From Gemmiger formicilis (GTDB lineage Bacteria > Bacillota > Clostridia > Oscillospirales > Ruminococcaceae), in the NCBI RefSeq assembly GCF_900167555.1, contig NZ_FUYF01000001.1:124001-188000 (forward strand): a DNA stretch of 64,000 bases, in the 5' to 3' direction. The notes beneath the pieces were generated by a model that saw nothing but the letters and a program-made list of their open reading frames with translations, was not told where the DNA came from and searched no databases. The position numbers and the translations under genes are program-made. Positions 1 to 64,000 of this stretch are shown in pieces (the stretch's first letter is position 1; every line of letters begins with the position of its first letter).

Positions 1-204
1 GTGGCGAACGTGGAGTTTGCGCTGCGGGGCATTACGCCGGAATACTGCGTGCGCTGCGCGCTGGACGGCATGGCCCGCCGCAAAACGGTCATTGTGCCGA
101 ACCCCGTGGTTGCCGCCGGCATGACGCTGGGGCGCTTCCTGCCGCGGCCCGTGTATATCAAAATCGCTGCGCACCAGCAGCGGAAAAAGCTGTATAAGAG
201 ATAA
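1..204 (+). CDS. C-terminal part of a short-chain dehydrogenase-like protein (partial)
   Basis: Only the last 67 residues are inside the window; the GTG at base 1 is probably an internal codon. The remaining sequence (a segment reading ALDGMARRKTVIVPN, then a hydrophobic stretch and a basic tail ending KKLYKR) resembles the C-terminal tail of SDR-family oxidoreductases of the DltE/YciK kind, which keep a short membrane-leaning helix after the Rossmann fold. The nucleotide-binding and catalytic motifs would lie upstream and cannot be checked. A hairpin just after the stop probably ends the transcript. The family call rests on tail resemblance only. Confidence 0.5.
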   Translation: MANVEFALRGITPEYCVRCALDGMARRKTVIVPNPVVAAGMTLGRFLPRPVYIKIAAHQQRKKLYKR

Positions 205-210
205 AAAATG

Positions 211-235
211 CCCGCTGTCTGTACCAGACAGCGGG
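211..235 (+). terminator. Hairpin after the SDR-like gene
   Basis: Perfect 11-bp inverted repeat CCCGCTGTCTG / CAGACAGCGGG with a 3-nt loop, starting 7 bp after the stop. The downstream T-run (ATTCTTTG) is weak, so termination may be partial. Confidence 0.6.
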
Positions 236-242
236 ATTCTTT

Positions 243-322
243 GTAGGGGGCGGGTGTTGCCCACCCATGGTTGTGTGCGGCAGCCGCAAGCCTTCCCGGG
301 CGGATATGGAATCCGCCCGGGA
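243..322. repeat. Family C composite palindromic element (copy 1, divergent)
   Basis: Begins GTAGGGGGCGGGTG and contains a second palindrome (CCCGGGCGGAT...ATCCGCCCGGG) at 296-322. It directly abuts a family A repeat. The 276-bp gap between the SDR-like gene and aroF holds nothing but this, the hairpin and family A. Confidence 0.55.
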
Positions 323-323
323 A

Positions 324-471
324 GGCTTCTCCATCGGGAGAAGCTGTCGCCGCCAGGCGACTGATGAGGGCAGAGCTTGCCATGGCAACCCGTTTGCGGC
401 TAATCACGGTAACCTGGCCCCTCATCCGGCCTCGGGCGGGGCCTCGGCCACCTTCCCCCTTGGGGGAAGGC
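324..471. repeat. Family A interspersed repeat (copy 1, complete)
   Basis: Starts with the hairpin GGCTTCTCCATCGGGAGAAG followed by CTGTCG and ACTGATGAGGG, then a variable middle, then CCCCTCATCCGGCC and a closing hairpin CCTTCCCCCTTGGGGGAAGG. The TGATGAGGG / CCCTCATC blocks are inverted copies of each other. It lies right behind the aroF stop, so its closing hairpin may also terminate aroF transcription. Confidence 0.7.
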
Positions 472-480
472 ACTTTACAG

Positions 481-1500
481 TTAGTTCAGCGTTTTCCCGA
501 AGAACTCCAGCTCCGGCTTGATGGTATTCATCAGGGAGTCGAACTGGTCGGGGGTCAGGCTCTGGGCACCGTCGCTCTTGGCCTTGGCCGGGTCATTGTG
601 GGTCTCGATCATCAGACCGTCGGCACCGACGGCCACTGCCGCCTGGGCCAGCGCGGGCACCATGAAGGCAATGCCTGCTGCGTGGCTCGGGTCGATGACA
701 ACGGGCAGATGGGTCATCTTTTTCAACATAGGAACGGCGGAAATGTCCAGTGTGTTGCGCATGCTCGTCTCAAAGGTACGGATGCCGCGCTCGCACAAAA
801 CGACGTTGGGGTTGCCCTCTGCCATGATGTACTCGGCGCTCATGACGAGCTCCTCCAGCGTCGAGGACAGGCCGCGCTTGAGCAGCACCGGCACGTTCAG
901 CTTGCCGACAGCCTTGAGCAGCTCAAAGTTCTGCATGTTGCGCGCACCGATCTGGATCATATCGACCTTGGCGTCAAGGAACAGCGGGATGTGCTCGTTG
1001 TTCATCAGCTCGGTCACGATGGGCTGGCCCGTGACCTTGCGGGCCTCCTGCAAAAGCTCCAGACCCTCAGCACGCAGACCCTGGAAGCTGTACGGGCTGG
1101 TGCGGGGCTTGAACGCGCCGCCGCGCAGGATGCTGGCCCCGGCGGCCTGCACGCGCTGGGCCACGTAGGTGATCTGCTCCTTGCTCTCGACGCTGCAGGG
1201 ACCGCTCATGACGGCAAAGTAACCGCCGCCGATCTTGTGGCCGCCCACGTCGACGATGGTGTCGTCGGGGTGGAACTTGCGGTTGGCCTTTTTGTACGGC
1301 TCGGACACGCGGCGGCAGGTCTCGACGACGGGATTTGCCAGCACCCAGCTCTCGGCCAGGGCCTTGGTGTCGCCGATCAGGCCGAGAATGTGGGTGTCGC
1401 TGCCGACGGAATCGTTGATCTGGAAGCCCATGCTGTTCAGCTCATTGCAGAAGGCCTGCACCTTGTCAGCGGGGGCGTGCTGTTTTAAAACGATGATCAT
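481..1500 (-). CDS. aroF: 3-deoxy-7-phosphoheptulonate synthase (DAHP synthase, type I-beta)
   Basis: Catalyses the first shikimate-pathway step, condensing PEP with erythrose 4-phosphate. It is 339 aa, the normal length for the AroF/KDOPS-like class: an N-terminal ferredoxin-like domain (about residues 1-75) precedes the TIM barrel. Barrel hallmarks visible are MSGPCSVES, GGAFKPRTSPYSFQG, LLKRGLSSTLEE and VIDPSHAAG. The start ATG follows AGGAGAACACATC. A strong promoter lies about 50 bp upstream. No other aromatic pathway gene is adjacent, so it is probably monocistronic. The N-terminal domain in this class commonly mediates feedback inhibition; the effector is not visible here. Confidence 0.95.
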   Translation of the reverse strand: MIIVLKQHAPADKVQAFCNELNSMGFQINDSVGSDTHILGLIGDTKALAESWVLANPVVETCRRVSEPYKKANRKFHPDDTIVDVGGHKIGGGYFAVMSGPCSVESKEQITYVAQRVQAAGASILRGGAFKPRTSPYSFQGLRAEGLELLQEARKVTGQPIVTELMNNEHIPLFLDAKVDMIQIGARNMQNFELLKAVGKLNVPVLLKRGLSSTLEELVMSAEYIMAEGNPNVVLCERGIRTFETSMRNTLDISAVPMLKKMTHLPVVIDPSHAAGIAFMVPALAQAAVAVGADGLMIETHNDPAKAKSDGAQSLTPDQFDSLMNTIKPELEFFGKTLN

Positions 1501-1548
1501 GATGTGTTCTCCTATCTATTACAACCGTGAATTTTTCTCAATGACGGT

Positions 1549-1577
1549 ATTCTAACACTTTAAAGCGCTAAAGTCAA
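1549..1577 (-). promoter_or_regulatory. Sigma-A-type promoter for aroF
   Basis: On the minus strand TTGACT (1572-1577), 17-bp spacer, TAGAAT (1549-1554). Transcription would start near 1542, giving a leader of about 40 nt before the aroF ATG. Confidence 0.75.
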
Positions 1578-1620
1578 GCCCCCTTGCGAAAATTGTTGGG
1601 GGGATTTATAATAGAAAAAA

Positions 1621-1734
1621 GGCTTCCCCCTTGGGGGAAGCTGTCCGCGAAGCGGACTGATGAGGGGCGGCCTTGCCAATGCAACCCGTTCACGGGCAAT
1701 CACGGAAGCTCTGCCCCTCATCCGGCCCTGCGGG
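1621..1734. repeat. Family A interspersed repeat (copy 2, lacking the closing hairpin)
   Basis: GGCTTCCCCCTTGGGGGAAG, CTGTCC, ACTGATGAGGGG, variable middle, CCCCTCATCCGGCCC. The usual closing hairpin is missing and replaced by half of a family C element at 1741-1764. Confidence 0.7.
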
Positions 1735-1740
1735 GAGGCC

Positions 1741-1764
1741 GGGCCGGGCATGCCCGGCCCCTAC
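1741..1764. repeat. Family C half element (copy 2)
   Basis: Palindrome GGGCCGGGCATGCCCGGCCC followed by CTAC, the right-hand half of the family C unit. It fuses directly to a truncated family A copy, as if one element landed in the other. Confidence 0.65.
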
Positions 1765-1795
1765 AGCGCTATTAACAATTGAGAAGGGTAACAAT

Positions 1796-2290
1796 ATGGC
1801 AAAAGAAGCAAAAACCAACGCAATGCGGATGCTGGAGCGTGCAAAGGTCGCCTACACGTCCCACGAATACCCCCACGAGGAGGGCCAGGCCGTGGACGGC
1901 GCAAACGTGGCGCGGCTGACCGGGCAGGACCCGGCGCGGGTGTTCAAGACGCTCGTCACGCAGGGCGCGGACCGAAACTACTATGTGTTTGTCGTGCCGG
2001 TGCTGGCCGAGCTGGACCTGAAAAAGGCCGCTAAGGCTGCGGGCGTCAAGAGCGTGGCCATGATCCACGTTGCCGACATCAACAAGGTCACGGGCTACAT
2101 CCGCGGCGGGTGCAGCCCTGTGGGCATGAAAAAGCAGTTCGTGACCGTCTACGATGAGAGCTGCCTTGCGCAGCAAACGATGCTCGTCTCGGGTGGGCGC
2201 ATCGGCACGCAGATCGAATGCGCCCCGGCGGACCTCATCAAGGTCACGCGCGGCAGGACGGCGGCCATCACACAGGAGCACGAGGCATGA
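1796..2290 (+). CDS. ybaK: Cys-tRNA(Pro)/Cys-tRNA(Cys) deacylase, YbaK/EbsC family
   Basis: A trans-editing hydrolase expected to clear mischarged Cys-tRNA(Pro). The 164-aa product fits the single-domain YbaK family: N-terminal residues M-K-R-L-type helix followed by YTSHEYPHEE, then the core with VFKTLV, YVFVVPVLAELDLKKAAKA and the glycine-rich YIRGGCSPVGMKK signature of the substrate pocket. ATG 1796 is chosen because GAGAAGGG sits 7 bp upstream; an in-frame upstream ATG would start inside repeat sequence. The stop overlaps the rsuA start (ATGATG), so the two are translationally coupled. Confidence 0.92.
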   Translation: MAKEAKTNAMRMLERAKVAYTSHEYPHEEGQAVDGANVARLTGQDPARVFKTLVTQGADRNYYVFVVPVLAELDLKKAAKAAGVKSVAMIHVADINKVTGYIRGGCSPVGMKKQFVTVYDESCLAQQTMLVSGGRIGTQIECAPADLIKVTRGRTAAITQEHEA

Positions 2291-3006
2291 TGCGGCTGGA
2301 TAAATACCTGGCCGAGCGCACCGGCATGACCCGCAGCGAGAGCCGCAAGGCCGTAACGAAGGGCCGCGTCAGCATCGACGGCGCAGTGTGCCGCAAGGCC
2401 GACACCCAGCTGGACGAGCACACCGCCGCCGTGGCGCTGGACGGCGTGCCGCTGGCGGGCGCGTACCGGAAATTTGTGTATATCATGCTCAACAAGCCCG
2501 AGGGCGTCGTCAGTGCCAGCCGCGACAAAAAGGACACGACGGTGGTCGATCTGGTCGCGGCGGACTTTCCGCGGCGGGAACTGTTCCCCGCGGGGCGGCT
2601 GGACAAGACGAGCACCGGCTTTGTGCTGCTGACTGACGACGGCGCGCTGGCGCATGACATCCTCTCCCCTGCCCACCACGTCGAGAAGCAGTACGTAGTC
2701 ACGCTGGACACGCCGCTGACCGACGCGATGCGCCGGGGCTTTGCCGCGGGCGTCACGCTGACCGACGGCGAGACGATGGCTCCCGCGGGCGTCGAGCCGC
2801 TGACCGACGACGGCCTGACCGTGCAGGTCACGCTGCGGCAGGGCGTCTATCATCAGATCAAGCGGATGTTCGGCGTGTATGCCGCGGGCGTGAACGCCCT
2901 GCACCGTGAGAGCATCGGCGGCGTGGCGCTGGACCCCGCGTTAGCGCCCGGCCAGTGGCGTGAGCTGACAGCGGAGGAAGTGGAGCGGCTGCAGAACGTA
3001 AAGTAA
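2287..3006 (+). CDS. rsuA: 16S rRNA pseudouridine synthase, RsuA/RluB family
   Basis: Isomerises a uridine of small-subunit rRNA (RsuA acts on U516 in E. coli; the exact target here is inferred). In 239 aa it shows an N-terminal S4 RNA-binding domain (MRLDKYLAERTGMTRSESR, about residues 1-60) and the catalytic domain with the signature GRLDKTSTGFVLLTDDG, whose Asp is the catalytic nucleophile, and a C-terminal VYHQIKRMF block. The start overlaps the ybaK stop; a second ATG three bases on could equally be used. The pair forms a two-gene RNA-quality operon. Confidence 0.93.
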   Translation: MMRLDKYLAERTGMTRSESRKAVTKGRVSIDGAVCRKADTQLDEHTAAVALDGVPLAGAYRKFVYIMLNKPEGVVSASRDKKDTTVVDLVAADFPRRELFPAGRLDKTSTGFVLLTDDGALAHDILSPAHHVEKQYVVTLDTPLTDAMRRGFAAGVTLTDGETMAPAGVEPLTDDGLTVQVTLRQGVYHQIKRMFGVYAAGVNALHRESIGGVALDPALAPGQWRELTAEEVERLQNVK

Positions 3007-3011
3007 TGTAA

Positions 3012-3180
3012 GGGGAGGAATTTATCCCTCCCGGGATCTGTACCATGGCCGCAGCGGAGCGGTCAAGACCGCTCCCTACAAAGCACCCGTGAATGTCAGT
3101 CTGTAGGGAGGGGTCTTGACCCCTCCGTGCGCGTTTCCGCATCCGCAAGGACCCCGGGAGGGATAGATTCATCCCCTATA
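3012..3180. repeat. Nested palindromes, family C variant
   Basis: An outer 12-bp inverted repeat ATCCCTCCCGGG (3024-3035) / CCCGGGAGGGAT (3153-3164) encloses two perfect inner palindromes: GGAGCGGTCAAGACCGCTCC then CTAC (3056-3079), and GTAG then GGAGGGGTCTTGACCCCTCC (3103-3126). The CTAC/GTAG ends mark these as relatives of family C, here facing outward. Confidence 0.6.
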
Positions 3181-3189
3181 AACCAACAA

Positions 3190-3219
3190 AAAGAGGCAGC
3201 TTTTGCAGGCTGCCTCTTT
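3190..3219. terminator. Bidirectional terminator between rsuA and the zinc-ribbon gene
   Basis: 11-bp inverted repeat AAAGAGGCAGC / GCTGCCTCTTT with an 8-nt loop and A/T runs on both sides, placed between converging genes. Confidence 0.75.
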
Positions 3220-3220
3220 G

Positions 3221-4330
3221 TCATTCATGAGTATACACCGTCTTGCTCGGTTGGAACATCACGGTATACCCCATATCGTTATAACTGGAGAGGGTGAGCT
3301 CGGTGCCCTCGGCCAGAACGATGTGGTGCAGGGTGTCCTGATAGGTGTCGTCGCCGTAGAGCCAGGCGCTGCAATACATCGTGCGGGTGTTTTCCATCGG
3401 CAGGTCAAAGGCAAAGTAGCCGCTGCCCGCCGTGCAGGTCACGTCGTAGACGCCGGGTTCGATGTCCTCGCCCACAAGCAGATACAGGCTGTCCTCGCTG
3501 TCGCTGAGGGTATACGAAATATCGCCGGTCACCGGGTTGGGGGCAGTATCGGTGGATAGGTCATCGACCTGCGCGTTGCTGCTGTGGAAATAGAGCGCAT
3601 TGTTCCCGGTCAGGAACAGCACCGTACCCGCGGGCAGCGGGACGTCGTCCAGCCCCGAATCCGCAGCGTCGTAGGCGGACAGATCCTCATATATTTCCAC
3701 ACCGCAGGCATCGTTGACAAGGTGCATCTCCATGGATGTGCCGTTCTCGGCGCACTTGATCGTGTAGGTGCCCGCGGGCAGGTCCTGCCCCACGACGTAC
3801 AGCCCGGCGGGCAGGTCGCCGTCCCAGTCGGTGCCCCCGGCGGATACGAGCGGGCGCAGGTCGTCGTAGGCATTGCTGTCGGCCTCTATGGCCTGTTCTT
3901 CGGAAAATTCGGGAACGGGTTCGGAAACCGAGGAACCGATTTTACGCTGCAGCAGGAGCTGCAGCATGGGCAAAATCAAAAACAGCGCCACAACGATGAT
4001 AAGCCACGCGACATTGGCACTGCGGCTGCGTCTGGAGGGTGCCTCGATGTGGTGCTCCACCCGGGCCGTGCGCACCGCGGGGCGCGGTGCATTGTGGCGA
4101 TCTGTGCCGCTCTCATGTACATGGGCGGTGCGTTCCTCGTCGTCGTAGCCTTCCACCTTGGGGCGGTTGCCCGCGGGCCGCACGCGGTGGAGAACATCCT
4201 CGCCGTTGACGCGGTGATAGTGGGCACTCTCGCCCCGCAGGGTATAGCTGTGCTCCGGCGGGATGGGCAGACCACAGTCCTCACACCGGCCATTGACGAC
4301 CCGTCCGCCGCACAGGCTGCATTTTTGCAT
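3221..4330 (-). CDS. Zinc-ribbon, single-pass membrane protein with two repeated extracellular-type modules
   Basis: 369 aa, no named family recognised. The N-terminus holds a zinc ribbon with two CxxC pairs (MQKCSLCGG...CEDCGLP). A basic, low-complexity segment follows, then one transmembrane helix near residues 128-150 (VAWLIIVVALFLILPML). The C-terminal half contains two related beta-rich modules, each opening with a phrase such as AGLYVVGQDLPAGTYTI or LYLLVGEDIEPGVYDVTC, and ending with hydrophobic strands. Such G-D-x-x-x-G-x-Y repeats occur in Firmicutes surface proteins of unknown role. GAGGAGG lies 7 bp before the ATG. The gene stands alone between terminators. Role unknown; cytoplasmic zinc finger plus external beta modules suggest sensing or a structural role. 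Confidence 0.8.
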   Translation of the reverse strand: MQKCSLCGGRVVNGRCEDCGLPIPPEHSYTLRGESAHYHRVNGEDVLHRVRPAGNRPKVEGYDDEERTAHVHESGTDRHNAPRPAVRTARVEHHIEAPSRRSRSANVAWLIIVVALFLILPMLQLLLQRKIGSSVSEPVPEFSEEQAIEADSNAYDDLRPLVSAGGTDWDGDLPAGLYVVGQDLPAGTYTIKCAENGTSMEMHLVNDACGVEIYEDLSAYDAADSGLDDVPLPAGTVLFLTGNNALYFHSSNAQVDDLSTDTAPNPVTGDISYTLSDSEDSLYLLVGEDIEPGVYDVTCTAGSGYFAFDLPMENTRTMYCSAWLYGDDTYQDTLHHIVLAEGTELTLSSYNDMGYTVMFQPSKTVYTHE

Positions 4331-4403
4331 AGGGACACCTCCTCTTTTGCCTCTATTATACAGGATAGCGTAGGAAATAGCTAGAGGGGCGGGAAAATAA
4401 AAA

Positions 4404-4427
4404 AGCCTCCCTTGTCAAAGGGAGGCT
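4404..4427 (-). terminator. Terminator of the MFS gene
   Basis: On the minus strand AGCCTCCCTT / AAGGGAGGCT with a 4-nt loop, followed by TTTTTTATT: a canonical intrinsic terminator. Confidence 0.8.
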
Positions 4428-4432
4428 CAGCT

Positions 4433-5608
4433 TCAGGCATTCGCTGCCCGTTTTGCAGCCGTCTTTCTGTGCAGCTGCTCGGAAAAAACCGTCATCAATA
4501 CCAGCATCAGCAGCAGGACAAAGGGATAGAGCTTCATCGTGATATTCTGCGCCAGAACGCCGAAAAGCGGTGAAAGGAGCGTGCTGCCGGTGTAGGCGGC
4601 AGCCATCTGCAGGCCGGTCATTGACATGCTGAGATTCTTGCCGAAGTTGGACGGCGTCTCGTGAATGATGCTGGGGTAGATCGGTGCGCAGCCCAGTCCG
4701 GCGACCACAAGGCCAACCGGCAGCAGCGCATTGCCGAAGGGCAGCAGGATCAGCACAATACCCACGGCATTCAGAAGCTGTCCCATGCGGATCATCTGCT
4801 GATCGTTGAATTTCATCGTCAAAAAGCCGCTGAAAAACCGTCCGACTGTGATGCCTACGTAAAACAGGCTCGCCCAGCTGGCGGCGGTCATTGCGTCCAG
4901 ACCGCGGGTCAGGGTGCAGTAACTGGCGGCCCACATACCGGCGATCCCCTCGACACCGCTGTAAAACGCAAAACAGAGCATTACCTCCGGCACACCGGGA
5001 ACTTTCAGCAGTTCGGAAATCGTGCGGTGTTCCGGGGTAAACTCCTCCCCCGCTCCGGCGTCGGCGGGGGTCTGCCACAGCGGCAGGCTGAACAGCAGCA
5101 ACGCCGTCAGCACAAACTGCAGAACGGACACTATGCGGTAGCCGTTCTGCCAGGTGCTGCCCGCCAGCGCCCAGCCCATGATGACCGGGCCGCCCGCCGC
5201 GCCGATGCCCCACATGCAGTGCAGCCAGCTCATGTGGCGGCTTTCATAGTGCAGGGCCACATAATTGTTCAGCGCGGCGTCCACACTGCCGGCACCCAGG
5301 CCATACGGTATAGCCCACAGGCAAAGCTGCCAGAACTGCGTGCAGGTCGAAAACCCAAACAGCGCCACGGCGGTGGTGGCGACGCTGAGCGCTGTGACCC
5401 TGCCGGTGCCGAGCTTATTGTTGAGCCAGTCGCTGGCCAGGCTGGACACGATGGTCCCGACGGAGATGATCATGGACACGCCGCCCGCCCAGGACACGCC
5501 CGCGCCGAGCTGCGGATACATGCTGGGCCACGCCGCGCCCAGCAGCGCGTCCGGCAGGCCCAGGCTGATGAACGCCAGATAGATGACCGGCAAAAGCAAA
5601 GATACCAT
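4433..5608 (-). CDS. Major facilitator superfamily transporter
   Basis: 391 aa and almost entirely hydrophobic, with about 12 predicted helices, as expected of an MFS permease. The opening IYLAFISLGLPDALLGAAWP and the central VALHYESRHMSWLHCMWGIG resemble the FucP/YfkF-like sugar-permease subgroup, but the substrate cannot be read from sequence. It is transcribed divergently from an AraC-type regulator, and a 9-bp inverted repeat lies between them, so it is probably that regulator's target and may carry a carbohydrate-type compound. The start follows CAAGAGG. Confidence 0.88.
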   Translation of the reverse strand: MVSLLLPVIYLAFISLGLPDALLGAAWPSMYPQLGAGVSWAGGVSMIISVGTIVSSLASDWLNNKLGTGRVTALSVATTAVALFGFSTCTQFWQLCLWAIPYGLGAGSVDAALNNYVALHYESRHMSWLHCMWGIGAAGGPVIMGWALAGSTWQNGYRIVSVLQFVLTALLLFSLPLWQTPADAGAGEEFTPEHRTISELLKVPGVPEVMLCFAFYSGVEGIAGMWAASYCTLTRGLDAMTAASWASLFYVGITVGRFFSGFLTMKFNDQQMIRMGQLLNAVGIVLILLPFGNALLPVGLVVAGLGCAPIYPSIIHETPSNFGKNLSMSMTGLQMAAAYTGSTLLSPLFGVLAQNITMKLYPFVLLLMLVLMTVFSEQLHRKTAAKRAANA

Positions 5609-5661
5609 ACGAAAAACCTCTTGACTTTCTGTAGTTGTGATATTATGATTATATCATCAAA

Positions 5662-5691
5662 TTGCGGAATATACAGGCACTAATTCCGCAA
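5662..5691. promoter_or_regulatory. Candidate AraC-family operator between MFS and regulator genes
   Basis: Perfect inverted repeat TTGCGGAAT (5662-5670), 12-bp gap, ATTCCGCAA (5683-5691), centred in the 124-bp divergent intergenic region. A TATAAT-like -10 for the MFS gene lies just to its left, so a bound regulator would sit over or next to the -35 region, the usual activator position. Confidence 0.55.
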
Positions 5692-5732
5692 AATCTCGGT
5701 ACAATTTCACCAAAAACGGAGGCAAGCAAGAA

Positions 5733-6620
5733 ATGGCACTGTCGCTGTGCAGAACGACCGTGGACGATTCGGCGCGGGAGCTGATGGAGCATGGCACCGC
5801 CGCCTTCCCCATCGCCTGTTATCACGACGATTTGCAGGCCGAGCCCGTGCCGTGGCACTGGCACGAGGAATTGGAGGTACTGGTCGTCAGCGAGGGCATG
5901 ATCTTGGCGACGGCAGGCGGCGAGAAATTCCGCTTGGAAAAGGGCGAGGGGCTGTTCATCAACGCAGGGGTGCTGCACGGCGACTGGCCGCTGAATGCGG
6001 GCAGCTGCCGCCTGCACAGCATGGTGTTCCACCCACGGCTGGTGGGCGGCAACCCGGACAGTGTGTTCTGGCAGAAATATCTGCAGCCGCTGCTGACCGA
6101 CCCCAGCCGTCCCTGCGCCGTGCTGCGCCCCACGGTGGACTGGCAGCACGAGGCCATCGAGGACATGGAGCGGGCGTTCCGCGCGGTGGTGAACGAAATC
6201 CCCGGCTACGAGTTCAAGACCCGCGCGGCGCTGTCGGAGATGATCTTCCAGCTGGTCAGCCACGCTCCGGCGGTGCAGGCCATGCCGAAAAAGGCACTGC
6301 GCAACGCCGACCGCATCAAGACGATGCTGCAATTTATCCAAGAGCATTACGCCGAGGACATCTCGGTCGAACAGGTCGCGTCCAGTGCGTCCATCAGCCC
6401 CAGCGAGTGTCTGCGGTGCTTCCACGATATGATCGGCACGACACCGAATCAGTATCTGCGCGACCAACGCGCCCAGCGCGCGGCGGAGCTGCTGTGCGGC
6501 ACGGGACTGCGGGTGACGGAAATCGCGATGCAGTGCGGTTTTCAGGACGCGAGCTACTTTGCCCGCGCCTTCCGTCAGGTCTACGGCTGCGGCCCGACGG
6601 AGTATCGCAGAAAAGCATGA
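5733..6620 (+). CDS. AraC-family transcriptional regulator with cupin sensor
   Basis: 295 aa. The N-terminal cupin-type sensor domain (about residues 20-150) includes PWHWHEELEVLVV and GEGLFINAGVLHG. The C-terminal double helix-turn-helix domain (about 195-293) carries IKTMLQFIQEHYAEDISV, then TEIAMQCGFQDASYFARAF and ends GCGPTEYRRK, the classic AraC signature. GGAGG lies 11 bp before the ATG. Its divergent partner is an MFS transporter, suggesting it senses the transported compound; ligand unknown. Confidence 0.93.
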   Translation: MALSLCRTTVDDSARELMEHGTAAFPIACYHDDLQAEPVPWHWHEELEVLVVSEGMILATAGGEKFRLEKGEGLFINAGVLHGDWPLNAGSCRLHSMVFHPRLVGGNPDSVFWQKYLQPLLTDPSRPCAVLRPTVDWQHEAIEDMERAFRAVVNEIPGYEFKTRAALSEMIFQLVSHAPAVQAMPKKALRNADRIKTMLQFIQEHYAEDISVEQVASSASISPSECLRCFHDMIGTTPNQYLRDQRAQRAAELLCGTGLRVTEIAMQCGFQDASYFARAFRQVYGCGPTEYRRKA

Positions 6621-6633
6621 AGGGAAAAATAAA

Positions 6634-6665
6634 ACTACCGCCGTCAGTTCCCTGACGGCGGTAGT
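6634..6665. terminator. Shared terminator of the AraC-type gene and thrS
   Basis: 14-bp perfect inverted repeat ACTACCGCCGTCAG / CTGACGGCGGTAGT with a 4-nt loop, flanked by A-rich and T-rich runs, between converging genes. Confidence 0.82.
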
Positions 6666-6678
6666 TATTTTATCGGGA

Positions 6679-8469
6679 TTAACCGTTATTCTTGCGGGTC
6701 TTGATTTCGTCCACGACCTGGTTGATGAAAGCATCCAGATCCATCGTGGTGGTCTCGCCCTTGCGGTCACGGACGCTGATGTTGTTGGACTCGACCTCTT
6801 TTGCGCCCAGAACCAGCATATAGGGCACGCGGTCAACCTGCTGGGCCTGGCGGATCTTGTAGCCGATCTTCTCGTTGGACTCATCCAGCACAACGCGGAC
6901 ACCGGCGGCCTGCAGCTTGGCGGTGACGTCCTTCGCGTAGTCCAGCGTCTTTTCGCTGACGGGCAGGACCTTGACCTGCGTCGGGGCCAGCCAGGTCGGG
7001 AAACGGCCCTTCGTCTCCTCGATCAGGTAAGCCATGAAGCGGTCCAGAGAGCCAAGGATCGCGCGATGCAGCACGACGGGGGTCTTTTCGCTGCCGTCCT
7101 TGTCCACGTAGGTCAGGTGGAACTTGGCGGGCAGGCAGAAGTCCAGCTGGCAGGTGGACAGCGTGTACTCGGCGCCGACGGCGGGCTTGACGTTGACGTC
7201 CAGCTTCGGGCCGTAGAAGGCAGCCTCGCCGATCTCCTCGGTGAAGTGGATGCCCAGCTCGGTCAGAACCTCGCGCAGGGCGTTCTCGGCATGGTTCCAC
7301 ATGGCGTCGTCGTCATGGTACTTCTTCTTGTCGGCGGGGTCGCGCAGGGACAGCACGCAGCGATAATCCGTGATGTTGAAGTCCTTGTAGACGTCGAAAA
7401 TCAGCGCGCAGACGTTGGCAACTTCGCTCTTGATCTGCTCGGGCGTGCAGAACAGGTGCGCGTCGTTCTGGCAGAAGTGGCGGCCACGCTCGATGCCCTT
7501 CAGTGTGCCGGAGGACTCATAGCGGAAGTCGTGGGCAATCTCGCCGATGCGGATGGGCAGCTGACGATAGCTGTGGGGCTGGTTGGCGTAGATCATCATG
7601 TGGTGGGGGCAGTTCATCGGGCGCAGGACGTAGCTCTCGCCCTCCATCTCCATAGCGGGGAACATGTTCTCGCGGTAGTGGTCCCAGTGGCCGGAGGTCT
7701 TGTACAGGTTCACGGTGCCGATGCAGGGGGTCATGACGTGCAGGTAGCCGCGCTCACGCTCCTTGCCCTTGATGTAATCCTCCAGCTGCTGCCAGACGGT
7801 GTAGCCGTTGGGCAGGAACATCGGCAGGCCGCGGCCGACGAGGTCGTCGGTCATGAACAGGCGCATCTCCTTGCCGATCTTGCGGTGGTCGCGCTCACGG
7901 GCCTCCTGCTGCTGCTTCTCCCAGGCGTCCAGCTCCTCCTGATTGCGGAAAGCCACGCCGTTGATGCGGGTCAGCATCTTGTTCTCTTTGTCGTTCTTCC
8001 AGTAAGCGCCGGACTGCTGGGTGATCTTGAACGCCTTCAGCGCCTTGGTGTAGCACAGGTGGGGTCCGATGCACATATCGACGTACTCGCCCTGCTGGTA
8101 GAAGCTGAACTCGGTCTCGTCGGCCAGGTCGGCGATATGCTCGATCTTGTAGTGCTCCTGACGCTCCTCCATCAGCTTGACAGCCTCGTCACGGGGCAGG
8201 ATGAACGGCTTGATGGGAAGATTCTCCTTGCAGATCTTCTTCATCTCTTTTTCGATGGCGGCCAGGTCCTCGTCGGTCAGCTTGGTGTCGCCGAGGTCGA
8301 CGTCATAGTAGAAGCCGTTCTCGGTGGCAGGGCCGAAGGCAAAGTCCGCCTGCGGGTAGAGGCGCTTGATGGCCTGCGCCATGATATGGGCAGCCGTGTG
8401 GCGCAGAACGTGCAGTTCTTCCTCCTGCGGGCACTCGGCGACGGTACCGTCCTTGTAGATGATCTTCAT
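6679..8469 (-). CDS. thrS: Threonyl-tRNA synthetase, lacking most of the TGS domain
   Basis: Charges tRNA(Thr) with threonine. The ATG at 8469 is preceded by AAAGGAGCG at good spacing, giving 596 aa. The editing domain starts almost at once: its zinc-like HxxxH (HTAAH) is at residues 24-28, whereas E. coli ThrRS has it at 73-77, so the N-terminal TGS domain is reduced to one strand-like segment (MKIIYKDGTV). The class II catalytic core is intact: motif 2 RYESSGTLKGIERGRHF, NCPHHM, and motif 3 LHRAILGSLDRFMAYLIEE, followed by the anticodon-binding domain. Expression is controlled by an upstream T-box. Confidence 0.96.
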   Translation of the reverse strand: MKIIYKDGTVAECPQEEELHVLRHTAAHIMAQAIKRLYPQADFAFGPATENGFYYDVDLGDTKLTDEDLAAIEKEMKKICKENLPIKPFILPRDEAVKLMEERQEHYKIEHIADLADETEFSFYQQGEYVDMCIGPHLCYTKALKAFKITQQSGAYWKNDKENKMLTRINGVAFRNQEELDAWEKQQQEARERDHRKIGKEMRLFMTDDLVGRGLPMFLPNGYTVWQQLEDYIKGKERERGYLHVMTPCIGTVNLYKTSGHWDHYRENMFPAMEMEGESYVLRPMNCPHHMMIYANQPHSYRQLPIRIGEIAHDFRYESSGTLKGIERGRHFCQNDAHLFCTPEQIKSEVANVCALIFDVYKDFNITDYRCVLSLRDPADKKKYHDDDAMWNHAENALREVLTELGIHFTEEIGEAAFYGPKLDVNVKPAVGAEYTLSTCQLDFCLPAKFHLTYVDKDGSEKTPVVLHRAILGSLDRFMAYLIEETKGRFPTWLAPTQVKVLPVSEKTLDYAKDVTAKLQAAGVRVVLDESNEKIGYKIRQAQQVDRVPYMLVLGAKEVESNNISVRDRKGETTTMDLDAFINQVVDEIKTRKNNG

Positions 8470-8504
8470 AATTGTACGCTCCTTTTGCAATTGCACAAAA
8501 ATGC

Positions 8505-8785
8505 AAATAAAAAATGCTCCATCCCTCGCTTACAAAAGGGATGAAGCATATAGCTCCACGGTTCCACCCAAATTGCGCTTATGTCTTATATAAAAGGTAA
8601 GCGCCGCTCGTACCGGCTGTAACGGGCCGTACCCGGCGGAGGTTCGCCCCCGCGCTCGGCAGTGGTAAGGCTGCGGGCCGCTGCAAAACCGCTTGCACCA
8701 CGCGGCGTACCGCGGCGGTTCTCTCTTGTGCAGGACCTCGCATCCCGTTTGTCTGCCTCATGGCTTTGTACAGGATGAAGTTAAG
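8505..8785 (-). promoter_or_regulatory. T-box riboswitch leader of thrS
   Basis: On the minus strand the leader holds several stem-forming segments, then the T-box core TGGGTGGAACCG (8559-8570), and finally a terminator hairpin ATGCTCCATCCCT / AGGGATGAAGCAT (8514-8549, one mismatch) followed by a T-rich run, just ahead of the thrS ribosome-binding site. This is the arrangement of transcription-attenuating T-boxes, in which uncharged tRNA (here by context tRNA-Thr) stabilises the antiterminator. I could not place the specifier codon with certainty. Confidence 0.93.
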
Positions 8786-8788
8786 TTA

Positions 8789-8817
8789 TTTATAGCACAA
8801 GTGCGGCTTTAAGTCAA
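8789..8817 (-). promoter_or_regulatory. Promoter of the T-box/thrS transcript
   Basis: On the minus strand TTGACT (8812-8817), 17-bp spacer, TATAAA (8789-8794), directly upstream of the T-box leader. Confidence 0.8.
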
Positions 8818-8843
8818 GTAGAAAAATTTGGAATATTGAGGTT

Positions 8844-8929
8844 GTAGGGGCCGCACATGTGCGGCCCACAACGTAAAGGCAAGCAGGTGTCTGTCGTAAA
8901 GCTGCGGGCCGGGCATGCCCGGCCCCTAC
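8844..8929. repeat. Family C composite palindromic element (copy 3, complete)
   Basis: GTAGGGGCCGCACATGTGCG then GCCC, about 45-bp linker, GCGGGCC GGGCATGCCC GGCCCCTAC. Left and right palindromes differ in sequence but both are self-complementary, and the outer GTAGGGG / CCCCTAC ends are inverted. Confidence 0.75.
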
Positions 8930-9012
8930 ATTTATACCTCCGCCAGTTTGCACAAAAAACTTTCCACTCCCCTGCTCTGCCCATGTAAAACGCCGAAGTT
9001 ATTAAATATACA

Positions 9013-9041
9013 TTGACTTTACATATTTATGCAGTTATACT
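9013..9041 (+). promoter_or_regulatory. Promoter of the amino-acid ABC transporter operon
   Basis: TTGACT (9013-9018), 17-bp spacer, TATACT (9036-9041), leaving a leader of about 65 nt before the binding-protein gene. Confidence 0.78.
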
Positions 9042-9111
9042 GTATACATCAACCAAGTGAGGGCTTGGGAAGGTACAAACATTTGAGATATATTGAATCG
9101 AGGAGATCATC

Positions 9112-9960
9112 ATGAAAAAAATCACTGCTCTGATGCTCAGCTCCGCTATGATGCTGAGCCTGGCCGCCTGCGGCGGTTCCGCTTCCACCGAGACTGTTTC
9201 CAGCGAGGCTGCTTCTTCCGAGGCTGCATCCTCCGAGGCCGTTTCCACCGAGGAGGCCGCTTCTGCCGACGCTGCCGCGGTGACCACCGTCAACGCCGGC
9301 AAGCTGACGATGTCCACCAATGCCGCCTTCCCCCCGTATGAGATGACCACCGACAACGGTGATTTCGAGGGCATCGACATTGAGGTTGCGGGTGCCATTG
9401 CCAAGAAGCTCGGCCTGGAGCTGCAGGTCGACGACATGGACTTTGACGCCGCCCTGCTGGCCGCCCAGAACGGCAAGAGCGACATGGTCATGGCCGGTGT
9501 CACCGTCACCGACGAGCGCCTGAAGGTCATGGACTTCTCCGACACCTACGCCGAGGGCATCCAGTCCATCATCGTGCCTGAGGGCTCCGACATTGCCACT
9601 GCTGACGACCTGTCCGGCAAGGCCATCGGCACCCAGCGCGGCACCACCGGCTACCTCTACTGCACCGATGACTTCGGTGAGGAAAATGTCATCGCCTATG
9701 ATGACGGTCTGACCGCTGTGCAGGCCCTGAACAACGGCCAGGTCGATGCCGTCGTCATCGACAATGCCCCCGCCCAGGAGTTCGTTGCGGCCAACCCCGG
9801 CCTGAAGATCCTTGACACCGCTTACGCCCAGGAAGATTACGCCATCGGCGTTGCCAAGGGCAACACCCAGCTGCTGGACGCCATCAACGGCGCTCTGGAG
9901 GAGTTGCAGGCTGACGGCACCCTGCAGGCCATCGTGGACAAGTACATCACCGCTGAATAA
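9112..9960 (+). CDS. Polar amino-acid ABC transporter, substrate-binding lipoprotein
   Basis: 282 aa. A lipoprotein signal peptide ends in LAACGG (Cys about residue 20), followed by an unusual linker of repeated S-S-E-A-A units (about residues 25-50), then a type II periplasmic-binding fold: KLTMSTNAAFPPYEM, FEGIDIEVAGAIAKKLGLEL, GVTVTDERLKVMDFSDTY and GTQRGTTGYLY, typical of the GlnH/HisJ group (SBP family 3). GAGGAG precedes the ATG. It is the first gene of a binding protein-permease-ATPase set. The substrate is a polar amino acid; which one cannot be told. Confidence 0.94.
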   Translation: MKKITALMLSSAMMLSLAACGGSASTETVSSEAASSEAASSEAVSTEEAASADAAAVTTVNAGKLTMSTNAAFPPYEMTTDNGDFEGIDIEVAGAIAKKLGLELQVDDMDFDAALLAAQNGKSDMVMAGVTVTDERLKVMDFSDTYAEGIQSIIVPEGSDIATADDLSGKAIGTQRGTTGYLYCTDDFGEENVIAYDDGLTAVQALNNGQVDAVVIDNAPAQEFVAANPGLKILDTAYAQEDYAIGVAKGNTQLLDAINGALEELQADGTLQAIVDKYITAE

Positions 9961-9982
9961 GCGCTTTGCAGCAAGCGGAAAG

Positions 9983-10013
9983 GCACGCCGGTATCCCGGC
10001 GCGCTTTTCTTTT
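9983..10013 (+). terminator. Intra-operon hairpin between binding protein and permease genes
   Basis: GCACGCCGG / CCGGCGCGC with a short loop, followed by TTTTCTTTT. It lies between the binding-protein gene and its permease, so it probably stops part of the transcripts and keeps binding-protein levels higher than permease levels. A TATAAT at 10043-10048 may restart transcription. Confidence 0.65.
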
Positions 10014-10062
10014 ATTTAGTGTGATTTTTCCCGGAAATATGGTATAATACAAATATCGCGCT

Positions 10063-10148
10063 GTAGGGGCCGCATATATGCGGCCCGCAACCTTCCCGCA
10101 GGCAAGAGTTTGCCGGAAAGCCGCGGGCCGGGCAGGCCCGGCCCCTAC
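10063..10148. repeat. Family C composite palindromic element (copy 4, complete)
   Basis: GTAGGGGCCGCATATATGCGGCCC, linker containing TTCCCGCAGGCAAGAG, GCGGGCCGGGCAGGCCCGGCCCCTAC. Lies between two genes of one transporter. Confidence 0.75.
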
Positions 10149-10189
10149 AGGTGTGCTGAATTCAAACAGAAAGAAAGGTTGTGTTGCGG

Positions 10190-10957
10190 ATGGAAGCACA
10201 GTTTGAAGCGCTTTCGGAGCTGGTCAAGAACGGCCAGAAGCTGAACTTCGGGCAGGACTTCTTCGTAAAATTTTACCAGGCATTTCTCTACTCGGACCGC
10301 TGGCAGCAGTACATCAAGGGCGTGGGTACGACCCTGCTGGTCACGGCCATTGCACTGGTGCTGGGCGTTGTGCTGGGTGCCATCGTTGCCATGATCCGCG
10401 TGGGCTATGCCCAGCAGAAGCCCCACCACCGCAACCCGATTCTGGGGATTTTCAACGCAGTGGCGCAGGTGTATGTCACAGTCATCCGCGGCACGCCTAT
10501 GATGGTCCAGCTGCTCATCATGAGCATGGTCATCTTCGCCAGCAGCCGCAACTTCACGATGGTCGGTGCGCTGGCGCTGGGCATCAACTCGGGCGCCTAT
10601 GTGTCGGAGATCATCCGCGGCGGCCTCATGGCCGTCGACCCGGGCCAGATGGAGGCGGGACGCAGCCTCGGACTCAACTACATGACCACGATGTTCGAGA
10701 TCATCATCCCGCAGGCCATTCGCTCCATCCTGCCTGCGCTGGGCAATGAGTTCATCATGCTGCTGAAGGACTCCTCGCTGATCACGGTCATCGGCGGCAA
10801 GGAACTGCTGTATGCCGCGCAGGGCATCATGAACCGTACCTATGAGCCGATGTTCCCGCTGCTCGGCGTGGCCGCGACCTATCTGGTGCTGGTCATGCTG
10901 TTCAGCGCGCTGCTTGCAAAATTTGAGAGGAGGCTGGCGCAAAGTGATAGACGTTAA
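10190..10957 (+). CDS. Polar amino-acid ABC transporter, permease
   Basis: 255 aa from ATG 10190 (AAGAAAGG 11 bp upstream; in-frame GTG 10181 and TTG 10184 are alternatives). Membrane helices surround the conserved EAA loop, seen as [20 protein letters not shown], and the HisM/GlnP-type sequence [12 protein letters not shown] and [13 protein letters not shown]. It forms the inner-membrane channel with the ATPase encoded next, whose start lies inside its end (14-bp overlap). Confidence 0.93.
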
Positions 10958-11660
10958 AGGACTGCAGAAGAACTACGGCGGCCTGCAGGTGCTCAAGGGC
11001 GTGGACCTGACCATCAACAAGGGCGACTGCGTTGTGCTGGTCGGCCCCTCGGGCTGCGGAAAATCCACGTTCCTGCGCTGCCTGAACCGTCTGGAGGAGC
11101 CGGACGGCGGCCATGTCATCTTCAACGGCAAGGAAGTCACCGACCACGACATTGACCATGTGCGCCAGAAGATGGGTATGGTGTTCCAGCATTTCAACCT
11201 GTTCCCCCACCTGACGGTGAAGAAGAACATCACGCTGGCCCCCGTGCGTCTGGGCCTGATGAAGCAGCCCGAGGCCGACAAGAAAGCCATGGAGCTGCTG
11301 GAGCGCATCGGTCTGGCCGACAAGGCCGACACCTACCCCAACATGCTGTCCGGCGGGCAGAAGCAGCGCATTGCGATTGTGCGCGCGCTGGCCATGAACC
11401 CCGACGTGCTGCTGTTTGACGAGCCGACCTCCGCCCTTGACCCCGAGATGGTCGGAGAGGTTTTGGAGCTGATGAAGGAGCTGGCCCGCGGCGGCATGAC
11501 GATGGTCTGCGTCACCCACGAGATGGGCTTTGCCCGCGAGGTCGCAAACCGCATCATCTTCATTGATGAGGGCATCGTCAAGGTCGATAAGCCGCCGAAG
11601 GAGTTCTTCGCCAACCCCGAAAATGAGCGCTTGAAGGCATTTTTGTCAAAGGTGCTGTAA
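10944..11660 (+). CDS. Polar amino-acid ABC transporter, ATP-binding protein
   Basis: Starts at GTG 10944, preceded by GAGAGGAGG at 10925-10933, giving 238 aa, the normal length for GlnQ/HisP ATPases. Walker [17 protein letters not shown]-loop [12 protein letters not shown], signature [16 protein letters not shown], Walker [15 protein letters not shown] and the H-switch [10 protein letters not shown] are all intact. Powers the uptake system encoded by the two genes before it. Confidence 0.95.
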
Positions 11661-11673
11661 ATTTGTATAGAAA

Positions 11674-11711
11674 GCGGTCTGCCGATGGATTTTCGGCAGA
11701 CCGCTTTTTTG
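11674..11711 (+). terminator. Terminator of the amino-acid ABC operon
   Basis: AAGCGGTCTGCCGA / TTCGGCAGACCGCTT stem with a short loop and a run of six T. Confidence 0.85.
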
Positions 11712-11729
11712 CCTGCGGGGACGCCCCCC

Positions 11730-11754
11730 GGGCGGATATGGGATCCGCCCCTAC
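11730..11754. repeat. Family C half element (copy 5)
   Basis: Palindrome GGGCGGATATGGGATCCGCCC followed by CTAC; only the right half of the composite unit. Confidence 0.55.
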
Positions 11755-11803
11755 GCTTTCACCGCGCACGATATTCTGCTGCTATTATATACGCCCCGGC
11801 AAG

Positions 11804-11832
11804 TTGATTCTTTGCGCAAAATGTGGTAAAAT
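11804..11832 (+). promoter_or_regulatory. Promoter of the first polysaccharide operon
   Basis: TTGATT (11804-11809), 17-bp spacer, TAAAAT (11827-11832), about 60 bp before the exporter permease gene. Confidence 0.7.
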
Positions 11833-11893
11833 AGCACTATTACTATGGATAACTATGCAACCACGATTTTACACATAAGGAACAGGTATTTTT

Positions 11894-12772
11894 ATGGCTG
11901 AAAATCTGCAAACCACCCGCCCGGCTGACGAGGGCTGGACTACGGTCATCCGGCCCAAGACCGGCTGGTTCGACATCGACCTGCAGGAGCTCTGGCGCTA
12001 TCGCGACTTAATTATAATGTTCGTCAAGCGCAACTTTACTGTGCTGTACAAGCAGACGATCCTGGGCCCTGCGTGGATCATTCTGAACCCGCTCATCACC
12101 ACCGTGATTTTCAACGTTGTGTTCGGCGGCATGGCCAACATGCCCACCGACGGCGTGCCCGGCTTTTTGTTCTACATGGCCGGCAATACGGTGTGGACCT
12201 TCTTTGCCAACTGCGTCAACAATACAGCCAATACGTTTGTGACAAACTCACAGATTTTTGGCAAGGTGTACTTCCCGCGCCTGACGATGCCGGTCAGCCA
12301 GGTGCTGACAAGCCTCATCAACTTCGGCATTCAGGCGGTCATGTACCTGATCTTCTGGGTGTACTTCTTTGCCACGGGCAGCGGCGTCACCTTTACGCTG
12401 TGGGTGCTGGCTGTGCCGTTCGTCGTGCTGGAGGTCATGCTGCTGGGCCTCGGCGTCGGCATCATCGTGTCGTCCTTAACGACGAAGTACCGCGATCTGG
12501 CGATTGCCGTCGGCTTCGGCGTGCAGCTCTGGATGTACGCCTCCCCCGTCGTCTATCCGCTGTCGATGCTGGACAACTCCCCGCGCCTGCGGGTGCTCGT
12601 TCAGCTCAACCCTATGACGTCGCCGATCGAGATTTTCCGCATGGCTACCTTGGGCACCGGCACGGTCACGACGTTCGGCATCGTGTACAGCCTGATTTTT
12701 ACCGCTGCGGCGCTGGTTTTGGGCGTTGTGCTGTTCAGCCGCATTGAAAAGACCTTCATGGATACCGTGTAA
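11894..12772 (+). CDS. Polysaccharide ABC exporter, permease (Wzm/TagG type)
   Basis: 292 aa ABC-2 type membrane subunit. After a soluble N-terminus there are about six helices with the family hallmarks YRDLIIMFVKRNFTVLYKQT, LGPAWIILNPLITTVIF and, near the C-terminus, MYASPVVYPLSML and LNPMTSPIEIFR. It exports an undecaprenyl-linked glycan with the ATPase encoded 17 bp downstream. First gene of an operon of glycan synthesis genes. Confidence 0.92.
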   Translation: MAENLQTTRPADEGWTTVIRPKTGWFDIDLQELWRYRDLIIMFVKRNFTVLYKQTILGPAWIILNPLITTVIFNVVFGGMANMPTDGVPGFLFYMAGNTVWTFFANCVNNTANTFVTNSQIFGKVYFPRLTMPVSQVLTSLINFGIQAVMYLIFWVYFFATGSGVTFTLWVLAVPFVVLEVMLLGLGVGIIVSSLTTKYRDLAIAVGFGVQLWMYASPVVYPLSMLDNSPRLRVLVQLNPMTSPIEIFRMATLGTGTVTTFGIVYSLIFTAAALVLGVVLFSRIEKTFMDTV

Positions 12773-12789
12773 GAAAGGGGCGCGTAACT

Positions 12790-14067
12790 ATGTCTGCAAA
12801 TGAAAAACGCCCTGTCATCGAGGTCACGGGGCTGAAAAAACAATACAAGCTCGGCCAGATCGGCGGCGGCACGCTGACCCACGACCTGCAAAGCTGGTGG
12901 GCCCGTGTGCGCGGCAAGGAGGACCCGAACACCGTCATCGGCACCGACCAGCGGCTGTTCGGCCAGACGTTTATGGCGTTGAACGGCGTTGACCTGACCG
13001 TCTATCAGGGTGAGGCACTGGGCATCATTGGCCGCAACGGCGCGGGCAAATCCACGCTGCTCAAGCTGCTCTCCCGCATCACCGCCCCCACCGAGGGCGA
13101 AATCAAGATCCGTGGCCGCGTGGCCTCGATGCTCGAGGTCGGCACCGGCTTCAACAACGAGATGACGGGCCGCGAGAACATTTATATGAACGGCGCGATT
13201 CTGGGCATGACCCGCGCCGAGATCGACGCAAAGCTGCCGCAGATCATTGAATTTTCCGAGTGCGGCGACTTCATCGACACACCTGTCAAGCGCTATTCCA
13301 GCGGCATGTTCGTCAAGCTGGCCTTCGCCGTGGCCGCGCATCTCGACAGCGAGATCATGGTCATGGATGAAGTTCTGGCCGTCGGCGATATGAAATTCCA
13401 GCAGAAATGCTTAGGGAAAATGAGCGACGTCGCCAATCAGGACGGGCGCACGGTGCTGTATGTCAGCCATAATATGTCGACCATTCGTCAGCTTTGCACC
13501 CGCTGCGTCGTGCTGGACAAGGGCAGGGTCATCTTTGACGGCGACGTGGAGCAGGCCATCGCGGTCTACATGGACACCACCGACGTCAACGTTGTCCACT
13601 ACGACCTGGCCGACGTCGCCCGCATGACGGGCAGCGCGGGCAAGCGGTTCCGGCTGGAAACGCTGGATTTCGTCGGCAAGGAGTCGAGCGTGTTTGCCGA
13701 TACCGAAAAGATGCGGGTGAAAATCACCTGGCGCGTTTCGGAGCCGTTCGCAGGCATCCACATGAAGATGAACCTCCACGCGCGGGATTCGACGCCCGTC
13801 GGCATCACCCATCCCGTCGACCTCGGCCCCGCCGAGCCGGGCAAAATCTACACCTCTGTGTTTGAATTTGACCCGAGTCTGCTGGGCGAGGGACAGTATT
13901 TCTTCTATCTCGACATTTTTGACGGCGCGCTGGCCCACGCGGTCTGCCTGGACAAGCCCGTGACCGAGTTCGCCTTTGAGGTGACGAACAGCGACCTGAC
14001 GATGCCCGAGTGGGCGTCCGGCTGGGGCCGCATCCACTTCCCGCCCGTCAAGCTCGTGCAGGAGTAA
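12790..14067 (+). CDS. Polysaccharide ABC exporter, ATPase with C-terminal carbohydrate-recognition domain (Wzt type)
   Basis: 425 aa. The ATPase domain (residues 1 to about 250) has Walker A GRNGAGKSTLLKLLSRI, signature YSSGMFVKLAFAVAA and Walker B EIMVMDEVLAVGD. The remaining 165 residues form a beta-rich domain like the Wzt C-terminal domain (EPFAGIHMKMNLHARDSTPV, FEFDPSLLGEGQYFFYLDIFD), which in Wzt proteins reads the capped end of the glycan before export. That suggests a terminally modified polymer, in line with the ulosonic-acid genes downstream. AAAGGGG precedes the start. Confidence 0.92.
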   Translation: MSANEKRPVIEVTGLKKQYKLGQIGGGTLTHDLQSWWARVRGKEDPNTVIGTDQRLFGQTFMALNGVDLTVYQGEALGIIGRNGAGKSTLLKLLSRITAPTEGEIKIRGRVASMLEVGTGFNNEMTGRENIYMNGAILGMTRAEIDAKLPQIIEFSECGDFIDTPVKRYSSGMFVKLAFAVAAHLDSEIMVMDEVLAVGDMKFQQKCLGKMSDVANQDGRTVLYVSHNMSTIRQLCTRCVVLDKGRVIFDGDVEQAIAVYMDTTDVNVVHYDLADVARMTGSAGKRFRLETLDFVGKESSVFADTEKMRVKITWRVSEPFAGIHMKMNLHARDSTPVGITHPVDLGPAEPGKIYTSVFEFDPSLLGEGQYFFYLDIFDGALAHAVCLDKPVTEFAFEVTNSDLTMPEWASGWGRIHFPPVKLVQE

Positions 14068-14070
14068 CGC

Positions 14071-15039
14071 ATGAAACCGAATTTGTACATTTGCCACACC
14101 GCGTATCAGGTCTTGGTCGATCTGCTGCGGGCCGGGCGCTGCGCCGGCAAGCCCCACACGATGGTGCTCTCCGCCTCCGTGCCCGACACCGCCGCGCTGG
14201 CGGCACGTCTGGACGCGACGGGCGTGGTCAAGACTGTCCTTGTGGACGAGACGCGCTGGCCCGGGACCGTGACGGGGCTGTTTGCCCACCGGCGCGCGGC
14301 CCGCGCCTTTGAGAAGCTGTGCGGCTGGAAATTGAACCGTGCAGCGTTTGGAAATGTCTATATCCACAACGATTGGAGTGTGCTGGGCCGCTATTTGCAG
14401 GATTGCCGCGCCGGGTATATTCTGTGCGAGGACACGTTCGGCAGCACGCTCGGCCCTGACCAGCATCTTGTGACCGACCAGCGCACCGCAGCGGATTTTG
14501 CCGCGAAGCAGCGCGGAAAAGGCTACCTGTACTGGGGCGACAGCCCGTGGTGCGTCCGCGTCGAGAGTGAGGATGCCGCGCGGTGTACGCTGTTTTCGGC
14601 GGACCGCATGGCGACGGACAGCAAGGCCAAACTGTTAGAGAGCCTGACCGACGACGAAAAAGCGATGGTGCGCCGCGTATTTTTGACGCAGCCCCTGCCC
14701 GAGAAGGCAGACGGCGCGACGCTTTTGCTGCCCCGCAGCTTTGTGGCCGACGGGCTGATGACCCAAGCGGAGCAGGACGCGATGTTCAAAGCGGTGGCGG
14801 AAAAATACGCCGTTGGGCCGCTCTTTATCAAGACCCACCCGCGGGACACGACGGATTACGCCGCCCTGTTCCCCGATGCAGTCATTTTGGAGCGCACGAT
14901 GCCCAGCGAGGTGCTGAACTTCTGCCTCCCCTTCCATTTCGCCCGTGCCGTCACCGTGCAGAGCTTCGTCCTGCGCGGCTTCACCGCGGCGGGTGAGAAG
15001 ATCCTGCTGACGCTGGAGGAGGCGAGGAAACTGGTCTGA
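14071..15039 (+). CDS. Sialyltransferase-like glycosyltransferase (GT52-like)
   Basis: 322 aa, three bases after the Wzt-type gene. It opens with NLYICHTAYQVLVDLL, as bacterial lipooligosaccharide sialyltransferases (GT52) and related CMP-sugar transferases do. The acidic motif LCEDTFGS and the histidine motif FIKTHPRD match the D/E-D/E-G and HP motifs of the GT-B sialyl/polysialyltransferases. With a CMP-transferase encoded two genes later, a CMP-ulosonic acid donor is the natural inference. The acceptor is unknown and the family assignment is from motifs only. Confidence 0.68.
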   Translation: MKPNLYICHTAYQVLVDLLRAGRCAGKPHTMVLSASVPDTAALAARLDATGVVKTVLVDETRWPGTVTGLFAHRRAARAFEKLCGWKLNRAAFGNVYIHNDWSVLGRYLQDCRAGYILCEDTFGSTLGPDQHLVTDQRTAADFAAKQRGKGYLYWGDSPWCVRVESEDAARCTLFSADRMATDSKAKLLESLTDDEKAMVRRVFLTQPLPEKADGATLLLPRSFVADGLMTQAEQDAMFKAVAEKYAVGPLFIKTHPRDTTDYAALFPDAVILERTMPSEVLNFCLPFHFARAVTVQSFVLRGFTAAGEKILLTLEEARKLV

Positions 15040-15066
15040 TGCGCGGGGAAAACGGCATCCGGCCGG

Positions 15067-15170
15067 GAGGTTCTCTCCCTCCGGCGCTTCGCGCCACCTC
15101 CCTCGCAGAGGGAGGTCCTTTAGCCCCCTCTGCGAGGGGGCTCCGCCCGCAGGCGGTGGGGGAGAGAACC
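15067..15170. repeat. Family B repeat with inverted ends (complete copy)
   Basis: 11-bp perfect terminal inverted repeat GGTTCTCTCCC ... GGGAGAGAACC enclosing two hairpins: CCTCCCTCGCAGAGGGAGG and GCCCCCTCTGCGAGGGGGC. A half copy of the same element is at 31086-31134. It sits directly upstream of the DUF559 gene. Confidence 0.75.
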
Positions 15171-15204
15171 TTCCGCAGCCACAATGTAAAAAGGAAAAGC
15201 CACT

Positions 15205-15558
15205 ATGCTCTACTATGACAAAAAGAATGTCCCGTTGGCGCGGCAGCTCCGCAAGAATATGACACCGTGGGAAAATAAGCTGTGGTATCAGTTTCTCCGC
15301 ACCTTCACCCCGCGCTTCCAGCGCCAAAAGCCCATCGGCGGCTATATCGCTGATTTCTACTGCGCAAAAACAAGGCTTGTCATCGAGCTGGACGGGGCAC
15401 AGCATTACACGCCCGAGCAACAGCAGACCGACAGTCTGCGCACAGAGTTTTTCGCACAGAACCATATCAGGGTTCTGCGGTTCACCAATTTGGACATAGA
15501 CCGCCGCTTTGACGGCGTATGCCAAACGATAGAGGCGGCTGTTCAGGCCGCCGTGTAA
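15205..15558 (+). CDS. DUF559 domain protein, PD-(D/E)XK endonuclease-like
   Basis: 117 aa. Recognisable DUF559 core: LRKNMTPWENKLWYQFLR, FQRQKPIGGYIADFYC and LVIELDGAQHY, i.e. the D...ExD catalytic arrangement of the Vsr-like restriction-endonuclease fold, ending LRFTNLDIDRR. The family is widespread and its cellular role is unsettled. It interrupts an otherwise continuous glycan operon and is preceded by a complete family B repeat, which suggests that it arrived as a mobile or hitch-hiking unit. The start follows AAAGGAAAAGCCACT. Confidence 0.88.
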   Translation: MLYYDKKNVPLARQLRKNMTPWENKLWYQFLRTFTPRFQRQKPIGGYIADFYCAKTRLVIELDGAQHYTPEQQQTDSLRTEFFAQNHIRVLRFTNLDIDRRFDGVCQTIEAAVQAAV

Positions 15559-15571
15559 GCGAGGTACACTC

Positions 15572-16306
15572 ATGAAAACAATCGCTGTGATCCCGGCGCG
15601 TTACGCCAGTACCCGGATGCCGGGCAAGCCGCTGGCCGATGTGCTGGGCAAACCGATGATCTACTGGGTCTACAGGGCCGCCAGGGCCTGCCCGAAGCTG
15701 GACGATGTGCTCATCGCCACCGACGACGAGCGCATTGCCGACGCCTGCAAAACCTACGATATGCGGTATATTATGACCAGCCCCGACCACGACACCCCCA
15801 CCGGGCGCATCTGGGAGGTCAGCACCGTCGAGGACGCCGACCTCTACCTGCAGCTCATGGGCGACGAGCCGCTGGTCAACCCCGCGGCGTTCGACCTGAT
15901 CCTGCCTGAAACGCTGCCCGATGACCCCTATTACGTCGCGGTGCTGACGAACGTTATGGAGCACCCCGCCGACGTTATCGACTTCTCGAACCAAAAGGTC
16001 GTGACGAACGCCGCACGGGAGATTTTGCTGATTTCCCGCAGCCCCATCCCCTACCCCAAAGGCACGCTGGATTTCGAGTACGAGAAGGTCACCGGCATTC
16101 AGCTGTACAGCAAGCAGGCACTGAAATTCTACCATGATACGCCGAAATCCATCCTTGAAAAGGCCGAGGAAAACGACATGATGCGCTTTATCGAGAATGG
16201 CCACAAGGTACACGCCATCGTCAGCCCGTACAAGACGGTCAGCGTGGACACGCCGAAGGATCTGGCGCTGGTCAATGAAATTTTGAAGGAGAAGCAGCAT
16301 GGCTGA
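15572..16306 (+). CDS. CMP-ulosonate cytidylyltransferase, KdsB-like
   Basis: 244 aa, close to the length of 3-deoxy-manno-octulosonate cytidylyltransferase. The KdsB/NeuA nucleotide-binding start IAVIPARYASTRMPGKPL is intact, as are VLIATDDERI, QLMGDEPLVNP and the C-terminal VSVDTPKDLALV. It should activate a keto-sugar acid with CTP. The usual partner KdsA (PEP condensing) is not nearby; the next two genes encode an aldolase and a KdsC-like phosphatase. The substrate may therefore not be KDO. Its last 8 bp overlap the aldolase gene. Confidence 0.88.
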   Translation: MKTIAVIPARYASTRMPGKPLADVLGKPMIYWVYRAARACPKLDDVLIATDDERIADACKTYDMRYIMTSPDHDTPTGRIWEVSTVEDADLYLQLMGDEPLVNPAAFDLILPETLPDDPYYVAVLTNVMEHPADVIDFSNQKVVTNAAREILLISRSPIPYPKGTLDFEYEKVTGIQLYSKQALKFYHDTPKSILEKAEENDMMRFIENGHKVHAIVSPYKTVSVDTPKDLALVNEILKEKQHG

Positions 16307-17858
16307 TATTAAACTGCTGGACTGCACCCTGCGCGACGGCGGCTATGTGAACAACTGGCAGTGGGGCTTCGGCTCGGCACGCCGCATCATCCAGACGCTG
16401 ACCCGCGCGGGCGTGGACGTCGTCGAGGTCGGCTTTCTGCGCAATGTGGACGGCTACGACCCCGACGTGACGGTCTGCAACACGATTGAGGAGCTGAACC
16501 GTCTGCTGCCCGACGAGGGCCAGCGCGGCCACACGATGTACTCCGGCATGGCGATGCGCTCCAACTACGACATTGCCAAGCTGTCCCCCTACGACGGCCA
16601 CGGCATTGAAATCATCCGTATCACCGCCCATGATTACGACATTAAGGACGGCATGGACTTTGCCCGCCGTATCAAAGAATTGGGCTACAAGGTCTCCATC
16701 AATCCCATCAACATCATGGGCTACAGCGACAAGGACCTGCTCTGGATCTTTGAGCAGGTCAACGAAATTCATCCGTGGCAGTTCTCCATTGTGGATACCT
16801 TCGGCAGCATGCGCCGCCGCGATCTGGAGCGCATCGTCAGCATGGCTGACCATAATTTAGCTCCGGACATCCGCCTGGCGCTGCACCTGCATGAGAACAT
16901 GGCGCTTAGCTTCTGCCTGGCGCAGGAATTTCTCGACAAGCATCTGCGCCGCGACCTGGCTGTGGACGGCAGCCTGATGGGCATGGGCCGCATCCCCGGC
17001 AACCTGCCGATTGAGCTGATCGCCGACTATATGAACGAGTACTTCGGCGGCCACTACAACATTGACGACCTCATGGATGCCATTCAGGACCACATTGCGC
17101 CCATCAAGGGCAACTGCGCGTGGGGCTACACCCCGGCGTACTTCCTGTCGGCCAGGTTCAATCTGCACCGCAACTATGCCGAGCATTACCTTGGCAAGGG
17201 CGATCTGACGAACCGCGACATCAACCATATTCTGGCGGCCATCGCGCCAAACAAAAAGACTGTGTTTGATGCCGCCTACGCCGACACGCTCTACACCGAG
17301 TACAAGAACCGCCGCATCGACGACGCAGGCGCACTGGCCGCCCTGCAGAGGGCCTTTGCGGGCAAGACCGTGCTGGTGCTGGCCCCCGGCGGCAGCCTGG
17401 CTGCCGAGGCTGGCCGTGCCGCTGTAGCAGCCGCGCAGGCCGACGTGACAGTCTCGGCCAACTTTGTGCCGGATTTTGTGACGCCCGACTATGCGTTTTT
17501 CACGAACGCAAAACGCTTTGACGTGGATGCCGCCTACCCCTGCCCGCTGATCCTGACCAGCAACCTGCGCGCCGACAAGGACGCGGCGGTGGTCAACTAT
17601 GACCGGCTGTCCGCCACCGACGCGCAGGGCGGCAACAGCGTGCTGATGCTGCTGCGTCTGCTGCGCCAGTGCGGCGCGGCGCGGGTGCTGCTGGCCGGTG
17701 CCGACGGCTACAGGCCGGGCACTGCCGCCTACGCGGACGAGGGCCTGCACACCCACACCGGGCGCGGCGCGGCCTACAATGCCCAGATGGCGGGGGCCAT
17801 CCGCGCGGCGGGCCTGCCCGTGGAATTCATCACCCCCAGCGAGTACGAGAGGGCCTGA
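16299..17858 (+). CDS. HMG-lyase-type pyruvate aldolase fused to a CST-II/MptE-like domain
   Basis: 519 aa in two parts. Residues 1 to about 340 form a DRE-TIM aldolase: metal and catalytic motif LLDCTLRDGGYVNNW, HLHEN metal histidines and GMGRIPGNLPIELIADYMNE, related to 4-hydroxy-2-oxovalerate aldolase. Residues about 350-519 form a separate Rossmann-like domain, VLVLAPGGSLAAEAGR ... SANFVPDFVTPDYAFFTN, whose G-x-S-L start recalls the GNGPSL motif of CST-II sialyltransferases and of MptE/DUF115 proteins. Sandwiched between KdsB-like and KdsC-like genes, it probably builds or processes a keto-sugar acid from pyruvate and an aldehyde; the exact reaction is inference. Confidence 0.8.
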   Translation: MADIKLLDCTLRDGGYVNNWQWGFGSARRIIQTLTRAGVDVVEVGFLRNVDGYDPDVTVCNTIEELNRLLPDEGQRGHTMYSGMAMRSNYDIAKLSPYDGHGIEIIRITAHDYDIKDGMDFARRIKELGYKVSINPINIMGYSDKDLLWIFEQVNEIHPWQFSIVDTFGSMRRRDLERIVSMADHNLAPDIRLALHLHENMALSFCLAQEFLDKHLRRDLAVDGSLMGMGRIPGNLPIELIADYMNEYFGGHYNIDDLMDAIQDHIAPIKGNCAWGYTPAYFLSARFNLHRNYAEHYLGKGDLTNRDINHILAAIAPNKKTVFDAAYADTLYTEYKNRRIDDAGALAALQRAFAGKTVLVLAPGGSLAAEAGRAAVAAAQADVTVSANFVPDFVTPDYAFFTNAKRFDVDAAYPCPLILTSNLRADKDAAVVNYDRLSATDAQGGNSVLMLLRLLRQCGAARVLLAGADGYRPGTAAYADEGLHTHTGRGAAYNAQMAGAIRAAGLPVEFITPSEYERA

Positions 17859-17860
17859 CG

Positions 17861-18367
17861 ATGATACGACTGCTGGTGCTGGACGTGGACGGCACGATGA
17901 CCGACGGCGGCGTCTACTACGACGCCACCGGCAATGAGCTGAAGAAATTTGCCATCAAGGACGGCGCCGGGCTGGTGCTGGCGCGCACGGCGGGCATCCG
18001 CGTGATGATCTGCACCGGGCGCGAGTGCGAGGCCGTGCGCCGCCGCGCCGCAGATTTGAAAATCACCGACATCTACCAGAATGTTGGCAAAAAAGCCGCG
18101 TTCCTGCGGGATTTCATGGCTGAAAACGGCTACGCGCGGGACGATGTCGCCTACTGTGGCGACGACCTGAACGATCTGGCGGCCATGGCGCTGTGTGGCT
18201 TTGTGGCCTGCCCGGCGGATGCCGCGCCGGAGGTGCGGGCGCGTGCCGACTATATCTGCCCCCAGCGCGGCGGCGAGGGTGCCGTCCGCGGAGCGGTGGA
18301 GAAGATCCTGCGCGGGGACGGACGCTGGAACGACGCTGTGAAAAAGGCGTTTCAGGTGGAATTGTAA
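17861..18367 (+). CDS. KdsC-like HAD phosphatase
   Basis: 168 aa, the length of KDO-8-phosphate phosphatase and of the phosphatase half of bacterial NeuA fusions. HAD motifs are present: LLVLDVDGTMTDGGVYY (motif I), MICTGRECEAVRRRAADL (motif II region), VGKKAAFLRDF (motif III Lys) and VAYCGDDLNDLAAM (motif IV). The VYYD after motif I is typical of the KdsC group. It starts 2 bp after the aldolase stop and should remove the phosphate from the ulosonate 8- or 9-phosphate before CMP activation. Confidence 0.9.
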   Translation: MIRLLVLDVDGTMTDGGVYYDATGNELKKFAIKDGAGLVLARTAGIRVMICTGRECEAVRRRAADLKITDIYQNVGKKAAFLRDFMAENGYARDDVAYCGDDLNDLAAMALCGFVACPADAAPEVRARADYICPQRGGEGAVRGAVEKILRGDGRWNDAVKKAFQVEL

Positions 18368-18387
18368 CGCTAAACTTGCGGGCGGCT

Positions 18388-18441
18388 GTAGGGGTCGATG
18401 CTTGCATCGACCCGCGGGCGGATGCGGGCATCCGCCCCTAC
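18388..18441. repeat. Family C composite palindromic element (copy 6, compact)
   Basis: GTAGGGGTCGATGCTTGCAT then CGACCC, no linker, then GCGGGCGGATGCGGGCATCCGCCCCTAC. It lies inside the glycan operon, between the phosphatase and DUF2142 genes. Confidence 0.72.
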
Positions 18442-18462
18442 GGCCTAACGGAAGGAGATTTC

Positions 18463-21000
18463 ATGAAAAACAAAAAACATACCCCCTTGCTGGCGGCACT
18501 GGCAACGCTTGTCGTGCTGCTGGCGGGCGTGGTGCTGATCTGGCTGGCGAAGGTCCGGCCCGATGTGGGCAAGGGCCGCAGTGAGATCGTCACCGACTTC
18601 CTGCGGGCCGAGCTTTTGCAGGACGGCCAGACCGCAACGCAGGTCTTTACCTACGACAAGGATATTTTGACGATAGGTCTTGAATTTTACCTGCCGGGTG
18701 ACCAGCCCTGCGGTGCGCTGGATGTTGTGCTCTACGACGCCGACACCGGCGAGGAGTTGTCCCGCTCCGTCGGTACGATGGACTACATCGTGCCCGACCA
18801 GTACACGACCCTGGGGATGGACCCCGCCGTGACCGGGCAGGAGGGCCGCCGTTACAAGTTGGCCGTCACGCCGCATTACGCGACGGACGCGATTTTGGCC
18901 ATCGGCCACAGCGACGGTGTCGCGCTCTGGAAGGAGCAGATGGCCGTGGATGACCGTGTGATCGACGGCACGATGGCGATGCAGATCACCTACCAGCGCA
19001 TCGGCGGCTACCTGACGCGGTTCTTCCTGCTTGTGGGCGGGCTGGCCGCCGTGCTGGCCGCGCTGGCCGTGTGGGCGGTGCTTAGCAAAAAACTGGCACT
19101 GCACCGTCTTGTTTTTGTGCTGGTGCTCGGCTTTGGACTGCTGTACAGCTTTGTGCTGCCGCCTTATGCTGCGCCCGACGAGAAATACCACATCAACCAG
19201 AGCTTTACGCTGGCCTGCCGCTGGGCCAACGACCTGTCCCACGACGAGTGGCGGATGGGTAAGGTGCCCACGACGACGAGCTTCCGCCGCGTCGGTGACG
19301 AGGACGCCGACCTGCAAAACGAGAACACGACGGTCTTTACGTGGGAGGCGTTCACCTCCCAGCTGTTCACCACCACAGACCAGCCCTTTGACAGCCATCA
19401 GGAATATAATGAATTGCAGACCGACCAGAACCCGCTTCTGTACGTCGTCAGTGCGGCGGCGGTATTTCTGGCCTATGTGCTGCATTTTGGCTTTGCGCCC
19501 GCGCTGTTTTTGGGGCGGCTTGCAAATCTGCTGCTCTTTGCGGCGCTGGCGGCGCTGGCGGTCAAGACCGCGCCGTTCGGCAAGCGGGTCTTTACCGTGG
19601 CCGCGCTGCTGCCCATGACGCTGCACCTGGCGGCCAGCTTCAGCCGGGACGCGCCGCTGCTGGGGCTGTGCTTTGTGTTCACGGCGCTGCTGATGGACGC
19701 GGCGTTCGGCCCGAATCAGAAAAAGGCACTCTCCCCCGCCCGGCTGACGGCGCTGCTGTTCTGCGGCGTGCTGCTGGCCCCGGGCAAACTCGTCTATCTG
19801 CCGCTGGCGGCACTGCTGCTGCTGGTGCCCGCCGCGCGGTTGGGGCACCACGCCAGGGCAAAGAAGTGCGCCTATCTGGCCGCCTGTCTGGCGCTGGCGC
19901 TGCTGCTGAATACGGGCCTTCTGACCGATACGCTGCGCAGCGGGCAGACCGCGGTGCAGACCACGGCGGCGGAGGACGCAGGCCGCGTGGTCAAGAGCCG
20001 CCCCGCAGAGTCGGACGAAGCCTACGAGGCCGAGATCTGCGGCGAGAGTACGCTGGAAAACTACGTCAAGCGGCTGTATTATTACGTGGACGACAACCGC
20101 AGCCCCGCGGCCCGCGAGGTCGCATTCTGGGTGCAGGCCATGCAGGAGGGCGACGTCAGCCCGGCAGTGCTGGGGCAGAGTTTCCTCTTTTCGCCCGACA
20201 GGGCCAACAGCTACACCGACGGCCAGGCATTTTACACGATGGCCTCCTATGCGCTGCTGGGCACCGACGTGACCGACGGCAACGCGGACGCCTACCTGCC
20301 CTATTTTGCCGAGGGCGGCGCGGTGCAGGCCTACAAGCAACTGTTCAACCTGACCAGCTGTGTCGAGAGCTTCGCCGCGCTGGGTGTGGACGTCGGCACG
20401 ATGGATGACCGCATCCCGCTGGACCGCACGGTGCTGGCGCAGGAGGTCGAGGCCGCCCGCGCGACCCGCAGCACCCAGAGCACGGCGGACGAGGCCGACA
20501 AAGCCACCTACACGCCGGGCTACATCCTGCGCCATCCCGTGGACACGGTGCTGCTGTTTGTGCGCAGCGCCGTGGAAAACGGCGACCATTACATCCGCAC
20601 GCTGGTGGGCGGCAGCCTGAGCTACTACACCGTTGATCTGGCCTGGGGCTGGGTCGCGGTGCTGTACCTGCTGCTGGCCTACGCGGCGCTGCCCGTGCAG
20701 GGCGCGGTGATGAAGCCCGCCGGTAAGGCGCGCGGCTGGTGCTGCGCGGCGGCGGCGCTCTGCTGCCTGCTGGCCGTGGCCGGGTGCCTCTTGTGGACAC
20801 CCACCCATTACGACACGCTGTACGGCCTGCAGGGGCGGTACTTCCTGCCCGTGCTGCCGCTGCTTCTGCTGACCTGCCTGCCCCGCCGTCTGGCCGCCGT
20901 GCCCGACGAGGACACCGCCCAGACCCGCCTTGTGGCCGCGCTTGCACTGGTACAGGCGGGGATGGTCGTGAATATTATGCTGGCGATTATTGCAAGGTGA
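18463..21000 (+). CDS. DUF2142-type multi-pass membrane protein
   Basis: 845 aa from the ATG preceded by GGAAGGAG; the same frame stays open further upstream through the family C repeat but has no ribosome site there. One N-terminal helix (LLAALATLVVLLAGVVLIWL), a soluble external domain to about residue 190, then ten or so helices with a hydrophilic insert at about 500-690. The stretch LPPYAAPDEKYHINQSF matches the P-x-D-E-x-x-H motif of DUF2142 and related GT-C-like proteins that add sugars at the outer membrane face. Placement among glycan genes supports a polyprenyl-phosphate-sugar-dependent transferase. Confidence 0.82.
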   Translation: MKNKKHTPLLAALATLVVLLAGVVLIWLAKVRPDVGKGRSEIVTDFLRAELLQDGQTATQVFTYDKDILTIGLEFYLPGDQPCGALDVVLYDADTGEELSRSVGTMDYIVPDQYTTLGMDPAVTGQEGRRYKLAVTPHYATDAILAIGHSDGVALWKEQMAVDDRVIDGTMAMQITYQRIGGYLTRFFLLVGGLAAVLAALAVWAVLSKKLALHRLVFVLVLGFGLLYSFVLPPYAAPDEKYHINQSFTLACRWANDLSHDEWRMGKVPTTTSFRRVGDEDADLQNENTTVFTWEAFTSQLFTTTDQPFDSHQEYNELQTDQNPLLYVVSAAAVFLAYVLHFGFAPALFLGRLANLLLFAALAALAVKTAPFGKRVFTVAALLPMTLHLAASFSRDAPLLGLCFVFTALLMDAAFGPNQKKALSPARLTALLFCGVLLAPGKLVYLPLAALLLLVPAARLGHHARAKKCAYLAACLALALLLNTGLLTDTLRSGQTAVQTTAAEDAGRVVKSRPAESDEAYEAEICGESTLENYVKRLYYYVDDNRSPAAREVAFWVQAMQEGDVSPAVLGQSFLFSPDRANSYTDGQAFYTMASYALLGTDVTDGNADAYLPYFAEGGAVQAYKQLFNLTSCVESFAALGVDVGTMDDRIPLDRTVLAQEVEAARATRSTQSTADEADKATYTPGYILRHPVDTVLLFVRSAVENGDHYIRTLVGGSLSYYTVDLAWGWVAVLYLLLAYAALPVQGAVMKPAGKARGWCCAAAALCCLLAVAGCLLWTPTHYDTLYGLQGRYFLPVLPLLLLTCLPRRLAAVPDEDTAQTRLVAALALVQAGMVVNIMLAIIAR

Positions 21001-21010
21001 CTGCTTTGCA

Positions 21011-21134
21011 AATAAAAAATAAGAAATAATAAATTTGGTGGACCGCGCCGCGGGACGGCGCTCAAAATTTTGTTTTCGCCTTCAGGCGAAAACACCACAT
21101 TATTTATTATTTATTATTTATTATCTATTATTTT
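21011..21134. repeat. Family D AT-ended MITE-like element (copy 1, uninterrupted)
   Basis: AT-rich ends AATAAGAAATAATAAAT ... ATTTATTATTTATTATT surround a GC-rich core including CAAAATTTTGTTTTCGCC and the hairpin TTTTCGCCTTCAGGCGAAAA. The same element in opposite orientation, interrupted by a family C insertion, is at 35560-35759. It separates the DUF2142 and GT4 genes. Confidence 0.7.
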
Positions 21135-21150
21135 GAAAAGGCCAACTATA

Positions 21151-22281
21151 ATGGTTATCTGTTTCTTCTCAACGCAATACCTCCCCACCCCCGGCGGGGT
21201 CGAGCGGTATACCTGGAATCTGGCGCGGCGGTGTGTGGCGGCAGGGCATCGCGCCCTTGTCGTCACGGCATCGCTGCCGGGCCTGCCCGCGCGGGAGCGT
21301 GATGCCGACGGCATCGAAATCTACCGTCTGCCGTCCTGGCCTGTCATGGGCGGGCGGTTCCCCGTGTTAAAGCCCCTTGCCGATGCAGACGACCTCTGGG
21401 CACAGGGCATCGACTTTGCGGTCATCCAGACCCGGATGTACACGCAAAGCGTCTGGGCCGCACGGCAGTGTAAACGGCGCGGCATCCCGGCGCTGGTCAT
21501 CGACCACTCCACCGGCTATATGCTGCACGGCGGGCTGGCCGGGGCGCTGGGCAAGGCGTATGAGCACGCGGCCTGCGGCAGCATCCGCCGCTGCGGGTTC
21601 CCGTTCTACGGTGTCTCCGGGGATGTCTGCCGCTGGCTGGAAACGTTCGGCATCCAGGCGGCGGGCCGACTGCCCAACGCCGTGGACCCTGCCGAGCTGG
21701 AACGGCTGGCCCACGCAGACAACGCGGTTGACTGGCGCCGGAGGCTAAACGTGCCCGCGGACGGCAGGCTCGTTGCCTTTGCCGGGCGGCTCATCCCGGA
21801 GAAGGGGGCGCTGCGGCTGGCTCAGGCTGTGCAGGACATTCCGGGCTGTACGCTGGCCGTGGCGGGCACCGGCCCCGAGGAGGCCGCTCTGGCCGCGCTG
21901 GGCGGCGGTATCCATGCGCTGGGGGCGCTGCCGCATGAGCAGATCGTCCAGCTGCTGACACAGGCGGACGCCTACTGTCTGCCCACCGAGTACGCCGAGG
22001 GCTTCCCCACGACGCTGCTCGAGGCGGCGGCCTGCCGCTGCCCCATCGTGACGACCCGCACGGCGGGCACCGACGAGCTGCTGCCCGGGGACGACTACGC
22101 GGTGTTTTTGGCAAACGCTGCGCCCGAGACCATCCGCGCAGGGCTGGAAACGCTGCTGGCGGACCCCGCTGCGGCCCGCACCCGCGCCGAAAACGCCCGC
22201 CAAAACCTTTGCAGCCACTTTACATGGCAGGCTGTCTTTGCTACAATGATGGAAGCCGTAACGTCTGCCAAAAGGAGCTAA
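21151..22281 (+). CDS. Glycosyltransferase family 4
   Basis: 376 aa from the ATG that follows GAAAAGG; an earlier in-frame ATG lies within the family D repeat and is not credible. GT-B fold: N-terminal FSTQYLPTPGGVERYTWNLA, and the C-terminal donor-binding domain with VAFAGRLIPEKGALRLAQA, VAGTGPEEAALAAL and LPTEYAEGFPTTLLEAAAC (the E-x7-E motif). A retaining transferase using a nucleotide sugar; the sugar is not readable. Followed 1 bp later by the GT2 gene. Confidence 0.92.
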   Translation: MVICFFSTQYLPTPGGVERYTWNLARRCVAAGHRALVVTASLPGLPARERDADGIEIYRLPSWPVMGGRFPVLKPLADADDLWAQGIDFAVIQTRMYTQSVWAARQCKRRGIPALVIDHSTGYMLHGGLAGALGKAYEHAACGSIRRCGFPFYGVSGDVCRWLETFGIQAAGRLPNAVDPAELERLAHADNAVDWRRRLNVPADGRLVAFAGRLIPEKGALRLAQAVQDIPGCTLAVAGTGPEEAALAALGGGIHALGALPHEQIVQLLTQADAYCLPTEYAEGFPTTLLEAAACRCPIVTTRTAGTDELLPGDDYAVFLANAAPETIRAGLETLLADPAAARTRAENARQNLCSHFTWQAVFATMMEAVTSAKRS

Positions 22282-22282
22282 G

Positions 22283-23002
22283 ATGTCAAAATTACTCATC
22301 GTCATCCCCGCGCACAACGAGGAAGCCAACATCGTGCAGGTCGTCGAGGAGCTGACCCGCAGTTATCCACAGTATGATTACGTGGTCGTCAACGACGGCA
22401 GCCGCGACAAAACCGCGGCGCTTTGCCGTGCCCACGGCTATCGGCTCATTGACCTGCCGGTCAACCTGGGGCTGGCGGGCGCGTTCCAGACCGGGCTGCG
22501 CTTTGCCGCGGAGAACGGCTACGACTGCGCCATGCAGATGGACGCCGACGGTCAGCACAAGCCGGAGTATATCGCCCCGATGCTGGCCGCGCTGGAGGAG
22601 GGCAACGACATTGTCATCGGCAGCCGCTTCCTGACCGTGAAGAAGCCCAAGACGCTGCGGATGCTGGGCAGCTACATCATCAGCTGGTCTATCCGCCTGA
22701 CGACGGGCCGCGCCATCTGCGACCCGACCAGCGGCATGCGGATGTTCAACCGCGCCATGGTCGAGGAGTTTGCCCAGAACCTGAACTACGGCCCCGAGCC
22801 CGACACGATCAGCTACCTGATCAAAAACGGCGCGACGGTCAAGGAGGTGCAGGTCGAAATGGGCGAACGTCTGGCGGGCCAGAGCTACCTGACCTTCTGG
22901 CGCAGCGTGCAGTATATGGTCAAAATGTCCATCTCGATTCTGTTGATCCAGTGGTTCCGCAAGCGCGACACCGAGACGCCCTACCCCGAAAGGAGCCTGT
23001 GA
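22283..23002 (+). CDS. Glycosyltransferase family 2, polyprenyl-phosphate sugar synthase-like
   Basis: 239 aa GT-A enzyme with LLIVIPAHNEEANIVQVV, VVNDGSRDKTAAL, the metal-binding QMDADGQHKP and SGMRMFNRAM. The size and the QMDADGQH motif place it with the DPM1/GtrB-like synthases that load a sugar on undecaprenyl phosphate. Together with the DUF2142 and DUF2304 genes it could form a lipid-sugar synthase and membrane transferase module. 1-bp spacings to both neighbours imply coupling. Confidence 0.92.
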   Translation: MSKLLIVIPAHNEEANIVQVVEELTRSYPQYDYVVVNDGSRDKTAALCRAHGYRLIDLPVNLGLAGAFQTGLRFAAENGYDCAMQMDADGQHKPEYIAPMLAALEEGNDIVIGSRFLTVKKPKTLRMLGSYIISWSIRLTTGRAICDPTSGMRMFNRAMVEEFAQNLNYGPEPDTISYLIKNGATVKEVQVEMGERLAGQSYLTFWRSVQYMVKMSISILLIQWFRKRDTETPYPERSL

Positions 23003-23003
23003 A

Positions 23004-23363
23004 ATGTTCGATCAAACACTGATTCGTGTCTGCCTGATCCTGGGCAGCTTCATCACGGCGGGGTACATCCTGCGGCGCGTGCGGCACGCAAAGGTCCAGA
23101 TCGAGGATACGATCTTCTGGCTGATGTTCAGTGCGGCGCTGCTGATCCTGGCCATCTTCCCCGGCATCGCCTATTGGGCCGCAAACCTGCTGGGCTTCAT
23201 GAGTCCCATCAACTTTGTCTATGTTGTCATCATCTTTTTGCTGCTGGCCAAGCAGTTCTTTATGTCCATCAAATTGAGCCAGCTCGACAGCAAGGTCCGT
23301 ATCCTGACCGAGCAGGTCGCCCTGAACGAGGAAAAGGCGGAGCGGGATAAGCTGGACCTGTGA
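23004..23363 (+). CDS. DUF2304 small membrane protein
   Basis: 119 aa with three hydrophobic segments (LILGSFITAGYILRR, FWLMFSAALLILAIFPGIAYW, INFVYVVIIFLLLAKQFF) and a charged C-terminal coiled-coil-like tail (LDSKVRILTEQVALNEEKAE). This is the DUF2304 pattern, which usually follows a GT2 polyprenyl-sugar synthase gene, as here. Probably a membrane partner of that enzyme. Last gene of the operon. Confidence 0.9.
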   Translation: MFDQTLIRVCLILGSFITAGYILRRVRHAKVQIEDTIFWLMFSAALLILAIFPGIAYWAANLLGFMSPINFVYVVIIFLLLAKQFFMSIKLSQLDSKVRILTEQVALNEEKAERDKLDL

Positions 23364-23395
23364 AAAAGGCTTCCCCCCCTTGGGGGAAGCCTTTG
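23364..23395 (+). terminator. Terminator of the first polysaccharide operon (family A-type hairpin)
   Basis: AAGGCTTCCCCC / GGGGGAAGCCTT stem immediately after the DUF2304 stop; the sequence equals the opening hairpin of family A repeats. Confidence 0.6.
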
Positions 23396-23415
23396 GGGGT
23401 GCGCAAAATTAAAAT

Positions 23416-23444
23416 TTGTATTCCCCCCAAAACTATGGTATAAT
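23416..23444 (+). promoter_or_regulatory. Promoter of the 95-aa hypothetical gene
   Basis: TTGTAT (23416-23421), 17-bp spacer, TATAAT (23439-23444). Confidence 0.6.
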
Positions 23445-23478
23445 AAAGTATTGACTAAAGAGAAAGAAGGTTTCAGAT

Positions 23479-23766
23479 ATGGCTTATACCCCGAAACTGA
23501 CCTATAAGGGCCGCCCGCTGGTGCGCTGCGGCAACGATATTTACTACGGCTCGATGAAGGACCCGTTCGTTGTCTACCTGCAGGTGCTCTCGACCAAGAA
23601 GGAAAACGGCGTCGACGTGGCCGACAAGGTCCACATCGTGCTGCTTTCCACCGACGAGAGCAAGCCCCTGCCAGAGCGCATTGCCCGCCAGGCCAACAAA
23701 GTCGGCCTGTACAACGCGCTGTCCTTCGGCGACATCATGCTGCAGGGCGCGCTGCGGAAGAAGTAA
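23479..23766 (+). CDS. Hypothetical protein, 95 aa
   Basis: No family recognised. A soluble, compact protein: strands around LTYKGRPLVRCGNDIYYGSM and DPFVVYLQVLSTK, then VHIVLLSTD and a C-terminal helix VGLYNALSFGDIMLQGAL. It has its own promoter, AAAGAAGG before the ATG and its own terminator, so it is a real, independently expressed gene. No catalytic motif is visible. Confidence 0.8.
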   Translation: MAYTPKLTYKGRPLVRCGNDIYYGSMKDPFVVYLQVLSTKKENGVDVADKVHIVLLSTDESKPLPERIARQANKVGLYNALSFGDIMLQGALRKK

Positions 23767-23793
23767 GCGTCTCCCCTGCCCCGCACAAAACAC

Positions 23794-23826
23794 AAAGCCC
23801 CGCAGCCAAACGGCTGCGGGGCTTTT
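23794..23826. terminator. Bidirectional terminator
   Basis: 13-bp inverted repeat AAGCCCCGCAGCC / GGCTGCGGGGCTT with a 4-nt loop, A-run before and T-run after. Confidence 0.85.
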
Positions 23827-23848
23827 GCACTTAATGTCAAAACGGGGC

Positions 23849-23875
23849 GGGCGGATGACGAGCATCCGCCCCTGC
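23849..23875. repeat. Family C half element (copy 7)
   Basis: Imperfect palindrome GGGCGGATGACGAGCATCCGCCC followed by CTGC, a variant of the usual CTAC end. Confidence 0.5.
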
Positions 23876-23893
23876 AGAACGGAGATTTACTGC

Positions 23894-24334
23894 TTAGTGG
23901 TCCTGCTTGTCGGTCTCCTCGGCAGAGTCGTCCTCGGTGCCTTCAAGCTCGATGTCGAAGGTCGCGCCGCAGTGCGGGCAGACCAGATCGCCCTCGGGGT
24001 CCATCAGGGTCTCCTCGTCCAGCGTGGAGATCTGGCCGCAGTTCGGGCAGGTCACCTCATACATGGTGCTGTCGTCCTCGGCGTCCTCCTCGTCATCCTC
24101 GTCCTCATCGGCGTAGATGTCGCTGACGACGTCGTCCAGATCCTGGTCGAGGGTCTCCAGCTCGTCGTACACCTGATCCAGGGCGTTGTCGTGCTCGGTG
24201 ACCTGGGCGGCCATCTCCTCCAGCAGGTCCATCATGGCGGCAATGACCTTGCCGTTCTTGGAGTCTGCGTCAAAATCCATGCCGGTCATCAGGCCGCGGA
24301 TATAGGCGGCCTTTGCATTCAGATCCATAGCCAT
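23894..24334 (-). CDS. CD1247-like protein with C-terminal zinc ribbon
   Basis: 146 aa. ATG 24334 has AGGGAGG at ideal spacing; an upstream TTG is too close to it. The N-terminal helical part (LNAKAAYIRGLMTGMDFD ... LLEEMAAQVTEHDNALDQ) matches the small Clostridia family named after CD1247. An acidic stretch of nearly 20 Asp/Glu follows, then a zinc ribbon with CPNCG and CPHCG. Function unknown; the architecture suggests a protein-interaction or nucleic-acid accessory role. It lies downstream of efp but behind a terminator. Confidence 0.82.
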   Translation of the reverse strand: MAMDLNAKAAYIRGLMTGMDFDADSKNGKVIAAMMDLLEEMAAQVTEHDNALDQVYDELETLDQDLDDVVSDIYADEDEDDEEDAEDDSTMYEVTCPNCGQISTLDEETLMDPEGDLVCPHCGATFDIELEGTEDDSAEETDKQDH

Positions 24335-24355
24335 AGTCAAAATCCTCCCTAATGT

Positions 24356-24394
24356 TAAAAAATGCCGGGCGCGGCGGTACGGCCATGCCCGGCA
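24356..24394 (-). terminator. Terminator of efp
   Basis: On the minus strand TGCCGGGC ... GCCCGGCA with a partly paired interior, followed by seven T, 13 bp after the efp stop. Confidence 0.75.
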
Positions 24395-24406
24395 AAGAGA
24401 ACCTAA

Positions 24407-24967
24407 TCAGTTCACGCGCTCCATATACTCGCCGGTGCGGGTATCGATGCGGATCTTGTCGCCCTCGTTGATGAACAGGGGGACGCGAATCTCGGCACCG
24501 GTCTCAACGGTGGCGGGCTTCAGGGTGTTGGTGGCGGTGTTGCCCTTGACACCAGGCTCGGTAGCGGTGACCTCCAGCTCAACGAAGTTGGGGATCTCAA
24601 CGCTGAAAACCTTGCCCTTGTAGCTCAGCAGCTTGCAGGTGTCGTTCTCCTTGCAGAACTTGAAGTTATCGGGCACGTCAGCCGCGCCGACAGGAATGTC
24701 GTCGTAGGTCTCAACATCCATGAAGTGGTACAAATCGCCATCCTCGTAGGAGTAGGTGACCTCACGGCGCTCGATGAAAGCCTGCGGGAACTTGGCGGTC
24801 GGGTTGTAGCTGGTCTCAACAACAGAGCCGGTGATGACGTTCTTGGTCTTGGTACGGACGAAGGCAGCGCCCTTGCCCGGCTTGACGTGCTGGAACTCAA
24901 CGACCTGAAGGACCTGGCCGTCCTGCTCGAAGGTGACACCGTTACGGAATTCGCCTGCAGAAATCAT
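24407..24967 (-). CDS. efp: Translation elongation factor P
   Basis: 186 aa, full length. The three OB-type domains are evident: N-terminal [19 protein letters not shown], the conserved [14 protein letters not shown] loop whose Lys (KPGKGA) is the residue modified in many bacteria, a central domain with [11 protein letters not shown], and the C-terminal signature [19 protein letters not shown]. Relieves ribosome stalling at proline runs. GGAGG precedes the ATG. A TTGCAA, 17-bp spacer, TAAAAT promoter is suggested upstream. Confidence 0.97.
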
Positions 24968-25084
24968 ATAGAAATTCCTCCATAAATAAATTATACATAC
25001 CTGTTTATATTTTACAGGATGAAAAGCAATTTTGCAAGTCCTGTTCGGACTTTTTTGCGGGAAAATTGATATTTTTTGTCCAAT

Positions 25085-25948
25085 TTACAGCGCTGCGTAC
25101 CCCTGGGCCAGCGCGGCGGCGTCCTCGGCCTGGGTCCCGGCGGATTCACAGATGATCGTCGGGGCCAAATGACGCTCCTTGAGCAGCGCCAGCAGCGGTG
25201 CGTGGGGCGGGCCGAACGCTGTATCCGCAAAGGTCAGATGGCACTTCTCGCCGCCCTTGGTGTAGGCAATGCGGGAAAAATGCGCGTGGAAATGCACGGC
25301 GCGGTCATCCCCCAGCCGCGCGGCCAGCGTGTCCAGCAGGGCGGCGTAGTCCGCGGCGGCGGTGGCGTCGGCAAACTGCACGCCGCAGCTGCGGGCGTAC
25401 AGGTGCCCAAAGTCGATGCAGGGCGTAATGCGCGGGTCGACCTCGCATAGAGCCAGCACCTCGTCCAGCGTGCCGAGCTGGTTGACCTTGCCCATCGTCT
25501 CGGGGCAGAGGATGCAGTCCTCAAACCCGGCCTCGTCGCAGGCTTTGACAGCGCGGGCCATCGTATCCAGCGCCTTTTCCAGCGCCTCCTCCCGGCTCTG
25601 CTTGCCGCAGGAGCCGGAATGGAAGATGACGCGCCGCCCGCCCAGCGCCTTGACGAGGGCGCAGCTTTGCAGCAGGTAGTCGATGCTGTGCAGCCGCTTG
25701 TCCTCCTCGAGACTCGACATACTGATGTAGTACGGCGCGTGGACGGACAGGGCAATGTCCCGCTCGGCACAGGCGGCACCGAGCGCAGCGGCCTTGTCGT
25801 GGGCCAGCCGCACGCCGCGCCCGCACTGGTACTCAAATGCCGTCAAGCCAAAGCCTGCCGTGTAGGCGGCGATGGCGGCGGGGTCAAACTTTTTGACTGT
25901 GTAGCTGTCGGCCAGACCGGCTGTGCCGAAGCGCGGGGTATCATTCAT
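25085..25948 (-). CDS. Endonuclease IV-like / AP-endonuclease-family TIM barrel
   Basis: 287 aa from ATG 25948, which overlaps the end of yqeG by 8 bp. A TIM barrel with the metal-ligand pattern of the Nfo/sugar-phosphate isomerase superfamily: LSVHAPYYISM, VIFHSGSCGKQSREEAL, LCPETMGKVNQLGTLDE, CIDFGHLYAR, VHFHAHFSRI and IICESAG. The order H-A-P-Y, H-S, E-T, D-H, H-H, E matches endonuclease IV, but overall divergence means a repair role is likely rather than proven. Confidence 0.82.
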   Translation of the reverse strand: MNDTPRFGTAGLADSYTVKKFDPAAIAAYTAGFGLTAFEYQCGRGVRLAHDKAAALGAACAERDIALSVHAPYYISMSSLEEDKRLHSIDYLLQSCALVKALGGRRVIFHSGSCGKQSREEALEKALDTMARAVKACDEAGFEDCILCPETMGKVNQLGTLDEVLALCEVDPRITPCIDFGHLYARSCGVQFADATAAADYAALLDTLAARLGDDRAVHFHAHFSRIAYTKGGEKCHLTFADTAFGPPHAPLLALLKERHLAPTIICESAGTQAEDAAALAQGYAAL

Positions 25949-26450
25949 ACAGCTTGCCGCCCTTCTGATAGTATTTGTCGATCCAGTACGGCTCAAACTT
26001 GCGCTTTAACAGCACAAATTTGTTCTTGTCGTGGTTCGTGCGGGGCATCAGGTAGAGGCACGGGCAGCCGTACAGCCCGGCGGCCATCCGGTCCGCAAAG
26101 ATCTGGTCGCCGACCATGGCCATTTCGCTCTTTTTGCAGCCCAAACGGCGGCGCGCCACCCGCAGGCCGATGGTGAACGGCTTGCAGGCCAGCGGCACCC
26201 AGTCCAGCCCGATGCGCTCGGCAAAGGGGCGCACGCGCTTGGCCGTATTGTTGGACACGATGGTCAGGCGTATGCCGGCTGCGCGCATCTCGTCCAGCCA
26301 CGCCTGCACGGTGTGCTCCAGCACCTGACTGTTGTCAGCGGTCAGGGTGTTATCCACGTCGAGCACGAGGGCTTTGATGCCGTGTGCCGCGAGAAAATCC
26401 GGGTGGATGCACTCGATGGTTTTGAAGATGTATTCAGGGGTTAGAATCAT
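25941..26450 (-). CDS. yqeG: YqeG-family HAD-IIIA phosphatase
   Basis: 169 aa. HAD motifs: ALVLDVDNTLTADNSQ (motif I), LTIVSNNTAKRV (motif II) and MAMVGDQIFADRMAA (motif IV). The first residues MILTPEYIFKTIECI match YqeG of Bacillus, whose relatives include mitochondrial phosphatidylglycerophosphatase Gep4, so PGP dephosphorylation is possible. Its end overlaps the endonuclease IV-like gene. Confidence 0.93.
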   Translation of the reverse strand: MILTPEYIFKTIECIHPDFLAAHGIKALVLDVDNTLTADNSQVLEHTVQAWLDEMRAAGIRLTIVSNNTAKRVRPFAERIGLDWVPLACKPFTIGLRVARRRLGCKKSEMAMVGDQIFADRMAAGLYGCPCLYLMPRTNHDKNKFVLLKRKFEPYWIDKYYQKGGKLYE

Positions 26451-26497
26451 GGTGGTGACCTTTATAAGGGTAATGAGTGGTTACGGCAGCGGCCAGC

Positions 26498-26570
26498 GGC
26501 GGCATGAGGGCATGCCGCCCTACGATGCACAATTCCGCAGGACGTAGGGCGGGGTGCCCTCACCCCGCCG
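26498..26570. repeat. Family C variant pair, outward facing (copy 8)
   Basis: Palindrome GGCGGCATGAGGGCATGCCGCC then CTAC (26498-26523), spacer, GTAG then GGCGGGGTGCCCTCACCCCGCC (26544-26570). The CTAC and GTAG ends face inward, opposite to the standard unit. Confidence 0.6.
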
Positions 26571-26596
26571 CACCGACGCCTGCACGTAAAATAAAA

Positions 26597-26627
26597 GTGC
26601 AGGCCCGCGCGTAACGCGAACCTGCAC
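26597..26627 (-). terminator. Terminator of rpsU
   Basis: On the minus strand GTGCAGG ... CCTGCAC with additional CGCG pairing inside, followed by TTTTATTTT. Confidence 0.75.
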
Positions 26628-26648
26628 AGTCGTTCGTTGTAAGATACC

Positions 26649-26825
26649 TTACTTAAACTTGCGCTTGCGGGCAGCCTCGGACTTCTTCTTGCGCTTAACG
26701 GAAGGCTTCTCATAAGCCTCGCGCTTGCGGACCTCAGCTAACACGCCGCTGCGAGCAGTGCTGCGCTTAAAACGGCGCAGAGCGCTCTCGAGGGACTCGC
26801 CCTCTTTGACACGGATCTCCGACAT
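26649..26825 (-). CDS. rpsU: 30S ribosomal protein S21
   Basis: 58 aa, normal length. [20 protein letters not shown] is the S21 signature, and the C-terminus is strongly basic ([17 protein letters not shown]). ATG 26825 is set by GGAGGGAAGAAG just upstream; the frame stays open for 14 more codons, but those lack a ribosome site. Confidence 0.97.
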
Positions 26826-26889
26826 CTTCTTCCCTCCCTTGACCTGAGACAGGAGTTTGCCGGTCAAATACTATTAACCAGTAAAAAAG

Positions 26890-26919
26890 ATTATACTATA
26901 TTGACCCCCTGTCTGTCAA
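26890..26919 (-). promoter_or_regulatory. Promoter of rpsU
   Basis: On the minus strand TTGACA (26914-26919), 18-bp spacer, TATAAT (26890-26895). Confidence 0.82.
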
Positions 26920-26971
26920 CAACAATTTTCGCTAAAATGAAAATTTTTATATTGTTCATATTTAGGAACCT

Positions 26972-27730
26972 TTACCCCAGCACCGTGTGCCACACCCACA
27001 GCGCACCGTAGATTACGGGCTGATGCAGCATGTAGACCAGCAGCGTATTGCGCCCGATGGCACACAGAGGACGCAGCGCGGCGGGCGGCTCTCCCCTGCC
27101 GGGGCGCCACAGCCGCGCCAGAAACACACCGCACCAGAACAGGAACACCCACGGAAGGATCGGGAAGTAATCCGCCGATGCGAACTGCGTCAGATCCGGG
27201 AGACCCAGCCAGAACAGATTGGCCCGGTACAGCCCCGCAGGCACCGCACAGAGCCGCCAATCCTCAAAGCCGAGATACCCGTAGGGCAGCTGGTTCGTCA
27301 GCGCAAACAGCGCCGCAGACGCCGCCAGGCCCGCGCCCGCGGGCAGGCGCTGCAAAAGCGGATAGACCAGGCAGGTCAGCAGCACGGCGGCAGCGTTCAA
27401 GTGCAGAACGCCGAACCAGATCGCCTCCGACGGCATGAACACCGCGGTCACAAAGGTCAGCACAGCCGCGCAGCCCGCCACGATCAGCCCGTTCTTTGCG
27501 GGCCGCTTTGCCAGCGGGAAGCTGAACCCCGACAGCAGAATAAAGCTCCAACAAATATATTGCTGCCACACATGGCAGCCGGGGGCCCAGATGTTGTACC
27601 AGCTGCTTTCGTGGCCGAACACATACACCCAGTCGTACATAGCGTGGTAGGCCAGCATATTCAGCAGCGCCAGCCCGCGCAGGGCGTCGGGCAGCCACAT
27701 ACGGCTGGTTTTGGTGCGCAGTACGGGCAT
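26972..27730 (-). CDS. DUF1624 / HGSNAT-like membrane acyltransferase
   Basis: 252 aa with about seven helices. LPDALRGLALLNMLAYHAMYD is the family start with the conserved His, followed by WQQYICWSFILLSGFSF, and ends LYMLHQPVIYGALWV. These features fit the heparan-alpha-glucosaminide N-acetyltransferase-like (DUF1624) group, thought to move acetyl groups across the membrane onto glycans. Substrate unknown. Stands alone. Confidence 0.88.
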   Translation of the reverse strand: MPVLRTKTSRMWLPDALRGLALLNMLAYHAMYDWVYVFGHESSWYNIWAPGCHVWQQYICWSFILLSGFSFPLAKRPAKNGLIVAGCAAVLTFVTAVFMPSEAIWFGVLHLNAAAVLLTCLVYPLLQRLPAGAGLAASAALFALTNQLPYGYLGFEDWRLCAVPAGLYRANLFWLGLPDLTQFASADYFPILPWVFLFWCGVFLARLWRPGRGEPPAALRPLCAIGRNTLLVYMLHQPVIYGALWVWHTVLG

Positions 27731-27843
27731 TTTACCGCCTCTTTCCCAAAGATTTACTGTAACACTATTCTAGCACACCCGCGCGCGGCTTGCAATCGCG
27801 CGGGTTTTGCGGTACAATAAATCAGATAAGGGAGTGTGAAGGT

Positions 27844-28668
27844 ATGAAGGACATCCGCCTTGTGGCGTTGGACCTCGACGGGACAGTTTTCAACGATAAA
27901 AAAGAGATCACCCCGCGCACGCTGGCGGCTATCCGCGCAGCCTGTGCACGCGGCGTGGCGGTGCTGCCCGCCACCGGGCGTACAGCCAGCGGCATCCCCG
28001 CGGCGTTCACGTCCATCCCCGGCGTGCGGTACGCGCTGACCTCCAACGGAGCCAGCGTCGTTGACCTGACAACGGGCGAGCAGCTGGTGAACCAGCCGTT
28101 CGGGACCGAGCAGGCATTGAAAATTTACGATCTTCTTGAGCAGGGCGGCGGCATGATGAGCATTTTCATCGGCGGCAAAAGCTACACGACCCGCGCAAAC
28201 GCCGAGAACCACATGGACGTGGTCCCCGAAAACCTGAAAAGCTACTTCCGCACGACCCGCATTGAGGTAGACGACATGCACGCGACGCTGCGCACCCACG
28301 CGCACGAGATCGAAAAGTACAGCATGATCTACCACGACGAGGCCGAGCGCGACGCCGCCTGGCGTGCCATCGAGGCCGCCTGCCCCGGCGTGGAGCTGAC
28401 GTCCAGCCTGCCCCGCAACATGGAGGTCAACGCCCCCGGCGTGACGAAGGGCAGCGGTCTGCTGGCGCTGGCGGCACACCTGGGCCTGACCCGCGCGCAG
28501 ACGATGGCCGTGGGCGACTCCGGCAATGACCACGCGATGATCGAAGCGGCGGGTCTGGGTGTGGCCATGGGCAACGCCACCGACGACATCAGGAAAATTG
28601 CCGATGTCACGACGGATGACAACAATCATGACGGTGTGGCAGCGGCTATAGAAAAATACGTATTGTAA
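27844..28668 (+). CDS. Cof-type HAD-IIB hydrolase
   Basis: 274 aa. Motif I LVALDLDGTVFNDKKEIT, motif II VAVLPATGRTASG, C2B-type cap in the middle, then KGSGLLALAAHLGL and motif IV AVGDSGNDHAMIEAAGLGVAMGN. These broad-range enzymes dephosphorylate sugar phosphates or cofactors. The ATG is part of GGTATG, with GAAGGT as its ribosome site. It may be co-transcribed with the phosphofructokinase gene 31 bp downstream. Confidence 0.94.
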   Translation: MKDIRLVALDLDGTVFNDKKEITPRTLAAIRAACARGVAVLPATGRTASGIPAAFTSIPGVRYALTSNGASVVDLTTGEQLVNQPFGTEQALKIYDLLEQGGGMMSIFIGGKSYTTRANAENHMDVVPENLKSYFRTTRIEVDDMHATLRTHAHEIEKYSMIYHDEAERDAAWRAIEAACPGVELTSSLPRNMEVNAPGVTKGSGLLALAAHLGLTRAQTMAVGDSGNDHAMIEAAGLGVAMGNATDDIRKIADVTTDDNNHDGVAAAIEKYVL

Positions 28669-28699
28669 AATTACAATAAAATATACGAGAGGTAAATTT

Positions 28700-29920
28700 A
28701 TGAAAAATGTTCTGGTTGGTCAGTCGGGCGGCCCGACTGCCGTCATCAACTCCAGTCTGGCGGGCGTCTATGAGACCGCCAAGGCTTGCGGCGCACCCCA
28801 TGTCTACGGGATGCAGTACGGCATCGAGGGCGTGCTTGAGGGCAAGCTCATCGATCTGGACACCGTGCTGGGCGACAAGATGGACATTGAGCTGCTCAAG
28901 CGCACGCCGTCCAGCTTTCTGGGCAGCTGCCGCCACAAGCTGCCCGACCCCACCGTTGACGAGAAGCCGTTTGTGCAGCTGTTTGAGCTGTTCCGGCAGA
29001 ACGACATCGGCGCGGTGTTTTACATCGGCGGCAACGACTCGATGGACACGATCTCCAAGCTGAGCGCCTACGGCAAGACCGTCAACAGCGAGATCCGATT
29101 TATCGGCGTGCCCAAGACCATTGACAATGACCTGATGCTGACCGACCACACCCCCGGCTACGGCAGCGCGGCGAAGTACATCGCCACGATCCTGAAGGAG
29201 GTCATCTGCGATTCCAGCGTCTACGACCTGCGCAGCGTGACGGTGGCAGAGATCATGGGCCGCCACACCGGCTGGCTGGCTGCTGCCGCTAGTCTGGCTG
29301 CCGGTCCGGACTGCAACGGCCCAGACCTGATCCTGCTGCCCGAGTGCCCCTTTGACGAGGAGGCGTTCCTCAAGCGCGTGGCCGAGCTGGAAAAAGAGCG
29401 CCACAATGTTATTATCGCGGTCAGCGAGGGCGTCAAGAACAAGGACGGCGTTTTCCTGTGCGACCTGGTCTCCACGGCAGGTCAGCTGGATGCCTTCGGC
29501 CACAAGGCCATCTTGAGCGGCACGAGCCGCTATCTGGCGGACCTGATCCGCGTCCGACTGGGCTGCAAGACCCGCGCTATCGAGTTTTCTACGCTGCAGC
29601 GCTGTGCCAGCCATCTGGCCAGCCGCACCGACGTGACCGAGGCCTATCAGGTCGGCGGCGCAGCGGTGGAGGCCGCCATGCGCGGCGAGACCGCCAAGAT
29701 GGCCGCCATCAAGCGCCTGAGCGACCAGCCCTACCGCGTAGAGACCGAGATGGTCGATGTGACGAAGGTCGCGAACTTTGAGAAGAAGGTCCCCGCCGAC
29801 TGGATCACCGAGGACGGGATGCACGTCAACGAGAAGTTCGAGCGCTACGCCCGCCCGCTCATTCAGGCCGAGCTGTCGCCGATCTACATCAACGGCGTGC
29901 CGCGGCATATTCATCTGTAA
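28700..29920 (+). CDS. 6-phosphofructokinase, PPi-dependent type
   Basis: 406 aa. Phosphorylates fructose 6-phosphate in glycolysis. NVLVGQSGGPTAVINSSLAG and YIGGNDSMDTISKL form the phosphoryl-donor site; the Asp after GGN and the Lys in GVPKTIDNDLMLTDHTPGYG are the residues that mark PPi-dependent enzymes (ATP types have GGDGS and PGTIDND). MGRHTGWLAAAA is the sugar-binding helix. AGAGG precedes the ATG. A strong terminator follows. Confidence 0.93.
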   Translation: MKNVLVGQSGGPTAVINSSLAGVYETAKACGAPHVYGMQYGIEGVLEGKLIDLDTVLGDKMDIELLKRTPSSFLGSCRHKLPDPTVDEKPFVQLFELFRQNDIGAVFYIGGNDSMDTISKLSAYGKTVNSEIRFIGVPKTIDNDLMLTDHTPGYGSAAKYIATILKEVICDSSVYDLRSVTVAEIMGRHTGWLAAAASLAAGPDCNGPDLILLPECPFDEEAFLKRVAELEKERHNVIIAVSEGVKNKDGVFLCDLVSTAGQLDAFGHKAILSGTSRYLADLIRVRLGCKTRAIEFSTLQRCASHLASRTDVTEAYQVGGAAVEAAMRGETAKMAAIKRLSDQPYRVETEMVDVTKVANFEKKVPADWITEDGMHVNEKFERYARPLIQAELSPIYINGVPRHIHL

Positions 29921-29936
29921 TTTTGAAAAAATAAAA

Positions 29937-29973
29937 ACGGAGCACCGTATGAAAATGCGGTGCTCCGTTTTTT
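29937..29973 (+). terminator. Terminator of the phosphofructokinase gene
   Basis: ACGGAGCACCG / CGGTGCTCCGT with a 10-nt loop and TTTTTT. Confidence 0.88.
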
Positions 29974-29979
29974 GCTGCT

Positions 29980-30110
29980 GTAGGGGTCGGCGTCCTCAAC
30001 GACCCGGGAGGCTTGCGGTGGCCGCACACGACCCGGCGGGGTGAGGGCACCCCACCCTGCGTATACTCCGCAGACAGACGTAGGACGGCATGCCCTCATG
30101 CCGCCGCGGG
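29980..30110. repeat. Family C-type palindrome cluster (copy 9)
   Basis: Starts GTAGGGGTCGGCGTCCTCAACGACCC and continues through CGGCGGGGTGAGGGCACCCC and GTAGGACGGCATGCCCTCATGCCG. Together with the following repeat it fills nearly all of the 374-bp gap between the phosphofructokinase and HU genes; no gene is seen there. Confidence 0.55.
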
Positions 30111-30155
30111 GGTGTTGAGGTTACCCGAAAAGCCCGTCGGAATTCCTCCGGCCCT

Positions 30156-30236
30156 GCGGGCCACCAGATCCCCTTCTGGCGCTACGCGCCATCTCCCCCG
30201 GAGCGGGGGAGCCTGTCTTTGACAAGGGAGGCTTAG
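30156..30236. repeat. Unclassified intergenic hairpin repeat
   Basis: GATCCCCTTCTGGCGCTACGCGCCATCTCCC, CGGAGCGGGGGAGCC, then CTTTGACAAGGGAGGCT. It is built like family B (GGCGC..GCGCC stem, CCCCCGG..GGGGG stem) but differs in sequence. Confidence 0.45.
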
Positions 30237-30243
30237 ACGCAAA

Positions 30244-30269
30244 AAGGACCCGCATTTCCGCGGGTCCTT
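30244..30269 (-). terminator. Terminator of the HU gene
   Basis: On the minus strand AAGGACCCGC / GCGGGTCCTT, 6-nt loop, T-run after. Confidence 0.85.
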
Positions 30270-30294
30270 CCAAATCATATCAATACAGACGAAA

Positions 30295-30570
30295 TCAGCC
30301 GGAGACCTTTTCCTTCAGGCGGCCGCTGGCCTTGAAGCCGGGGATGGCCGTCGGCTCCAGCTTGCTGGTGACCTTGGTCTTGGGGTTGGTGAAGTTCTTG
30401 GTCTGGCGCTCACGCATCTCGAAGCGGCCAAAGCCTGCGATGGTGACCTTGTCGCCGCTCTTGAGGACATCGCCGATGGTGCCGAAGATGCCGTCCATAA
30501 CCTTCTCAACTTCAGCAGCGGTCATGTTGGTGTCGTTGGCAACCTTGGTAATCAACTGAGATCTCGTCAT
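30295..30570 (-). CDS. HU-family DNA-binding protein
   Basis: 91 aa from ATG 30570. TRSQLITKVANDTNMTAAE and the HU signature GFGRFEMRERQTKNFTNPKT are present, with the DNA-intercalating proline region following. A nucleoid-organising protein that binds bent DNA as a dimer. Strong promoter upstream and terminator downstream make a single-gene unit. Confidence 0.96.
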   Translation of the reverse strand: MTRSQLITKVANDTNMTAAEVEKVMDGIFGTIGDVLKSGDKVTIAGFGRFEMRERQTKNFTNPKTKVTSKLEPTAIPGFKASGRLKEKVSG

Positions 30571-30627
30571 GATATTTTTAACTCCTATTCTTATAGGCAC
30601 ACAATTGCCCGGTATTATTACGCTATT

Positions 30628-30656
30628 ATTATAGAGAAAATAGTGCGCAGAATCAA
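30628..30656 (-). promoter_or_regulatory. Promoter of the HU gene
   Basis: On the minus strand TTGATT (30651-30656), 17-bp spacer, TATAAT (30628-30633). Confidence 0.78.
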
Positions 30657-30789
30657 GAGTTTTTTCGGAAATCAAACGTTTTTCGGCAAAAACTATAAAA
30701 TTTTCGCGATCATCTCGTCAAAAAGTGACATTTGGCAAAAAATGCACGTTCCATGCAAAAATATTCTGGACGGGCAAAGTCTTACAGCC

Positions 30790-31083
30790 CCATGCGGGCG
30801 CGTCGCCCATCACGCGCAGGCGGCGGCAGGGCGCATCCAGCTTGACGTACCGGCTGGTGCGGCCCTCGGACATGGCGTCGTCGGTGAAGGTCAGGCAGCA
30901 GGTACGGTCCGCATCGGCATAAGCCAGCGTCAGCCCGCCGTCAAAGGCCAGTGAGAAGTCGCCCGCCGGGGCGGCAGTCAGGTCAAAGCAGACGTCCACG
31001 GCCTGCTCTGCGCCGTCGCGGCTGACGGCCAGGCAGACGTTGTGCCCGCGGCCCTGCCTGATGTAGTCGTAGTCACCGGGGAA
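30790..31083 (-). pseudogene. Remnant of a GH32 (sucrose-6-phosphate hydrolase-like) C-terminal domain
   Basis: An open stretch on the minus strand encodes a beta-sandwich-like segment: VCFDLTAAPAGDFSLAFDGG, LTLAYADADRTCCLTF and RYVKLDAPCRRLRVM. This order resembles the C-terminal domain of GH32 invertases, but it breaks exactly where the D-x-S-S-x-E-x-F motif should come (GDAPAWG, then unrelated sequence). There is no start and no catalytic domain; its 5-prime side abuts a family B half repeat. Probably a decayed fragment. The family call is from pattern resemblance only. The 615-bp gap between HU and carB otherwise holds the HU promoter and the carB terminator. Confidence 0.42.
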
Positions 31084-31085
31084 AA

Positions 31086-31134
31086 GGTTCTCTCCCCTAC
31101 CGCCTGCGGGCGGAGCCCCCTCGCAGAAGGGGGC
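31086..31134. repeat. Family B half repeat
   Basis: GGTTCTCTCCCCTACCGCC ... GGCGGAGCCCCCTCGCAG, nearly identical to the inverted right half of the complete copy at 15067-15170. Confidence 0.7.
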
Positions 31135-31146
31135 AAGAAAAAACAA

Positions 31147-31172
31147 AAACCGCATCCTTGCGGACGCGGTTT
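31147..31172 (-). terminator. Terminator of the pyr-car operon
   Basis: On the minus strand AAACCGC / GCGGTTT with further pairing inside and a T-rich tail, 14 bp after the carB stop. Confidence 0.78.
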
Positions 31173-31185
31173 GTTTGCTGCTTAC

Positions 31186-34100
31186 TTATTCCCCTTTTGC
31201 CGCTTCGCGGTGCAGGTTCGCAATGTTCACCAGCTCCATCTGGCTGATGTCATGGTCACCGCGCAGGGCGTCGACGAGGACGCGGGCAGTGTCCATGGCC
31301 GTGATGGTCGGGATGGACAGCTCCGTTGCCTTGCGGCGGAACTTGACGGAGTCACGGTGCGGGTCGCGGCCATGCGGACTCGTCGAGATGATGTAATCCA
31401 CCAGACCGCTCTCCAGCAGGTCGATGACGTTGGGGCGCGCGCCGCTCATCTGGCGCACAACGCTGCAGGGCACCATCTCGCTGTTCAGGAACTTGGCGGT
31501 GCCGGGCGTGCCGTAGATCTTGTAGCCGTAGTCGTGCAGCTTCCAAGCAAGCTCGGCGGCCTCGGCCTTGTCGCTGTCCTTGACCGAGATGATGACGCAG
31601 GAGCCGGGGCCGGGCGTCTTGAACTGGTAGCCAGCCGCGACCAGACCCTTCATCATCGCCTCGTGGAAGGAGGGCGCAATGCCCAGGACCTCGCCGGTGG
31701 ACTTCATCTCGGGGCCGAGCATCGTGTCAACGCCGTGCAGCTTTAAGAAGCTGTAGACGGGCACCTTGACGGCGTAGTACGGGCTCTTGCCGTTGCGCCA
31801 CAGACCGGTGCCGTAGCCCATGTCCTTGAGCTTTTCGCCCAGCGTGCAGCGCACGGCCAGGTCGACCATCGGCACACCGGTGACCTTGGAGATGTACGGC
31901 ACGGTACGGGACGAGCGGGGGTTGACCTCGATGACGTAGACACGATCATTCTGGACGGCATACTGCACGTTGACCAGGCCCACGACCTTCAGCTCGCGGG
32001 CAAAGCGGCCCGTGTAATCGACCAGCGTGTCAATGACCTTCTGGCTGAAGGTGTACGGCGGGTAGACGCAGATGGAGTCGCCGGAGTGCACGCCCGTGCG
32101 CTCGACCTGCTGCATGATGCCGGGCACCAGATAATCGGTGCCGTCGCAGATGGCGTCGACCTCGCACTCGGTACCCAGAATATACTTGTCCATCAGCACG
32201 GGATGGCTCATGTCAACGTGCTTCGTGATAACGCCCATGTACTCGATGACATCGGCGGAGTTGTAGGCGACGATCATGTTCTGGCCGCCCAGAACGTAGG
32301 ACGGGCGCATCAGGACGGGATAGCCGACCTCCTGCGCGGCCTGCAGGGCCTCGTCCAGCGTAAAGACGGTGCGGCCCTCCGGGCGGGGGATGCCGCAGCG
32401 CTCCAGCAGCTCGTCAAAGCGCTCGCGGTCCTCGGCCTCGTCGATGGCGTCGGCGGGCGTGCCCAAAATCGGCAGGCCGATGTCGTCCATGTGCTTGGCC
32501 AGCTTGATGGCGGTCTGGCCGCCGAACTGCACAAGGCAGCCGTCCGGTTTTTCGGTCTCGATGATGTGGTCGACGCTCTCGGGGTTCAGCGGGTCAAAGT
32601 ACAGGCGGTCACCGGTATCAAAGTCGGTGGAGACCGTCTCGGGGTTGTTGTTGACAAGGATGGCCTCGCAGCCGTGCTGCTTCAGCGTCCAGACTGCGTG
32701 GACCGAGCAATAGTCAAACTCAATGCCCTGACCGATGCGGATGGGGCCGGAGCCGAAAACAAGGACCTTCTTCTTGTCGGGGTCGCTGCGCTCGGCAATG
32801 AACGGCTTCGCTTCGTTGTCCTCGTCGTAGGTGGAGTAGAAATACGGCGTCTTGGCGGCAAATTCTGCGGCGCAGGTATCGACCATCTTGAACGCGGCCT
32901 TCGGGGCCTCGGGCAGGGTGTCCACGCCCGCCAGACGCTTGATCGTTTTGTCGAGGAAACCGAACCTCTTGGCATTCAGGTACTTTTCCGTCGTCAGCTC
33001 GCCGTTTTTCAGGCCCATCTCAATGTCGGCCAGATGCTGCAGCTTGTCGAGGAACCACCAGTCGATCTTGGTGATGTCGTAAATGACGTCGTGCGCCACG
33101 CCGCGCTTGAGGGCCTCGTAGACGCAGAACGCGCGCTCGGAGTCCTGCACATGCAGGTGCTCGATGACTTCTTCTGTCGTCAGCTTCTCGAAATCGGGCA
33201 GCGTCATCGTGTCCAGGCCGAGCTCGGTGGAGGAAACGGCCTTCATCATGGCGTGCTCAAAGTTGTTGCCGATGGCCATGACCTCGCCGGTGGCCATCAT
33301 CTGGGTGCCCAGAGACTTGTCGGCGTAGACGAACTTATCGAACGGCCACTTCGGGTATTTGACGACGACATAGTCGAGGGCCGGCTCAAAGCAGGCGCAG
33401 GTCTCGCCCGTGACATCGTTCGTGATCTCGTCCAGCGTGTAGCCGAGTGCGATCTTGGTCGCGACCTTGGCAATCGGGTAGCCTGTCGCCTTGGAGGCCA
33501 GCGCGGAGGAACGGGACACACGGGGGTTGACCTCAATGACCGCGTACTCAAAGCTGTCGGGCTTCAGGGCAAACTGGCAGTTGCAGCCGCCCTCGATGCC
33601 CAGCTCGGTGATGATGTCCAGCGCGGCGGTGCGGAGCATCTGGTACTCTTTATCAGACAGGGTCTGGCTGGGCGCGACGACGATGGAGTCGCCGGTGTGG
33701 ATGCCGACGGGGTCAAGGTTCTCCATGTTGCAGACCGTGATGACGTTGCCTTTGGAGTCACGCATGACCTCGTACTCGATTTCCTTCCAGCCGGAAATGC
33801 ACTTCTCAACGAGGATCTGATGGATCGGGGACAGGCGCAGACCGTTCGTGGCAATTTCGTGCAGCTTCTCGCGGTCCTCGCAGATGCCGCCGCCGGTGCC
33901 GCCCATCGTGAAGGCGGGGCGGACGATGACGGGGTAGCCGATGACCTCGGCAAAGTCCAGCGCGTCGTCCAGATCTTCCACAACCTTAGAAGGGATGATG
34001 GGCTGGTGCAGCTTTTCCATCGTGTCCTTGAACAGCTGGCGGTCCTCGGCGCGGTCAATCGTGTCGGGCTTGCAGGCCAGCAGGCGGACGCCGCTGCGGT

Positions 34101-34425
34101 CCAAAAATCCGTTGCGGGCCAGCTCCATCGACAGGTTCAGGCCCATCTGGCCGCCCAGGTTCGGCAGGATGGCGTCGGGCTTCTCCTTCTCGATGATGCG
34201 CTCGATGACCTCGGCGGTCAGCGGCTCAATGTAAACATGATCGGCAATGTCGGGGTCGGTCATGATGGTGGCGGGGTTGGAGTTGACGAGGACGGTCTCG
34301 ACGCCCTCGGATTTCAGCGCACGGCAGGCCTGCGTGCCGGAGTAGTCAAACTCTGCCGCCTGACCGATAATGATGGGGCCGGAGCCGATGACCAGTACCT
34401 TTTTGATACGCGGGTCTTTAGGCAT
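31186..34425 (-). CDS. carB: Carbamoyl-phosphate synthase, large subunit
   Basis: 1079 aa, full length. Two homologous ATP-grasp halves: the first with KVLVIGSGPIIIGQAAEFDY and the second with KVLVFGSGPIRIGQGIEFDY, each followed by ATP-grasp motifs (IVRPAFTMGGTGGG; LMRPSYVLGG). The C-terminal MGS-like regulatory domain is present. Makes carbamoyl phosphate from ammonia released by CarA, bicarbonate and 2 ATP. It overlaps the carA end by 8 bp and is the last gene of the operon. Confidence 0.98.
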   Translation of the reverse strand: MPKDPRIKKVLVIGSGPIIIGQAAEFDYSGTQACRALKSEGVETVLVNSNPATIMTDPDIADHVYIEPLTAEVIERIIEKEKPDAILPNLGGQMGLNLSMELARNGFLDRSGVRLLACKPDTIDRAEDRQLFKDTMEKLHQPIIPSKVVEDLDDALDFAEVIGYPVIVRPAFTMGGTGGGICEDREKLHEIATNGLRLSPIHQILVEKCISGWKEIEYEVMRDSKGNVITVCNMENLDPVGIHTGDSIVVAPSQTLSDKEYQMLRTAALDIITELGIEGGCNCQFALKPDSFEYAVIEVNPRVSRSSALASKATGYPIAKVATKIALGYTLDEITNDVTGETCACFEPALDYVVVKYPKWPFDKFVYADKSLGTQMMATGEVMAIGNNFEHAMMKAVSSTELGLDTMTLPDFEKLTTEEVIEHLHVQDSERAFCVYEALKRGVAHDVIYDITKIDWWFLDKLQHLADIEMGLKNGELTTEKYLNAKRFGFLDKTIKRLAGVDTLPEAPKAAFKMVDTCAAEFAAKTPYFYSTYDEDNEAKPFIAERSDPDKKKVLVFGSGPIRIGQGIEFDYCSVHAVWTLKQHGCEAILVNNNPETVSTDFDTGDRLYFDPLNPESVDHIIETEKPDGCLVQFGGQTAIKLAKHMDDIGLPILGTPADAIDEAEDRERFDELLERCGIPRPEGRTVFTLDEALQAAQEVGYPVLMRPSYVLGGQNMIVAYNSADVIEYMGVITKHVDMSHPVLMDKYILGTECEVDAICDGTDYLVPGIMQQVERTGVHSGDSICVYPPYTFSQKVIDTLVDYTGRFARELKVVGLVNVQYAVQNDRVYVIEVNPRSSRTVPYISKVTGVPMVDLAVRCTLGEKLKDMGYGTGLWRNGKSPYYAVKVPVYSFLKLHGVDTMLGPEMKSTGEVLGIAPSFHEAMMKGLVAAGYQFKTPGPGSCVIISVKDSDKAEAAELAWKLHDYGYKIYGTPGTAKFLNSEMVPCSVVRQMSGARPNVIDLLESGLVDYIISTSPHGRDPHRDSVKFRRKATELSIPTITAMDTARVLVDALRGDHDISQMELVNIANLHREAAKGE

Positions 34426-35548
34426 TGTTGATTACTCCTTTCGCGGCCAGCATACGGCTGACGAACTGGTCAAACAGAAATTCGGTGTCCTTGGGGCCGC
34501 CGTTGGCCTCGGGGTGGAACTGCACGGTGAAGCAGTTCCATTTCAAGTAGTCGACGCCCTCACAGGTGCCGTCGTTGGCGTTGAAGTAGCTCATCTGGCC
34601 GACGGATTCGGGCAGGGTGTCCGCCATAACGGCGTAGCCGTGGTTCTGGCTGGTGATAAAGGTGCGCTGCTTGGCCGGGCTGGTGACGGGCTGGTTGGCG
34701 CCGCGGTGGCCGTATTTCAGTTTGCAGGTCTTGGCACCGGCGGCCAGGGCGGTCAGCTGGTGGCCCAGGCAGATGCCGAAGGTCGGGATGCCGGTGCTCA
34801 GCATTTCACGGATGTTCGCGATGATTTCCACGTTCTCTGCCGGGTCGCCGGGGCCGTTGGAGAGCATGAGGCCGTCGGGGTTGAGGGTGGCCAGCTCGGC
34901 GGCGGTGGTCGTGCCGGGCAGCACGGTCACGCGGCAGCCGCGCTTCTGCAGACAGCGCACAATGTTGTTCTTGCAGCCCAGGTCGAGCAGCGCCACGTGC
35001 AGCGGCGTGTCACCCCATGCACCGGCAGCCGTCGGCTCATAGGTCACGGCCTCGCGGCAGGTGACGGTCTTGACGGCGTCGACAACGGCGTAGGCGGCGA
35101 TCTCGGGCAGCAGCGCGGCCTTCTTCTCGGGCTCGGCGTCGGGGTCGAACTCGGTGGTGATCGCGCCGTTCATAACACCGCTCTCCCGCAGGGTGCGGGT
35201 CAGGCTGCGGGTGTCGATGCCCTCAATGCCGATGATGCCGTTCTTTTTCAGGAAGGCATCCAGCGTTTCCTCACTGCGGAAGTTGGACGGGGTCTTGCAC
35301 GCCTCGCGCACAATGTAGCCCCTGGCCCAAATCTTCGTGCTCTCGACATCCTCACTGTTCATGCCGTAGTTGCCGATGAGCGGATAGGTCTGGGTGATGA
35401 TCTGGCCGTAGTAGCTGGGGTCGGTCAGGGTTTCCTCAAAGCCGACCATACCGGTTGCAAAGACGACCTCACCGATGGTGGTACCGGGGCAGCCTACGCT
35501 GACGCCGCGGAACACCCGGCCATTGGCCAATATCAGATATGCCTGCAT
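34418..35548 (-). CDS. carA: Carbamoyl-phosphate synthase, small (glutaminase) subunit
   Basis: 376 aa. The N-terminal domain begins QAYLILANGRVFRGVSVGCP. The class I glutamine amidotransferase domain has the nucleophile in GICLGHQLTALA and the His-Glu pair in FHPEANGGP. Supplies ammonia to CarB. In the operon it follows pyrE, separated by a family D element. Confidence 0.97.
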   Translation of the reverse strand: MQAYLILANGRVFRGVSVGCPGTTIGEVVFATGMVGFEETLTDPSYYGQIITQTYPLIGNYGMNSEDVESTKIWARGYIVREACKTPSNFRSEETLDAFLKKNGIIGIEGIDTRSLTRTLRESGVMNGAITTEFDPDAEPEKKAALLPEIAAYAVVDAVKTVTCREAVTYEPTAAGAWGDTPLHVALLDLGCKNNIVRCLQKRGCRVTVLPGTTTAAELATLNPDGLMLSNGPGDPAENVEIIANIREMLSTGIPTFGICLGHQLTALAAGAKTCKLKYGHRGANQPVTSPAKQRTFITSQNHGYAVMADTLPESVGQMSYFNANDGTCEGVDYLKWNCFTVQFHPEANGGPKDTEFLFDQFVSRMLAAKGVINNA

Positions 35549-35559
35549 AATTATCTCCT

Positions 35560-35759
35560 AATAAAAATAAGAAATAAGAAATAATAAATAATAAAGAATG
35601 TGGAGTTTTCTCCCTATGGTCGAAAACAAAATCCGTAGGGGCGGATTCTATATCCGCCCGTGCAGCTGTGCCACGGGCAGAGCTGCACGGACTTTTTTGA
35701 GCGGAGCGCAGCGACGCGATTCACCGCATTTATTATTTATTATTTATTCTTTATTATTT
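35560..35759. repeat. Family D AT-ended element (copy 2), interrupted by a family C insertion
   Basis: AATAAGAAATAATAAATAAT ... TTTATTATTTATTATTTATT ends. Compared with the copy at 21011-21134 (opposite orientation), the core GAAAACAAAAT is here separated from TTTTGAGCG by about 60 bp starting GTAGGGGCGG. It lies between pyrE and carA. Confidence 0.72.
35635..35691. repeat. Family C element nested in family D (copy 10)
   Basis: GTAGGGGCGGATTCTATATCC then GCCC, followed by a hairpin GTGCAGCT ... AGCTGCAC. It splits the family D core, so it inserted later. Confidence 0.68.
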
Positions 35760-35772
35760 GCACAAGCAGCGC

Positions 35773-36369
35773 TTACAGGGTTTGCTTCGCAGCTTCCTTC
35801 ATTTTGCGGCTGCCCAGGTGCACCAGCGGGAGCTTGCCCTCCTTGCAGATGGGGCATTCCTCAGGGGCGTAGTTGGGCAGGTCGAGCTTGAGGGCGCTGG
35901 CGACGATGGGGATCGGGGACGGGGCCTCGGCGCGGGTGCGGTCCACGACGCAGGCAATGCCCACGCAGATGCCGCCGTTTTCCTCGATGACGCGCTTGGT
36001 CTCGAGGCTGGAAACACCGGTGGTGACGACGTCCTCGGCAATGATGCAGCGCTCACCCGGGTTGATCCTGAAGCGCTTGAGGGTCATGACGTTGTCGACG
36101 CGCTCGGTGAAGATGGCGCGCTTGCCCATCTGGCGGCCCAGCTCGTAGGCGTAGACGATGCCGCCCATGGCGGGGCCGACCACGACGTCGATGTTCAGCT
36201 CCTTGAGCTTCTCGGCAACCGGAGCCATGACCTCGGCGGCCTTGTCGGGGTACTGCTGCAGAAATGCCATCTGGCAGTAAGCGCCGGAGTGGCGCCCGGA
36301 GGAAAGCAGGAAGTGCCCCTCTAAAAATGCTTCACATTCCTTTAAAACTTCAAGTGCTTCGCGTGCCAT
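35773..36369 (-). CDS. pyrE: Orotate phosphoribosyltransferase
   Basis: 198 aa from ATG 36369, preceded by AGGAGGAAC. Attaches orotate to PRPP. The PRPP-binding motif CIIAEDVVTTGVSSLET is intact, as is VVGPAMGGIVYAYEL. The C-terminus carries ECPICKEGKLPLVHLG, a two-Cys extension often seen in Firmicutes PyrE. Member of the pyr operon, between pyrD and carA. Confidence 0.96.
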   Translation of the reverse strand: MAREALEVLKECEAFLEGHFLLSSGRHSGAYCQMAFLQQYPDKAAEVMAPVAEKLKELNIDVVVGPAMGGIVYAYELGRQMGKRAIFTERVDNVMTLKRFRINPGERCIIAEDVVTTGVSSLETKRVIEENGGICVGIACVVDRTRAEAPSPIPIVASALKLDLPNYAPEECPICKEGKLPLVHLGSRKMKEAAKQTL

Positions 36370-36449
36370 AATTTGTTCCTCCTGTATGTTATTCAACTTA
36401 TAGTAGCATATTTTGTATAAAAATGCAAGCAAAACGTATATGGTGGGGC

Positions 36450-36548
36450 GGCTTCCCCCGCGGGGGAAGCTGTCGGCGGCCCGCCCGCCGACTGATGAGG
36501 GCCGGGCTTGCCGTTATAGCCCGTGAACGGGCGGATGAGGGGAAGGCA
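36450..36548. repeat. Family A interspersed repeat (copy 3, shortened)
   Basis: GGCTTCCCCCGCGGGGGAAG, CTGTCGGCGG, ACTGATGAGGG, short middle, GGATGAGGGGAAGGC. Lies between pyrD and pyrE inside the operon; the right end is in reverse sense to the full copies. Confidence 0.6.
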
Positions 36549-36557
36549 GCCGGTGAT

Positions 36558-37463
36558 TTACCGTGCGCACCCTCTGATCTCATCCAGCGTCTTGACGCCG
36601 TGGGCGTCCATCCACTGGCCGATCTCGTTCGTGATGCGGGTGCAGGCCTTCGGGTCCAGGAAGTTCGCGGTGCCGACTTGTACCGCCGCTGCACCGGCCA
36701 TGATGAACTCCAAGGCGTCCTTACCCGTCAGAATGCCGCCCAGTCCCACAACGGGGATGCTGACGGCCCCCACGGCCTGCCAGACCATGCGCAGGGCAAT
36801 GGGGCGCACCGCCGGGCCGGACAGGCCCGCAAACGTGTTGTTGAACACGGGACGGCGCTTTTCCAGATCGATCGCGCATGCCTGGAAGGTGTTGCACAGG
36901 CTGATGGCGTCCGCGCCGGCAGCCTCAACGGCCTTGCACATCTCGGGGATGCTTTCGGCCTGCGGGCTCAATTTAACGATGAGCGGCACGGTGCAGACCT
37001 TGCGCACCGCGCTGACGACCTCGCCGGCGTCTGCCGCGCGGATACCGAACGCGAGACCGCCCTGCTTGACGTTGGGGCAGCTGATGTTCAGCTCAATAAA
37101 ATCCACGCCCGCGGCGCAGAGCATCTGCACGCCCTCGACGTTTTCTTCAATCGTGTGGCCGCCGAGGTTCGCCCAGACGGTGGTGCCGCACCGGCGCATG
37201 GCAGGCAGCTCGTGGTCGATAAAGTGCTGCACACCGGGGTTCTGCAGGCCGATGGAGTTCATCAGGCCCGACGGCGTCTCGTAGAGGCGCTCACCCTCGT
37301 TGCCGGGCTGGCCGTTCAGGGTCAGTCCCTTGCCGGAGATGCCGCCCAGCACGCGCAGATCCTCAATGCCCGCGTACTCGGGGCCGAAGCCGAAGGTGCC
37401 GCTGGCCGCGATGACCGGCCCGGCCAGCCGCTTGCCGAGAAAATCAACATGCAGGTCTGCCAT
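36558..37463 (-). CDS. pyrD: Dihydroorotate dehydrogenase, class 1B catalytic subunit
   Basis: 301 aa. FMN-dependent TIM barrel that oxidises dihydroorotate. ADLHVDFLGKRLAGPVIAAS opens it; LNISCPNVKQGG carries the active-site Cys of class 1 enzymes, with VKLSPQAESIPEMC and GLGGILTGKDALEFIMAGA for FMN binding. The pyrK gene directly before it makes this the NAD-linked 1B type. The start ATG abuts the pyrK stop. Confidence 0.96.
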   Translation of the reverse strand: MADLHVDFLGKRLAGPVIAASGTFGFGPEYAGIEDLRVLGGISGKGLTLNGQPGNEGERLYETPSGLMNSIGLQNPGVQHFIDHELPAMRRCGTTVWANLGGHTIEENVEGVQMLCAAGVDFIELNISCPNVKQGGLAFGIRAADAGEVVSAVRKVCTVPLIVKLSPQAESIPEMCKAVEAAGADAISLCNTFQACAIDLEKRRPVFNNTFAGLSGPAVRPIALRMVWQAVGAVSIPVVGLGGILTGKDALEFIMAGAAAVQVGTANFLDPKACTRITNEIGQWMDAHGVKTLDEIRGCAR

Positions 37464-38233
37464 CAGTCAAACACCTCCTGTGCGTTAAAGACCGGGCCGT
37501 CCTTGCAGACGGTGACCGGGCCGATTTTCGTATGGCAGGTGCAGCCCAGGCACGCGCCCAGACCGCAGGCCATCTTCTTTTCAAGGCTGGCCAGGCAGGG
37601 CACGCCAGCGGCGGCGCAGAGCTTAGCCACGCCGCGCATCATGACCATGGGGCCGCAGGTCAGCACAATGTCGTACTTGCTCACGTCCAGCAGGTCGGTG
37701 ACCAGGCCGTGGTGTCCCTCCTTGCCGGAGTCGGTTGCGGCGTAGATGTCACGGCACCAGGGCACAAAGCGGTCCATGCCGTAGGTCGTGTCACGGAAGC
37801 CCACGAACAGATCGGGGCGCACGCCCGCGCGGCAGAGCTCCTTGCAGAGCAGCAGCAACGGCGCGGTGCCGATGCCGCCGCCGACCACGGCAATGCGCTT
37901 GTACTGCCCGGCCAGTGCGGCAGTGTCAAAGCCGTTGCCGCAGGGACCGGTCACGGTCAGCGTGTCGTCCTTTTTCAGCGCGGCCAGCTTGTGGGTGCCC
38001 TCGCCCTTGACCTGATACAGGAAGGTCAGTGCGCCGGTCTGGTTGTCAAAGTCGTCAACGCTGATGGGGCGGGAAAGAATCGGCGTGGCGTCCGCGGCCC
38101 AGGCGCGCAGCATGTAAAACTGCCCGGCGTGGGGCTCACGGCTGCGGTCCTGCCACTGGACCGTAAGGCGCATAATATCCTCTGCGACGGTTTCCTGACG
38201 CAGGACCGTCAGATTACAGCTTGTTGCATTCAC
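37463..38233 (-). CDS. pyrK: Dihydroorotate dehydrogenase, electron-transfer subunit
   Basis: 256 aa from GTG 38233, which has GGGAGGAT upstream and lies inside the end of pyrF (20-bp overlap). Ferredoxin-reductase fold: FAD domain with FYMLRAWAADATPILSRPIS, NAD domain with VVGGGIGTAPLLLLCKELC, and the [2Fe-2S] ligands in ACGLGACLGCTCHTK plus a later Cys (TVCKDG). Passes electrons from PyrD to NAD. Confidence 0.95.
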   Translation of the reverse strand: MNATSCNLTVLRQETVAEDIMRLTVQWQDRSREPHAGQFYMLRAWAADATPILSRPISVDDFDNQTGALTFLYQVKGEGTHKLAALKKDDTLTVTGPCGNGFDTAALAGQYKRIAVVGGGIGTAPLLLLCKELCRAGVRPDLFVGFRDTTYGMDRFVPWCRDIYAATDSGKEGHHGLVTDLLDVSKYDIVLTCGPMVMMRGVAKLCAAAGVPCLASLEKKMACGLGACLGCTCHTKIGPVTVCKDGPVFNAQEVFD

Positions 38234-39077
38234 CCTGAATATCCTCCCGCATACGCACGCACTCGTTGTAGGCAGCCTCGTCAAAGGCAACGCCGGGCTG
38301 CTTCTTGTAGGCCAGCAGGATGCCGCGGCTGGAGTTGACAACGCCGCCGTTGCCCTTGGTCAGGTACTGCGCGATGTCCGCCGCCTTGCCGCCCTGTGCG
38401 CCGTAGCCGGGGATCAGGAAGAAGGTGTCCTTGTAGGCCGCGCGGATGGCGGTGGCCTCCTCGGTGTGGGTGCCGCCGATGACCAGGCCGATGCTGGAAT
38501 AGCCGTGCTCGCCCATATAGTCCTTGCCAAGGGCGGTCAGGCTGTCGCCGACGAGGTCGTACACATGGCGGCCATCGTCGAGCTTTTTGTACTCAAAGTC
38601 CTTCGCGCCCGGGTTGGAGGTGCGGCAGAGCACGAACACGCCCTTGCCCTGCTCGGCGCAGTACGGCAGATACGGGCTGATGGAGTCAAGGCCCATGTAG
38701 GGGGCCAGCGTGATGATGTCGGCCTCGAAATCACCGGTAAAGTGCGCCTTGGCGTACATTTCGGCGGTCTTGGCAATGTCGCCGCGCTTGATGTCGGCAA
38801 TGACGGGCAGGCCGGTGGCGCGGGCCAGCTTCAGCGTTTCGGCGTAGGCGCGCATGCCGTCCAGGCCCAGGGACTCATAATAGGCGATCTGCACCTTGTA
38901 GCAGCCCGCGACGCCCTTGGTGGCGTCGATCAGCGCACGGTTGAACGCGACGACGTTCTCCCCCGCCGTCTTGGCGGTGTCGGTGGTGGGCAGGTAGCTG
39001 ATCTCGGTGTCCAGGCCCACGCAGACCGGGCCGTTTGCTGCGACGCTCTCGTAGAGCTTGTCCATGTTGGTAAGCAT
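38214..39077 (-). CDS. pyrF: Orotidine 5-phosphate decarboxylase, type 2
   Basis: 287 aa, the length of type 2 PyrF. Motif VIADIKRGDIAKTAEMYAK holds the catalytic Asp-Lys-Asp, with CVGLDTEISYLP at the N-terminus and PGYGAQGGKAADI for phosphate binding. ATG 39077 has GGAGG 7 bp upstream; an in-frame ATG four codons on is less well placed. Makes UMP. Confidence 0.95.
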   Translation of the reverse strand: MLTNMDKLYESVAANGPVCVGLDTEISYLPTTDTAKTAGENVVAFNRALIDATKGVAGCYKVQIAYYESLGLDGMRAYAETLKLARATGLPVIADIKRGDIAKTAEMYAKAHFTGDFEADIITLAPYMGLDSISPYLPYCAEQGKGVFVLCRTSNPGAKDFEYKKLDDGRHVYDLVGDSLTALGKDYMGEHGYSSIGLVIGGTHTEEATAIRAAYKDTFFLIPGYGAQGGKAADIAQYLTKGNGGVVNSSRGILLAYKKQPGVAFDEAAYNECVRMREDIQGECNKL

Positions 39078-39142
39078 GCTGATTCCTCCGTTTGATGTAT
39101 ATAAATTGCGGCTCTATTATCTATTATATAATGTTGGGAATC

Positions 39143-39220
39143 GTAGGGGCGGATTCCATATCCGCCTGCAGGACTGTGCCAGCGGCAGCCTGCACGGGCG
39201 CATATAGAGTGTGCCCCTAC
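39143..39220. repeat. Family C composite palindromic element (copy 11)
   Basis: GTAGGGGCGGATTCCATATCC then GCC, linker, GGGCGCATATAGAGTGTGCCCCTAC. Sits between pyrC and pyrF within the operon. A near twin is at 62492-62562. Confidence 0.72.
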
Positions 39221-39244
39221 GGGTGTTTTGTGCGTGAAGGGGTG

Positions 39245-40435
39245 TTATTCTTCAATCTGGAACGTAACCTTCCCGCCTTTGATCGTGGTTACCACTTTTC
39301 CGTACAGCAGTGCACCGTCGTAGGGGCAGTTCTTGCTCTTGCTGTGCAGCTCGTCGGCGTGGACCTCGTACATGTGGTCAAGGTCCACCAGCACGATGTC
39401 GGCGTCGTAGCCCGGCTCCAGCATGCCCTTGCGGTCGGCCAGGCCCAGCACGGCGGCGGGACCGGCGCTCATCAGGAAGCTGAGCATTTCCAGCGGCAGA
39501 CGCTGCTCACGGCAGAGCTTGGTGTAGCAGACGCCGAAGGCCGTTTCCAGACCCACCATACCGGCAGCGCCCTTCTCCTTCTCCTCGGCGGTGTGGGGGG
39601 CGTGGTCGGTGCCGATGCAGGTCACGGTGCCGTCCTTGATGGCGTCGATCAGCGCGGTCACGTCGTCCGCCTTGCGGATGGGCGGGTTGACGCGGTAGGT
39701 CAGGCGGCTGTCGTCAAACCACAGGTGGTGCGGCGTGACCTCGCAGCTGACCCGCGCACCGCGCATCCGGCTCATGCGGACGGCATCGACGGATTCCCTG
39801 GTGGAGACGTGGCACATGTGCAGCCGGGTGCCGTAGTACTCGGCCAGATGGCAGTTGCGCACGGTCTCGATGTTCTCGGCCAGGCGGTAGTCCCAGGGGC
39901 TGATCTCTCGGTCCTCGGCGTGGGACATGATGGTCAGGCCGCGCTCGGTGGCAATCGCGAACGCACGGGCCATGACGGCGTTGTTCATGACGCCGTTGCC
40001 GTCCTCGGTGATGAACTTGATGTCCTCGGGCAGGGTCAGCAGATGATCCAGCGTTTTGCCGTCGAAATCCTTCGTGATGGAGACGGTCTGGTTTGCGTCG
40101 CACAGGCCGACGCGAGCGGCCTCGGCCTCGACGGCGTGGGCGATCTCGGCACTGGAGCAGACCGGCTTCGTGTTGGGCATCAGGTTGACGAAGGTGTACC
40201 CGCCCGCGGCAGCCGCGGCGGAGCCGGTGGAGATGTCCTCCTTGTACTCAAAGCCGGGGGTGCGCCAGTGGCAGTGGGTGTCGATGAAGGCGGGCAGGAC
40301 CGTGCGGCCTTTCGCGTCGAGCACCTCCTCCCCTTCCGGGACGAGCAGCCCCAGACCGACAGCGGCAATTTTTCCGTCGCGCAGCCAGACCTCAATGGCC
40401 TTGCCCGCGCTGTCCTTTGCGTTGCGGATCAGCAT
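39245..40435 (-). CDS. pyrC: Dihydroorotase
   Basis: 396 aa from ATG 40435, preceded by AAGGAGGTTCCCACC. The frame is open much further upstream, through the family C element, but there is no ribosome site there. Amidohydrolase motifs: metal-binding DTHCHWRTPG, EDISTGSAAAAAGGYT, HVSTRESVDAV and the catalytic GTDHAPHTAEEK. Closes carbamoyl-aspartate to dihydroorotate. First structural gene of the pyr operon; pyrB is not in the window. Confidence 0.95.
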   Translation of the reverse strand: MLIRNAKDSAGKAIEVWLRDGKIAAVGLGLLVPEGEEVLDAKGRTVLPAFIDTHCHWRTPGFEYKEDISTGSAAAAAGGYTFVNLMPNTKPVCSSAEIAHAVEAEAARVGLCDANQTVSITKDFDGKTLDHLLTLPEDIKFITEDGNGVMNNAVMARAFAIATERGLTIMSHAEDREISPWDYRLAENIETVRNCHLAEYYGTRLHMCHVSTRESVDAVRMSRMRGARVSCEVTPHHLWFDDSRLTYRVNPPIRKADDVTALIDAIKDGTVTCIGTDHAPHTAEEKEKGAAGMVGLETAFGVCYTKLCREQRLPLEMLSFLMSAGPAAVLGLADRKGMLEPGYDADIVLVDLDHMYEVHADELHSKSKNCPYDGALLYGKVVTTIKGGKVTFQIEE

Positions 40436-40481
40436 GGTGGGAACCTCCTTAAAAATAGGAAACTTTGTCATAGCTGAGAGT

Positions 40482-40585
40482 GTAGGGGCGAACATTGTTC
40501 GCCCGTCAACTTTGCGTGGTTGAGCTTCTGCGGGAAAGCCGCGCATGAGGCAAACGGCCTGCGGGCGAGCAATGCTCGCCCCTAC
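40482..40585. repeat. Family C composite palindromic element (copy 12) in the pyr leader
   Basis: GTAGGGGCGAACATTGTTCG then CCCGTC, 58-bp linker, CTGCGGGCGAGCAATGCTCG then CCCCTAC. Both 19-bp palindromes are perfect but differ from one another. It lies in the transcribed region between the attenuator-like hairpin and pyrC. Confidence 0.78.
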
Positions 40586-40594
40586 AAAGCCCCA

Positions 40595-40625
40595 TGCAAA
40601 AACATCCCGCAGGGATATTTTTGCA
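40595..40625 (-). promoter_or_regulatory. Second leader hairpin of the pyr operon
   Basis: 14-bp inverted repeat TGCAAAAACATCCC (40595-40608) / GGGATATTTTTGCA (40612-40625), one mismatch. On the minus strand it directly follows the T-run of the attenuator-like hairpin and shares its border. Part of it could pair with the attenuator's GGGA...TTTTT segment as an alternative fold. Confidence 0.5.
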
Positions 40626-40653
40626 AAAAAAAACTTTTCCCAAAAGGGAAAAG
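40625..40653 (-). terminator. Attenuator-like terminator ahead of the pyr operon
   Basis: On the minus strand CTTTTCCC / GGGAAAAG, 4-nt loop, then nine T. It begins one base after the stop codon of a 25-codon leader frame, so a ribosome finishing that frame would cover the hairpin. Confidence 0.78.
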
Positions 40654-40731
40654 TCAAAAAGTCATACACAAAGCAGCAACGGGAAAGAACACTGTGCCGT
40701 GATTTTTAAAGACAGAAATAAAACGCATCAT
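40654..40731 (-). CDS. Leader peptide of the pyr operon (25 aa)
   Basis: On the minus strand AGGAAGGAG, 9-nt spacing, ATGATG, and a frame encoding MMRFISVFKNHGTVFFPVAA then LCMTF, ending TGA at 40654-40656. The non-template strand is T-rich (TTTTATTTCTGTCTTT, TTCTTTCCC, ACTTTTTGACTTTTCCC), and the stop abuts the terminator hairpin. This is the arrangement of enterobacterial pyrBI/pyrE attenuation, in which low UTP makes polymerase pause at U-tracts so that the translating ribosome catches up and blocks the terminator. No PyrR-type binding loop was recognised. Too short to judge by composition; supported by the ribosome site, promoter and hairpin. Confidence 0.62.
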   Translation of the reverse strand: MMRFISVFKNHGTVFFPVAALCMTF

Positions 40732-40772
40732 CCCGGCACACTCCTTCCTATGACTTTACCTACGTTTTACTT

Positions 40773-40801
40773 ATTGTACCATGCAGGGACGGCGGTGTCA
40801 A
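40773..40801 (-). promoter_or_regulatory. Promoter of the pyr operon
   Basis: On the minus strand TTGACA (40796-40801), 17-bp spacer, TACAAT (40773-40778). The start would be near 40766, about 35 nt before the leader-peptide ATG. Confidence 0.85.
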
Positions 40802-40969
40802 TGCAAACGGGCTTTTTGCAAAAGTAAGGATTTTATAGATTTTTGCGCTGACTTTTGGAGGATTTGACAAAATCCGCAAAAATCCGTGCGCGGCGCGTAC
40901 AGCATTGCACTTTGTCCGGCTTTGTGGTATATTTATAATAAGTATGGCAAATAGGAAGAGGAACGAACT

Positions 40970-41620
40970 ATGGGTCTTTGGGAAGATGCAAAAAATATCC
41001 GCGATAAGGACCCCGCCGCGCGCAATGTGGCGGAGGTCATCATCCTGTACCCCGGCTTTCATGTGCTGGTCACGCACAAGATCGCACATTTTCTGTACAA
41101 TCACCGGTGTTTCTTCCTGGCCCGTTTTGTCAGCCAGCTGGCGCGCCACCTGACCGGCATCGAGATCCACCCCGGCGCCAAGATCGGGCGCAAGCTCTTT
41201 ATCGACCACGGTATGGGCATCGTCTTTGGTGAGACGACGGAGATCGGCGACAACTGTACGATCTACCACGGCGTCACCCTGGGCGGTACCGGCAAGGACA
41301 CCGGCAAGCGCCATCCGACGCTGGGCGACAATGTGTTGATCGGCGCGGGCGCGAAGGTGCTGGGCCCGGTCTACATCGGTGATAACGTCCGCGTCGGCGC
41401 GGGCAGCGTTGTGCTGAAGAACCTGCCCGCCAACGCCACTGCCGTCGGCGTACCCGCGGAGATCGTCCGCGTCGGCAATATCAAGTGCTGCCCGGCGGAC
41501 GATCTGGACCAGCAGGATCTGCCGGATATTGTCAACCAGCGCATCTCCGAGCTTGAAGCCCGCCTGAGCCGCCTGGAAGCCGAAAAGCAGGGTGAGTTCC
41601 CGCCGGATAAAAAAGAATAA
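40970..41620 (+). CDS. cysE: Serine O-acetyltransferase
   Basis: 216 aa, the shorter EpsC/CysE form. Acetylates serine with acetyl-CoA for cysteine synthesis. N-terminal helical part, then left-handed beta-helix hexapeptide repeats: IEIHPGAKIGRKLFIDHGMG (catalytic His), TEIGDNCTIYHGVTLGGTGK, HPTLGDNVLIGAGAKVLGP and VLKNLPANATAVGVPA. GAGGAACGAACT precedes the ATG. A TATAAT at 40934-40939 is a likely -10. Divergent from the pyr leader. Confidence 0.95.
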   Translation: MGLWEDAKNIRDKDPAARNVAEVIILYPGFHVLVTHKIAHFLYNHRCFFLARFVSQLARHLTGIEIHPGAKIGRKLFIDHGMGIVFGETTEIGDNCTIYHGVTLGGTGKDTGKRHPTLGDNVLIGAGAKVLGPVYIGDNVRVGAGSVVLKNLPANATAVGVPAEIVRVGNIKCCPADDLDQQDLPDIVNQRISELEARLSRLEAEKQGEFPPDKKE

Positions 41621-41627
41621 TAAAAAC

Positions 41628-41659
41628 GCACGCTGTGAAATTTACGGCGTGCATTTTTT
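41628..41659 (+). terminator. Terminator of cysE
   Basis: GCACGC ... GCGTGC stem extended by GT/AC pairs, followed by ATTTTTT. Confidence 0.75.
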
Positions 41660-41667
41660 GTCAGTAT

Positions 41668-41821
41668 GGCTTCCCCCTCTGGGGAAGCTGTCAGCGGCCC
41701 CGCCCGCTGACTGATGAGGGGCAAACTTACCGGGAATTTCCCACTGACGGGCAATAGGGCAAACCCGCCCCTCATCCGCCCTCGGTCGGGGCCTCGGGCA
41801 CCTTCCCCGACGGGGGAAGGC
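41668..41821. repeat. Family A interspersed repeat (copy 4, complete)
   Basis: GGCTTCCCCCTCTGGGGAAG, CTGTCAGCGG, ACTGATGAGGGG, variable middle, CCCCTCATCCGCC, closing hairpin CCTTCCCCGACGGGGGAAGG. It separates cysE from the convergent GT gene and may terminate both. Confidence 0.72.
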
Positions 41822-41828
41822 AATCAAC

Positions 41829-43667
41829 TCATTTCAGATTCCGCAAATCCCCGCTCTCGCGGAAATCCTCATAATCCAGCGACAGCGACGGGCTGTAATA
41901 GGGGTCGTGCAGAATATTCTCCCGCCCGTGCACGGCGTAGAGACGTTCATGCTCGGCGTCAAAGCGTGCTTTTTTGGCGGGATCGTTCTCATCGGAGCCG
42001 CGGGACTTGCTTTCGTAGTGGTAGAGCTCGGCGTAGGGCGTCCAGACAATGCGCCAGCCCGCGTCGCGCACACGCAGGCAGAAGTCCACATCGTTGTAGG
42101 CAACCGTGAACTCCTCATCCAGGCCGTGCAGCTCGTCGTAAACGGCGGTGCGCACCAGCAGGCAGGCCGCTGTCACGGCGGAGAAATCCTGCACCGTGGC
42201 CAGCCGGAACATATACCCGCTGCCGCCGCGCTTGTGGTACTTGTGGCTGTGCCCGGCGTAGCCGCCCAGCCCCGTGATGATGCCGGCGTGCTGGATCGTG
42301 TCGTCTGGATAGTAGAGCATTGCCCCGCAGAGGCCGACGCCGGGCTGGCTGCACTCGCCCACCATCTGGGTGAGCCAGTCGCCGTTGATGACCTCGACGT
42401 CATTGTTGAGCAACAGCAGGTACTTGCCCGCCGCGTACCTGCGGCCAAAATTGTTGATGCGGCTGAAGTTGAAGCCGCCCTTGTAAGTCACGACCCGCGC
42501 GCGGTCATACCGCTCCGGCAGATTTTTGTAGTAGGCCGCTGTGGCCGGGTCGGTGGAATTGTTCTCAATGACGATGACCTCGAAATTCTCGTAAGTCGTT
42601 TTGGCGTAGATGCTGTGCAGGCATTTTTCCAAATCGTCGGTGTGGTCCTTGTTGGGAATCAAAATTGACACGAGCGGCTGCGGCTCGGGAATGTCCCACA
42701 CCACATGGCAGGTGCCCGGGAATTTGCCCGGCTCCACCCTGCCCTGCCGCCCTGTGGCGGCCAGATGGTCGGCCACGGCCTTTTGCGCAGCCTTTTCCAC
42801 ATAGGGCTTGGCCGCCGTGCCGCCGCTGGTGGACGCCGCGTGCACGCGCCAGTAATACAGCACCTGCGGGATGTGCAGCGGCTTGGCTGCGGGGTCACGG
42901 CGCTGCATTTCGTCGATGAGACGCAGGAATAAGTCGTGATCCTGCGCGCCGTCGCAGGCCGGGCGCTCACCGCCGACGGCGTCGAACAGCGATTTTTTGA
43001 ACACGGCCAGATGGCAGATGTAGTTGACGGCCATCAGGTACTCGGGCGCATAGTCGGGCTTGAAGTGGCCGACGCGCGGGTGCTCGGGCGTTTTCTCAAA
43101 CAGGGCCTCGTCGCTGTAGGCAAACGCCGCGCCGCTCTCGGCCAGCGCTTTGCTCATGCAATAGACGGCATGAGGCGCGAGCATGTCGTCGTGGTCGGCA
43201 AGGGCCAGATACTCACCCGTTGCGAGCTTCGCGGCCTCGTTCGTATTGGCGGCAATGCCCTTGTTCTCGATTTTGGCGTAGACGATGCGCTTGTCCTGCG
43301 CGGCGCGGGCGCGGACGGTCTCGCCCACGTCGGGGTGGGCACCGTCGCTGGCGTCCACCAGAACCAGCTGCCAGTTCGGCGCGGTCTGGGCCTGCACGCT
43401 GTCCAGGAATTGCTGCAAAAACTGCGGCGGTGTGTTGTACAGCGGCGTCAGAATGCTGATGGTCGGCCAGCCGTCGGCGCGGGCGGCTGCGTCGGCACGC
43501 TGGGCCTCCAGCGTTTGCTTCGACGGCAGATACCGCGCTTTTTTGCCGAAGAACCGCCGCTTAAAAAAGCCGACGGCCCGCCCGGCCATGACGCCGACGC
43601 CCTGTTCTTTCGTCAGCGTCCGCGCATAGCCGAACAGTTCTTTGATGCGTTTCGTTTCAAGGCTCAT
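41829..43667 (-). CDS. Tandem-domain family 2 glycosyltransferase
   Basis: 612 aa from ATG 43667, set by GAGGAG 7 bp upstream; the frame is open further back, but that part overlaps the RAYT gene. Two GT-A domains: the first (about 60-310) with ISILTPLYNTPPQFLQQF and LADHDDMLAP, the second (about 350-600) with VSILIPNKDHTDDLEKCL, VIENNSTDPATAAYY and LLLNNDVEVINGDW. Such double enzymes resemble rhamnan/O-antigen polymer synthases. It is a paralogue of the GT at 44181-46049. Last gene of the rfbC-exporter operon; its start overlaps the RAYT end by 11 bp. Confidence 0.92.
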   Translation of the reverse strand: MSLETKRIKELFGYARTLTKEQGVGVMAGRAVGFFKRRFFGKKARYLPSKQTLEAQRADAAARADGWPTISILTPLYNTPPQFLQQFLDSVQAQTAPNWQLVLVDASDGAHPDVGETVRARAAQDKRIVYAKIENKGIAANTNEAAKLATGEYLALADHDDMLAPHAVYCMSKALAESGAAFAYSDEALFEKTPEHPRVGHFKPDYAPEYLMAVNYICHLAVFKKSLFDAVGGERPACDGAQDHDLFLRLIDEMQRRDPAAKPLHIPQVLYYWRVHAASTSGGTAAKPYVEKAAQKAVADHLAATGRQGRVEPGKFPGTCHVVWDIPEPQPLVSILIPNKDHTDDLEKCLHSIYAKTTYENFEVIVIENNSTDPATAAYYKNLPERYDRARVVTYKGGFNFSRINNFGRRYAAGKYLLLLNNDVEVINGDWLTQMVGECSQPGVGLCGAMLYYPDDTIQHAGIITGLGGYAGHSHKYHKRGGSGYMFRLATVQDFSAVTAACLLVRTAVYDELHGLDEEFTVAYNDVDFCLRVRDAGWRIVWTPYAELYHYESKSRGSDENDPAKKARFDAEHERLYAVHGRENILHDPYYSPSLSLDYEDFRESGDLRNLK

Positions 43668-44181
43668 GGGATGGCTCCTCATAAAAGCAGTCTTTGTGCC
43701 AAAGTTGGGGGTTGGTATCGATGTATTGCCAAATTTGCGAGTACCCTTGCTCCGTGCGCACAATATGGTCATGGAAGGATTTTTGCCAGATAGGGTGGGA
43801 AAGCCGTTTGGAAACTACACCTTTAAACTGCTGTATAACGGTAGAGACTGTAGGGGCGACCATTGGTCGCCCGCCCTGCCCGTTTTGGACTAGCAGCAAC
43901 AAATGAACGTGGTTCGGCATGACCGCATATTTCTCTACCGAAATGTGCGGATAATGGGTCGGAATTTCAAAAATACACTGCTCTACGATTTTTCCCGCTT
44001 CGGATAAGGCGGGCGGGTGCTGCGGGCGAGCAATGCTCGCCCCTACATCCTCGACTTCCGTGAACGTATTGCTATCCCACAAAATCTTCTGCCGTCCATG
44101 CGTGCAGATTGTGATGAAATACGCGCCGCTTTGGGCGTAATCATACTCCGTCAGGCGGTTGATTTTTCGCTTCGGCTCCAT
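43657..44181 (-). CDS. REP-associated tyrosine transposase (RAYT, Y1/HUH family)
   Basis: 174 aa from ATG 44181, which shares one base with the GT stop (TGATG); GTG 44184 is an alternative. The HUH motif is in YAVMPNHVHLLLLVQ, the catalytic Tyr in IWQYIDTNPQLW, and the family phrases RLTEYDYAQSGAYFITICT and FHDHIVRTEQGY are intact, so it may be active. Two family C palindromes lie in frame: aa about 46-54 (VGASIARPQ) and about 101-110 (GGRPMVAPT). These enzymes cut and join single-stranded REP hairpins. It is wedged between two GT genes, overlapping the next by 11 bp, so it is probably expressed by translational coupling in the operon. Confidence 0.93.
   Translation of the reverse strand: MEPKRKINRLTEYDYAQSGAYFITICTHGRQKILWDSNTFTEVEDVGASIARPQHPPALSEAGKIVEQCIFEIPTHYPHISVEKYAVMPNHVHLLLLVQNGQGGRPMVAPTVSTVIQQFKGVVSKRLSHPIWQKSFHDHIVRTEQGYSQIWQYIDTNPQLWHKDCFYEEPSHEP
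43850..43875. repeat. Family C palindrome inside the RAYT coding sequence (copy 13)
   Basis: GTAGGGGCGACCATTGGTCG then CCCGCC; the perfect 19-bp palindrome GGGCGACCATTGGTCGCCC is at 43854-43872. Read through in frame in the transposase. Confidence 0.8.
44022..44046. repeat. Family C palindrome inside the RAYT coding sequence (copy 14)
   Basis: GCGGGCGAGCAATGCTCGCC then CCTAC; the perfect 19-bp palindrome is at 44024-44042, identical to the right palindrome of the element at 40482-40585. In inverse orientation to copy 13, so the two bracket about 150 bp of the gene like one enlarged composite unit. Confidence 0.8.
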
Positions 44182-46049
44182 CACTTCAACCCGAAATTCT
44201 CAAACAGATTGTTGAAATGGGGGTTGTAATAAGGGTCGTAATTGTCGATATACTGCTGATATTTCGCGTAGAAATTCGCCTTTTCGCGCTCATACCGCTT
44301 GGCGTTCTCGCTTAAGGTGTCCAGACCGCGGCTCTTGCTCTCATAGTGATAGGCCTCGGCGCGCGGGGTGTAAACGTTCAACAGCCCCTTCTGCCACAGC
44401 TTTAAGCAATAATCCACATCGTTGTAGGCGACGGCAAACTTTTCCTCGTCCAGCCCGCCAAATGCGCGGTAGAGCGATGCTTTTGTCATCAGGCAGGCAC
44501 CCGTCACGGCCATATAATTCTGCGTCGTGACCAAGCGGTACATGTCACCTACGGCGGTGCGGGGGTAGCTCTTGTGGCTGTGGCCCGCGCTGCCGTTGAT
44601 GCCCATCAGCACGCCCGCGTGCTGGATCGTGTCATCGGGGTAGTAGAGCTTCGCGCCCACCGCGCCTACGTCGGGCCGCTGGCTGTAGCTGAGCAGCTCG
44701 CGCAGGAAGTCGGACGACAACACCTCAATGTCGTTGTTGAGCAGCAGCAGGTGCTCGCCCTCGGCAAACGTCGCGCCAAAGTTGTTGATGGCCGAGAAGT
44801 TGAACGCGCCCTTGTAGTAGACGACGCGGCAGTCGGCAAAGCGGCTGGGCAGTGTTTCGTAATAGGCAAACGTTGCCGGGTCGGTGGAGTTGTTCTCGAT
44901 GACGATGACCTCAAAATTGTCGTAGCCCGCGTTTTTGTACAGGCTCGTCAGGCAGCGGTCCAGGTCGTCAATGTGGTCTTTACTGGGGATCAGTACGCTG
45001 ATTTTCGGGTGGCCGGTCAGCTCGTACCGCACCTGAAATGCGCCGGGCGCGTCGGGCACGGCCATGGCGTGGCCCGGCAGACCGAGACGCTTGAGCTGCG
45101 CGTCGATGGCGCGCTCCCCCGCCGCGACGGCGTAGGGCTTGGCCTCCATGCCCGCAGCGGTGGAGCCGGCCGCGGCACGCCAGATGTAGAGCACCTTCTT
45201 GATATGCTCGATGCGCTGTGCTTTTTCTGTCAGGCGCAGGATCAAATCATGGTCCTGCGCACCGTCAAACTCCTTCGACTCATACGCGCCCGCCGCGTCC
45301 AGCAGCGTACGGCTGAATACCGCCAGATGCGTGATAAAGTTGACCCCGCGCAGGTAGTCAGGCGCAAAGTCGGGCTTGAAGTGGTAGCCGCCCAGCTCCT
45401 TCAAATCGGCGGAGAGAACGATTTCGTCACTATAGACAAAATCCGCTCCGGTGTTTTGTATCGTCTGCACTACCTCGAACAACGCGTTCGGGTAGAGCAC
45501 GTCGTCGTGGTCCAGCAGCGTGATGTACTCGCCGTGCGCCAGCGCAAATCCGCGGGTCGTGTTGAGGGCAATGCCGCCGTTTTCAATCGGCTCATACACA
45601 ATCGTGCCGGGCACAGCCTTGGGCAGACGGCGCTCCAGCCGCTTGTCGGCGTCGGATGCGTCCACCAGCACCAATTCCCAGTTTGTGTAGGTCTGCCTGA
45701 CGACGCTTTGCAGCATCTCGTCAAACAGCTTGGCGGGCGTGTTGTACAGCGGCACGATGATGCTGATCTTCGGCCCCTGCAGGTGCGCGGCGCGCTGGGC
45801 CTTCAGCTCCCGGCGCAGCGGAATGTCGGCGCGGTGCCGCCAGTCGTCGTGGTGCATCGCCAGCCCGACGCGGAATTTCACATCGCGCCAGAGCTGCTCG
45901 GCCCCCTGCTCCCGCAGGGTCTTGACGCTGCGCCCCGCGAGGTCCCGCAGGTGGGCGGGGTTCAAAAGCCGCCGCGCCATGCCGCCGACGCTGTCCTGTA
46001 CGGCCAGGTCGGCAGGGCGCTCGTTGTTCGGTTTCGTGTTCTCGGACAT
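44181..46049 (-). CDS. Tandem-domain family 2 glycosyltransferase
   Basis: 622 aa with two GT-A domains: KISIIVPLYNTPAKLFDEML and TLLDHDDVLYPNALF in the first, KISVLIPSKDHIDDLDRCL, VIENNSTDPATFAYY and LLLNNDIEVLSSDFL in the second. Its layout and many phrases are shared with the GT at 41829-43667, so the two are duplicates that diverged. Starts 3 bp after the exporter ATPase stop. Probably extends the glycan exported by the adjacent transporter. Confidence 0.92.
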   Translation of the reverse strand: MSENTKPNNERPADLAVQDSVGGMARRLLNPAHLRDLAGRSVKTLREQGAEQLWRDVKFRVGLAMHHDDWRHRADIPLRRELKAQRAAHLQGPKISIIVPLYNTPAKLFDEMLQSVVRQTYTNWELVLVDASDADKRLERRLPKAVPGTIVYEPIENGGIALNTTRGFALAHGEYITLLDHDDVLYPNALFEVVQTIQNTGADFVYSDEIVLSADLKELGGYHFKPDFAPDYLRGVNFITHLAVFSRTLLDAAGAYESKEFDGAQDHDLILRLTEKAQRIEHIKKVLYIWRAAAGSTAAGMEAKPYAVAAGERAIDAQLKRLGLPGHAMAVPDAPGAFQVRYELTGHPKISVLIPSKDHIDDLDRCLTSLYKNAGYDNFEVIVIENNSTDPATFAYYETLPSRFADCRVVYYKGAFNFSAINNFGATFAEGEHLLLLNNDIEVLSSDFLRELLSYSQRPDVGAVGAKLYYPDDTIQHAGVLMGINGSAGHSHKSYPRTAVGDMYRLVTTQNYMAVTGACLMTKASLYRAFGGLDEEKFAVAYNDVDYCLKLWQKGLLNVYTPRAEAYHYESKSRGLDTLSENAKRYEREKANFYAKYQQYIDNYDPYYNPHFNNLFENFGLK

Positions 46050-46052
46050 AGC

Positions 46053-46829
46053 TTATTCCTCGGTGACTTTGGCCGGCATGGCGTCCTTTTTCTCGAACCT
46101 TCGGTACTCGGCGGTAATTTCCTTCGTCGCGCCGATGCGGCGCAGATGGCCGTGGTCGAGCCAGGCTACCTTGTTGCACATACGCTCGATCTGGTCAATG
46201 GAGTGGCTGACCAGAATGACCGTCGTGCCGCCGGACAGCAGCTCGGCCATGCGCTTTTCACACTTCTCCTGAAACAGGAAGTCACCGACGGACAGGATCT
46301 CGTCGGCAATCAGGATGTCGGGCTTCGTTATCGTTGCCACGGCGAACGCCAGACGTGCGACCATGCCGGAGGAGTAGTTTTTCAGCGGCACGTCGAGAAA
46401 ATCCTGCAATTCGCTGAATTCGACGATGTCGTCGAACTTTGAGTCGATGTACTTGGGCGTGTAGCCCAGCACGGTGCCGTTTAAATAAATGTTTTCCCGT
46501 GCGGTCAGGTCCATGTCAAAGCCTGCGCCCAATTCGATCAGCGGCGCAATCGTACCGTTGACCGTGACCTTGCCGGCGCTGGGCTTGTAGACGCCGGAAA
46601 TCACTTTCAGCAGCGTAGACTTGCCGCTGCCGTTCAGGCCGATGAGGCCGTAGAAATCGCCGGGCATAATATCAAACGATACATCGTCCAGCGCGAAGAA
46701 CTCGTCAAACCGCACACCGCCGTGCAGCAGCGCGACGAAGTACTCTTTCAGGCTTTCGTGCTTTTCCTTGGAGAGGTTGAAGCGCATCGAAACATGGTCG
46801 ATGGAGATGATGGGTTTCTGCTCTGCCAT
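46053..46829 (-). CDS. Polysaccharide ABC exporter, ATPase (TagH/RfbB type, short form)
   Basis: 258 aa. Walker A GLNGSGKSTLLKVISG, signature YSSGMVARLAFAVA, Walker B DILIADEILSVGDFLFQ. Unlike the Wzt-type ATPase at 12790-14067, it ends soon after the ATPase domain and lacks the carbohydrate-recognition extension, so export should not depend on a modified glycan end. Pairs with the permease encoded just upstream. Confidence 0.93.
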   Translation of the reverse strand: MAEQKPIISIDHVSMRFNLSKEKHESLKEYFVALLHGGVRFDEFFALDDVSFDIMPGDFYGLIGLNGSGKSTLLKVISGVYKPSAGKVTVNGTIAPLIELGAGFDMDLTARENIYLNGTVLGYTPKYIDSKFDDIVEFSELQDFLDVPLKNYSSGMVARLAFAVATITKPDILIADEILSVGDFLFQEKCEKRMAELLSGGTTVILVSHSIDQIERMCNKVAWLDHGHLRRIGATKEITAEYRRFEKKDAMPAKVTEE

Positions 46830-46841
46830 TTCGATGCCCCC

Positions 46842-47639
46842 TTACATGTACAGGACGAACTTGTCCTGATTCTTTTTGAACACCCAGATGCCGAGGCCCA
46901 GGCTCAGCGCGGCGCAGAGGAACGGGATCAGCACCATGTTGGGGGTCAGCCCCTCGCCCCACATGACGCAGGAACGCACGGCGGTGATGTACCAGTAGAT
47001 GGGGTTCAGGTTGATGACGTACTGCATCCAGCTTTCCATCTGGCGCGGGTCGTAGAAGATGGCGCTGCCGTAGACAAGCAGTGTGCAAAAGACCTCCCAG
47101 ATATGCATGATGTCACGCACAAAAACGTAGAGCGTGGACAAAATCAGCCCGATGCCCAGACTGAAAATAAACAGCATTACAAGGGGATAAATGGCCAGCA
47201 GTACAGTCCCGATCGAGATGTGCGACCAGGTCAGCAGCGCGACGATAAACAGCGCCACGAGACTGAAAAAGAAGTTGACGAGCGCAAAGCAGCACTTTTC
47301 CAACGGGAAGATGTATTTGGGAATATAGACCTTGCGCAGCAGCGGGCCGTTCTTCAGCACGCTCTCCATGGCCATGGTTGTGCTCTCACGGAAGAAGTTG
47401 AACATCAGCTGGCCGATGATAAGGAACAGAGGGAAGTCCTCGATGCCCTGACCGCGCTGGTTGAACAGCGCACCGAACACGGCCCACATGACCAGACAGG
47501 TCAGCAGCGGGTTCAGCACGCTCCACGCCACGCCCAGCACGCTGCGGCGGTATTTCAGCTTGAAATCACGGGAAATCAGGTTTTGCAGCAGGTAACGGTA
47601 TTTCCAGAAGCCTGCGAAGGTGTCTTTCAGTTTCTGCAC
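46842..47639 (-). CDS. Polysaccharide ABC exporter, permease (ABC-2 type)
   Basis: 265 aa, six helices. WKYRYLLQNLISRDFKLKYR and LGVAWSVLNPLLTCLVMW are the TagG/RfbA start motif; LNPIYWYITAVRS is the typical C-terminal block. Membrane channel of the second glycan exporter. Starts after rfbC by 9 bp. Confidence 0.93.
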   Translation of the reverse strand: MQKLKDTFAGFWKYRYLLQNLISRDFKLKYRRSVLGVAWSVLNPLLTCLVMWAVFGALFNQRGQGIEDFPLFLIIGQLMFNFFRESTTMAMESVLKNGPLLRKVYIPKYIFPLEKCCFALVNFFFSLVALFIVALLTWSHISIGTVLLAIYPLVMLFIFSLGIGLILSTLYVFVRDIMHIWEVFCTLLVYGSAIFYDPRQMESWMQYVINLNPIYWYITAVRSCVMWGEGLTPNMVLIPFLCAALSLGLGIWVFKKNQDKFVLYM

Positions 47640-47648
47640 GGTTTACCC

Positions 47649-48215
47649 TCAATATTTCTCAAAATATTCGAACTTCTGGGCGGCAAACGGGGTGTGCTCC
47701 TTGTCCTTGGCGCTGGTCTTGTGCTCGCAGCCGCAGTCGGGCCACTGCACATTGACCGTCGGGTCATCGTAGGGAATGCCGCCCTCGGCGGTGGGGTCGT
47801 AGACGTCGGTGCACTTGTAGCAGAACTCGGCCACATCGGACAGCACGACAAAGCCGTGGGCGAAGCCCTCGGGGATCCAGAGCATCTTCTTGTTGTCGGC
47901 GGACAGCGTTGCGCCCACCCACTTGCCGAAGGTCTTGCTGTTGGGGCGGCAGTCGACGGCGACGTCGAACACCTCGCCCAGGGTCACGCGGACGAGCTTG
48001 CCCTGGGTGTGCTTGGTCTGAAAGTGCAGGCCGCGCAGCACACCCTTGGTGGAGCGGCTCTGGTTATCCTGCACGAAGGGTTTGTCGATGCCCGCTGCGG
48101 CAAACTCGTCGATCTGGTAGGTCTCCATAAAATAGCCGCGGTCATCGCCAAAAACAGTCGGCTCGATGATCTGCACGTCAGGAATATCGGTCTTGATGAA
48201 ATTGAACTTGCTCAT
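47649..48215 (-). CDS. rfbC: dTDP-4-dehydrorhamnose 3,5-epimerase
   Basis: 188 aa cupin-type epimerase of dTDP-L-rhamnose synthesis. VFGDDRGYFMETYQIDEF, the catalytic His in GVLRGLHFQ, and IPEGFAHGFVVLSDVAEFCY with KCTDVYDPTAEGGIPYDDP are standard. rfbA, rfbB and rfbD are not in the window. First gene of the operon, implying that the exported glycan contains rhamnose. AAAAGGAG precedes the ATG. Confidence 0.95.
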   Translation of the reverse strand: MSKFNFIKTDIPDVQIIEPTVFGDDRGYFMETYQIDEFAAAGIDKPFVQDNQSRSTKGVLRGLHFQTKHTQGKLVRVTLGEVFDVAVDCRPNSKTFGKWVGATLSADNKKMLWIPEGFAHGFVVLSDVAEFCYKCTDVYDPTAEGGIPYDDPTVNVQWPDCGCEHKTSAKDKEHTPFAAQKFEYFEKY

Positions 48216-48271
48216 GGTTTGGAATCTCCTTTTTATATTTCATTAGTCTAATACATAGCGATACAGGATAT

Positions 48272-48300
48272 ATTATACTCTATTTCACTGCGCCGGGCAA
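48272..48300 (-). promoter_or_regulatory. Promoter of the rfbC-exporter operon
   Basis: On the minus strand TTGCCC (48295-48300), 17-bp spacer, TATAAT (48272-48277). Confidence 0.68.
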
Positions 48301-48351
48301 GATGGCGGAAAAATTTTGTCGCTGCTGTAACAACAGGACGGCTTTTCCGTC

Positions 48352-48381
48352 TTGTTAAGTGGAGGGCAGATATGGTATGAT
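48352..48381 (+). promoter_or_regulatory. Promoter of the folate cyclo-ligase gene
   Basis: TTGTTA (48352-48357), 18-bp spacer, TATGAT (48376-48381), divergent from the rfbC promoter. Confidence 0.55.
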
Positions 48382-48403
48382 AGCCCGGAAGGTGGTGTGC
48401 AGA

Positions 48404-48958
48404 ATGACAAAACGCGAAGCCCGCGCATGGGCCAAGGCCCGGCGCACGGAACTGGACATGGCGGCTGTGGGCCGCGGCATGGCGCAGGCGCTGTTCAGCC
48501 TGCCGCAATGGCAGCGTGCCGGGGCAGTGCTGGCCTTTGCGGCCATGCCGGATGAGCCGGACACGGCGGAAATACTAAGACGCGCGCTGGCCGACGGCAA
48601 GCGCCTGCTGCTGCCCCGTGTGCGGAGCAAAACCGAGATGGACTGGGTGGAGATACCGGCATTGCGCCTGCTGCGGCCCGGGGCGTTTGGCATTCAGGAA
48701 CCGCCCGCCGACCTGCCCGCCGCCGACCCGGCGGGATATGCCGCGGCGCTGGCCCTTGTCCCCTGCCTGGCCGCCAGCCGCGACGGGGTCCGGCTGGGGC
48801 GCGGCGGCGGGTATTATGACCGATTTCTGGCATACTATAAGGGAATGGGGCTGCTGCTCTGCCCCGAGGCCCTGCTGCTGGACGAGCTGCCCTGCGACGA
48901 CTGGGACGCACGCTTTGCGCCCGAGAATATTATGACCGAGAAAGGAATTTTACGATGA
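48404..48958 (+). CDS. 5-formyltetrahydrofolate cyclo-ligase
   Basis: 184 aa from ATG 48404 (GGAAGG upstream). Converts 5-formyl-THF to 5,10-methenyl-THF with ATP. The N-terminal basic start MTKREARAWAKARRTELD, LLLPRVRSKTEMDWVEI, and the C-terminal signature GVRLGRGGGYYDRFLA fit the family. Its stop overlaps the next start (ATGA). Confidence 0.94.
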   Translation: MTKREARAWAKARRTELDMAAVGRGMAQALFSLPQWQRAGAVLAFAAMPDEPDTAEILRRALADGKRLLLPRVRSKTEMDWVEIPALRLLRPGAFGIQEPPADLPAADPAGYAAALALVPCLAASRDGVRLGRGGGYYDRFLAYYKGMGLLLCPEALLLDELPCDDWDARFAPENIMTEKGILR

Positions 48959-49632
48959 AAAAGCTGCTTTTTGCAACAGCCCTGCTGACCGCCCTGTTCC
49001 TGTCTGCCTGCGGCAGTCAAAAGGATGACAGCAACGATCTTGCGAACCAGCCTGCCACAAGACCCGAGGAAGGCGCGGAGCTGGACCCGGAGTTCAGCGT
49101 TGACGACGAGGATACCGGTGAGACCGCCGAGCCGCAGCCGGACGCGGAGCTGAGCGAGATGGTGGATGCTATTTATGACGTCCAGCCGGTTGACCTGATG
49201 GGCATGGAGACGGTGGCCATCGACCTGACCGACGAGAGCTGGTACGGCTATCTGGCGGGGCTGACCGCGGACAATGTGGACAAGGTGGATGCCGCAGTAG
49301 TCAGCGAGCCGATGACCGGAAGCCAGGCGTACAGCCTGGTGCTGCTGCGCCTCAAGGACAAGGCCGATGCCCGCGAGATCGCCGATTCGATGGAGGAAAA
49401 CATCAGTATGCGCAAGTGGGTCTGCGTGGAGGCAGATAAGGCCCGCGTGGTCAGCTTTGATGATAAGCTGCTGTATGTCATGGCAGACAGTGAGCTGGTC
49501 GATGCCGATCTGGTGGCGGATGCTGCCGCAAAGGCCTTTGATGCGACCTTTGTTGTCGATGATTCCCTCGTCAATGAGGACGAGAGCGACCTGCCGCCGG
49601 AGCTGCTGTCCGCCCCGGCTGTGGCAGACTAA
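48955..49632 (+). CDS. Lipoprotein, DUF4358-like
   Basis: 225 aa. Lipoprotein signal LTALFLSACGS (Cys at about 19), an acidic linker (about 20-65), then a compact domain with YDVQPVDLMGMETVAIDLTD, AYSLVLLRLKDKADAREIAD and LLYVMADSELVDADLVAD. The fold-size and layout recall DUF4358 lipoproteins of Clostridia, whose function is unknown. Translationally coupled to the cyclo-ligase gene. Confidence 0.78.
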   Translation: MKKLLFATALLTALFLSACGSQKDDSNDLANQPATRPEEGAELDPEFSVDDEDTGETAEPQPDAELSEMVDAIYDVQPVDLMGMETVAIDLTDESWYGYLAGLTADNVDKVDAAVVSEPMTGSQAYSLVLLRLKDKADAREIADSMEENISMRKWVCVEADKARVVSFDDKLLYVMADSELVDADLVADAAAKAFDATFVVDDSLVNEDESDLPPELLSAPAVAD

Positions 49633-49648
49633 GCGATACAAAAAAACA

Positions 49649-49680
49649 AAGAGCCGTGCCCTTTGCGGGGCACGGCTCTT
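49649..49680. terminator. Bidirectional terminator between the lipoprotein gene and etfA
   Basis: 13-bp inverted repeat AAGAGCCGTGCCC / GGGCACGGCTCTT, 6-nt loop, A-run on the left and T-rich right side. Confidence 0.85.
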
Positions 49681-49697
49681 GTTGATTACAGGCGGAA

Positions 49698-50798
49698 TCA
49701 AGCCTTGGCGGCCTTGATCTCCTTGATGAGCTCGGGAACGACCTTGTACAGATCGCCGACGATGCCGTAGGTGGCAACATCGAAGATGGGGGCGTTCTCG
49801 TTCTTGTTGATGGCGATGATGTTCTCGGAATCCTGCATACCGGCAACGTGCTGGATGGCACCGGAGATGCCCAGCGCAACGTAGATGCGGGGATGCACGG
49901 TCTTGCCGGTCTGACCGACCTGATGGTCGGCAGACAGCCAGCCCTCATCGGTGACGGCGCGGGAAGCACCGACAACACCGCCCAGAGCCTCAGCCAGCTC
50001 CTCGGCCAGCTTGATGCCCTTCTCGGGGTCAGCGGAGATGCCGCGGCCCACGGCGACGACAACGTCGGCACCGATAAGGTCAACGAGCTTCTCGGCGCTC
50101 TTCTTGATGTCGAGCACCTGAACATGGATGTCGTCCGCGGTCAGAGCGGGAGCGACGTTCTCGACGACGACCTTGTCAGCACCGGCCTGGTCGAACGCCT
50201 GCATCTGCATGACGCCGGGGCGGACGGTGGACATCTGCGGGCGGAAGCGCGGGCAGATGATGGTAGCCATCAGGTGGCCGCCGAAAGCGGGGCGGGTCAT
50301 CTTCAGGTTGGTGTTCTCCTCAAACTTGGTGTTGTCCACATCAATGTTGGAGGTGGTGCGCAGGAAGTTCTTGTACTTCTCGACATCGACGTCCAGATGG
50401 GTGCAGTCGGCGGTCAGACCGGTGTGCAGACGGGCTGCGCAGCGGGGGCCGAGGTCGCGGCCCAGGTTGGTCGCACCGATCAGCATGATCTCGGGCTTCT
50501 TGTCCATGATGAGGTCGCACAGCGCCTTGGCATAGCCATCGGTGGTGTAGTCCTTCAGCAGGGGGCTGTCGATGTTGTAAACGCGGTCAGCGCCGTAGCC
50601 GCCCAGCGTCTTGAGGTCAGCCTCGGCCAGGCCGCTGCCCATGACAACGCCTGTCAGCTCAACGCCCAGGTCATTGGCCAGCTTGCGGCCCTCGCTCAGC
50701 AGCTGATAGCTGATGGACTGGATCTCGCCCTCGCGCTGCTCGCAGAATACCCACACGCCCTTGAAGGCGGCGGTGTCCATTGCATTGAATTCAGCCAT
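49698..50798 (-). CDS. etfA: Electron transfer flavoprotein, alpha subunit
   Basis: 366 aa from ATG 50798. The C-terminal FAD domain has GRGISADPEKGIKLAEELAE, WLSADHQVGQTGKTVHPR, YVALGISGAIQHVAGMQ and IIAINKNENAPIFDVATYG. With EtfB it forms the bifurcating or electron-accepting partner of butyryl-CoA dehydrogenase. Last gene of the butyrate operon. Confidence 0.97.
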   Translation of the reverse strand: MAEFNAMDTAAFKGVWVFCEQREGEIQSISYQLLSEGRKLANDLGVELTGVVMGSGLAEADLKTLGGYGADRVYNIDSPLLKDYTTDGYAKALCDLIMDKKPEIMLIGATNLGRDLGPRCAARLHTGLTADCTHLDVDVEKYKNFLRTTSNIDVDNTKFEENTNLKMTRPAFGGHLMATIICPRFRPQMSTVRPGVMQMQAFDQAGADKVVVENVAPALTADDIHVQVLDIKKSAEKLVDLIGADVVVAVGRGISADPEKGIKLAEELAEALGGVVGASRAVTDEGWLSADHQVGQTGKTVHPRIYVALGISGAIQHVAGMQDSENIIAINKNENAPIFDVATYGIVGDLYKVVPELIKEIKAAKA

Positions 50799-50815
50799 TG
50801 TTCGTTTCTCCTTCC

Positions 50816-51601
50816 TCAAATCAGGTGCTTGTCGTTCAGGATGCCGACCAGCTGGGCAGCGTCCTCGACCTTCATGCCGGCGCCCTTGACCGGAGGAGCA
50901 AAGGACTTGTAAACGTTCGTCGGGGAGCCCTTCAGACCGATGGTGTCGGTCTCGATGAGCGGATCGTCCTTCAGAGCGTTGTAATCAAAGACCTCAAGCG
51001 GCTTGTCGTAGCACTCGAAGATACCGGAAACGCTCATGTAACGCGGGGTGTTCAGCTCCTTGATGCAGGTCAGCAGGCAGGGAGTCTGGACCTTCAGCTC
51101 CATGTAGCCGTCCTCGAGCTGACGCTTGACGGTCAGGCTGTTGCCGTCCTTCTGAATGTCGGTGACATAGGTGACCTGGGGCAGATGCAGCTTCTCGGCG
51201 ATCTGGGGGCCGACCTGAGCGGTATCACCGTCGATGGCCTGACGGCCACAGAAAACGATGTCCTCGGGGCCGACGCCGATCTTGTTGACGGCAGCGGCCA
51301 GGATCTGGGAGGTAGCGAAGGTATCGGAACCGCCGAACTCGCGGCCGGAGACCAGCACGCCGCGGTCAGCGCCGCGGGCCATCAGCTCACGCAGCATACC
51401 CTCTGCCGGCGGCGGGCCCATGGTGACGACGACGACCTCGCAGCCGGTCTCGTCCTTCAGCTGCAGGGCGGCCTCGACGGCGTTCAGGTCGTCGGGGTTG
51501 GTGATGGTAGCCATGGCAGAGCGATCCATGGTGCCGTCAGCCTTGACAGCGACCTTGCCCTGCGTATCGGGAACCTGTTTGACACAAACGATTGCTTTCA
51601 T
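50816..51601 (-). CDS. etfB: Electron transfer flavoprotein, beta subunit
   Basis: 261 aa. MKAIVCVKQVPDTQGKVAV is the classic start; VVVVTMGPPPAEGMLRELMA and FCGRQAIDGDTAQVGPQIAE are the AMP/FAD-binding regions. In Clostridia the beta subunit carries the FAD of the bifurcating complex. Lies 14 bp after bcd, and the gap to etfA is 17 bp. Confidence 0.97.
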   Translation of the reverse strand: MKAIVCVKQVPDTQGKVAVKADGTMDRSAMATITNPDDLNAVEAALQLKDETGCEVVVVTMGPPPAEGMLRELMARGADRGVLVSGREFGGSDTFATSQILAAAVNKIGVGPEDIVFCGRQAIDGDTAQVGPQIAEKLHLPQVTYVTDIQKDGNSLTVKRQLEDGYMELKVQTPCLLTCIKELNTPRYMSVSGIFECYDKPLEVFDYNALKDDPLIETDTIGLKGSPTNVYKSFAPPVKGAGMKVEDAAQLVGILNDKHLI

Positions 51602-51615
51602 TACGTCTGTCCTCC

Positions 51616-52785
<1,170 letters not shown>

Positions 52786-52883
52786 TGATAAAACCTCCAT
52801 ATACTGGGGCCGGGCTATACTGCCCGACCAAACAAACGCGGCCCGGCACGGTTTTGGCCGCGCCAGGCGCGTAAGTTACTGAA

Positions 52884-53756
52884 TTACAGGGCGTCGACAG
52901 GGGTCTTGGTGCGGTCTGCGTTGTAAACGTAGAAGCCCTTGCCGGTCTTGCAGCCCAGGTTGCCGCCGCGGACCATCTTGCGGATCAGCGGGCAGGCGCG
53001 GTACTTGCTGTCGCCGGTCTCCTTGTACAGAACGTCCATGATGGCCAGGCAGATGTCCAGACCAACAAAGTCGCCCAGCTCCAGGGGGCCCATCGGGTGG
53101 TTGGCACCCAGCTTCATAGCGGTGTCGATACCTGCGATGTCAGAAACGCCCTCCATCTTGATGAAGGCAGCTTCATTGATCATCGGGATCAGGATGCGGT
53201 TGACGACGAAGCCGGCAGCCTCGTTGACCTGGACCGGGCTCTTGCCGATCTCGGTGCTGATCTTCTTGATGGTCTCGACGGTCTCGGCGGGAGTGTTCAC
53301 ACCGGCGATGACCTCGATGAGCTTCATGCGGTCAGCGGGGTTGAAGAAGTGCATGCCGACCAGAGGACGGCTCAGACCCTTGCCGATCTCGGTGATGGAC
53401 AGAGAGGAAGTGTTGGAAGCGAAAACGCACTCGGGCTTGCAGATCTTATCCAGCTCGCCAAAGGTAGTCTGCTTGACCTTCATATCCTCGAAAGCAGCCT
53501 CGACAATCAGGTCGCAGTCAGCGCACAGATCCTCTTTCAGGCCAGCGGTGATGGCAGCCATGCGGCGGTCAACCTCAGCCTGGTCCAGCTTGCCCTTGGC
53601 AACGAGCTTGGCATAACCGGCAGCGATCTTGTTCTTGCCGCCATCGGCCCACTCCTGCTTGATGTCGCACAGAGCGACGGTGAAGCCCTCAACCTGTGCA
53701 AATGCCTTTGCAATGCCCTGGCCCATAGTGCCAGCGCCAATAACGCCTACCTTCAT
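52884..53756 (-). CDS. hbd: 3-hydroxybutyryl-CoA dehydrogenase
   Basis: 290 aa from ATG 53756. NAD-binding KVGVIGAGTMGQGIAKAFAQ, catalytic His in VGMHFFNPADRMKLIEVI and C-terminal NHPMGPLELGDFVGLD. Reduces acetoacetyl-CoA to 3-hydroxybutyryl-CoA. Confidence 0.97.
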   Translation of the reverse strand: MKVGVIGAGTMGQGIAKAFAQVEGFTVALCDIKQEWADGGKNKIAAGYAKLVAKGKLDQAEVDRRMAAITAGLKEDLCADCDLIVEAAFEDMKVKQTTFGELDKICKPECVFASNTSSLSITEIGKGLSRPLVGMHFFNPADRMKLIEVIAGVNTPAETVETIKKISTEIGKSPVQVNEAAGFVVNRILIPMINEAAFIKMEGVSDIAGIDTAMKLGANHPMGPLELGDFVGLDICLAIMDVLYKETGDSKYRACPLIRKMVRGGNLGCKTGKGFYVYNADRTKTPVDAL

Positions 53757-53803
53757 AGTAAGTACCTCCAATATAAGATAAAAGATAAGAGATAAGAGAT
53801 AAT

Positions 53804-53833
53804 AAAATCGGTGTGCGCGCTGCGCACGATTTT
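53804..53833 (-). terminator. Hairpin between crt and hbd
   Basis: On the minus strand AAAATCGTGCGCA ... GCGCACACCGATTTT followed by ATTATC. A purine-rich GATAAGAGATAAGAGATAA run lies beside it. Possibly a partial terminator or RNA-stability element inside the operon. Confidence 0.5.
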
Positions 53834-53848
53834 AAGATTTATCTAAAA

Positions 53849-54634
53849 TTAGTTGTTCGTGAAAACCGGCTTCGGTTTCGGTTTCTCGCGGCTCAGGAAG
53901 CAGCCCATGCCCTCGACCTGGTCGTGGGTCTCGAAGCAGCCGCCGAACAGCTTTTCCTCGACCTCAACGGCCTTCTCAATGGGCAGACTGATGCCGTCGT
54001 TGATGGCCTTCTTGCAGTTGCGGACCGCAATGGGAGCATTCTTGGCGATCTTGCCGGCCAGCTTCAGCGCAGCGGGCATCAGCTCCTCCTGCGTGTAGAC
54101 GGCGTTGACCAGACCAATGCGCAGGGCCTCGTCTGCCTTGATGTTCAGGGCAGAGTATACGAGCTGCTTGGCCATGCCCATGCCGACAAGGCGTGCCAGA
54201 CGCTGGGTGCCGCCGAAGCCCGGCGTGATGCCTAAGCCCACTTCCGGCTGACCAAAGACGGCATTGTCGGAGCAGAGGCGGATGTCGCAGCTCATGGCCA
54301 GCTCATTGCCGCCGCCCAGCGCGAAGCCGTTGACAGCAGCGATGACGGGCAGCGGGAAGCTCTCGATCATCAGGAAAACGTCGTTGCCCAGCTTGCCGAA
54401 AGCCTCGCCCTCGGCCTTGGTCATCGTGGACATAGAGCCAATGTCGGCACCGGCCACGAAGCTCTTGTCACCGGCACCGGTCAGGACGACGCAGCGGACG
54501 GTGTTCTGATCGATGGCTTCAAAGGCAGCCTTCAGATCCGCCAGAACCTCCGGGTTCAGGGCGTTGAGTGCCTTGGGACGGTCGATGGTAACGACTGCCA
54601 CAGCGCCCTGCAGTTCAGTAGTAACAAAGGACAT
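53849..54634 (-). CDS. crt: 3-hydroxybutyryl-CoA dehydratase (crotonase)
   Basis: 261 aa enoyl-CoA hydratase fold. Oxyanion-hole regions KSFVAGADIGSM and AVNGFALGGGNELAMSCD, and the catalytic-Glu blocks GGGNELAMSCD and FGQPEVGLGITPGFGGTQRL. Dehydrates 3-hydroxybutyryl-CoA to crotonyl-CoA. Confidence 0.96.
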   Translation of the reverse strand: MSFVTTELQGAVAVVTIDRPKALNALNPEVLADLKAAFEAIDQNTVRCVVLTGAGDKSFVAGADIGSMSTMTKAEGEAFGKLGNDVFLMIESFPLPVIAAVNGFALGGGNELAMSCDIRLCSDNAVFGQPEVGLGITPGFGGTQRLARLVGMGMAKQLVYSALNIKADEALRIGLVNAVYTQEELMPAALKLAGKIAKNAPIAVRNCKKAINDGISLPIEKAVEVEEKLFGGCFETHDQVEGMGCFLSREKPKPKPVFTNN

Positions 54635-54663
54635 AGGATAAAACCTCCGGTTTTTAACAGAGT

Positions 54664-55878
54664 TTACATTTCAACGATGGTGGCGCAGCCCATGCCGCCG
54701 CCGATGCACAGGGTAGCCAGACCCTTATGCGCACCACGATGCTTCATGGCGTACAGCAGGGTGACGAGGATACGGGCACCGGAAGCGCCGACGGGATGGC
54801 CCAGCGCAATAGCGCCGCCGTTGACGTTCAGCTTGCTCTGGTCGAAGTGCAGAGCCTCGCCGACGGCAACAGACTGAGCGGCAAAAGCCTCGTTGGCCTC
54901 GATCAGATCCATGTCGTCCACGGTCAGGCCGGTCTTGGCCATGACCTTCTTGGTGGCGGCGATGGGGCCCAGACCCATGACCTCGGGCTCAACACCGGCC
55001 AGAGCACCGGCAACCCAGGTGGCCAGAGGCTCAACGCCCAGCTCCTTGGCCTTCTCCTCGCTCATGACGACCAGAGCAGCAGCGCCGTCGTTGATGGCGG
55101 AGGAGTTGGCGGCGGTGACGATGCCGTCCTTCTTGAAGCAGGGCTTCAGCTTGCCCAGAACCTCCATGGAGCTCATGCGGGGGCCTTCGTCGGTATCAAA
55201 CACGGTGTCGCCCTTCTTGCCCTTGATGACAACGGGAACGATCTCGTCCTTGAAAGCGCCGTCGGCAATAGCCTTAGCGGCCTTCTCCTGAGAATGGAAA
55301 GCAAACTCGTCCAGCTGCTCACGGCTGATGGGGTTGTAGCCGTACTTCTTCTGGTAGGTCTCGTTGGTGCAGACGTTCTCGGCGGTCATGCCCATGTGCA
55401 TGTTGAAGCCGGTGGCATCCCACAGAGCGTCGTTGACCATCGTGTCGACCAGCTCGCTCTTGCCCATGGGGGAGCCCATGCGGTAGCCGTAGCGGCCCTT
55501 CATCATGGCGAACGGAGCCATGTCCATGTTCTCCATGCCGCCTGCAACGACGATGTCGGCATCGCCGGCCTCGATCATCTGGGCAGCCATGTTGACGCAG
55601 TTCAGACCGGAGCCGCAGACGACGTTGACGGTGACGGCGGGGGTCTCGATGGGCAGGCCGGCCTTCAGGGAAGCCTGACGAGCGACGTTCTGGCCCAGAC
55701 CGGCCTGGATGACGCAGCCCATGTAGACATGGTCGACCTGCTCCGGCTTGACGTTGGCGCGGTTCAGAGCCTCCTTGATGACGATGGAGCCCAGCTCAGC
55801 GGCGGGGACATTGGCGAGGGTGCCGCCGAACTTGCCAATGGCAGTACGGCAGGCGCTGGCGATGACGATCTTTTTCAT
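54664..55878 (-). CDS. thlA: Acetyl-CoA acetyltransferase (thiolase)
   Basis: 404 aa from ATG 55878 (AGGAGG upstream). Condenses two acetyl-CoA. Catalytic Cys in [17 protein letters not shown], His in [13 protein letters not shown] and the second Cys in [14 protein letters not shown]. First gene of the butyrate operon; no clear promoter in the 89 bp behind coaD, so coaD and thlA may be co-transcribed. Confidence 0.97.
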
Positions 55879-55967
55879 AAGTAGCCTCCTAAAAATTCTC
55901 TCTTTGGATGGACTATTGAGTAACAATTTATTTTCAGGCCGACGGAAGACGCGGCTTGAATGCGGTT

Positions 55968-56459
55968 TTACAGCTCCCCTGCCTCGCGCTTGGCAATGAG
56001 CGCACGCTCAACGTTGCGGGGCACAAAGCGGGAGACATCCTGCCCGTAGTGGGCGGCCTCCCGCACGATGGTGGAGGAAAGATAACTCCACTTGATGGCC
56101 GTGGCCAGGAACACCGTCTCGATCTCGGGCATCATGGCGAAGTTCGTGTGGGCCAGCTGAATTTCATTTTCGAAATCCGTGACCGCGCGCAGACCGCGCA
56201 CCATGACGGTAGCGCCCTTCTGCTTGGCGAAGGTGACCGTCAGCCCGTTGAAGGAGTCGATCTCGACATTCGGGATGTTCTTGCAGGACTCCCGCAGCAT
56301 GGCAACGCGCTCCTCTACCGTAAAAAGCGGGGTCTTGGCGCTGTTGACCAGCACCGCGACGATCACCTTGTCAAACATACGGCTGGAGCGCTTGATAATA
56401 TCGAGATGCCCGTTCGTGACGGGGTCGAAGCTGCCGGGATACATGGCGATGGTGGGCAT
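55968..56459 (-). CDS. coaD: Phosphopantetheine adenylyltransferase
   Basis: 163 aa. Nucleotidyl-transferase motif [18 protein letters not shown] (TxGH-like NGH) and [14 protein letters not shown]. Fourth step of CoA synthesis. Its location directly before thlA links CoA supply with a CoA-hungry pathway. AAAGG lies upstream of the ATG. Confidence 0.96.
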
Positions 56460-56490
56460 GGGTGGTGAACCTTTCCGGTTGGATTTGCGC

Positions 56491-56521
56491 CTTAGTTGTT
56501 AAAAAATAAACAACATAAGGG
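56491..56521. promoter_or_regulatory. AT-rich hairpin upstream of coaD
   Basis: On the minus strand CCTTATGTTGTT / AACAACTAAGG around a TATTTTTT loop, one bulge. Could terminate or process the transcript that arises upstream. Confidence 0.45.
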
Positions 56522-56640
56522 GTAAAGCAAGGCACCGACGCCGACGCTGGCTCTTTGGGGCTTCTCCATTGGGTCAGAAATACGGCGGCAAGGTGCCGCT
56601 GCGGGCCGGTGTTTCCCGAACCGCTACTATAGTTTTACCA
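56522..56640 (-). ncRNA. Candidate structured RNA or leader upstream of coaD
   Basis: On the minus strand a promoter-like TTGACA (56655-56660), 17-bp spacer and TAAAAC (56632-56637) precede about 115 nt of GC-rich sequence with distant pairing (CACCG with CGGTG), an internal perfect hairpin GCGGCA / TGCCGC, and GGAGAAGCCCC. The block is flanked by AT-rich DNA and by the hairpin at 56491-56521. It encodes no plausible protein and matches none of the window's repeat families. I compared it with SRP RNA, 6S RNA and common riboswitches by eye and could not assign it. The rest of the 430-bp gap holds the ptb promoter. Confidence 0.4.
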
Positions 56641-56793
56641 TCTTGTTAAGGTTTTGTCAATGACGAATTTATTAAAATTCGGTCAGGATTTCGCAAAAAG
56701 GAGGATTTCCTACCTATTTAAATATAGGCAGACACAGAAAAGGCGAAAAAAAGGCGAAAAATATTTTTTGATGCCGCGCTCCCCTTCCCCCTC

Positions 56794-56822
56794 TTGACCC
56801 ACGGCGCATAACGTGTTATTAT
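56794..56822 (+). promoter_or_regulatory. Promoter of ptb-buk
   Basis: TTGACC (56794-56799), 17-bp spacer, TATTAT (56817-56822), about 65 bp before ptb. Confidence 0.75.
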
Positions 56823-56889
56823 TTTAACATACGGGGCTTTTTTGAGAGCGGCCCCGCCTTTGGAAAGAAGCAAAACGAGGTGCTGTAAA

Positions 56890-57798
56890 ATGAATTTTGA
56901 GGACCTGATCGCGAAAGTAAAGACCTGCGGCAAGCAGAAGCTGGCCGTGGCCGCCGCCGAGGATGACGCTGTTCTGGAGGCTGTCGACGCCGCCCACAAG
57001 CAGGGCATTGCCGACGCCATTCTGGTCGGCGATGAGGCTGCCATCCGCAAGATCGCAGCCGAGCTGAACATCGACCTCTCCGACTATGAGATCATCAACG
57101 AGCCTGACAAGGTGCAGGCCTCCCTCAAGGCCGTCAAGCTGGCCCACGACGGTGTGGCCAACATGTACATGAAGGGCCTGCTGGACACCAAGACCTTCCT
57201 CAAGAGCGTGCTGGACAAGGAAGTCGGTCTGCGCACCGGCAATACGCTGTCTCATGTGGCTGTGTTTGAGGTCAAGGGCATTGAGCAGCTGCTGTTCCTG
57301 ACCGACGTCGCCTTTATGACCTACCCGACGCTGGAGGATAAGGTACATATCATCGAGAACACCGTCGCCGTTGCCCATGCCTGCGGCGTCGAGTGCCCCA
57401 AGGTCGCGCCGCTGGCCGCCGTTGAGGTCGTCAACCCGAAGATGCCCTGCACTGTCGATGCCGACGAGCTGCGCAAGATGAACGCCGAGGGCAAGATCAC
57501 CGGTTGTGTCGTTGACGGTCCCCTTTCGATGGACATTGCCATTGATCCCGAGGCTGCCCACCACAAGGGTGCCCAGGACCGCCCGGCTGCAGGCCATGCG
57601 GACATCCTGCTGTTCCCCGACATTCAGGCCGGCAACCTCGTCTACAAGACGCTGGTCCACACTGCCGACTGCAAGAACGGCTGCATCCTGACCGGTACCA
57701 AGGTTCCCGCTATCCTGACGAGCCGCTCCGATTCCTTCCAGACGAAGGTCAACTCCATCGCACTGGCTGCTGTGGTCGCAGCGGGGCTGAATCAGTAA
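56890..57798 (+). CDS. ptb: Phosphate butyryltransferase
   Basis: 302 aa from ATG 56890 (ACGAGGTG upstream). Turns butyryl-CoA plus phosphate into butyryl phosphate. Phosphotransacetylase-type fold: KLAVAAAEDDAVLEAVDAAH, ANMYMKGLLDTKTFLKSVLD, DGPLSMDIAIDPEAAHHKG and HADILLFPDIQAGNLVYK, the last typical of Ptb. Adjacent buk supports the butyrate assignment. Confidence 0.95.
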   Translation: MNFEDLIAKVKTCGKQKLAVAAAEDDAVLEAVDAAHKQGIADAILVGDEAAIRKIAAELNIDLSDYEIINEPDKVQASLKAVKLAHDGVANMYMKGLLDTKTFLKSVLDKEVGLRTGNTLSHVAVFEVKGIEQLLFLTDVAFMTYPTLEDKVHIIENTVAVAHACGVECPKVAPLAAVEVVNPKMPCTVDADELRKMNAEGKITGCVVDGPLSMDIAIDPEAAHHKGAQDRPAAGHADILLFPDIQAGNLVYKTLVHTADCKNGCILTGTKVPAILTSRSDSFQTKVNSIALAAVVAAGLNQ

Positions 57799-57807
57799 TT
57801 GTAAAAA

Positions 57808-57935
57808 GCCTTCCCCATCGGGGGAAGGTGGCCGAGCTTAGCGAGGCCGGATGAGGGCTGTACCTGCTGTGGCTGCCCGTTTGCGTGCAATCATGGAGAG
57901 GCCGCCCCTCATCAACTTCCCCCAAGGGGGAAGCC
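57808..57935. repeat. Family A interspersed repeat (copy 5, inverted)
   Basis: Starts GCCTTCCCCATCGGGGGAAGG, GGCCGGATGAGGG, variable middle, CCCCTCATCA, and ends with the hairpin CTTCCCCCAAGGGGGAAG. It fills the ptb-buk gap; its end lies about 20 bp before the buk ribosome site. Confidence 0.68.
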
Positions 57936-57962
57936 AAAGAATTTTAAAAGGAGACGTTACCA

Positions 57963-59030
57963 ATGTCCATCAAAACCCTGGTCATCAACCCCGGCTCCAC
58001 CTCCACCAAGGTCGGCGTGTTCGAGGACGAGACCCTGCTGTTTGAAGAAACGCTGCGCCACCCCACCGAGGAGATCGCCAAGTACGCCAGCGTCATCGAC
58101 CAGAAGGACTTCCGCAAGGAGATCATTCTGGACTTCCTGAAGGAGAAAAACTGCGACCCCAAGACCCTGAACGTCATCGTGGGCCGCGGCGGCCTGCTCA
58201 AGCCCATCCCCGGCGGCACCTACGCCGTCAGCGATGCCCTGCTGGCTGACCTGAAGGCCGGTGTGCAGGGCCAGCACGCCTCCAACCTGGGCGGCATTCT
58301 GGCCCGCGAGATCGGCGATTTCCTGGGCGTGCCCAGCTACATCGTTGACCCCGTCGTTGTTGACGAGCTGACCGATAAGGCCCGCATTTCCGGTATGCCG
58401 GAGCTGCCGCGCCGCTCCATTTTCCACGCGCTGAACCAGAAGGCCGTCGCCCGCCACTTTGCCAAGGAGAACGGCAAGCGTTACGAGGATCTGAACCTTA
58501 TCGTCATCCACATGGGCGGCGGTGTCTCCGTCGGTGCGCATGACCACGGCAAGGTCGTGGATGTCAACAACATCCTCGACGGCGAGGGCTGCTTCAGCCC
58601 CGAGCGCAGCGGCACCGTGCCCGTCGGCGACCTCGTCAAGATGTGCTTCAGCGGTAAGTACACCCAGAAGGAAGTTTATAAGAAGATCTGCGGCAACGGC
58701 GGCTTCAACGGCTATCTGCACACGAACGATGCCCGTGAGGTCGGCAAGATGGCCGAGTCCGGCAACGCGCTGGCAAAGCAGGTCTGGGAAGCATTCTTCT
58801 ACCAGATCGCCAAGGACGCCGGCGCTATGGCCGCTGTCCTGCACGGCAAGGTCGACCAGATCATCCTGACCGGCGGCATTGCCTACAACCCCTTCACCGC
58901 CAAGACCCTGACCGAGTACCTCGGCTGGATCGCCCCTGTCACCACCTACCCCGGCGAGGACGAGCTGCTTGCCCTCTGCCAGGGCGCTCTCCGCGTCATG
59001 ACCGGCGAGGAAGAGGCTAAGAATTACTGA
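57963..59030 (+). CDS. buk: Butyrate kinase
   Basis: 355 aa. ASKHA-fold start [60 protein letters not shown] and [17 protein letters not shown] are typical of butyrate kinases. Makes butyrate and ATP from butyryl phosphate. AAAGGAG precedes the ATG. With ptb it supplies the final steps of the pathway encoded by the thlA operon. Confidence 0.96.
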
Positions 59031-59049
59031 TTCCAACATAAAATAAACC

Positions 59050-59091
59050 GCACCGCCGCTGACGAGCCAAACCGTCAACGGCGGTGCTTTT
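59050..59091 (+). terminator. Terminator of ptb-buk
   Basis: 15-bp inverted repeat GCACCGCCGCTGACG / CGTCAACGGCGGTGC, one mismatch, 8-nt loop, TTTTG. Confidence 0.85.
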
Positions 59092-59109
59092 GTATGCTAT
59101 AGTGCTGTG

Positions 59110-59262
59110 GTAGGGGCCGGGCATGCCCGGCCCGGTGGTGCCCCGTCGGCGGGCGTTTTATGGGGATGTGGCGGGCCGCACATGTGCGGCCCCTACCGCG
59201 CGGCAAACCGGCAGTGGTCGGCGTCCTCGACGCCCCGCGGAGGGGTCAAGACCCTTCCCTAC
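59110..59262. repeat. Family C composite element (copy 15) plus adjoining variant palindrome
   Basis: GTAGGGGCCGGGCATGCCCG then GCCC, linker, GCGGGCCGCACATGTGCGGC then CCCTAC (ends 59196). A further palindrome GGAGGGGTCAAGACCC then TTCCCTAC follows at 59240-59262. These account for most of the 355-bp gap between buk and the YitT gene; no gene is seen in it. Confidence 0.7.
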
Positions 59263-59385
59263 AGCCCGCCGCAGCGACACATCCGGCAGGCTCTTCTTTT
59301 CGTCTTGTCCCCAGTATAAAGAAAATCCGCCGGTTTCGGCAGCCTATGTGTCATAGAGCTGCTGAAACCAGCGGTAATATGTTGT

Positions 59386-60261
59386 TTATTTGCTCTCCGA
59401 GCTCTCGCTCTTCCCCAACTCCAACTGCCGGAAGCCCTCGCCGTGGACCTCGTTGGATTGCAGCATGATGATGAAGCAGCCGGGGTCGATGGCCTGCACG
59501 GCGTGCTCGATCTCGTAGAGCTGCTTGTTGGAGCAGGCGCAGAGCACGACGTCCTTCGGCTGGCCACCGTAGCCCCCGTGACCCTGCAAAATCGTCGAGC
59601 CGCGGTCCGCCACGCGGTCAATTTCCGCGCAGGCGGCCTTGCCGTCATCGGTTACGATCATGGCCAGCATCGAGGACGAGAAGCCGAACATCATCTTGTT
59701 GATGACAGCAGACACGATAAAATTAAACATGATACCGTAAATAATGGAATCGACATCCTGGAACACCGCACCGTTGAGCAGGATGACTGCCAGCGCCGCC
59801 GCAAACGTGATGTTGCCGAACGGCAGGTGCGGATGCCGTGCCTTGATGCCCATGGTGATGAAGTCAAGGCCGCCGGTGCTCGAGTTGTTCATGTAGATCA
59901 GTGCATCGCCGATACCGCCGACCACGCCGCCGCAAATCGTCGCCAACAGGCGGTCCCCCTGGTAGACCGGCATCAGCGGCAGCAGATAGTCCGTAAAGAT
60001 TGCAAAGAGCACCATGCAGTAGACACTGCGAATAAAGAACGATCTGCCGAGCAATTTATAGGTGCAGAGGATGATGGGGATGTTGATGAGCACATTGCTC
60101 AGGCCCATGGGGATGCCGAACAGGCGGTATAAGATGGCGCAGATGCCCGCAACGCCGGTGACCGGGACCTCGGCGGCCACGGCAAAGCTGTAGATACCGG
60201 CGGCGGAGATGAAGCAGCCCAGGGTCTGCAAAAGCAGGTTTGTGTATTTGTTTTTCGTCAT
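59386..60261 (-). CDS. YitT-family membrane protein
   Basis: 291 aa. Five to six helices (DUF161) with SFAVAAEVPVTGVAGICAIL, GVVGGIGDALIYMNNSSTGG and LDFITMGIKARHP, followed by the cytoplasmic DUF2179 domain (about residues 205-280: VTDDGKAACAEIDRVADRGS, VVLCACSNKQLYEIEHAVQ). Architecture and length match the YitT family of uncharacterised Firmicutes transporters. GAGGAGGG precedes the ATG. Confidence 0.94.
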   Translation of the reverse strand: MTKNKYTNLLLQTLGCFISAAGIYSFAVAAEVPVTGVAGICAILYRLFGIPMGLSNVLINIPIILCTYKLLGRSFFIRSVYCMVLFAIFTDYLLPLMPVYQGDRLLATICGGVVGGIGDALIYMNNSSTGGLDFITMGIKARHPHLPFGNITFAAALAVILLNGAVFQDVDSIIYGIMFNFIVSAVINKMMFGFSSSMLAMIVTDDGKAACAEIDRVADRGSTILQGHGGYGGQPKDVVLCACSNKQLYEIEHAVQAIDPGCFIIMLQSNEVHGEGFRQLELGKSESSESK

Positions 60262-60283
60262 GGGGGACCCTCCTCAACAAAAA

Positions 60284-60313
60284 AGCCGGGAGCAAACAAT
60301 GCTGCTCCCGGCT
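60284..60313 (-). terminator. Terminator of the SurA-like lipoprotein gene
   Basis: On the minus strand AGCCGGGAGCA / TGCTCCCGGCT, 8-nt loop, then TTTTTT. Confidence 0.87.
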
Positions 60314-60325
60314 GAATTTTCAGGT

Positions 60326-61465
60326 TCAGACGTTCTTTTTGATCTTGGATGCGCTGTAGGTGTTCATGGCGGCGCTGTTCAGGTTGTGATCCAGCGCGGC
60401 ACCGGCGGCGTAGAGCTCATCCTGGATGGCGTCAGATTTCATGCTGGTCAGCAGGTCGTACATGCTGTCCAGATCCTCGACGGTGTAGGTCTTGAACGGG
60501 TCGATCTTGCGGGCGACGAGAACCGTCGTGCCCAGGTCGATGGTCGTCCAGTGGTTCATACCGGCGGCATCCAGCGGGTCGGTCAGGTTGTTGTACTCGT
60601 CGCTGCCGTAGCTGCTCAGATCGCTGGGCGTGTACAGCTGGGATGCGGCGTAGTAGACGGCCTGGCTGGCGTCCATCGTGCTGCCCATGGCGGCCATTGC
60701 CTCGGGCACGTAGGTCATGGCGGCGGTGTACAGGGCGCTGCTGGACGCAGTCTCGGCAGTGGCAGTCTCGTTCAGCTCGGCCATGCAGCTCTCTGCCGTG
60801 GCCATGATGGCGGCCTTCTGGTCGTCATCTGCCATCGAGTAGGTGGAGTAGTTGACCAGAGGGAACTGGACGGCCTCGATGTAGTAGCAGTCGTTGTTGA
60901 TGTAGTCGGTGTACTCGGCGTCAGTCACGGGGCTTGTGCCGTCGGGACCGTAAGTCATCTTCAGCAGGACTTTGGCCTTCTGGGCGTTGAGCAGGTAGGC
61001 CTCCACGCTGGACTTGCTGATACCGTTGGCGGTGTACAGGTCACCGTTGGAGCTCCACAGGCTGTCCGCAGTCTTGGCGGCCTCGGCGGTGGCAGTGTCG
61101 TCCAGCACGCCGTTCTGCTCGGCAAACTGCTTTTCCACGGCAGCATAGTACTCAATGGCGCGGGTCGTCAGCTGGGCAACGTAGTCACTGCCGACGGCGG
61201 TGACATCCTCGCCGTTGATCGTACCGGTGCAGGTGGCCTTCAGCACGGCCTTGACGTCGGACGCGGTCTCGCCGGTGGCCAGCTCCGCAACACCGGAGGC
61301 GGTGTTGTAGGAGTTGTACTGGGCCAGCAGATAGATGCCTGCCGGGATCTCGACCCCGCCGATGGAGCCGACGGTGGACGGCGCGGACATGGCACAGCCA
61401 GCCAGCGCCAGCACCATGGAAACAGCCATAGCAAGGCTGAACAGTTTGGTTTTAATGGAACGCAT
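60326..61465 (-). CDS. SurA/PrsA-like lipoprotein without a recognisable isomerase domain
   Basis: 379 aa from ATG 61465 (GGGGAG upstream). Lipoprotein signal with LALAGCAMS (Cys about 23). The following GGVEIPAGIYLLAQYNSY and long helical middle resemble the SurA-N chaperone domain found in Firmicutes foldase-like lipoproteins; the C-terminal part (MNHWTTIDLGTTVLVARKID, VEDLDSMYDLLTSMKSDA) has the shape of a degenerate PPIC region but without its usual motifs. Likely an extracytoplasmic folding or trafficking factor; uncertain. Confidence 0.72.
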   Translation of the reverse strand: MRSIKTKLFSLAMAVSMVLALAGCAMSAPSTVGSIGGVEIPAGIYLLAQYNSYNTASGVAELATGETASDVKAVLKATCTGTINGEDVTAVGSDYVAQLTTRAIEYYAAVEKQFAEQNGVLDDTATAEAAKTADSLWSSNGDLYTANGISKSSVEAYLLNAQKAKVLLKMTYGPDGTSPVTDAEYTDYINNDCYYIEAVQFPLVNYSTYSMADDDQKAAIMATAESCMAELNETATAETASSSALYTAAMTYVPEAMAAMGSTMDASQAVYYAASQLYTPSDLSSYGSDEYNNLTDPLDAAGMNHWTTIDLGTTVLVARKIDPFKTYTVEDLDSMYDLLTSMKSDAIQDELYAAGAALDHNLNSAAMNTYSASKIKKNV

Positions 61466-61600
61466 GAATTGGTTCTCCCCTTTATGATTGGCTTTGCGGC
61501 ACAACGCCGCAGCATAAATGCTATTATACCGCATTTTTGCCGCTATTGCAAGCCCCGCGGGGGTGTGATATACTTGTGAAAAATGTGTGGGGGCACCTAT

Positions 61601-61671
61601 GTAGGGGCCGCTTATATGCGGCCCGCAGTTTTCCCGTGAAAGGCCGACTGTTTTACACGAGCGGGCCCTAC
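61601..61671. repeat. Family C composite palindromic element (copy 16, right palindrome decayed)
   Basis: GTAGGGGCCGCTTATATGCGG then CCC, linker with TTTTCCCGTGAAAGG, GCGGGCCCTAC: the right palindrome is deleted down to its ends. Confidence 0.65.
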
Positions 61672-61693
61672 AAAACTACCGAGGAGATCCACT

Positions 61694-62416
61694 ATGCTTT
61701 TGACCACTGAACTCGACAAATTGTCCGGCACCGACTGGCAGCTGTTTTTTGCGCAGGAGCGCGCAAAGCCGTACTTTGCGGAGCTGGATGCCTTTGTGAC
61801 GGCGGCTGCGGCGGAAAAAACCGTCTACCCCGCGGCGGAGAACATCTTCGCCGCGTTCCGCGCCTGCCCGGTGTCGGCGGTGCGGGTCGTCATTCTGGGG
61901 CAGGACCCCTACCATGAGCCGGGTCAGGCCATGGGGCTGTCCTTCTCGGTGCCGGACGGCTGCAAGGCTCCGCCGAGCCTGCGCAACATTTTTAAGGAGC
62001 TGGAGGCCGAGCTTGGCCCCGGCTGTGCCGCACACACCGACCTGACGCTGTGGGCGCGACAGGGTGTGCTGCTGCTGAACACGGTGCTGACCGTGGAGCA
62101 GGGCGCGGCCAACGCCCATGCGGGCCGCGGGTGGGAGACGTTTACCCGTGCCGCGCTGGAATACGCCGCCGCCCACGGCACCGCCCCGCTGGCCGCCGTG
62201 CTGTGGGGCAAGCCCGCGCAGAAGTACGCGCCGATTTTCAACAGGGCTGCCGCCCATCGCCCGGTGCTGGTGCTGGAATCCGCCCACCCCAGCCCGCTGT
62301 CGGCCTACCGCGGGTTCTTCGGCTCGGCGCCGTTCGGCAAGGTGAATGCGTTTTTAAAAAACAACGGTGCAGCGGAAATCGACTGGCGTCTGCCCGCAAA
62401 CGCAACCCACGGTTGA
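61694..62416 (+). CDS. ung: Uracil-DNA glycosylase, family 1
   Basis: 240 aa. Catalytic water-activating motif VILGQDPYHEPGQAMGL, GVLLLNTVLTVEQGAANAH, and the DNA-intercalating HPSPLSAYRGFFG loop. Removes uracil from DNA. GAGGAGATCCACT precedes the ATG. Confidence 0.97.
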   Translation: MLLTTELDKLSGTDWQLFFAQERAKPYFAELDAFVTAAAAEKTVYPAAENIFAAFRACPVSAVRVVILGQDPYHEPGQAMGLSFSVPDGCKAPPSLRNIFKELEAELGPGCAAHTDLTLWARQGVLLLNTVLTVEQGAANAHAGRGWETFTRAALEYAAAHGTAPLAAVLWGKPAQKYAPIFNRAAAHRPVLVLESAHPSPLSAYRGFFGSAPFGKVNAFLKNNGAAEIDWRLPANATHG

Positions 62417-62491
62417 CAGATTGACGGGGTAACTGTATGGTGCGCAACCGGGGAATTTGGTAAGATAAGGTCAGAAAATTTCCGAAAACCC

Positions 62492-62562
62492 GTAGGTGCG
62501 GATTCCATATCCGCCCGCAAGGCCGGCAGCCGTTGACGGGCGCATATAGAATGCGCCCCTAC
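62492..62562. repeat. Family C composite palindromic element (copy 17)
   Basis: GTAGGTGCGGATTCCATATCC then GCCC, linker, GGGCGCATATAGAATGCGCCCCTAC; nearly the same as the element at 39143-39220. Confidence 0.72.
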
Positions 62563-62596
62563 GATTGCCATAAGGCTGCCAAGGAGGAGGCACACC

Positions 62597-63583
62597 ATGA
62601 CATTTTCCGATAAGCTCATTGCTCTGCGCAAAAAGGCGGGCTGGTCGCAGGAGGAGCTGGCCGAGCGGCTAAACGTCAGCCGCCAGTCGGTCTCCAAGTG
62701 GGAGAGCGCACAGTCGATGCCCGACATTGACAAAATTTTACAGTTGAGCAGTTTGTTCAGTGTGACGACGGACTGCCTTTTAAAAGACACGCAGGACGAC
62801 ACGCAGCCTGCCGCGGCACAGACGCCCTCTCCCCTGCCCCGGGTGACGCTGGCGCAGGCGGAGGATTACCTGACCAAGGCACAGGCCAACGCGCCGCAGA
62901 TGGCGCTGGCGACGGCGCTCTGCATCGTCAGCCCCATTCCGCTGCTGGCGCTGGGTACGGTGAGGGAGCTCGGGCTGCTTGGTTTGGCTGACGATCTGGC
63001 GGGCGGCTTGGGGATGATCGCGCTGGTGGTGCTGGTGGCTGTGGCTGTTGTGCTGTTTATGCAGTGCGGCGCGGCGGTGCGGGAATATGAGTTTCTGGAA
63101 AAGGAGCCCATCGAGACCGAGCACGGCGTGACAGCGCTGGTGAGGGAGCGCCGCGCCGCCTTTGCGCCGGAGTATGACCGGGCCAACCGCATTGGTGCGG
63201 CGCTCTGCATTCTGGCGGCAGTGCCCCTGTTTACGGCTGTGATGGTCGGTGTGTCGTTTTTGATGTCGATGTCCATCTGTCTGCTGTTGGTGCTGGTCGC
63301 CTGCGGTGTGTACGCCTTTGTGCGGGTGGGCACGGTGCAGGACGCCATGGATCGGCTGCTGGAGGACGGGGACTTTACCCGTGGGCACAAGGCCGTGAAA
63401 GGGCGGCTGACCGCGCTGACTGCGGCCTACTGGCTGGTGGTGGTTGCCATCTTCCTGTGGTACACCTTCGGCCCCAACGGCAACGGCCAGCCGCAGTACA
63501 GCTGGTTCATCTGGGCCATTGCGGGCGTGGTCTACGCCGCGTGTGTGGTTGCGGCAAAGGCGTTTGTGAGGAAAAAAGTGTAA
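62597..63583 (+). CDS. XRE-family regulator with a membrane domain
   Basis: 328 aa. N-terminal helix-turn-helix (TFSDKLIALRKKAGWSQEEL, LNVSRQSVSKWESAQSMPDI, residues about 1-65), a linker, then four hydrophobic segments (MALATALCIVSPIPLLALG, GMIALVVLVAVAVVLFMQ, ICLLLVLVACGVYAFVRV, AAYWLVVVAIFLWYTFG). Such DNA-binding proteins anchored in the membrane are common in Firmicutes and tend to sense envelope or stress conditions. GGAGGAGG precedes the ATG. No obvious adjacent target. Confidence 0.92.
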   Translation: MTFSDKLIALRKKAGWSQEELAERLNVSRQSVSKWESAQSMPDIDKILQLSSLFSVTTDCLLKDTQDDTQPAAAQTPSPLPRVTLAQAEDYLTKAQANAPQMALATALCIVSPIPLLALGTVRELGLLGLADDLAGGLGMIALVVLVAVAVVLFMQCGAAVREYEFLEKEPIETEHGVTALVRERRAAFAPEYDRANRIGAALCILAAVPLFTAVMVGVSFLMSMSICLLLVLVACGVYAFVRVGTVQDAMDRLLEDGDFTRGHKAVKGRLTALTAAYWLVVVAIFLWYTFGPNGNGQPQYSWFIWAIAGVVYAACVVAAKAFVRKKV

Positions 63584-63625
63584 AGGCAACAGCCCCTGAC
63601 CGAGTGATGGTCAGGGGCTTGCCTT
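63583..63625 (+). terminator. Terminator of the XRE-family gene
   Basis: AGCCCCTGACC / GGTCAGGGGCT stem extended by AAGGCAA / TTGCCTT; begins at the stop codon. The T-run is poor. Confidence 0.68.
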
Positions 63626-63635
63626 ATAGATAGCG

Positions 63636-63722
63636 GTAGGGGCCGGGCATGCCCGGCCCGCGGCTTTCCCGCAAGAGGTCATCTGCCGTACAGCTGCGGG
63701 CCGCATATATGCGACCTCTGCA
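63636..63722. repeat. Family C composite palindromic element (copy 18)
   Basis: GTAGGGGCCGGGCATGCCCG then GCCC, linker with TTTCCCGCAAGAGG, GCGGGCCGCATATATGCGAC then CTCTGC (degenerate right end). Confidence 0.68.
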
Positions 63723-63754
63723 GGGCGTCTCCCTCTGGGGGGGGGACAATTTAT

Positions 63755-64000
63755 TCAAATCAGCCCAAAATGCGCCAGTGCCTTTGCAAGGCCGTCTGCG
63801 GTAATGTCGTCGGTGACATAATCCGCGACGGCCTTGGCGGCATCGCAGGCGTTGCCCATGGCGACGCCGATCCCGGCATATTCCAGCATCGTCACGTCGT
63901 TGCCGCCGTCACCAAAGGCGATGGACTGCTCCCGCGTCAGGCCCAGATGGGCCAGCGTGTGGGCCAGGCCGTTGGGCTTGCCGCCGCCCGCGGGTAGGAT
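63755..64000 (-). CDS. Cof-type HAD hydrolase (C-terminal part; continues beyond the window)
   Basis: 81 codons on the minus strand, open at the window edge. It carries the HAD motif IV block AFGDGGNDVTMLEYAGIGVA followed by MGNACDAAKAVADYVTDD, and ends ALAHFGLI. This matches the C-terminal end of Cof/YidA phosphatases. The start and motifs I-III lie past base 64000. Confidence 0.9.
   Translation of the reverse strand: MLPAGGGKPNGLAHTLAHLGLTREQSIAFGDGGNDVTMLEYAGIGVAMGNACDAAKAVADYVTDDITADGLAKALAHFGLI

Follow-up and report, generated by a model that had tools for sequence, protein, structure and literature searches.

The stretch analysed here, which we call the window, comprises 64,000 nucleotides of contig NZ_FUYF01000001.1 of Gemmiger formicilis. 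Between positions 14071 and 18367 of its forward strand lie genes for a GT52-like transferase, a KdsB-like cytidylyltransferase, an aldolase and a KdsC-like phosphatase, all downstream of a Wzm/Wzt-type exporter (Table 1). A preliminary description had named these four genes at this place behind the exporter, and profile matches and solved relatives bear it out. It had also put them in order in one operon; the order is as described, but a DUF559 ORF splits the GT52-like gene from kdsB. In the loci of relatives tblastn returned no match longer than 60 residues to this ORF, which interrupts the gene set here and is not thought to belong to the pathway. The kdsB and aldolase genes overlap by 8 bases, and the kdsC ATG follows the aldolase stop after a gap of 2 bases. 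The first gene was taken to encode a sialyltransferase-like glycosyltransferase; the family match is indeed above its cut-off, but it covers only the part of the protein given in Table 1.

Table 1. Genes of the Gemmiger formicilis operon, in coordinates of the window
Feature	Position	Strand	Basis and remarks
Wzm-type ABC-2 permease, glycan exporter	11894..12772	+	PF01061, 60.3 bits; kept upstream of the trio in relatives
Wzt-type ATPase	12790..14067	+	PF00005, 78 bits; weak Wzt_C-like end (PF14524, 26.2 bits, below the cut-off of 30.4)
GT52-like (sialyltransferase-family) transferase	14071..15039	+	PF07922, 34.1 bits versus 26.1 required; partial, residues 199-284 only
DUF559 ORF	15205..15558	+	PF04480, 100 bits; between GT52 and kdsB
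KdsB/KpsU-type cytidylyltransferase, altered sugar pocket	15572..16306	+	Profiles, solved relatives, residue survey
Two-domain aldolase: DRE-TIM (about 1-300) and C-terminal sialyltransferase/MptE-fold domain (about 341-519)	16299..17858	+	PF00682, models, fold searches
KdsC-type HAD phosphatase	17861..18367	+	TIGR01670 above cut-off; closest solved relatives
DUF2142 membrane protein	18463..21000	+	PF09913, 120.7 bits; downstream in Gemmiger relatives too; putative start at first ATG of the conserved part
GT4 glycosyltransferase	21070..22281	+	PF00534, 87.7 bits; putative start
GT2 glycosyltransferase	22283..23002	+	PF00535, 98.5 bits
DUF2304 small membrane protein	23004..23363	+	PF10066, 95.8 bits

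The catalytic part of the aldolase matches PF00682 (59.6 bits), and 3dxi (E 4.6e-20) and DmpG (1nvm, E 2.7e-9) are solved relatives. The structure prediction called for earlier gives a DRE-TIM fold with an R, D and HxH site (R12, D13, H196 and H198, all conserved), as in 3dxi and the DmpG/BphI 4-hydroxy-2-oxovalerate aldolases, where it is a metal site; the fold also matches HMG-CoA lyase and the isopropylmalate, homocitrate and methylthioalkylmalate synthases. The entry 3dxi is BVU_2661 of Bacteroides vulgatus; its title describes a putative aldolase, represented by the N-terminal domain. In contrast to DmpG/BphI, the protein falls short of the DmpG-type family cut-offs (TIGR03217, 54.1 versus 286; PRK08195.1, 64.2 versus 229), has a different C-terminal domain and no matched partner dehydrogenase, and carries Tyr16 at the position of the catalytic histidine of DmpG, which we take to be His21. 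Of 70 cytidylyltransferase-linked rows, 66 have tyrosine at this position, which may mean a different chemistry. This substitution, together with the several 2-oxo-acid chemistries of the DRE-TIM superfamily, would suit an enzyme that takes a donor such as 2-oxobutyrate or oxaloacetate, or a ketone as acceptor, and whose branched or dicarboxylic ulosonic acid would then be CMP-activated. We consider this unlikely, given that DmpG-type aldolases, which use pyruvate, are the closest structures of known function in sequence as well as in fold. The solved DmpG-type relatives come, according to their structure titles, from aldolase-dehydrogenase complexes and are catabolic by established knowledge, which could also mean that the enzyme acts here by cleavage and that the genes serve sugar-acid catabolism. 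However, no aldehyde dehydrogenase family was matched among the operon genes scanned (11894-23363), and a catabolic role is not favoured, indeed highly improbable, because these genes encode an exporter, glycosyltransferases, membrane proteins and a CTP-consuming enzyme.

The "aldolase fusion" of the preliminary description is correct in that the chain has two domains; its second part proved to be a C-terminal domain outside Pfam whose modelled fold resembles, in fold searches, the GT42/GT29 sialyltransferases, MAF and archaeal MptE (HPPK). No Pfam family was assigned to it in the study member, scattered weak matches occur in other members (best E 0.022), and no PDB entry was matched by sequence. 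Profile comparison gave a weak match to neighbouring MptE-like genes (hhalign probability 47) and nothing for GT52- and polysialyltransferase-like families, so that the fold search alone told something about this domain. Unlike its fold relatives, the domain lacks Pfam membership; as to the catalytic histidine of GT42, the well conserved columns, those at least 85% conserved in 70 or in 15 rows, contain no histidine. Since SteA and thiamine pyrophosphokinase have the same fold as well, a transferase activity of this domain is doubtful. The domain is also retained at loci without a visible CMP enzyme, so its assignment to the CMP route is tentative.

The cytidylyltransferase matches PF02348 (132 bits), passes PRK05450.1-5 (211.3 against a cut-off of 193) and has E. 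coli KpsU (1gq9, E 5.4e-45) as its best solved relative; it stays below the kdsB equivalog TIGR00466 (122.2 versus 155.2) and PRK13368.1 (223.4 versus 255). We surveyed 63 aldolase-linked KdsB rows, 25 of them near Gemmiger copies, against three reference Kdo enzymes. The CTP and metal residues R10, R15, K19, D100 and D235 are retained in every row. Residues invariant in the reference enzymes are kept far less often: Gln98, Tyr185 and Glu210 in 12/63 each, His181 in 18/63 and Gln211 in none, and the study protein has M, V, Q, D and M at E. coli Q98, H181, Y185, E210 and Q211, which are presumably Kdo contacts. The loss of these pocket residues suggests that the sugar activated by the linked KdsB proteins is probably other than Kdo. 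The phosphatase passes TIGR01670 (139.4 bits, cut-off 106.95), is below the stricter equivalogs PRK09484.1 (138 versus 208) and KDN-9-PPhBT (142.1 versus 180), and has chains of the KdsC/KDN-9-P-phosphatase type as its closest solved relatives.

The known CMP-Kdo and CMP-nonulosonate pathways employ a PEP-condensing synthase, KdsA or NeuB. That such a synthase is absent here, with the aldolase in its place, was proposed earlier and is supported: neither KdsA (TIGR01362, best 114.3 bits versus 314) nor the KpsF/KdsD arabinose-5-phosphate isomerase (TIGR00393, best 32 bits versus 203.7) was found above cut-off in the genome, and the single strong NeuB of the genome lies on contig 40, in a separate operon with its own NeuA-type cytidylyltransferase gene. 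Compared with the CMP-Kdo pathway (KdsD, KdsA, KdsC, KdsB/KpsU), the locus shares the KdsC-type phosphatase and a KdsB/KpsU-type enzyme that keeps the catalytic residues surveyed, but the aldolase stands where KdsA would and the KdsB pocket is altered. Membership of both partners in Kdo-enzyme families, by profile and closest solved relatives, would be expected if the product were ordinary Kdo, with the aldolase replacing KdsA to join pyruvate and arabinose-5-phosphate before KdsC and KdsB act. The missing isomerase, the missed kdsB equivalog and the pocket losses (Gln211 above all, near Gemmiger copies included) make this improbable. With the NeuB/NeuA pathways to sialic, legionaminic and pseudaminic acid, the locus would share a CMP-activated ulosonic acid and an expected GT52-like transferase, but it has no NeuB in the operon and its cytidylyltransferase is of the KdsB/KpsU, not the NeuA, type. 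The contig 40 operon could nevertheless be a source, or scavenging could be, if KdsB merely activates an ulosonic acid made elsewhere and the aldolase has an unrelated job in the operon. This we regard as still more improbable, given that the NeuB operon has its own NeuA-type gene, that the trio of kdsB, aldolase and kdsC recurs in distant hosts as adjoining or overlapping genes, and that in one locus (L125) aldolase and KdsC form a single ORF.

The gene-neighbourhood search for aldolase-KdsB-KdsC triples that had been suggested does reveal recurrence. Among 31 loci and the study locus, a cytidylyltransferase lies within 1.3 kb in 31/32 and KdsC within 1 kb in 30/32. We then counted 64 two-domain aldolase loci, with the 25 near Gemmiger copies counted apart, marker profiles built partly from loci later counted and neighbourhoods covering part of the matching genomes: CTP_transf_3 is directly upstream in 45, a ThDP enzyme in 15, both in one and neither in three (L124, L194 and L211, by profile; L124 adjoins a different cytidylyltransferase, PF01467). 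Two loci with fewer than 220 aligned aldolase residues, L033 and L136, had been dropped beforehand; L136 adjoins a ThDP gene. A repeat check agreed with the marker assignments. At the 45 cytidylyltransferase loci a KdsC-type phosphatase is absent within 1 kb in 21, but 34 have a gene of the KdsC or HAD2 type when the distance is widened to 5.5 kb. By contrast, none of 19 low-scoring single-domain relatives (below 240 bits) has any marker, CTP_transf_3 and ThDP included, within 6 kb. One locus, L150 (Leisingera, 171 bits, with a cytidylyltransferase), was removed from these controls by name, its C-terminal part being too divergent for the profile. Because the pairing recurs while the low-scoring single-domain relatives show none, we reject chance neighbourhood, although co-location of aldolase and cytidylyltransferase is not proof of a common pathway. 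The link extends over many Clostridia-class genomes, a spirochaete-labelled genome and an alphaproteobacterial plasmid. The surface glycan "in a Gram-positive" proposed earlier fits the host, Gemmiger being Gram-positive, but the trio also occurs beyond Gram-positives.

Taken together, we think it fairly probable that these three genes yield a CMP-activated 3-deoxy-2-ulosonic acid distinct from Kdo, with no PEP-dependent synthase involved. The genes, their order and recurrence, the conserved catalytic residues, the modelled folds and the lack of a KdsA above cut-off are observed, whereas pyruvate as donor, a sugar phosphate as acceptor, the sequence of reactions and what they yield are inferred. 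The DRE-TIM domain would bind a divalent metal and form the enolate of pyruvate, which would attack the aldehyde of a phosphorylated sugar to give a 4-hydroxy-2-oxo (3-deoxy-2-ulosonic) acid phosphate. KdsC would take off the phosphate and KdsB would couple the anomeric hydroxyl to CMP, after which the GT52-kind transferase, perhaps with the help of the C-terminal domain, may transfer the sugar onto a glycan for export by Wzm/Wzt. Because the scanned operon genes gave no match to an isomerase, epimerase or dehydratase family, we expect the acceptor to be a sugar phosphate of housekeeping metabolism, for example glyceraldehyde-3-phosphate, erythrose-4-phosphate or a pentose-5-phosphate.

If the aldolase does perform the condensation, genomes without KdsA or NeuB could still make CMP-ulosonic acids, annotation keyed on these synthases would miss such pathways, and gut Gram-positives may carry unrecognised acidic surface sugars. 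The synthesis of rare sugar acids would also gain a metal-dependent aldolase that accepts new aldehydes, and the trio is small and amenable to work with purified enzymes. Its recurrence points to a possible second way of building surface sugars like Kdo or sialic acid, in which the aldolase appears to replace the usual enzyme. None of the open-licence papers searched, among them PMC3149649, PMC3989065, PMC12247030 and PMC4202792, describes an aldolase acting in a route to CMP-ulosonic acids, though one may have been published for the erwiniose cluster.

The ThDP-linked loci recall the YerE/ErwE-type enzymes of branched surface sugars, and ErwE reportedly uses 4-hydroxy-2-oxo acids; the study operon differs in having no ThDP gene and a product predicted to be CMP-activated. 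Tentatively, and with somewhat less confidence than doubt, we suggest that one pyruvate-type aldolase family supplies 3-deoxy-2-oxo acids for surface sugars and that the neighbouring gene sets their fate: CMP-ulosonic acids where a phosphatase is followed by a KdsB-type or short CTP_transf_3 enzyme; CDP-activated acids with IspD- or PF01467-type enzymes, the phosphate being kept; and branched sugars with ThDP enzymes. In that case there would be CMP-ulosonic acids of PEP-independent origin, and the polypeptide that starts their synthesis would also carry a sialyltransferase-fold domain to which it is tied. Thirteen high-scoring single-domain loci have mixed neighbours: a cytidylyltransferase in two, a ThDP enzyme in two, both in one, an IspD fusion in four, and transketolase and 2-hydroxyacid dehydrogenase in two each. 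In the spirochaete-labelled phylum, three further two-domain loci have a cytidylyltransferase, a ThDP enzyme and neither, respectively; of two high-scoring single-domain loci, L235 has a ThDP enzyme and L236, at a contig end, has neither and is followed by a HAD phosphatase gene. None of 11 low-scoring loci of that phylum has a cytidylyltransferase and nine carry no marker at all, the others being L241 (ThDP and transketolase) and L239 (2-hydroxyacid dehydrogenase). In a quick tree (105 of 122 rows, several long branches), the gene contexts cluster.

A metal aldolase occupies the position of the expected PEP-dependent synthase in a gene module that is real and recurrent. The preliminary description had placed GT52-like, KdsB-like, aldolase and KdsC-like genes behind an exporter, and we indeed find all of them on the + strand at 14071-18367, after Wzm and Wzt. 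The aldolase gene overlaps kdsB by 8 bases, and only 2 bases separate its stop from kdsC.

Operon features in the window
Feature	Position	Strand
Wzm	from 11894	+
Wzt	from 12790	+
GT52-like protein	14071-15039	+
DUF559 ORF, between GT52 and kdsB	15205-15558	
KdsB/KpsU-type cytidylyltransferase	15572-16306	+
Aldolase, 519 residues	16299-17858	+
KdsC-type phosphatase	17861-18367	+
DUF2142, GT4, GT2, DUF2304, in order after kdsC		+

The DUF559 ORF looks like a local insertion, because tblastn against relatives printed no match of more than 60 residues. It is preceded by a dispersed repeat (15066-15180) that also matches its own reverse strand and has 84 matches, many of them partial, in the source genome (3.24 Mb, 92 contigs). 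Repeat and ORF were not seen between GT52 and kdsB in the compared relatives.

A complete KdsA/NeuB route feeding the window KdsB would have spoken against an aldolase-based pathway; we searched for one genome-wide and found none, since both KdsA (TIGR01362, 112-114 bits vs a cut-off of 314) and KdsD/KpsF (TIGR00393) stayed under cut-off, and the sole strong NeuB match (contig 40, 312.6 bits) is paired with its own NeuA-type cytidylyltransferase. The TIGR01362 matches look like DAHP synthases, and two weaker NeuB matches (~39.5 bits) coincide with their places. The contig 40 NeuB reads as part of a legionaminic-type operon, which, judging from the translations, includes a NeuA-type cytidylyltransferase, a NeuC-like epimerase and an aminotransferase. 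The genome has two PF02348 matches, the cytidylyltransferases of the window and of contig 40. With this operon of legionaminic/sialic type (locus L079, contig 40, 145000-163000; NeuB, NeuA-type and NeuC-like genes) standing apart from the window, the Gram-positive host may make two different ulosonic acids.

The neighbourhood search for aldolase-KdsB-KdsC triples bore out the grouping. When one genome was scanned for each species, 31 loci with close relatives of the window aldolase emerged, from Gemmiger and its kin and from genomes whose records carry the labels Bacteroidales, Ruminococcus, Spirochaetaceae and Clostridia; the named record closest to this aldolase is that of Gemmiger formicilis MCC627 (95% identity). 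Counting the window, a cytidylyltransferase lies within 1.3 kb of the aldolase in 31 of 32 loci and KdsC within 1 kb in 30 of 32; L033 and L027 are truncated at contig ends, and L034 is without KdsC within 1 kb. The aldolase-cytidylyltransferase-phosphatase trio is thus a module. KdsA exceeded its cut-off in one of 17 genomes, those of 18 of the 31 loci, and this was the Bacteroidales-labelled genome. Wider searches, again with the window aldolase as query, matched 50/398 genomes of the phylum (E 0.001), 58/391 of the class (1e-10), 44/247 of the family (1e-30), 16/198 in the phylum of the spirochaete-labelled genome (1e-25, centre genome included) and 1/296 in that of the Bacteroidales-labelled genome (1e-30, the centre genome itself); neighbourhoods were retrieved for part of these. 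A Leisingera (Alphaproteobacteria) plasmid carries consecutive genes for the aldolase, a '3-deoxy-manno-octulosonate cytidylyltransferase' and a HAD hydrolase.

We classed 64 two-domain loci by neighbour, window included, leaving out 25 near Gemmiger copies and two short rows. A CTP_transf_3 enzyme lies within 84 bases in 45, a ThDP enzyme within 3 kb in 15, both in one and neither in three. All 46 linked cytidylyltransferases, counting the locus with both, are upstream on the same strand and match PF02348; profiles built here assign 37 to the KdsB type and 9 to a shorter type. The 32 loci kept out of profile building (L180-L211) comprised 24 with a cytidylyltransferase, 5 with a ThDP enzyme, 1 with both and 2 with neither. 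As an internal control, no marker was found near any of 19 low-scoring single-domain relatives, Leisingera locus L150 being excluded by name. In the spirochaete-labelled genome's phylum, three two-domain loci gave one cytidylyltransferase, one ThDP enzyme and one neither (L233, where a HAD phosphatase adjoins the aldolase), a mixed result yet compatible with the pairing.

The ThDP proteins, which are acetolactate-synthase-like (L068, L109, L111, L118, L120, L121, L127-L130, L204, L206, L207, L209, L210), match all three Pfam ThDP-enzyme domains in 15/15 cases, and 7 of these 15 loci have an RfbH-like gene within 6 kb. Their aldolases likely supply 4-hydroxy-2-oxo acids for branched surface sugars, and the two aldolase contexts share the need for a 2-oxo acid.

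The residue survey of the cytidylyltransferase (CYTIDYLYLTRANSFERASE; E. coli numbering) covers 63 rows of KdsB type that are linked to an aldolase, including the 25 near Gemmiger copies. Five residues invariant in the few Kdo references aligned (E. coli KdsB, KpsU and V. cholerae KdsB), and presumably involved in Kdo binding, are mostly replaced: Gln98 is kept in 12/63, His181 in 18/63, Tyr185 in 12/63, Glu210 in 12/63 and Gln211 in 0/63. R10, R15, K19, D100, R157, R213 and D235 are invariant in all 63. K19 and the two Asp correspond by motif to the CTP/metal residues described for the Aquifex enzyme (PMC3149649). The pattern is that of a working enzyme whose sugar would differ from that of the Kdo enzymes.

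Of the aldolase-based route proposed in the preliminary description, the gene module stands, with the aldolase in the synthase's place; genomics supports the route well, and its chemistry is a prediction. This putative route represents a new form of the pathway to CMP-ulosonic acids, and no description of an aldolase in such a route was found in the literature searched.

Fusions and swaps vary the module. L125 encodes aldolase and KdsC-type phosphatase in a single 766-residue ORF, 84 bases from a PF02348 gene. Four loci (L138, L139, L140, L215) carry the aldolase joined in one protein to an IspD domain (136-146 bits), close to a gene of 2-hydroxyacid-dehydrogenase type, possibly pointing to a CDP-activated sugar acid; they show no KdsC or HAD2 marker within 6 kb. 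In L124 the gene next to the aldolase is a PF01467 cytidylyltransferase. IspD- and PF01467-type enzymes, which join CTP to a phosphate, would retain the phosphate of the aldolase product and KdsB-type enzymes would need it removed, a reading that fits the phosphatase distribution among the loci.

L137 holds a 1072-residue ORF (5870-9085) combining aldolase and GT2-like domain, adjoined by ThDP-, transketolase- and RfbH-like genes. Stand-alone MptE-like genes, with the same fold as the aldolase's own C-terminal domain, occur near the aldolase in L028 (assigned with PF01973) and in L029, L032, L110, L113, L116, L117 and L126 (assigned by clustering). Six loci (L112, L114, L115, L119, L122, L123) share a ~670-residue protein, whose L115 member (1460-3472) gave no Pfam match at 1e-4; four of the six also have a polysialyltransferase-like gene.
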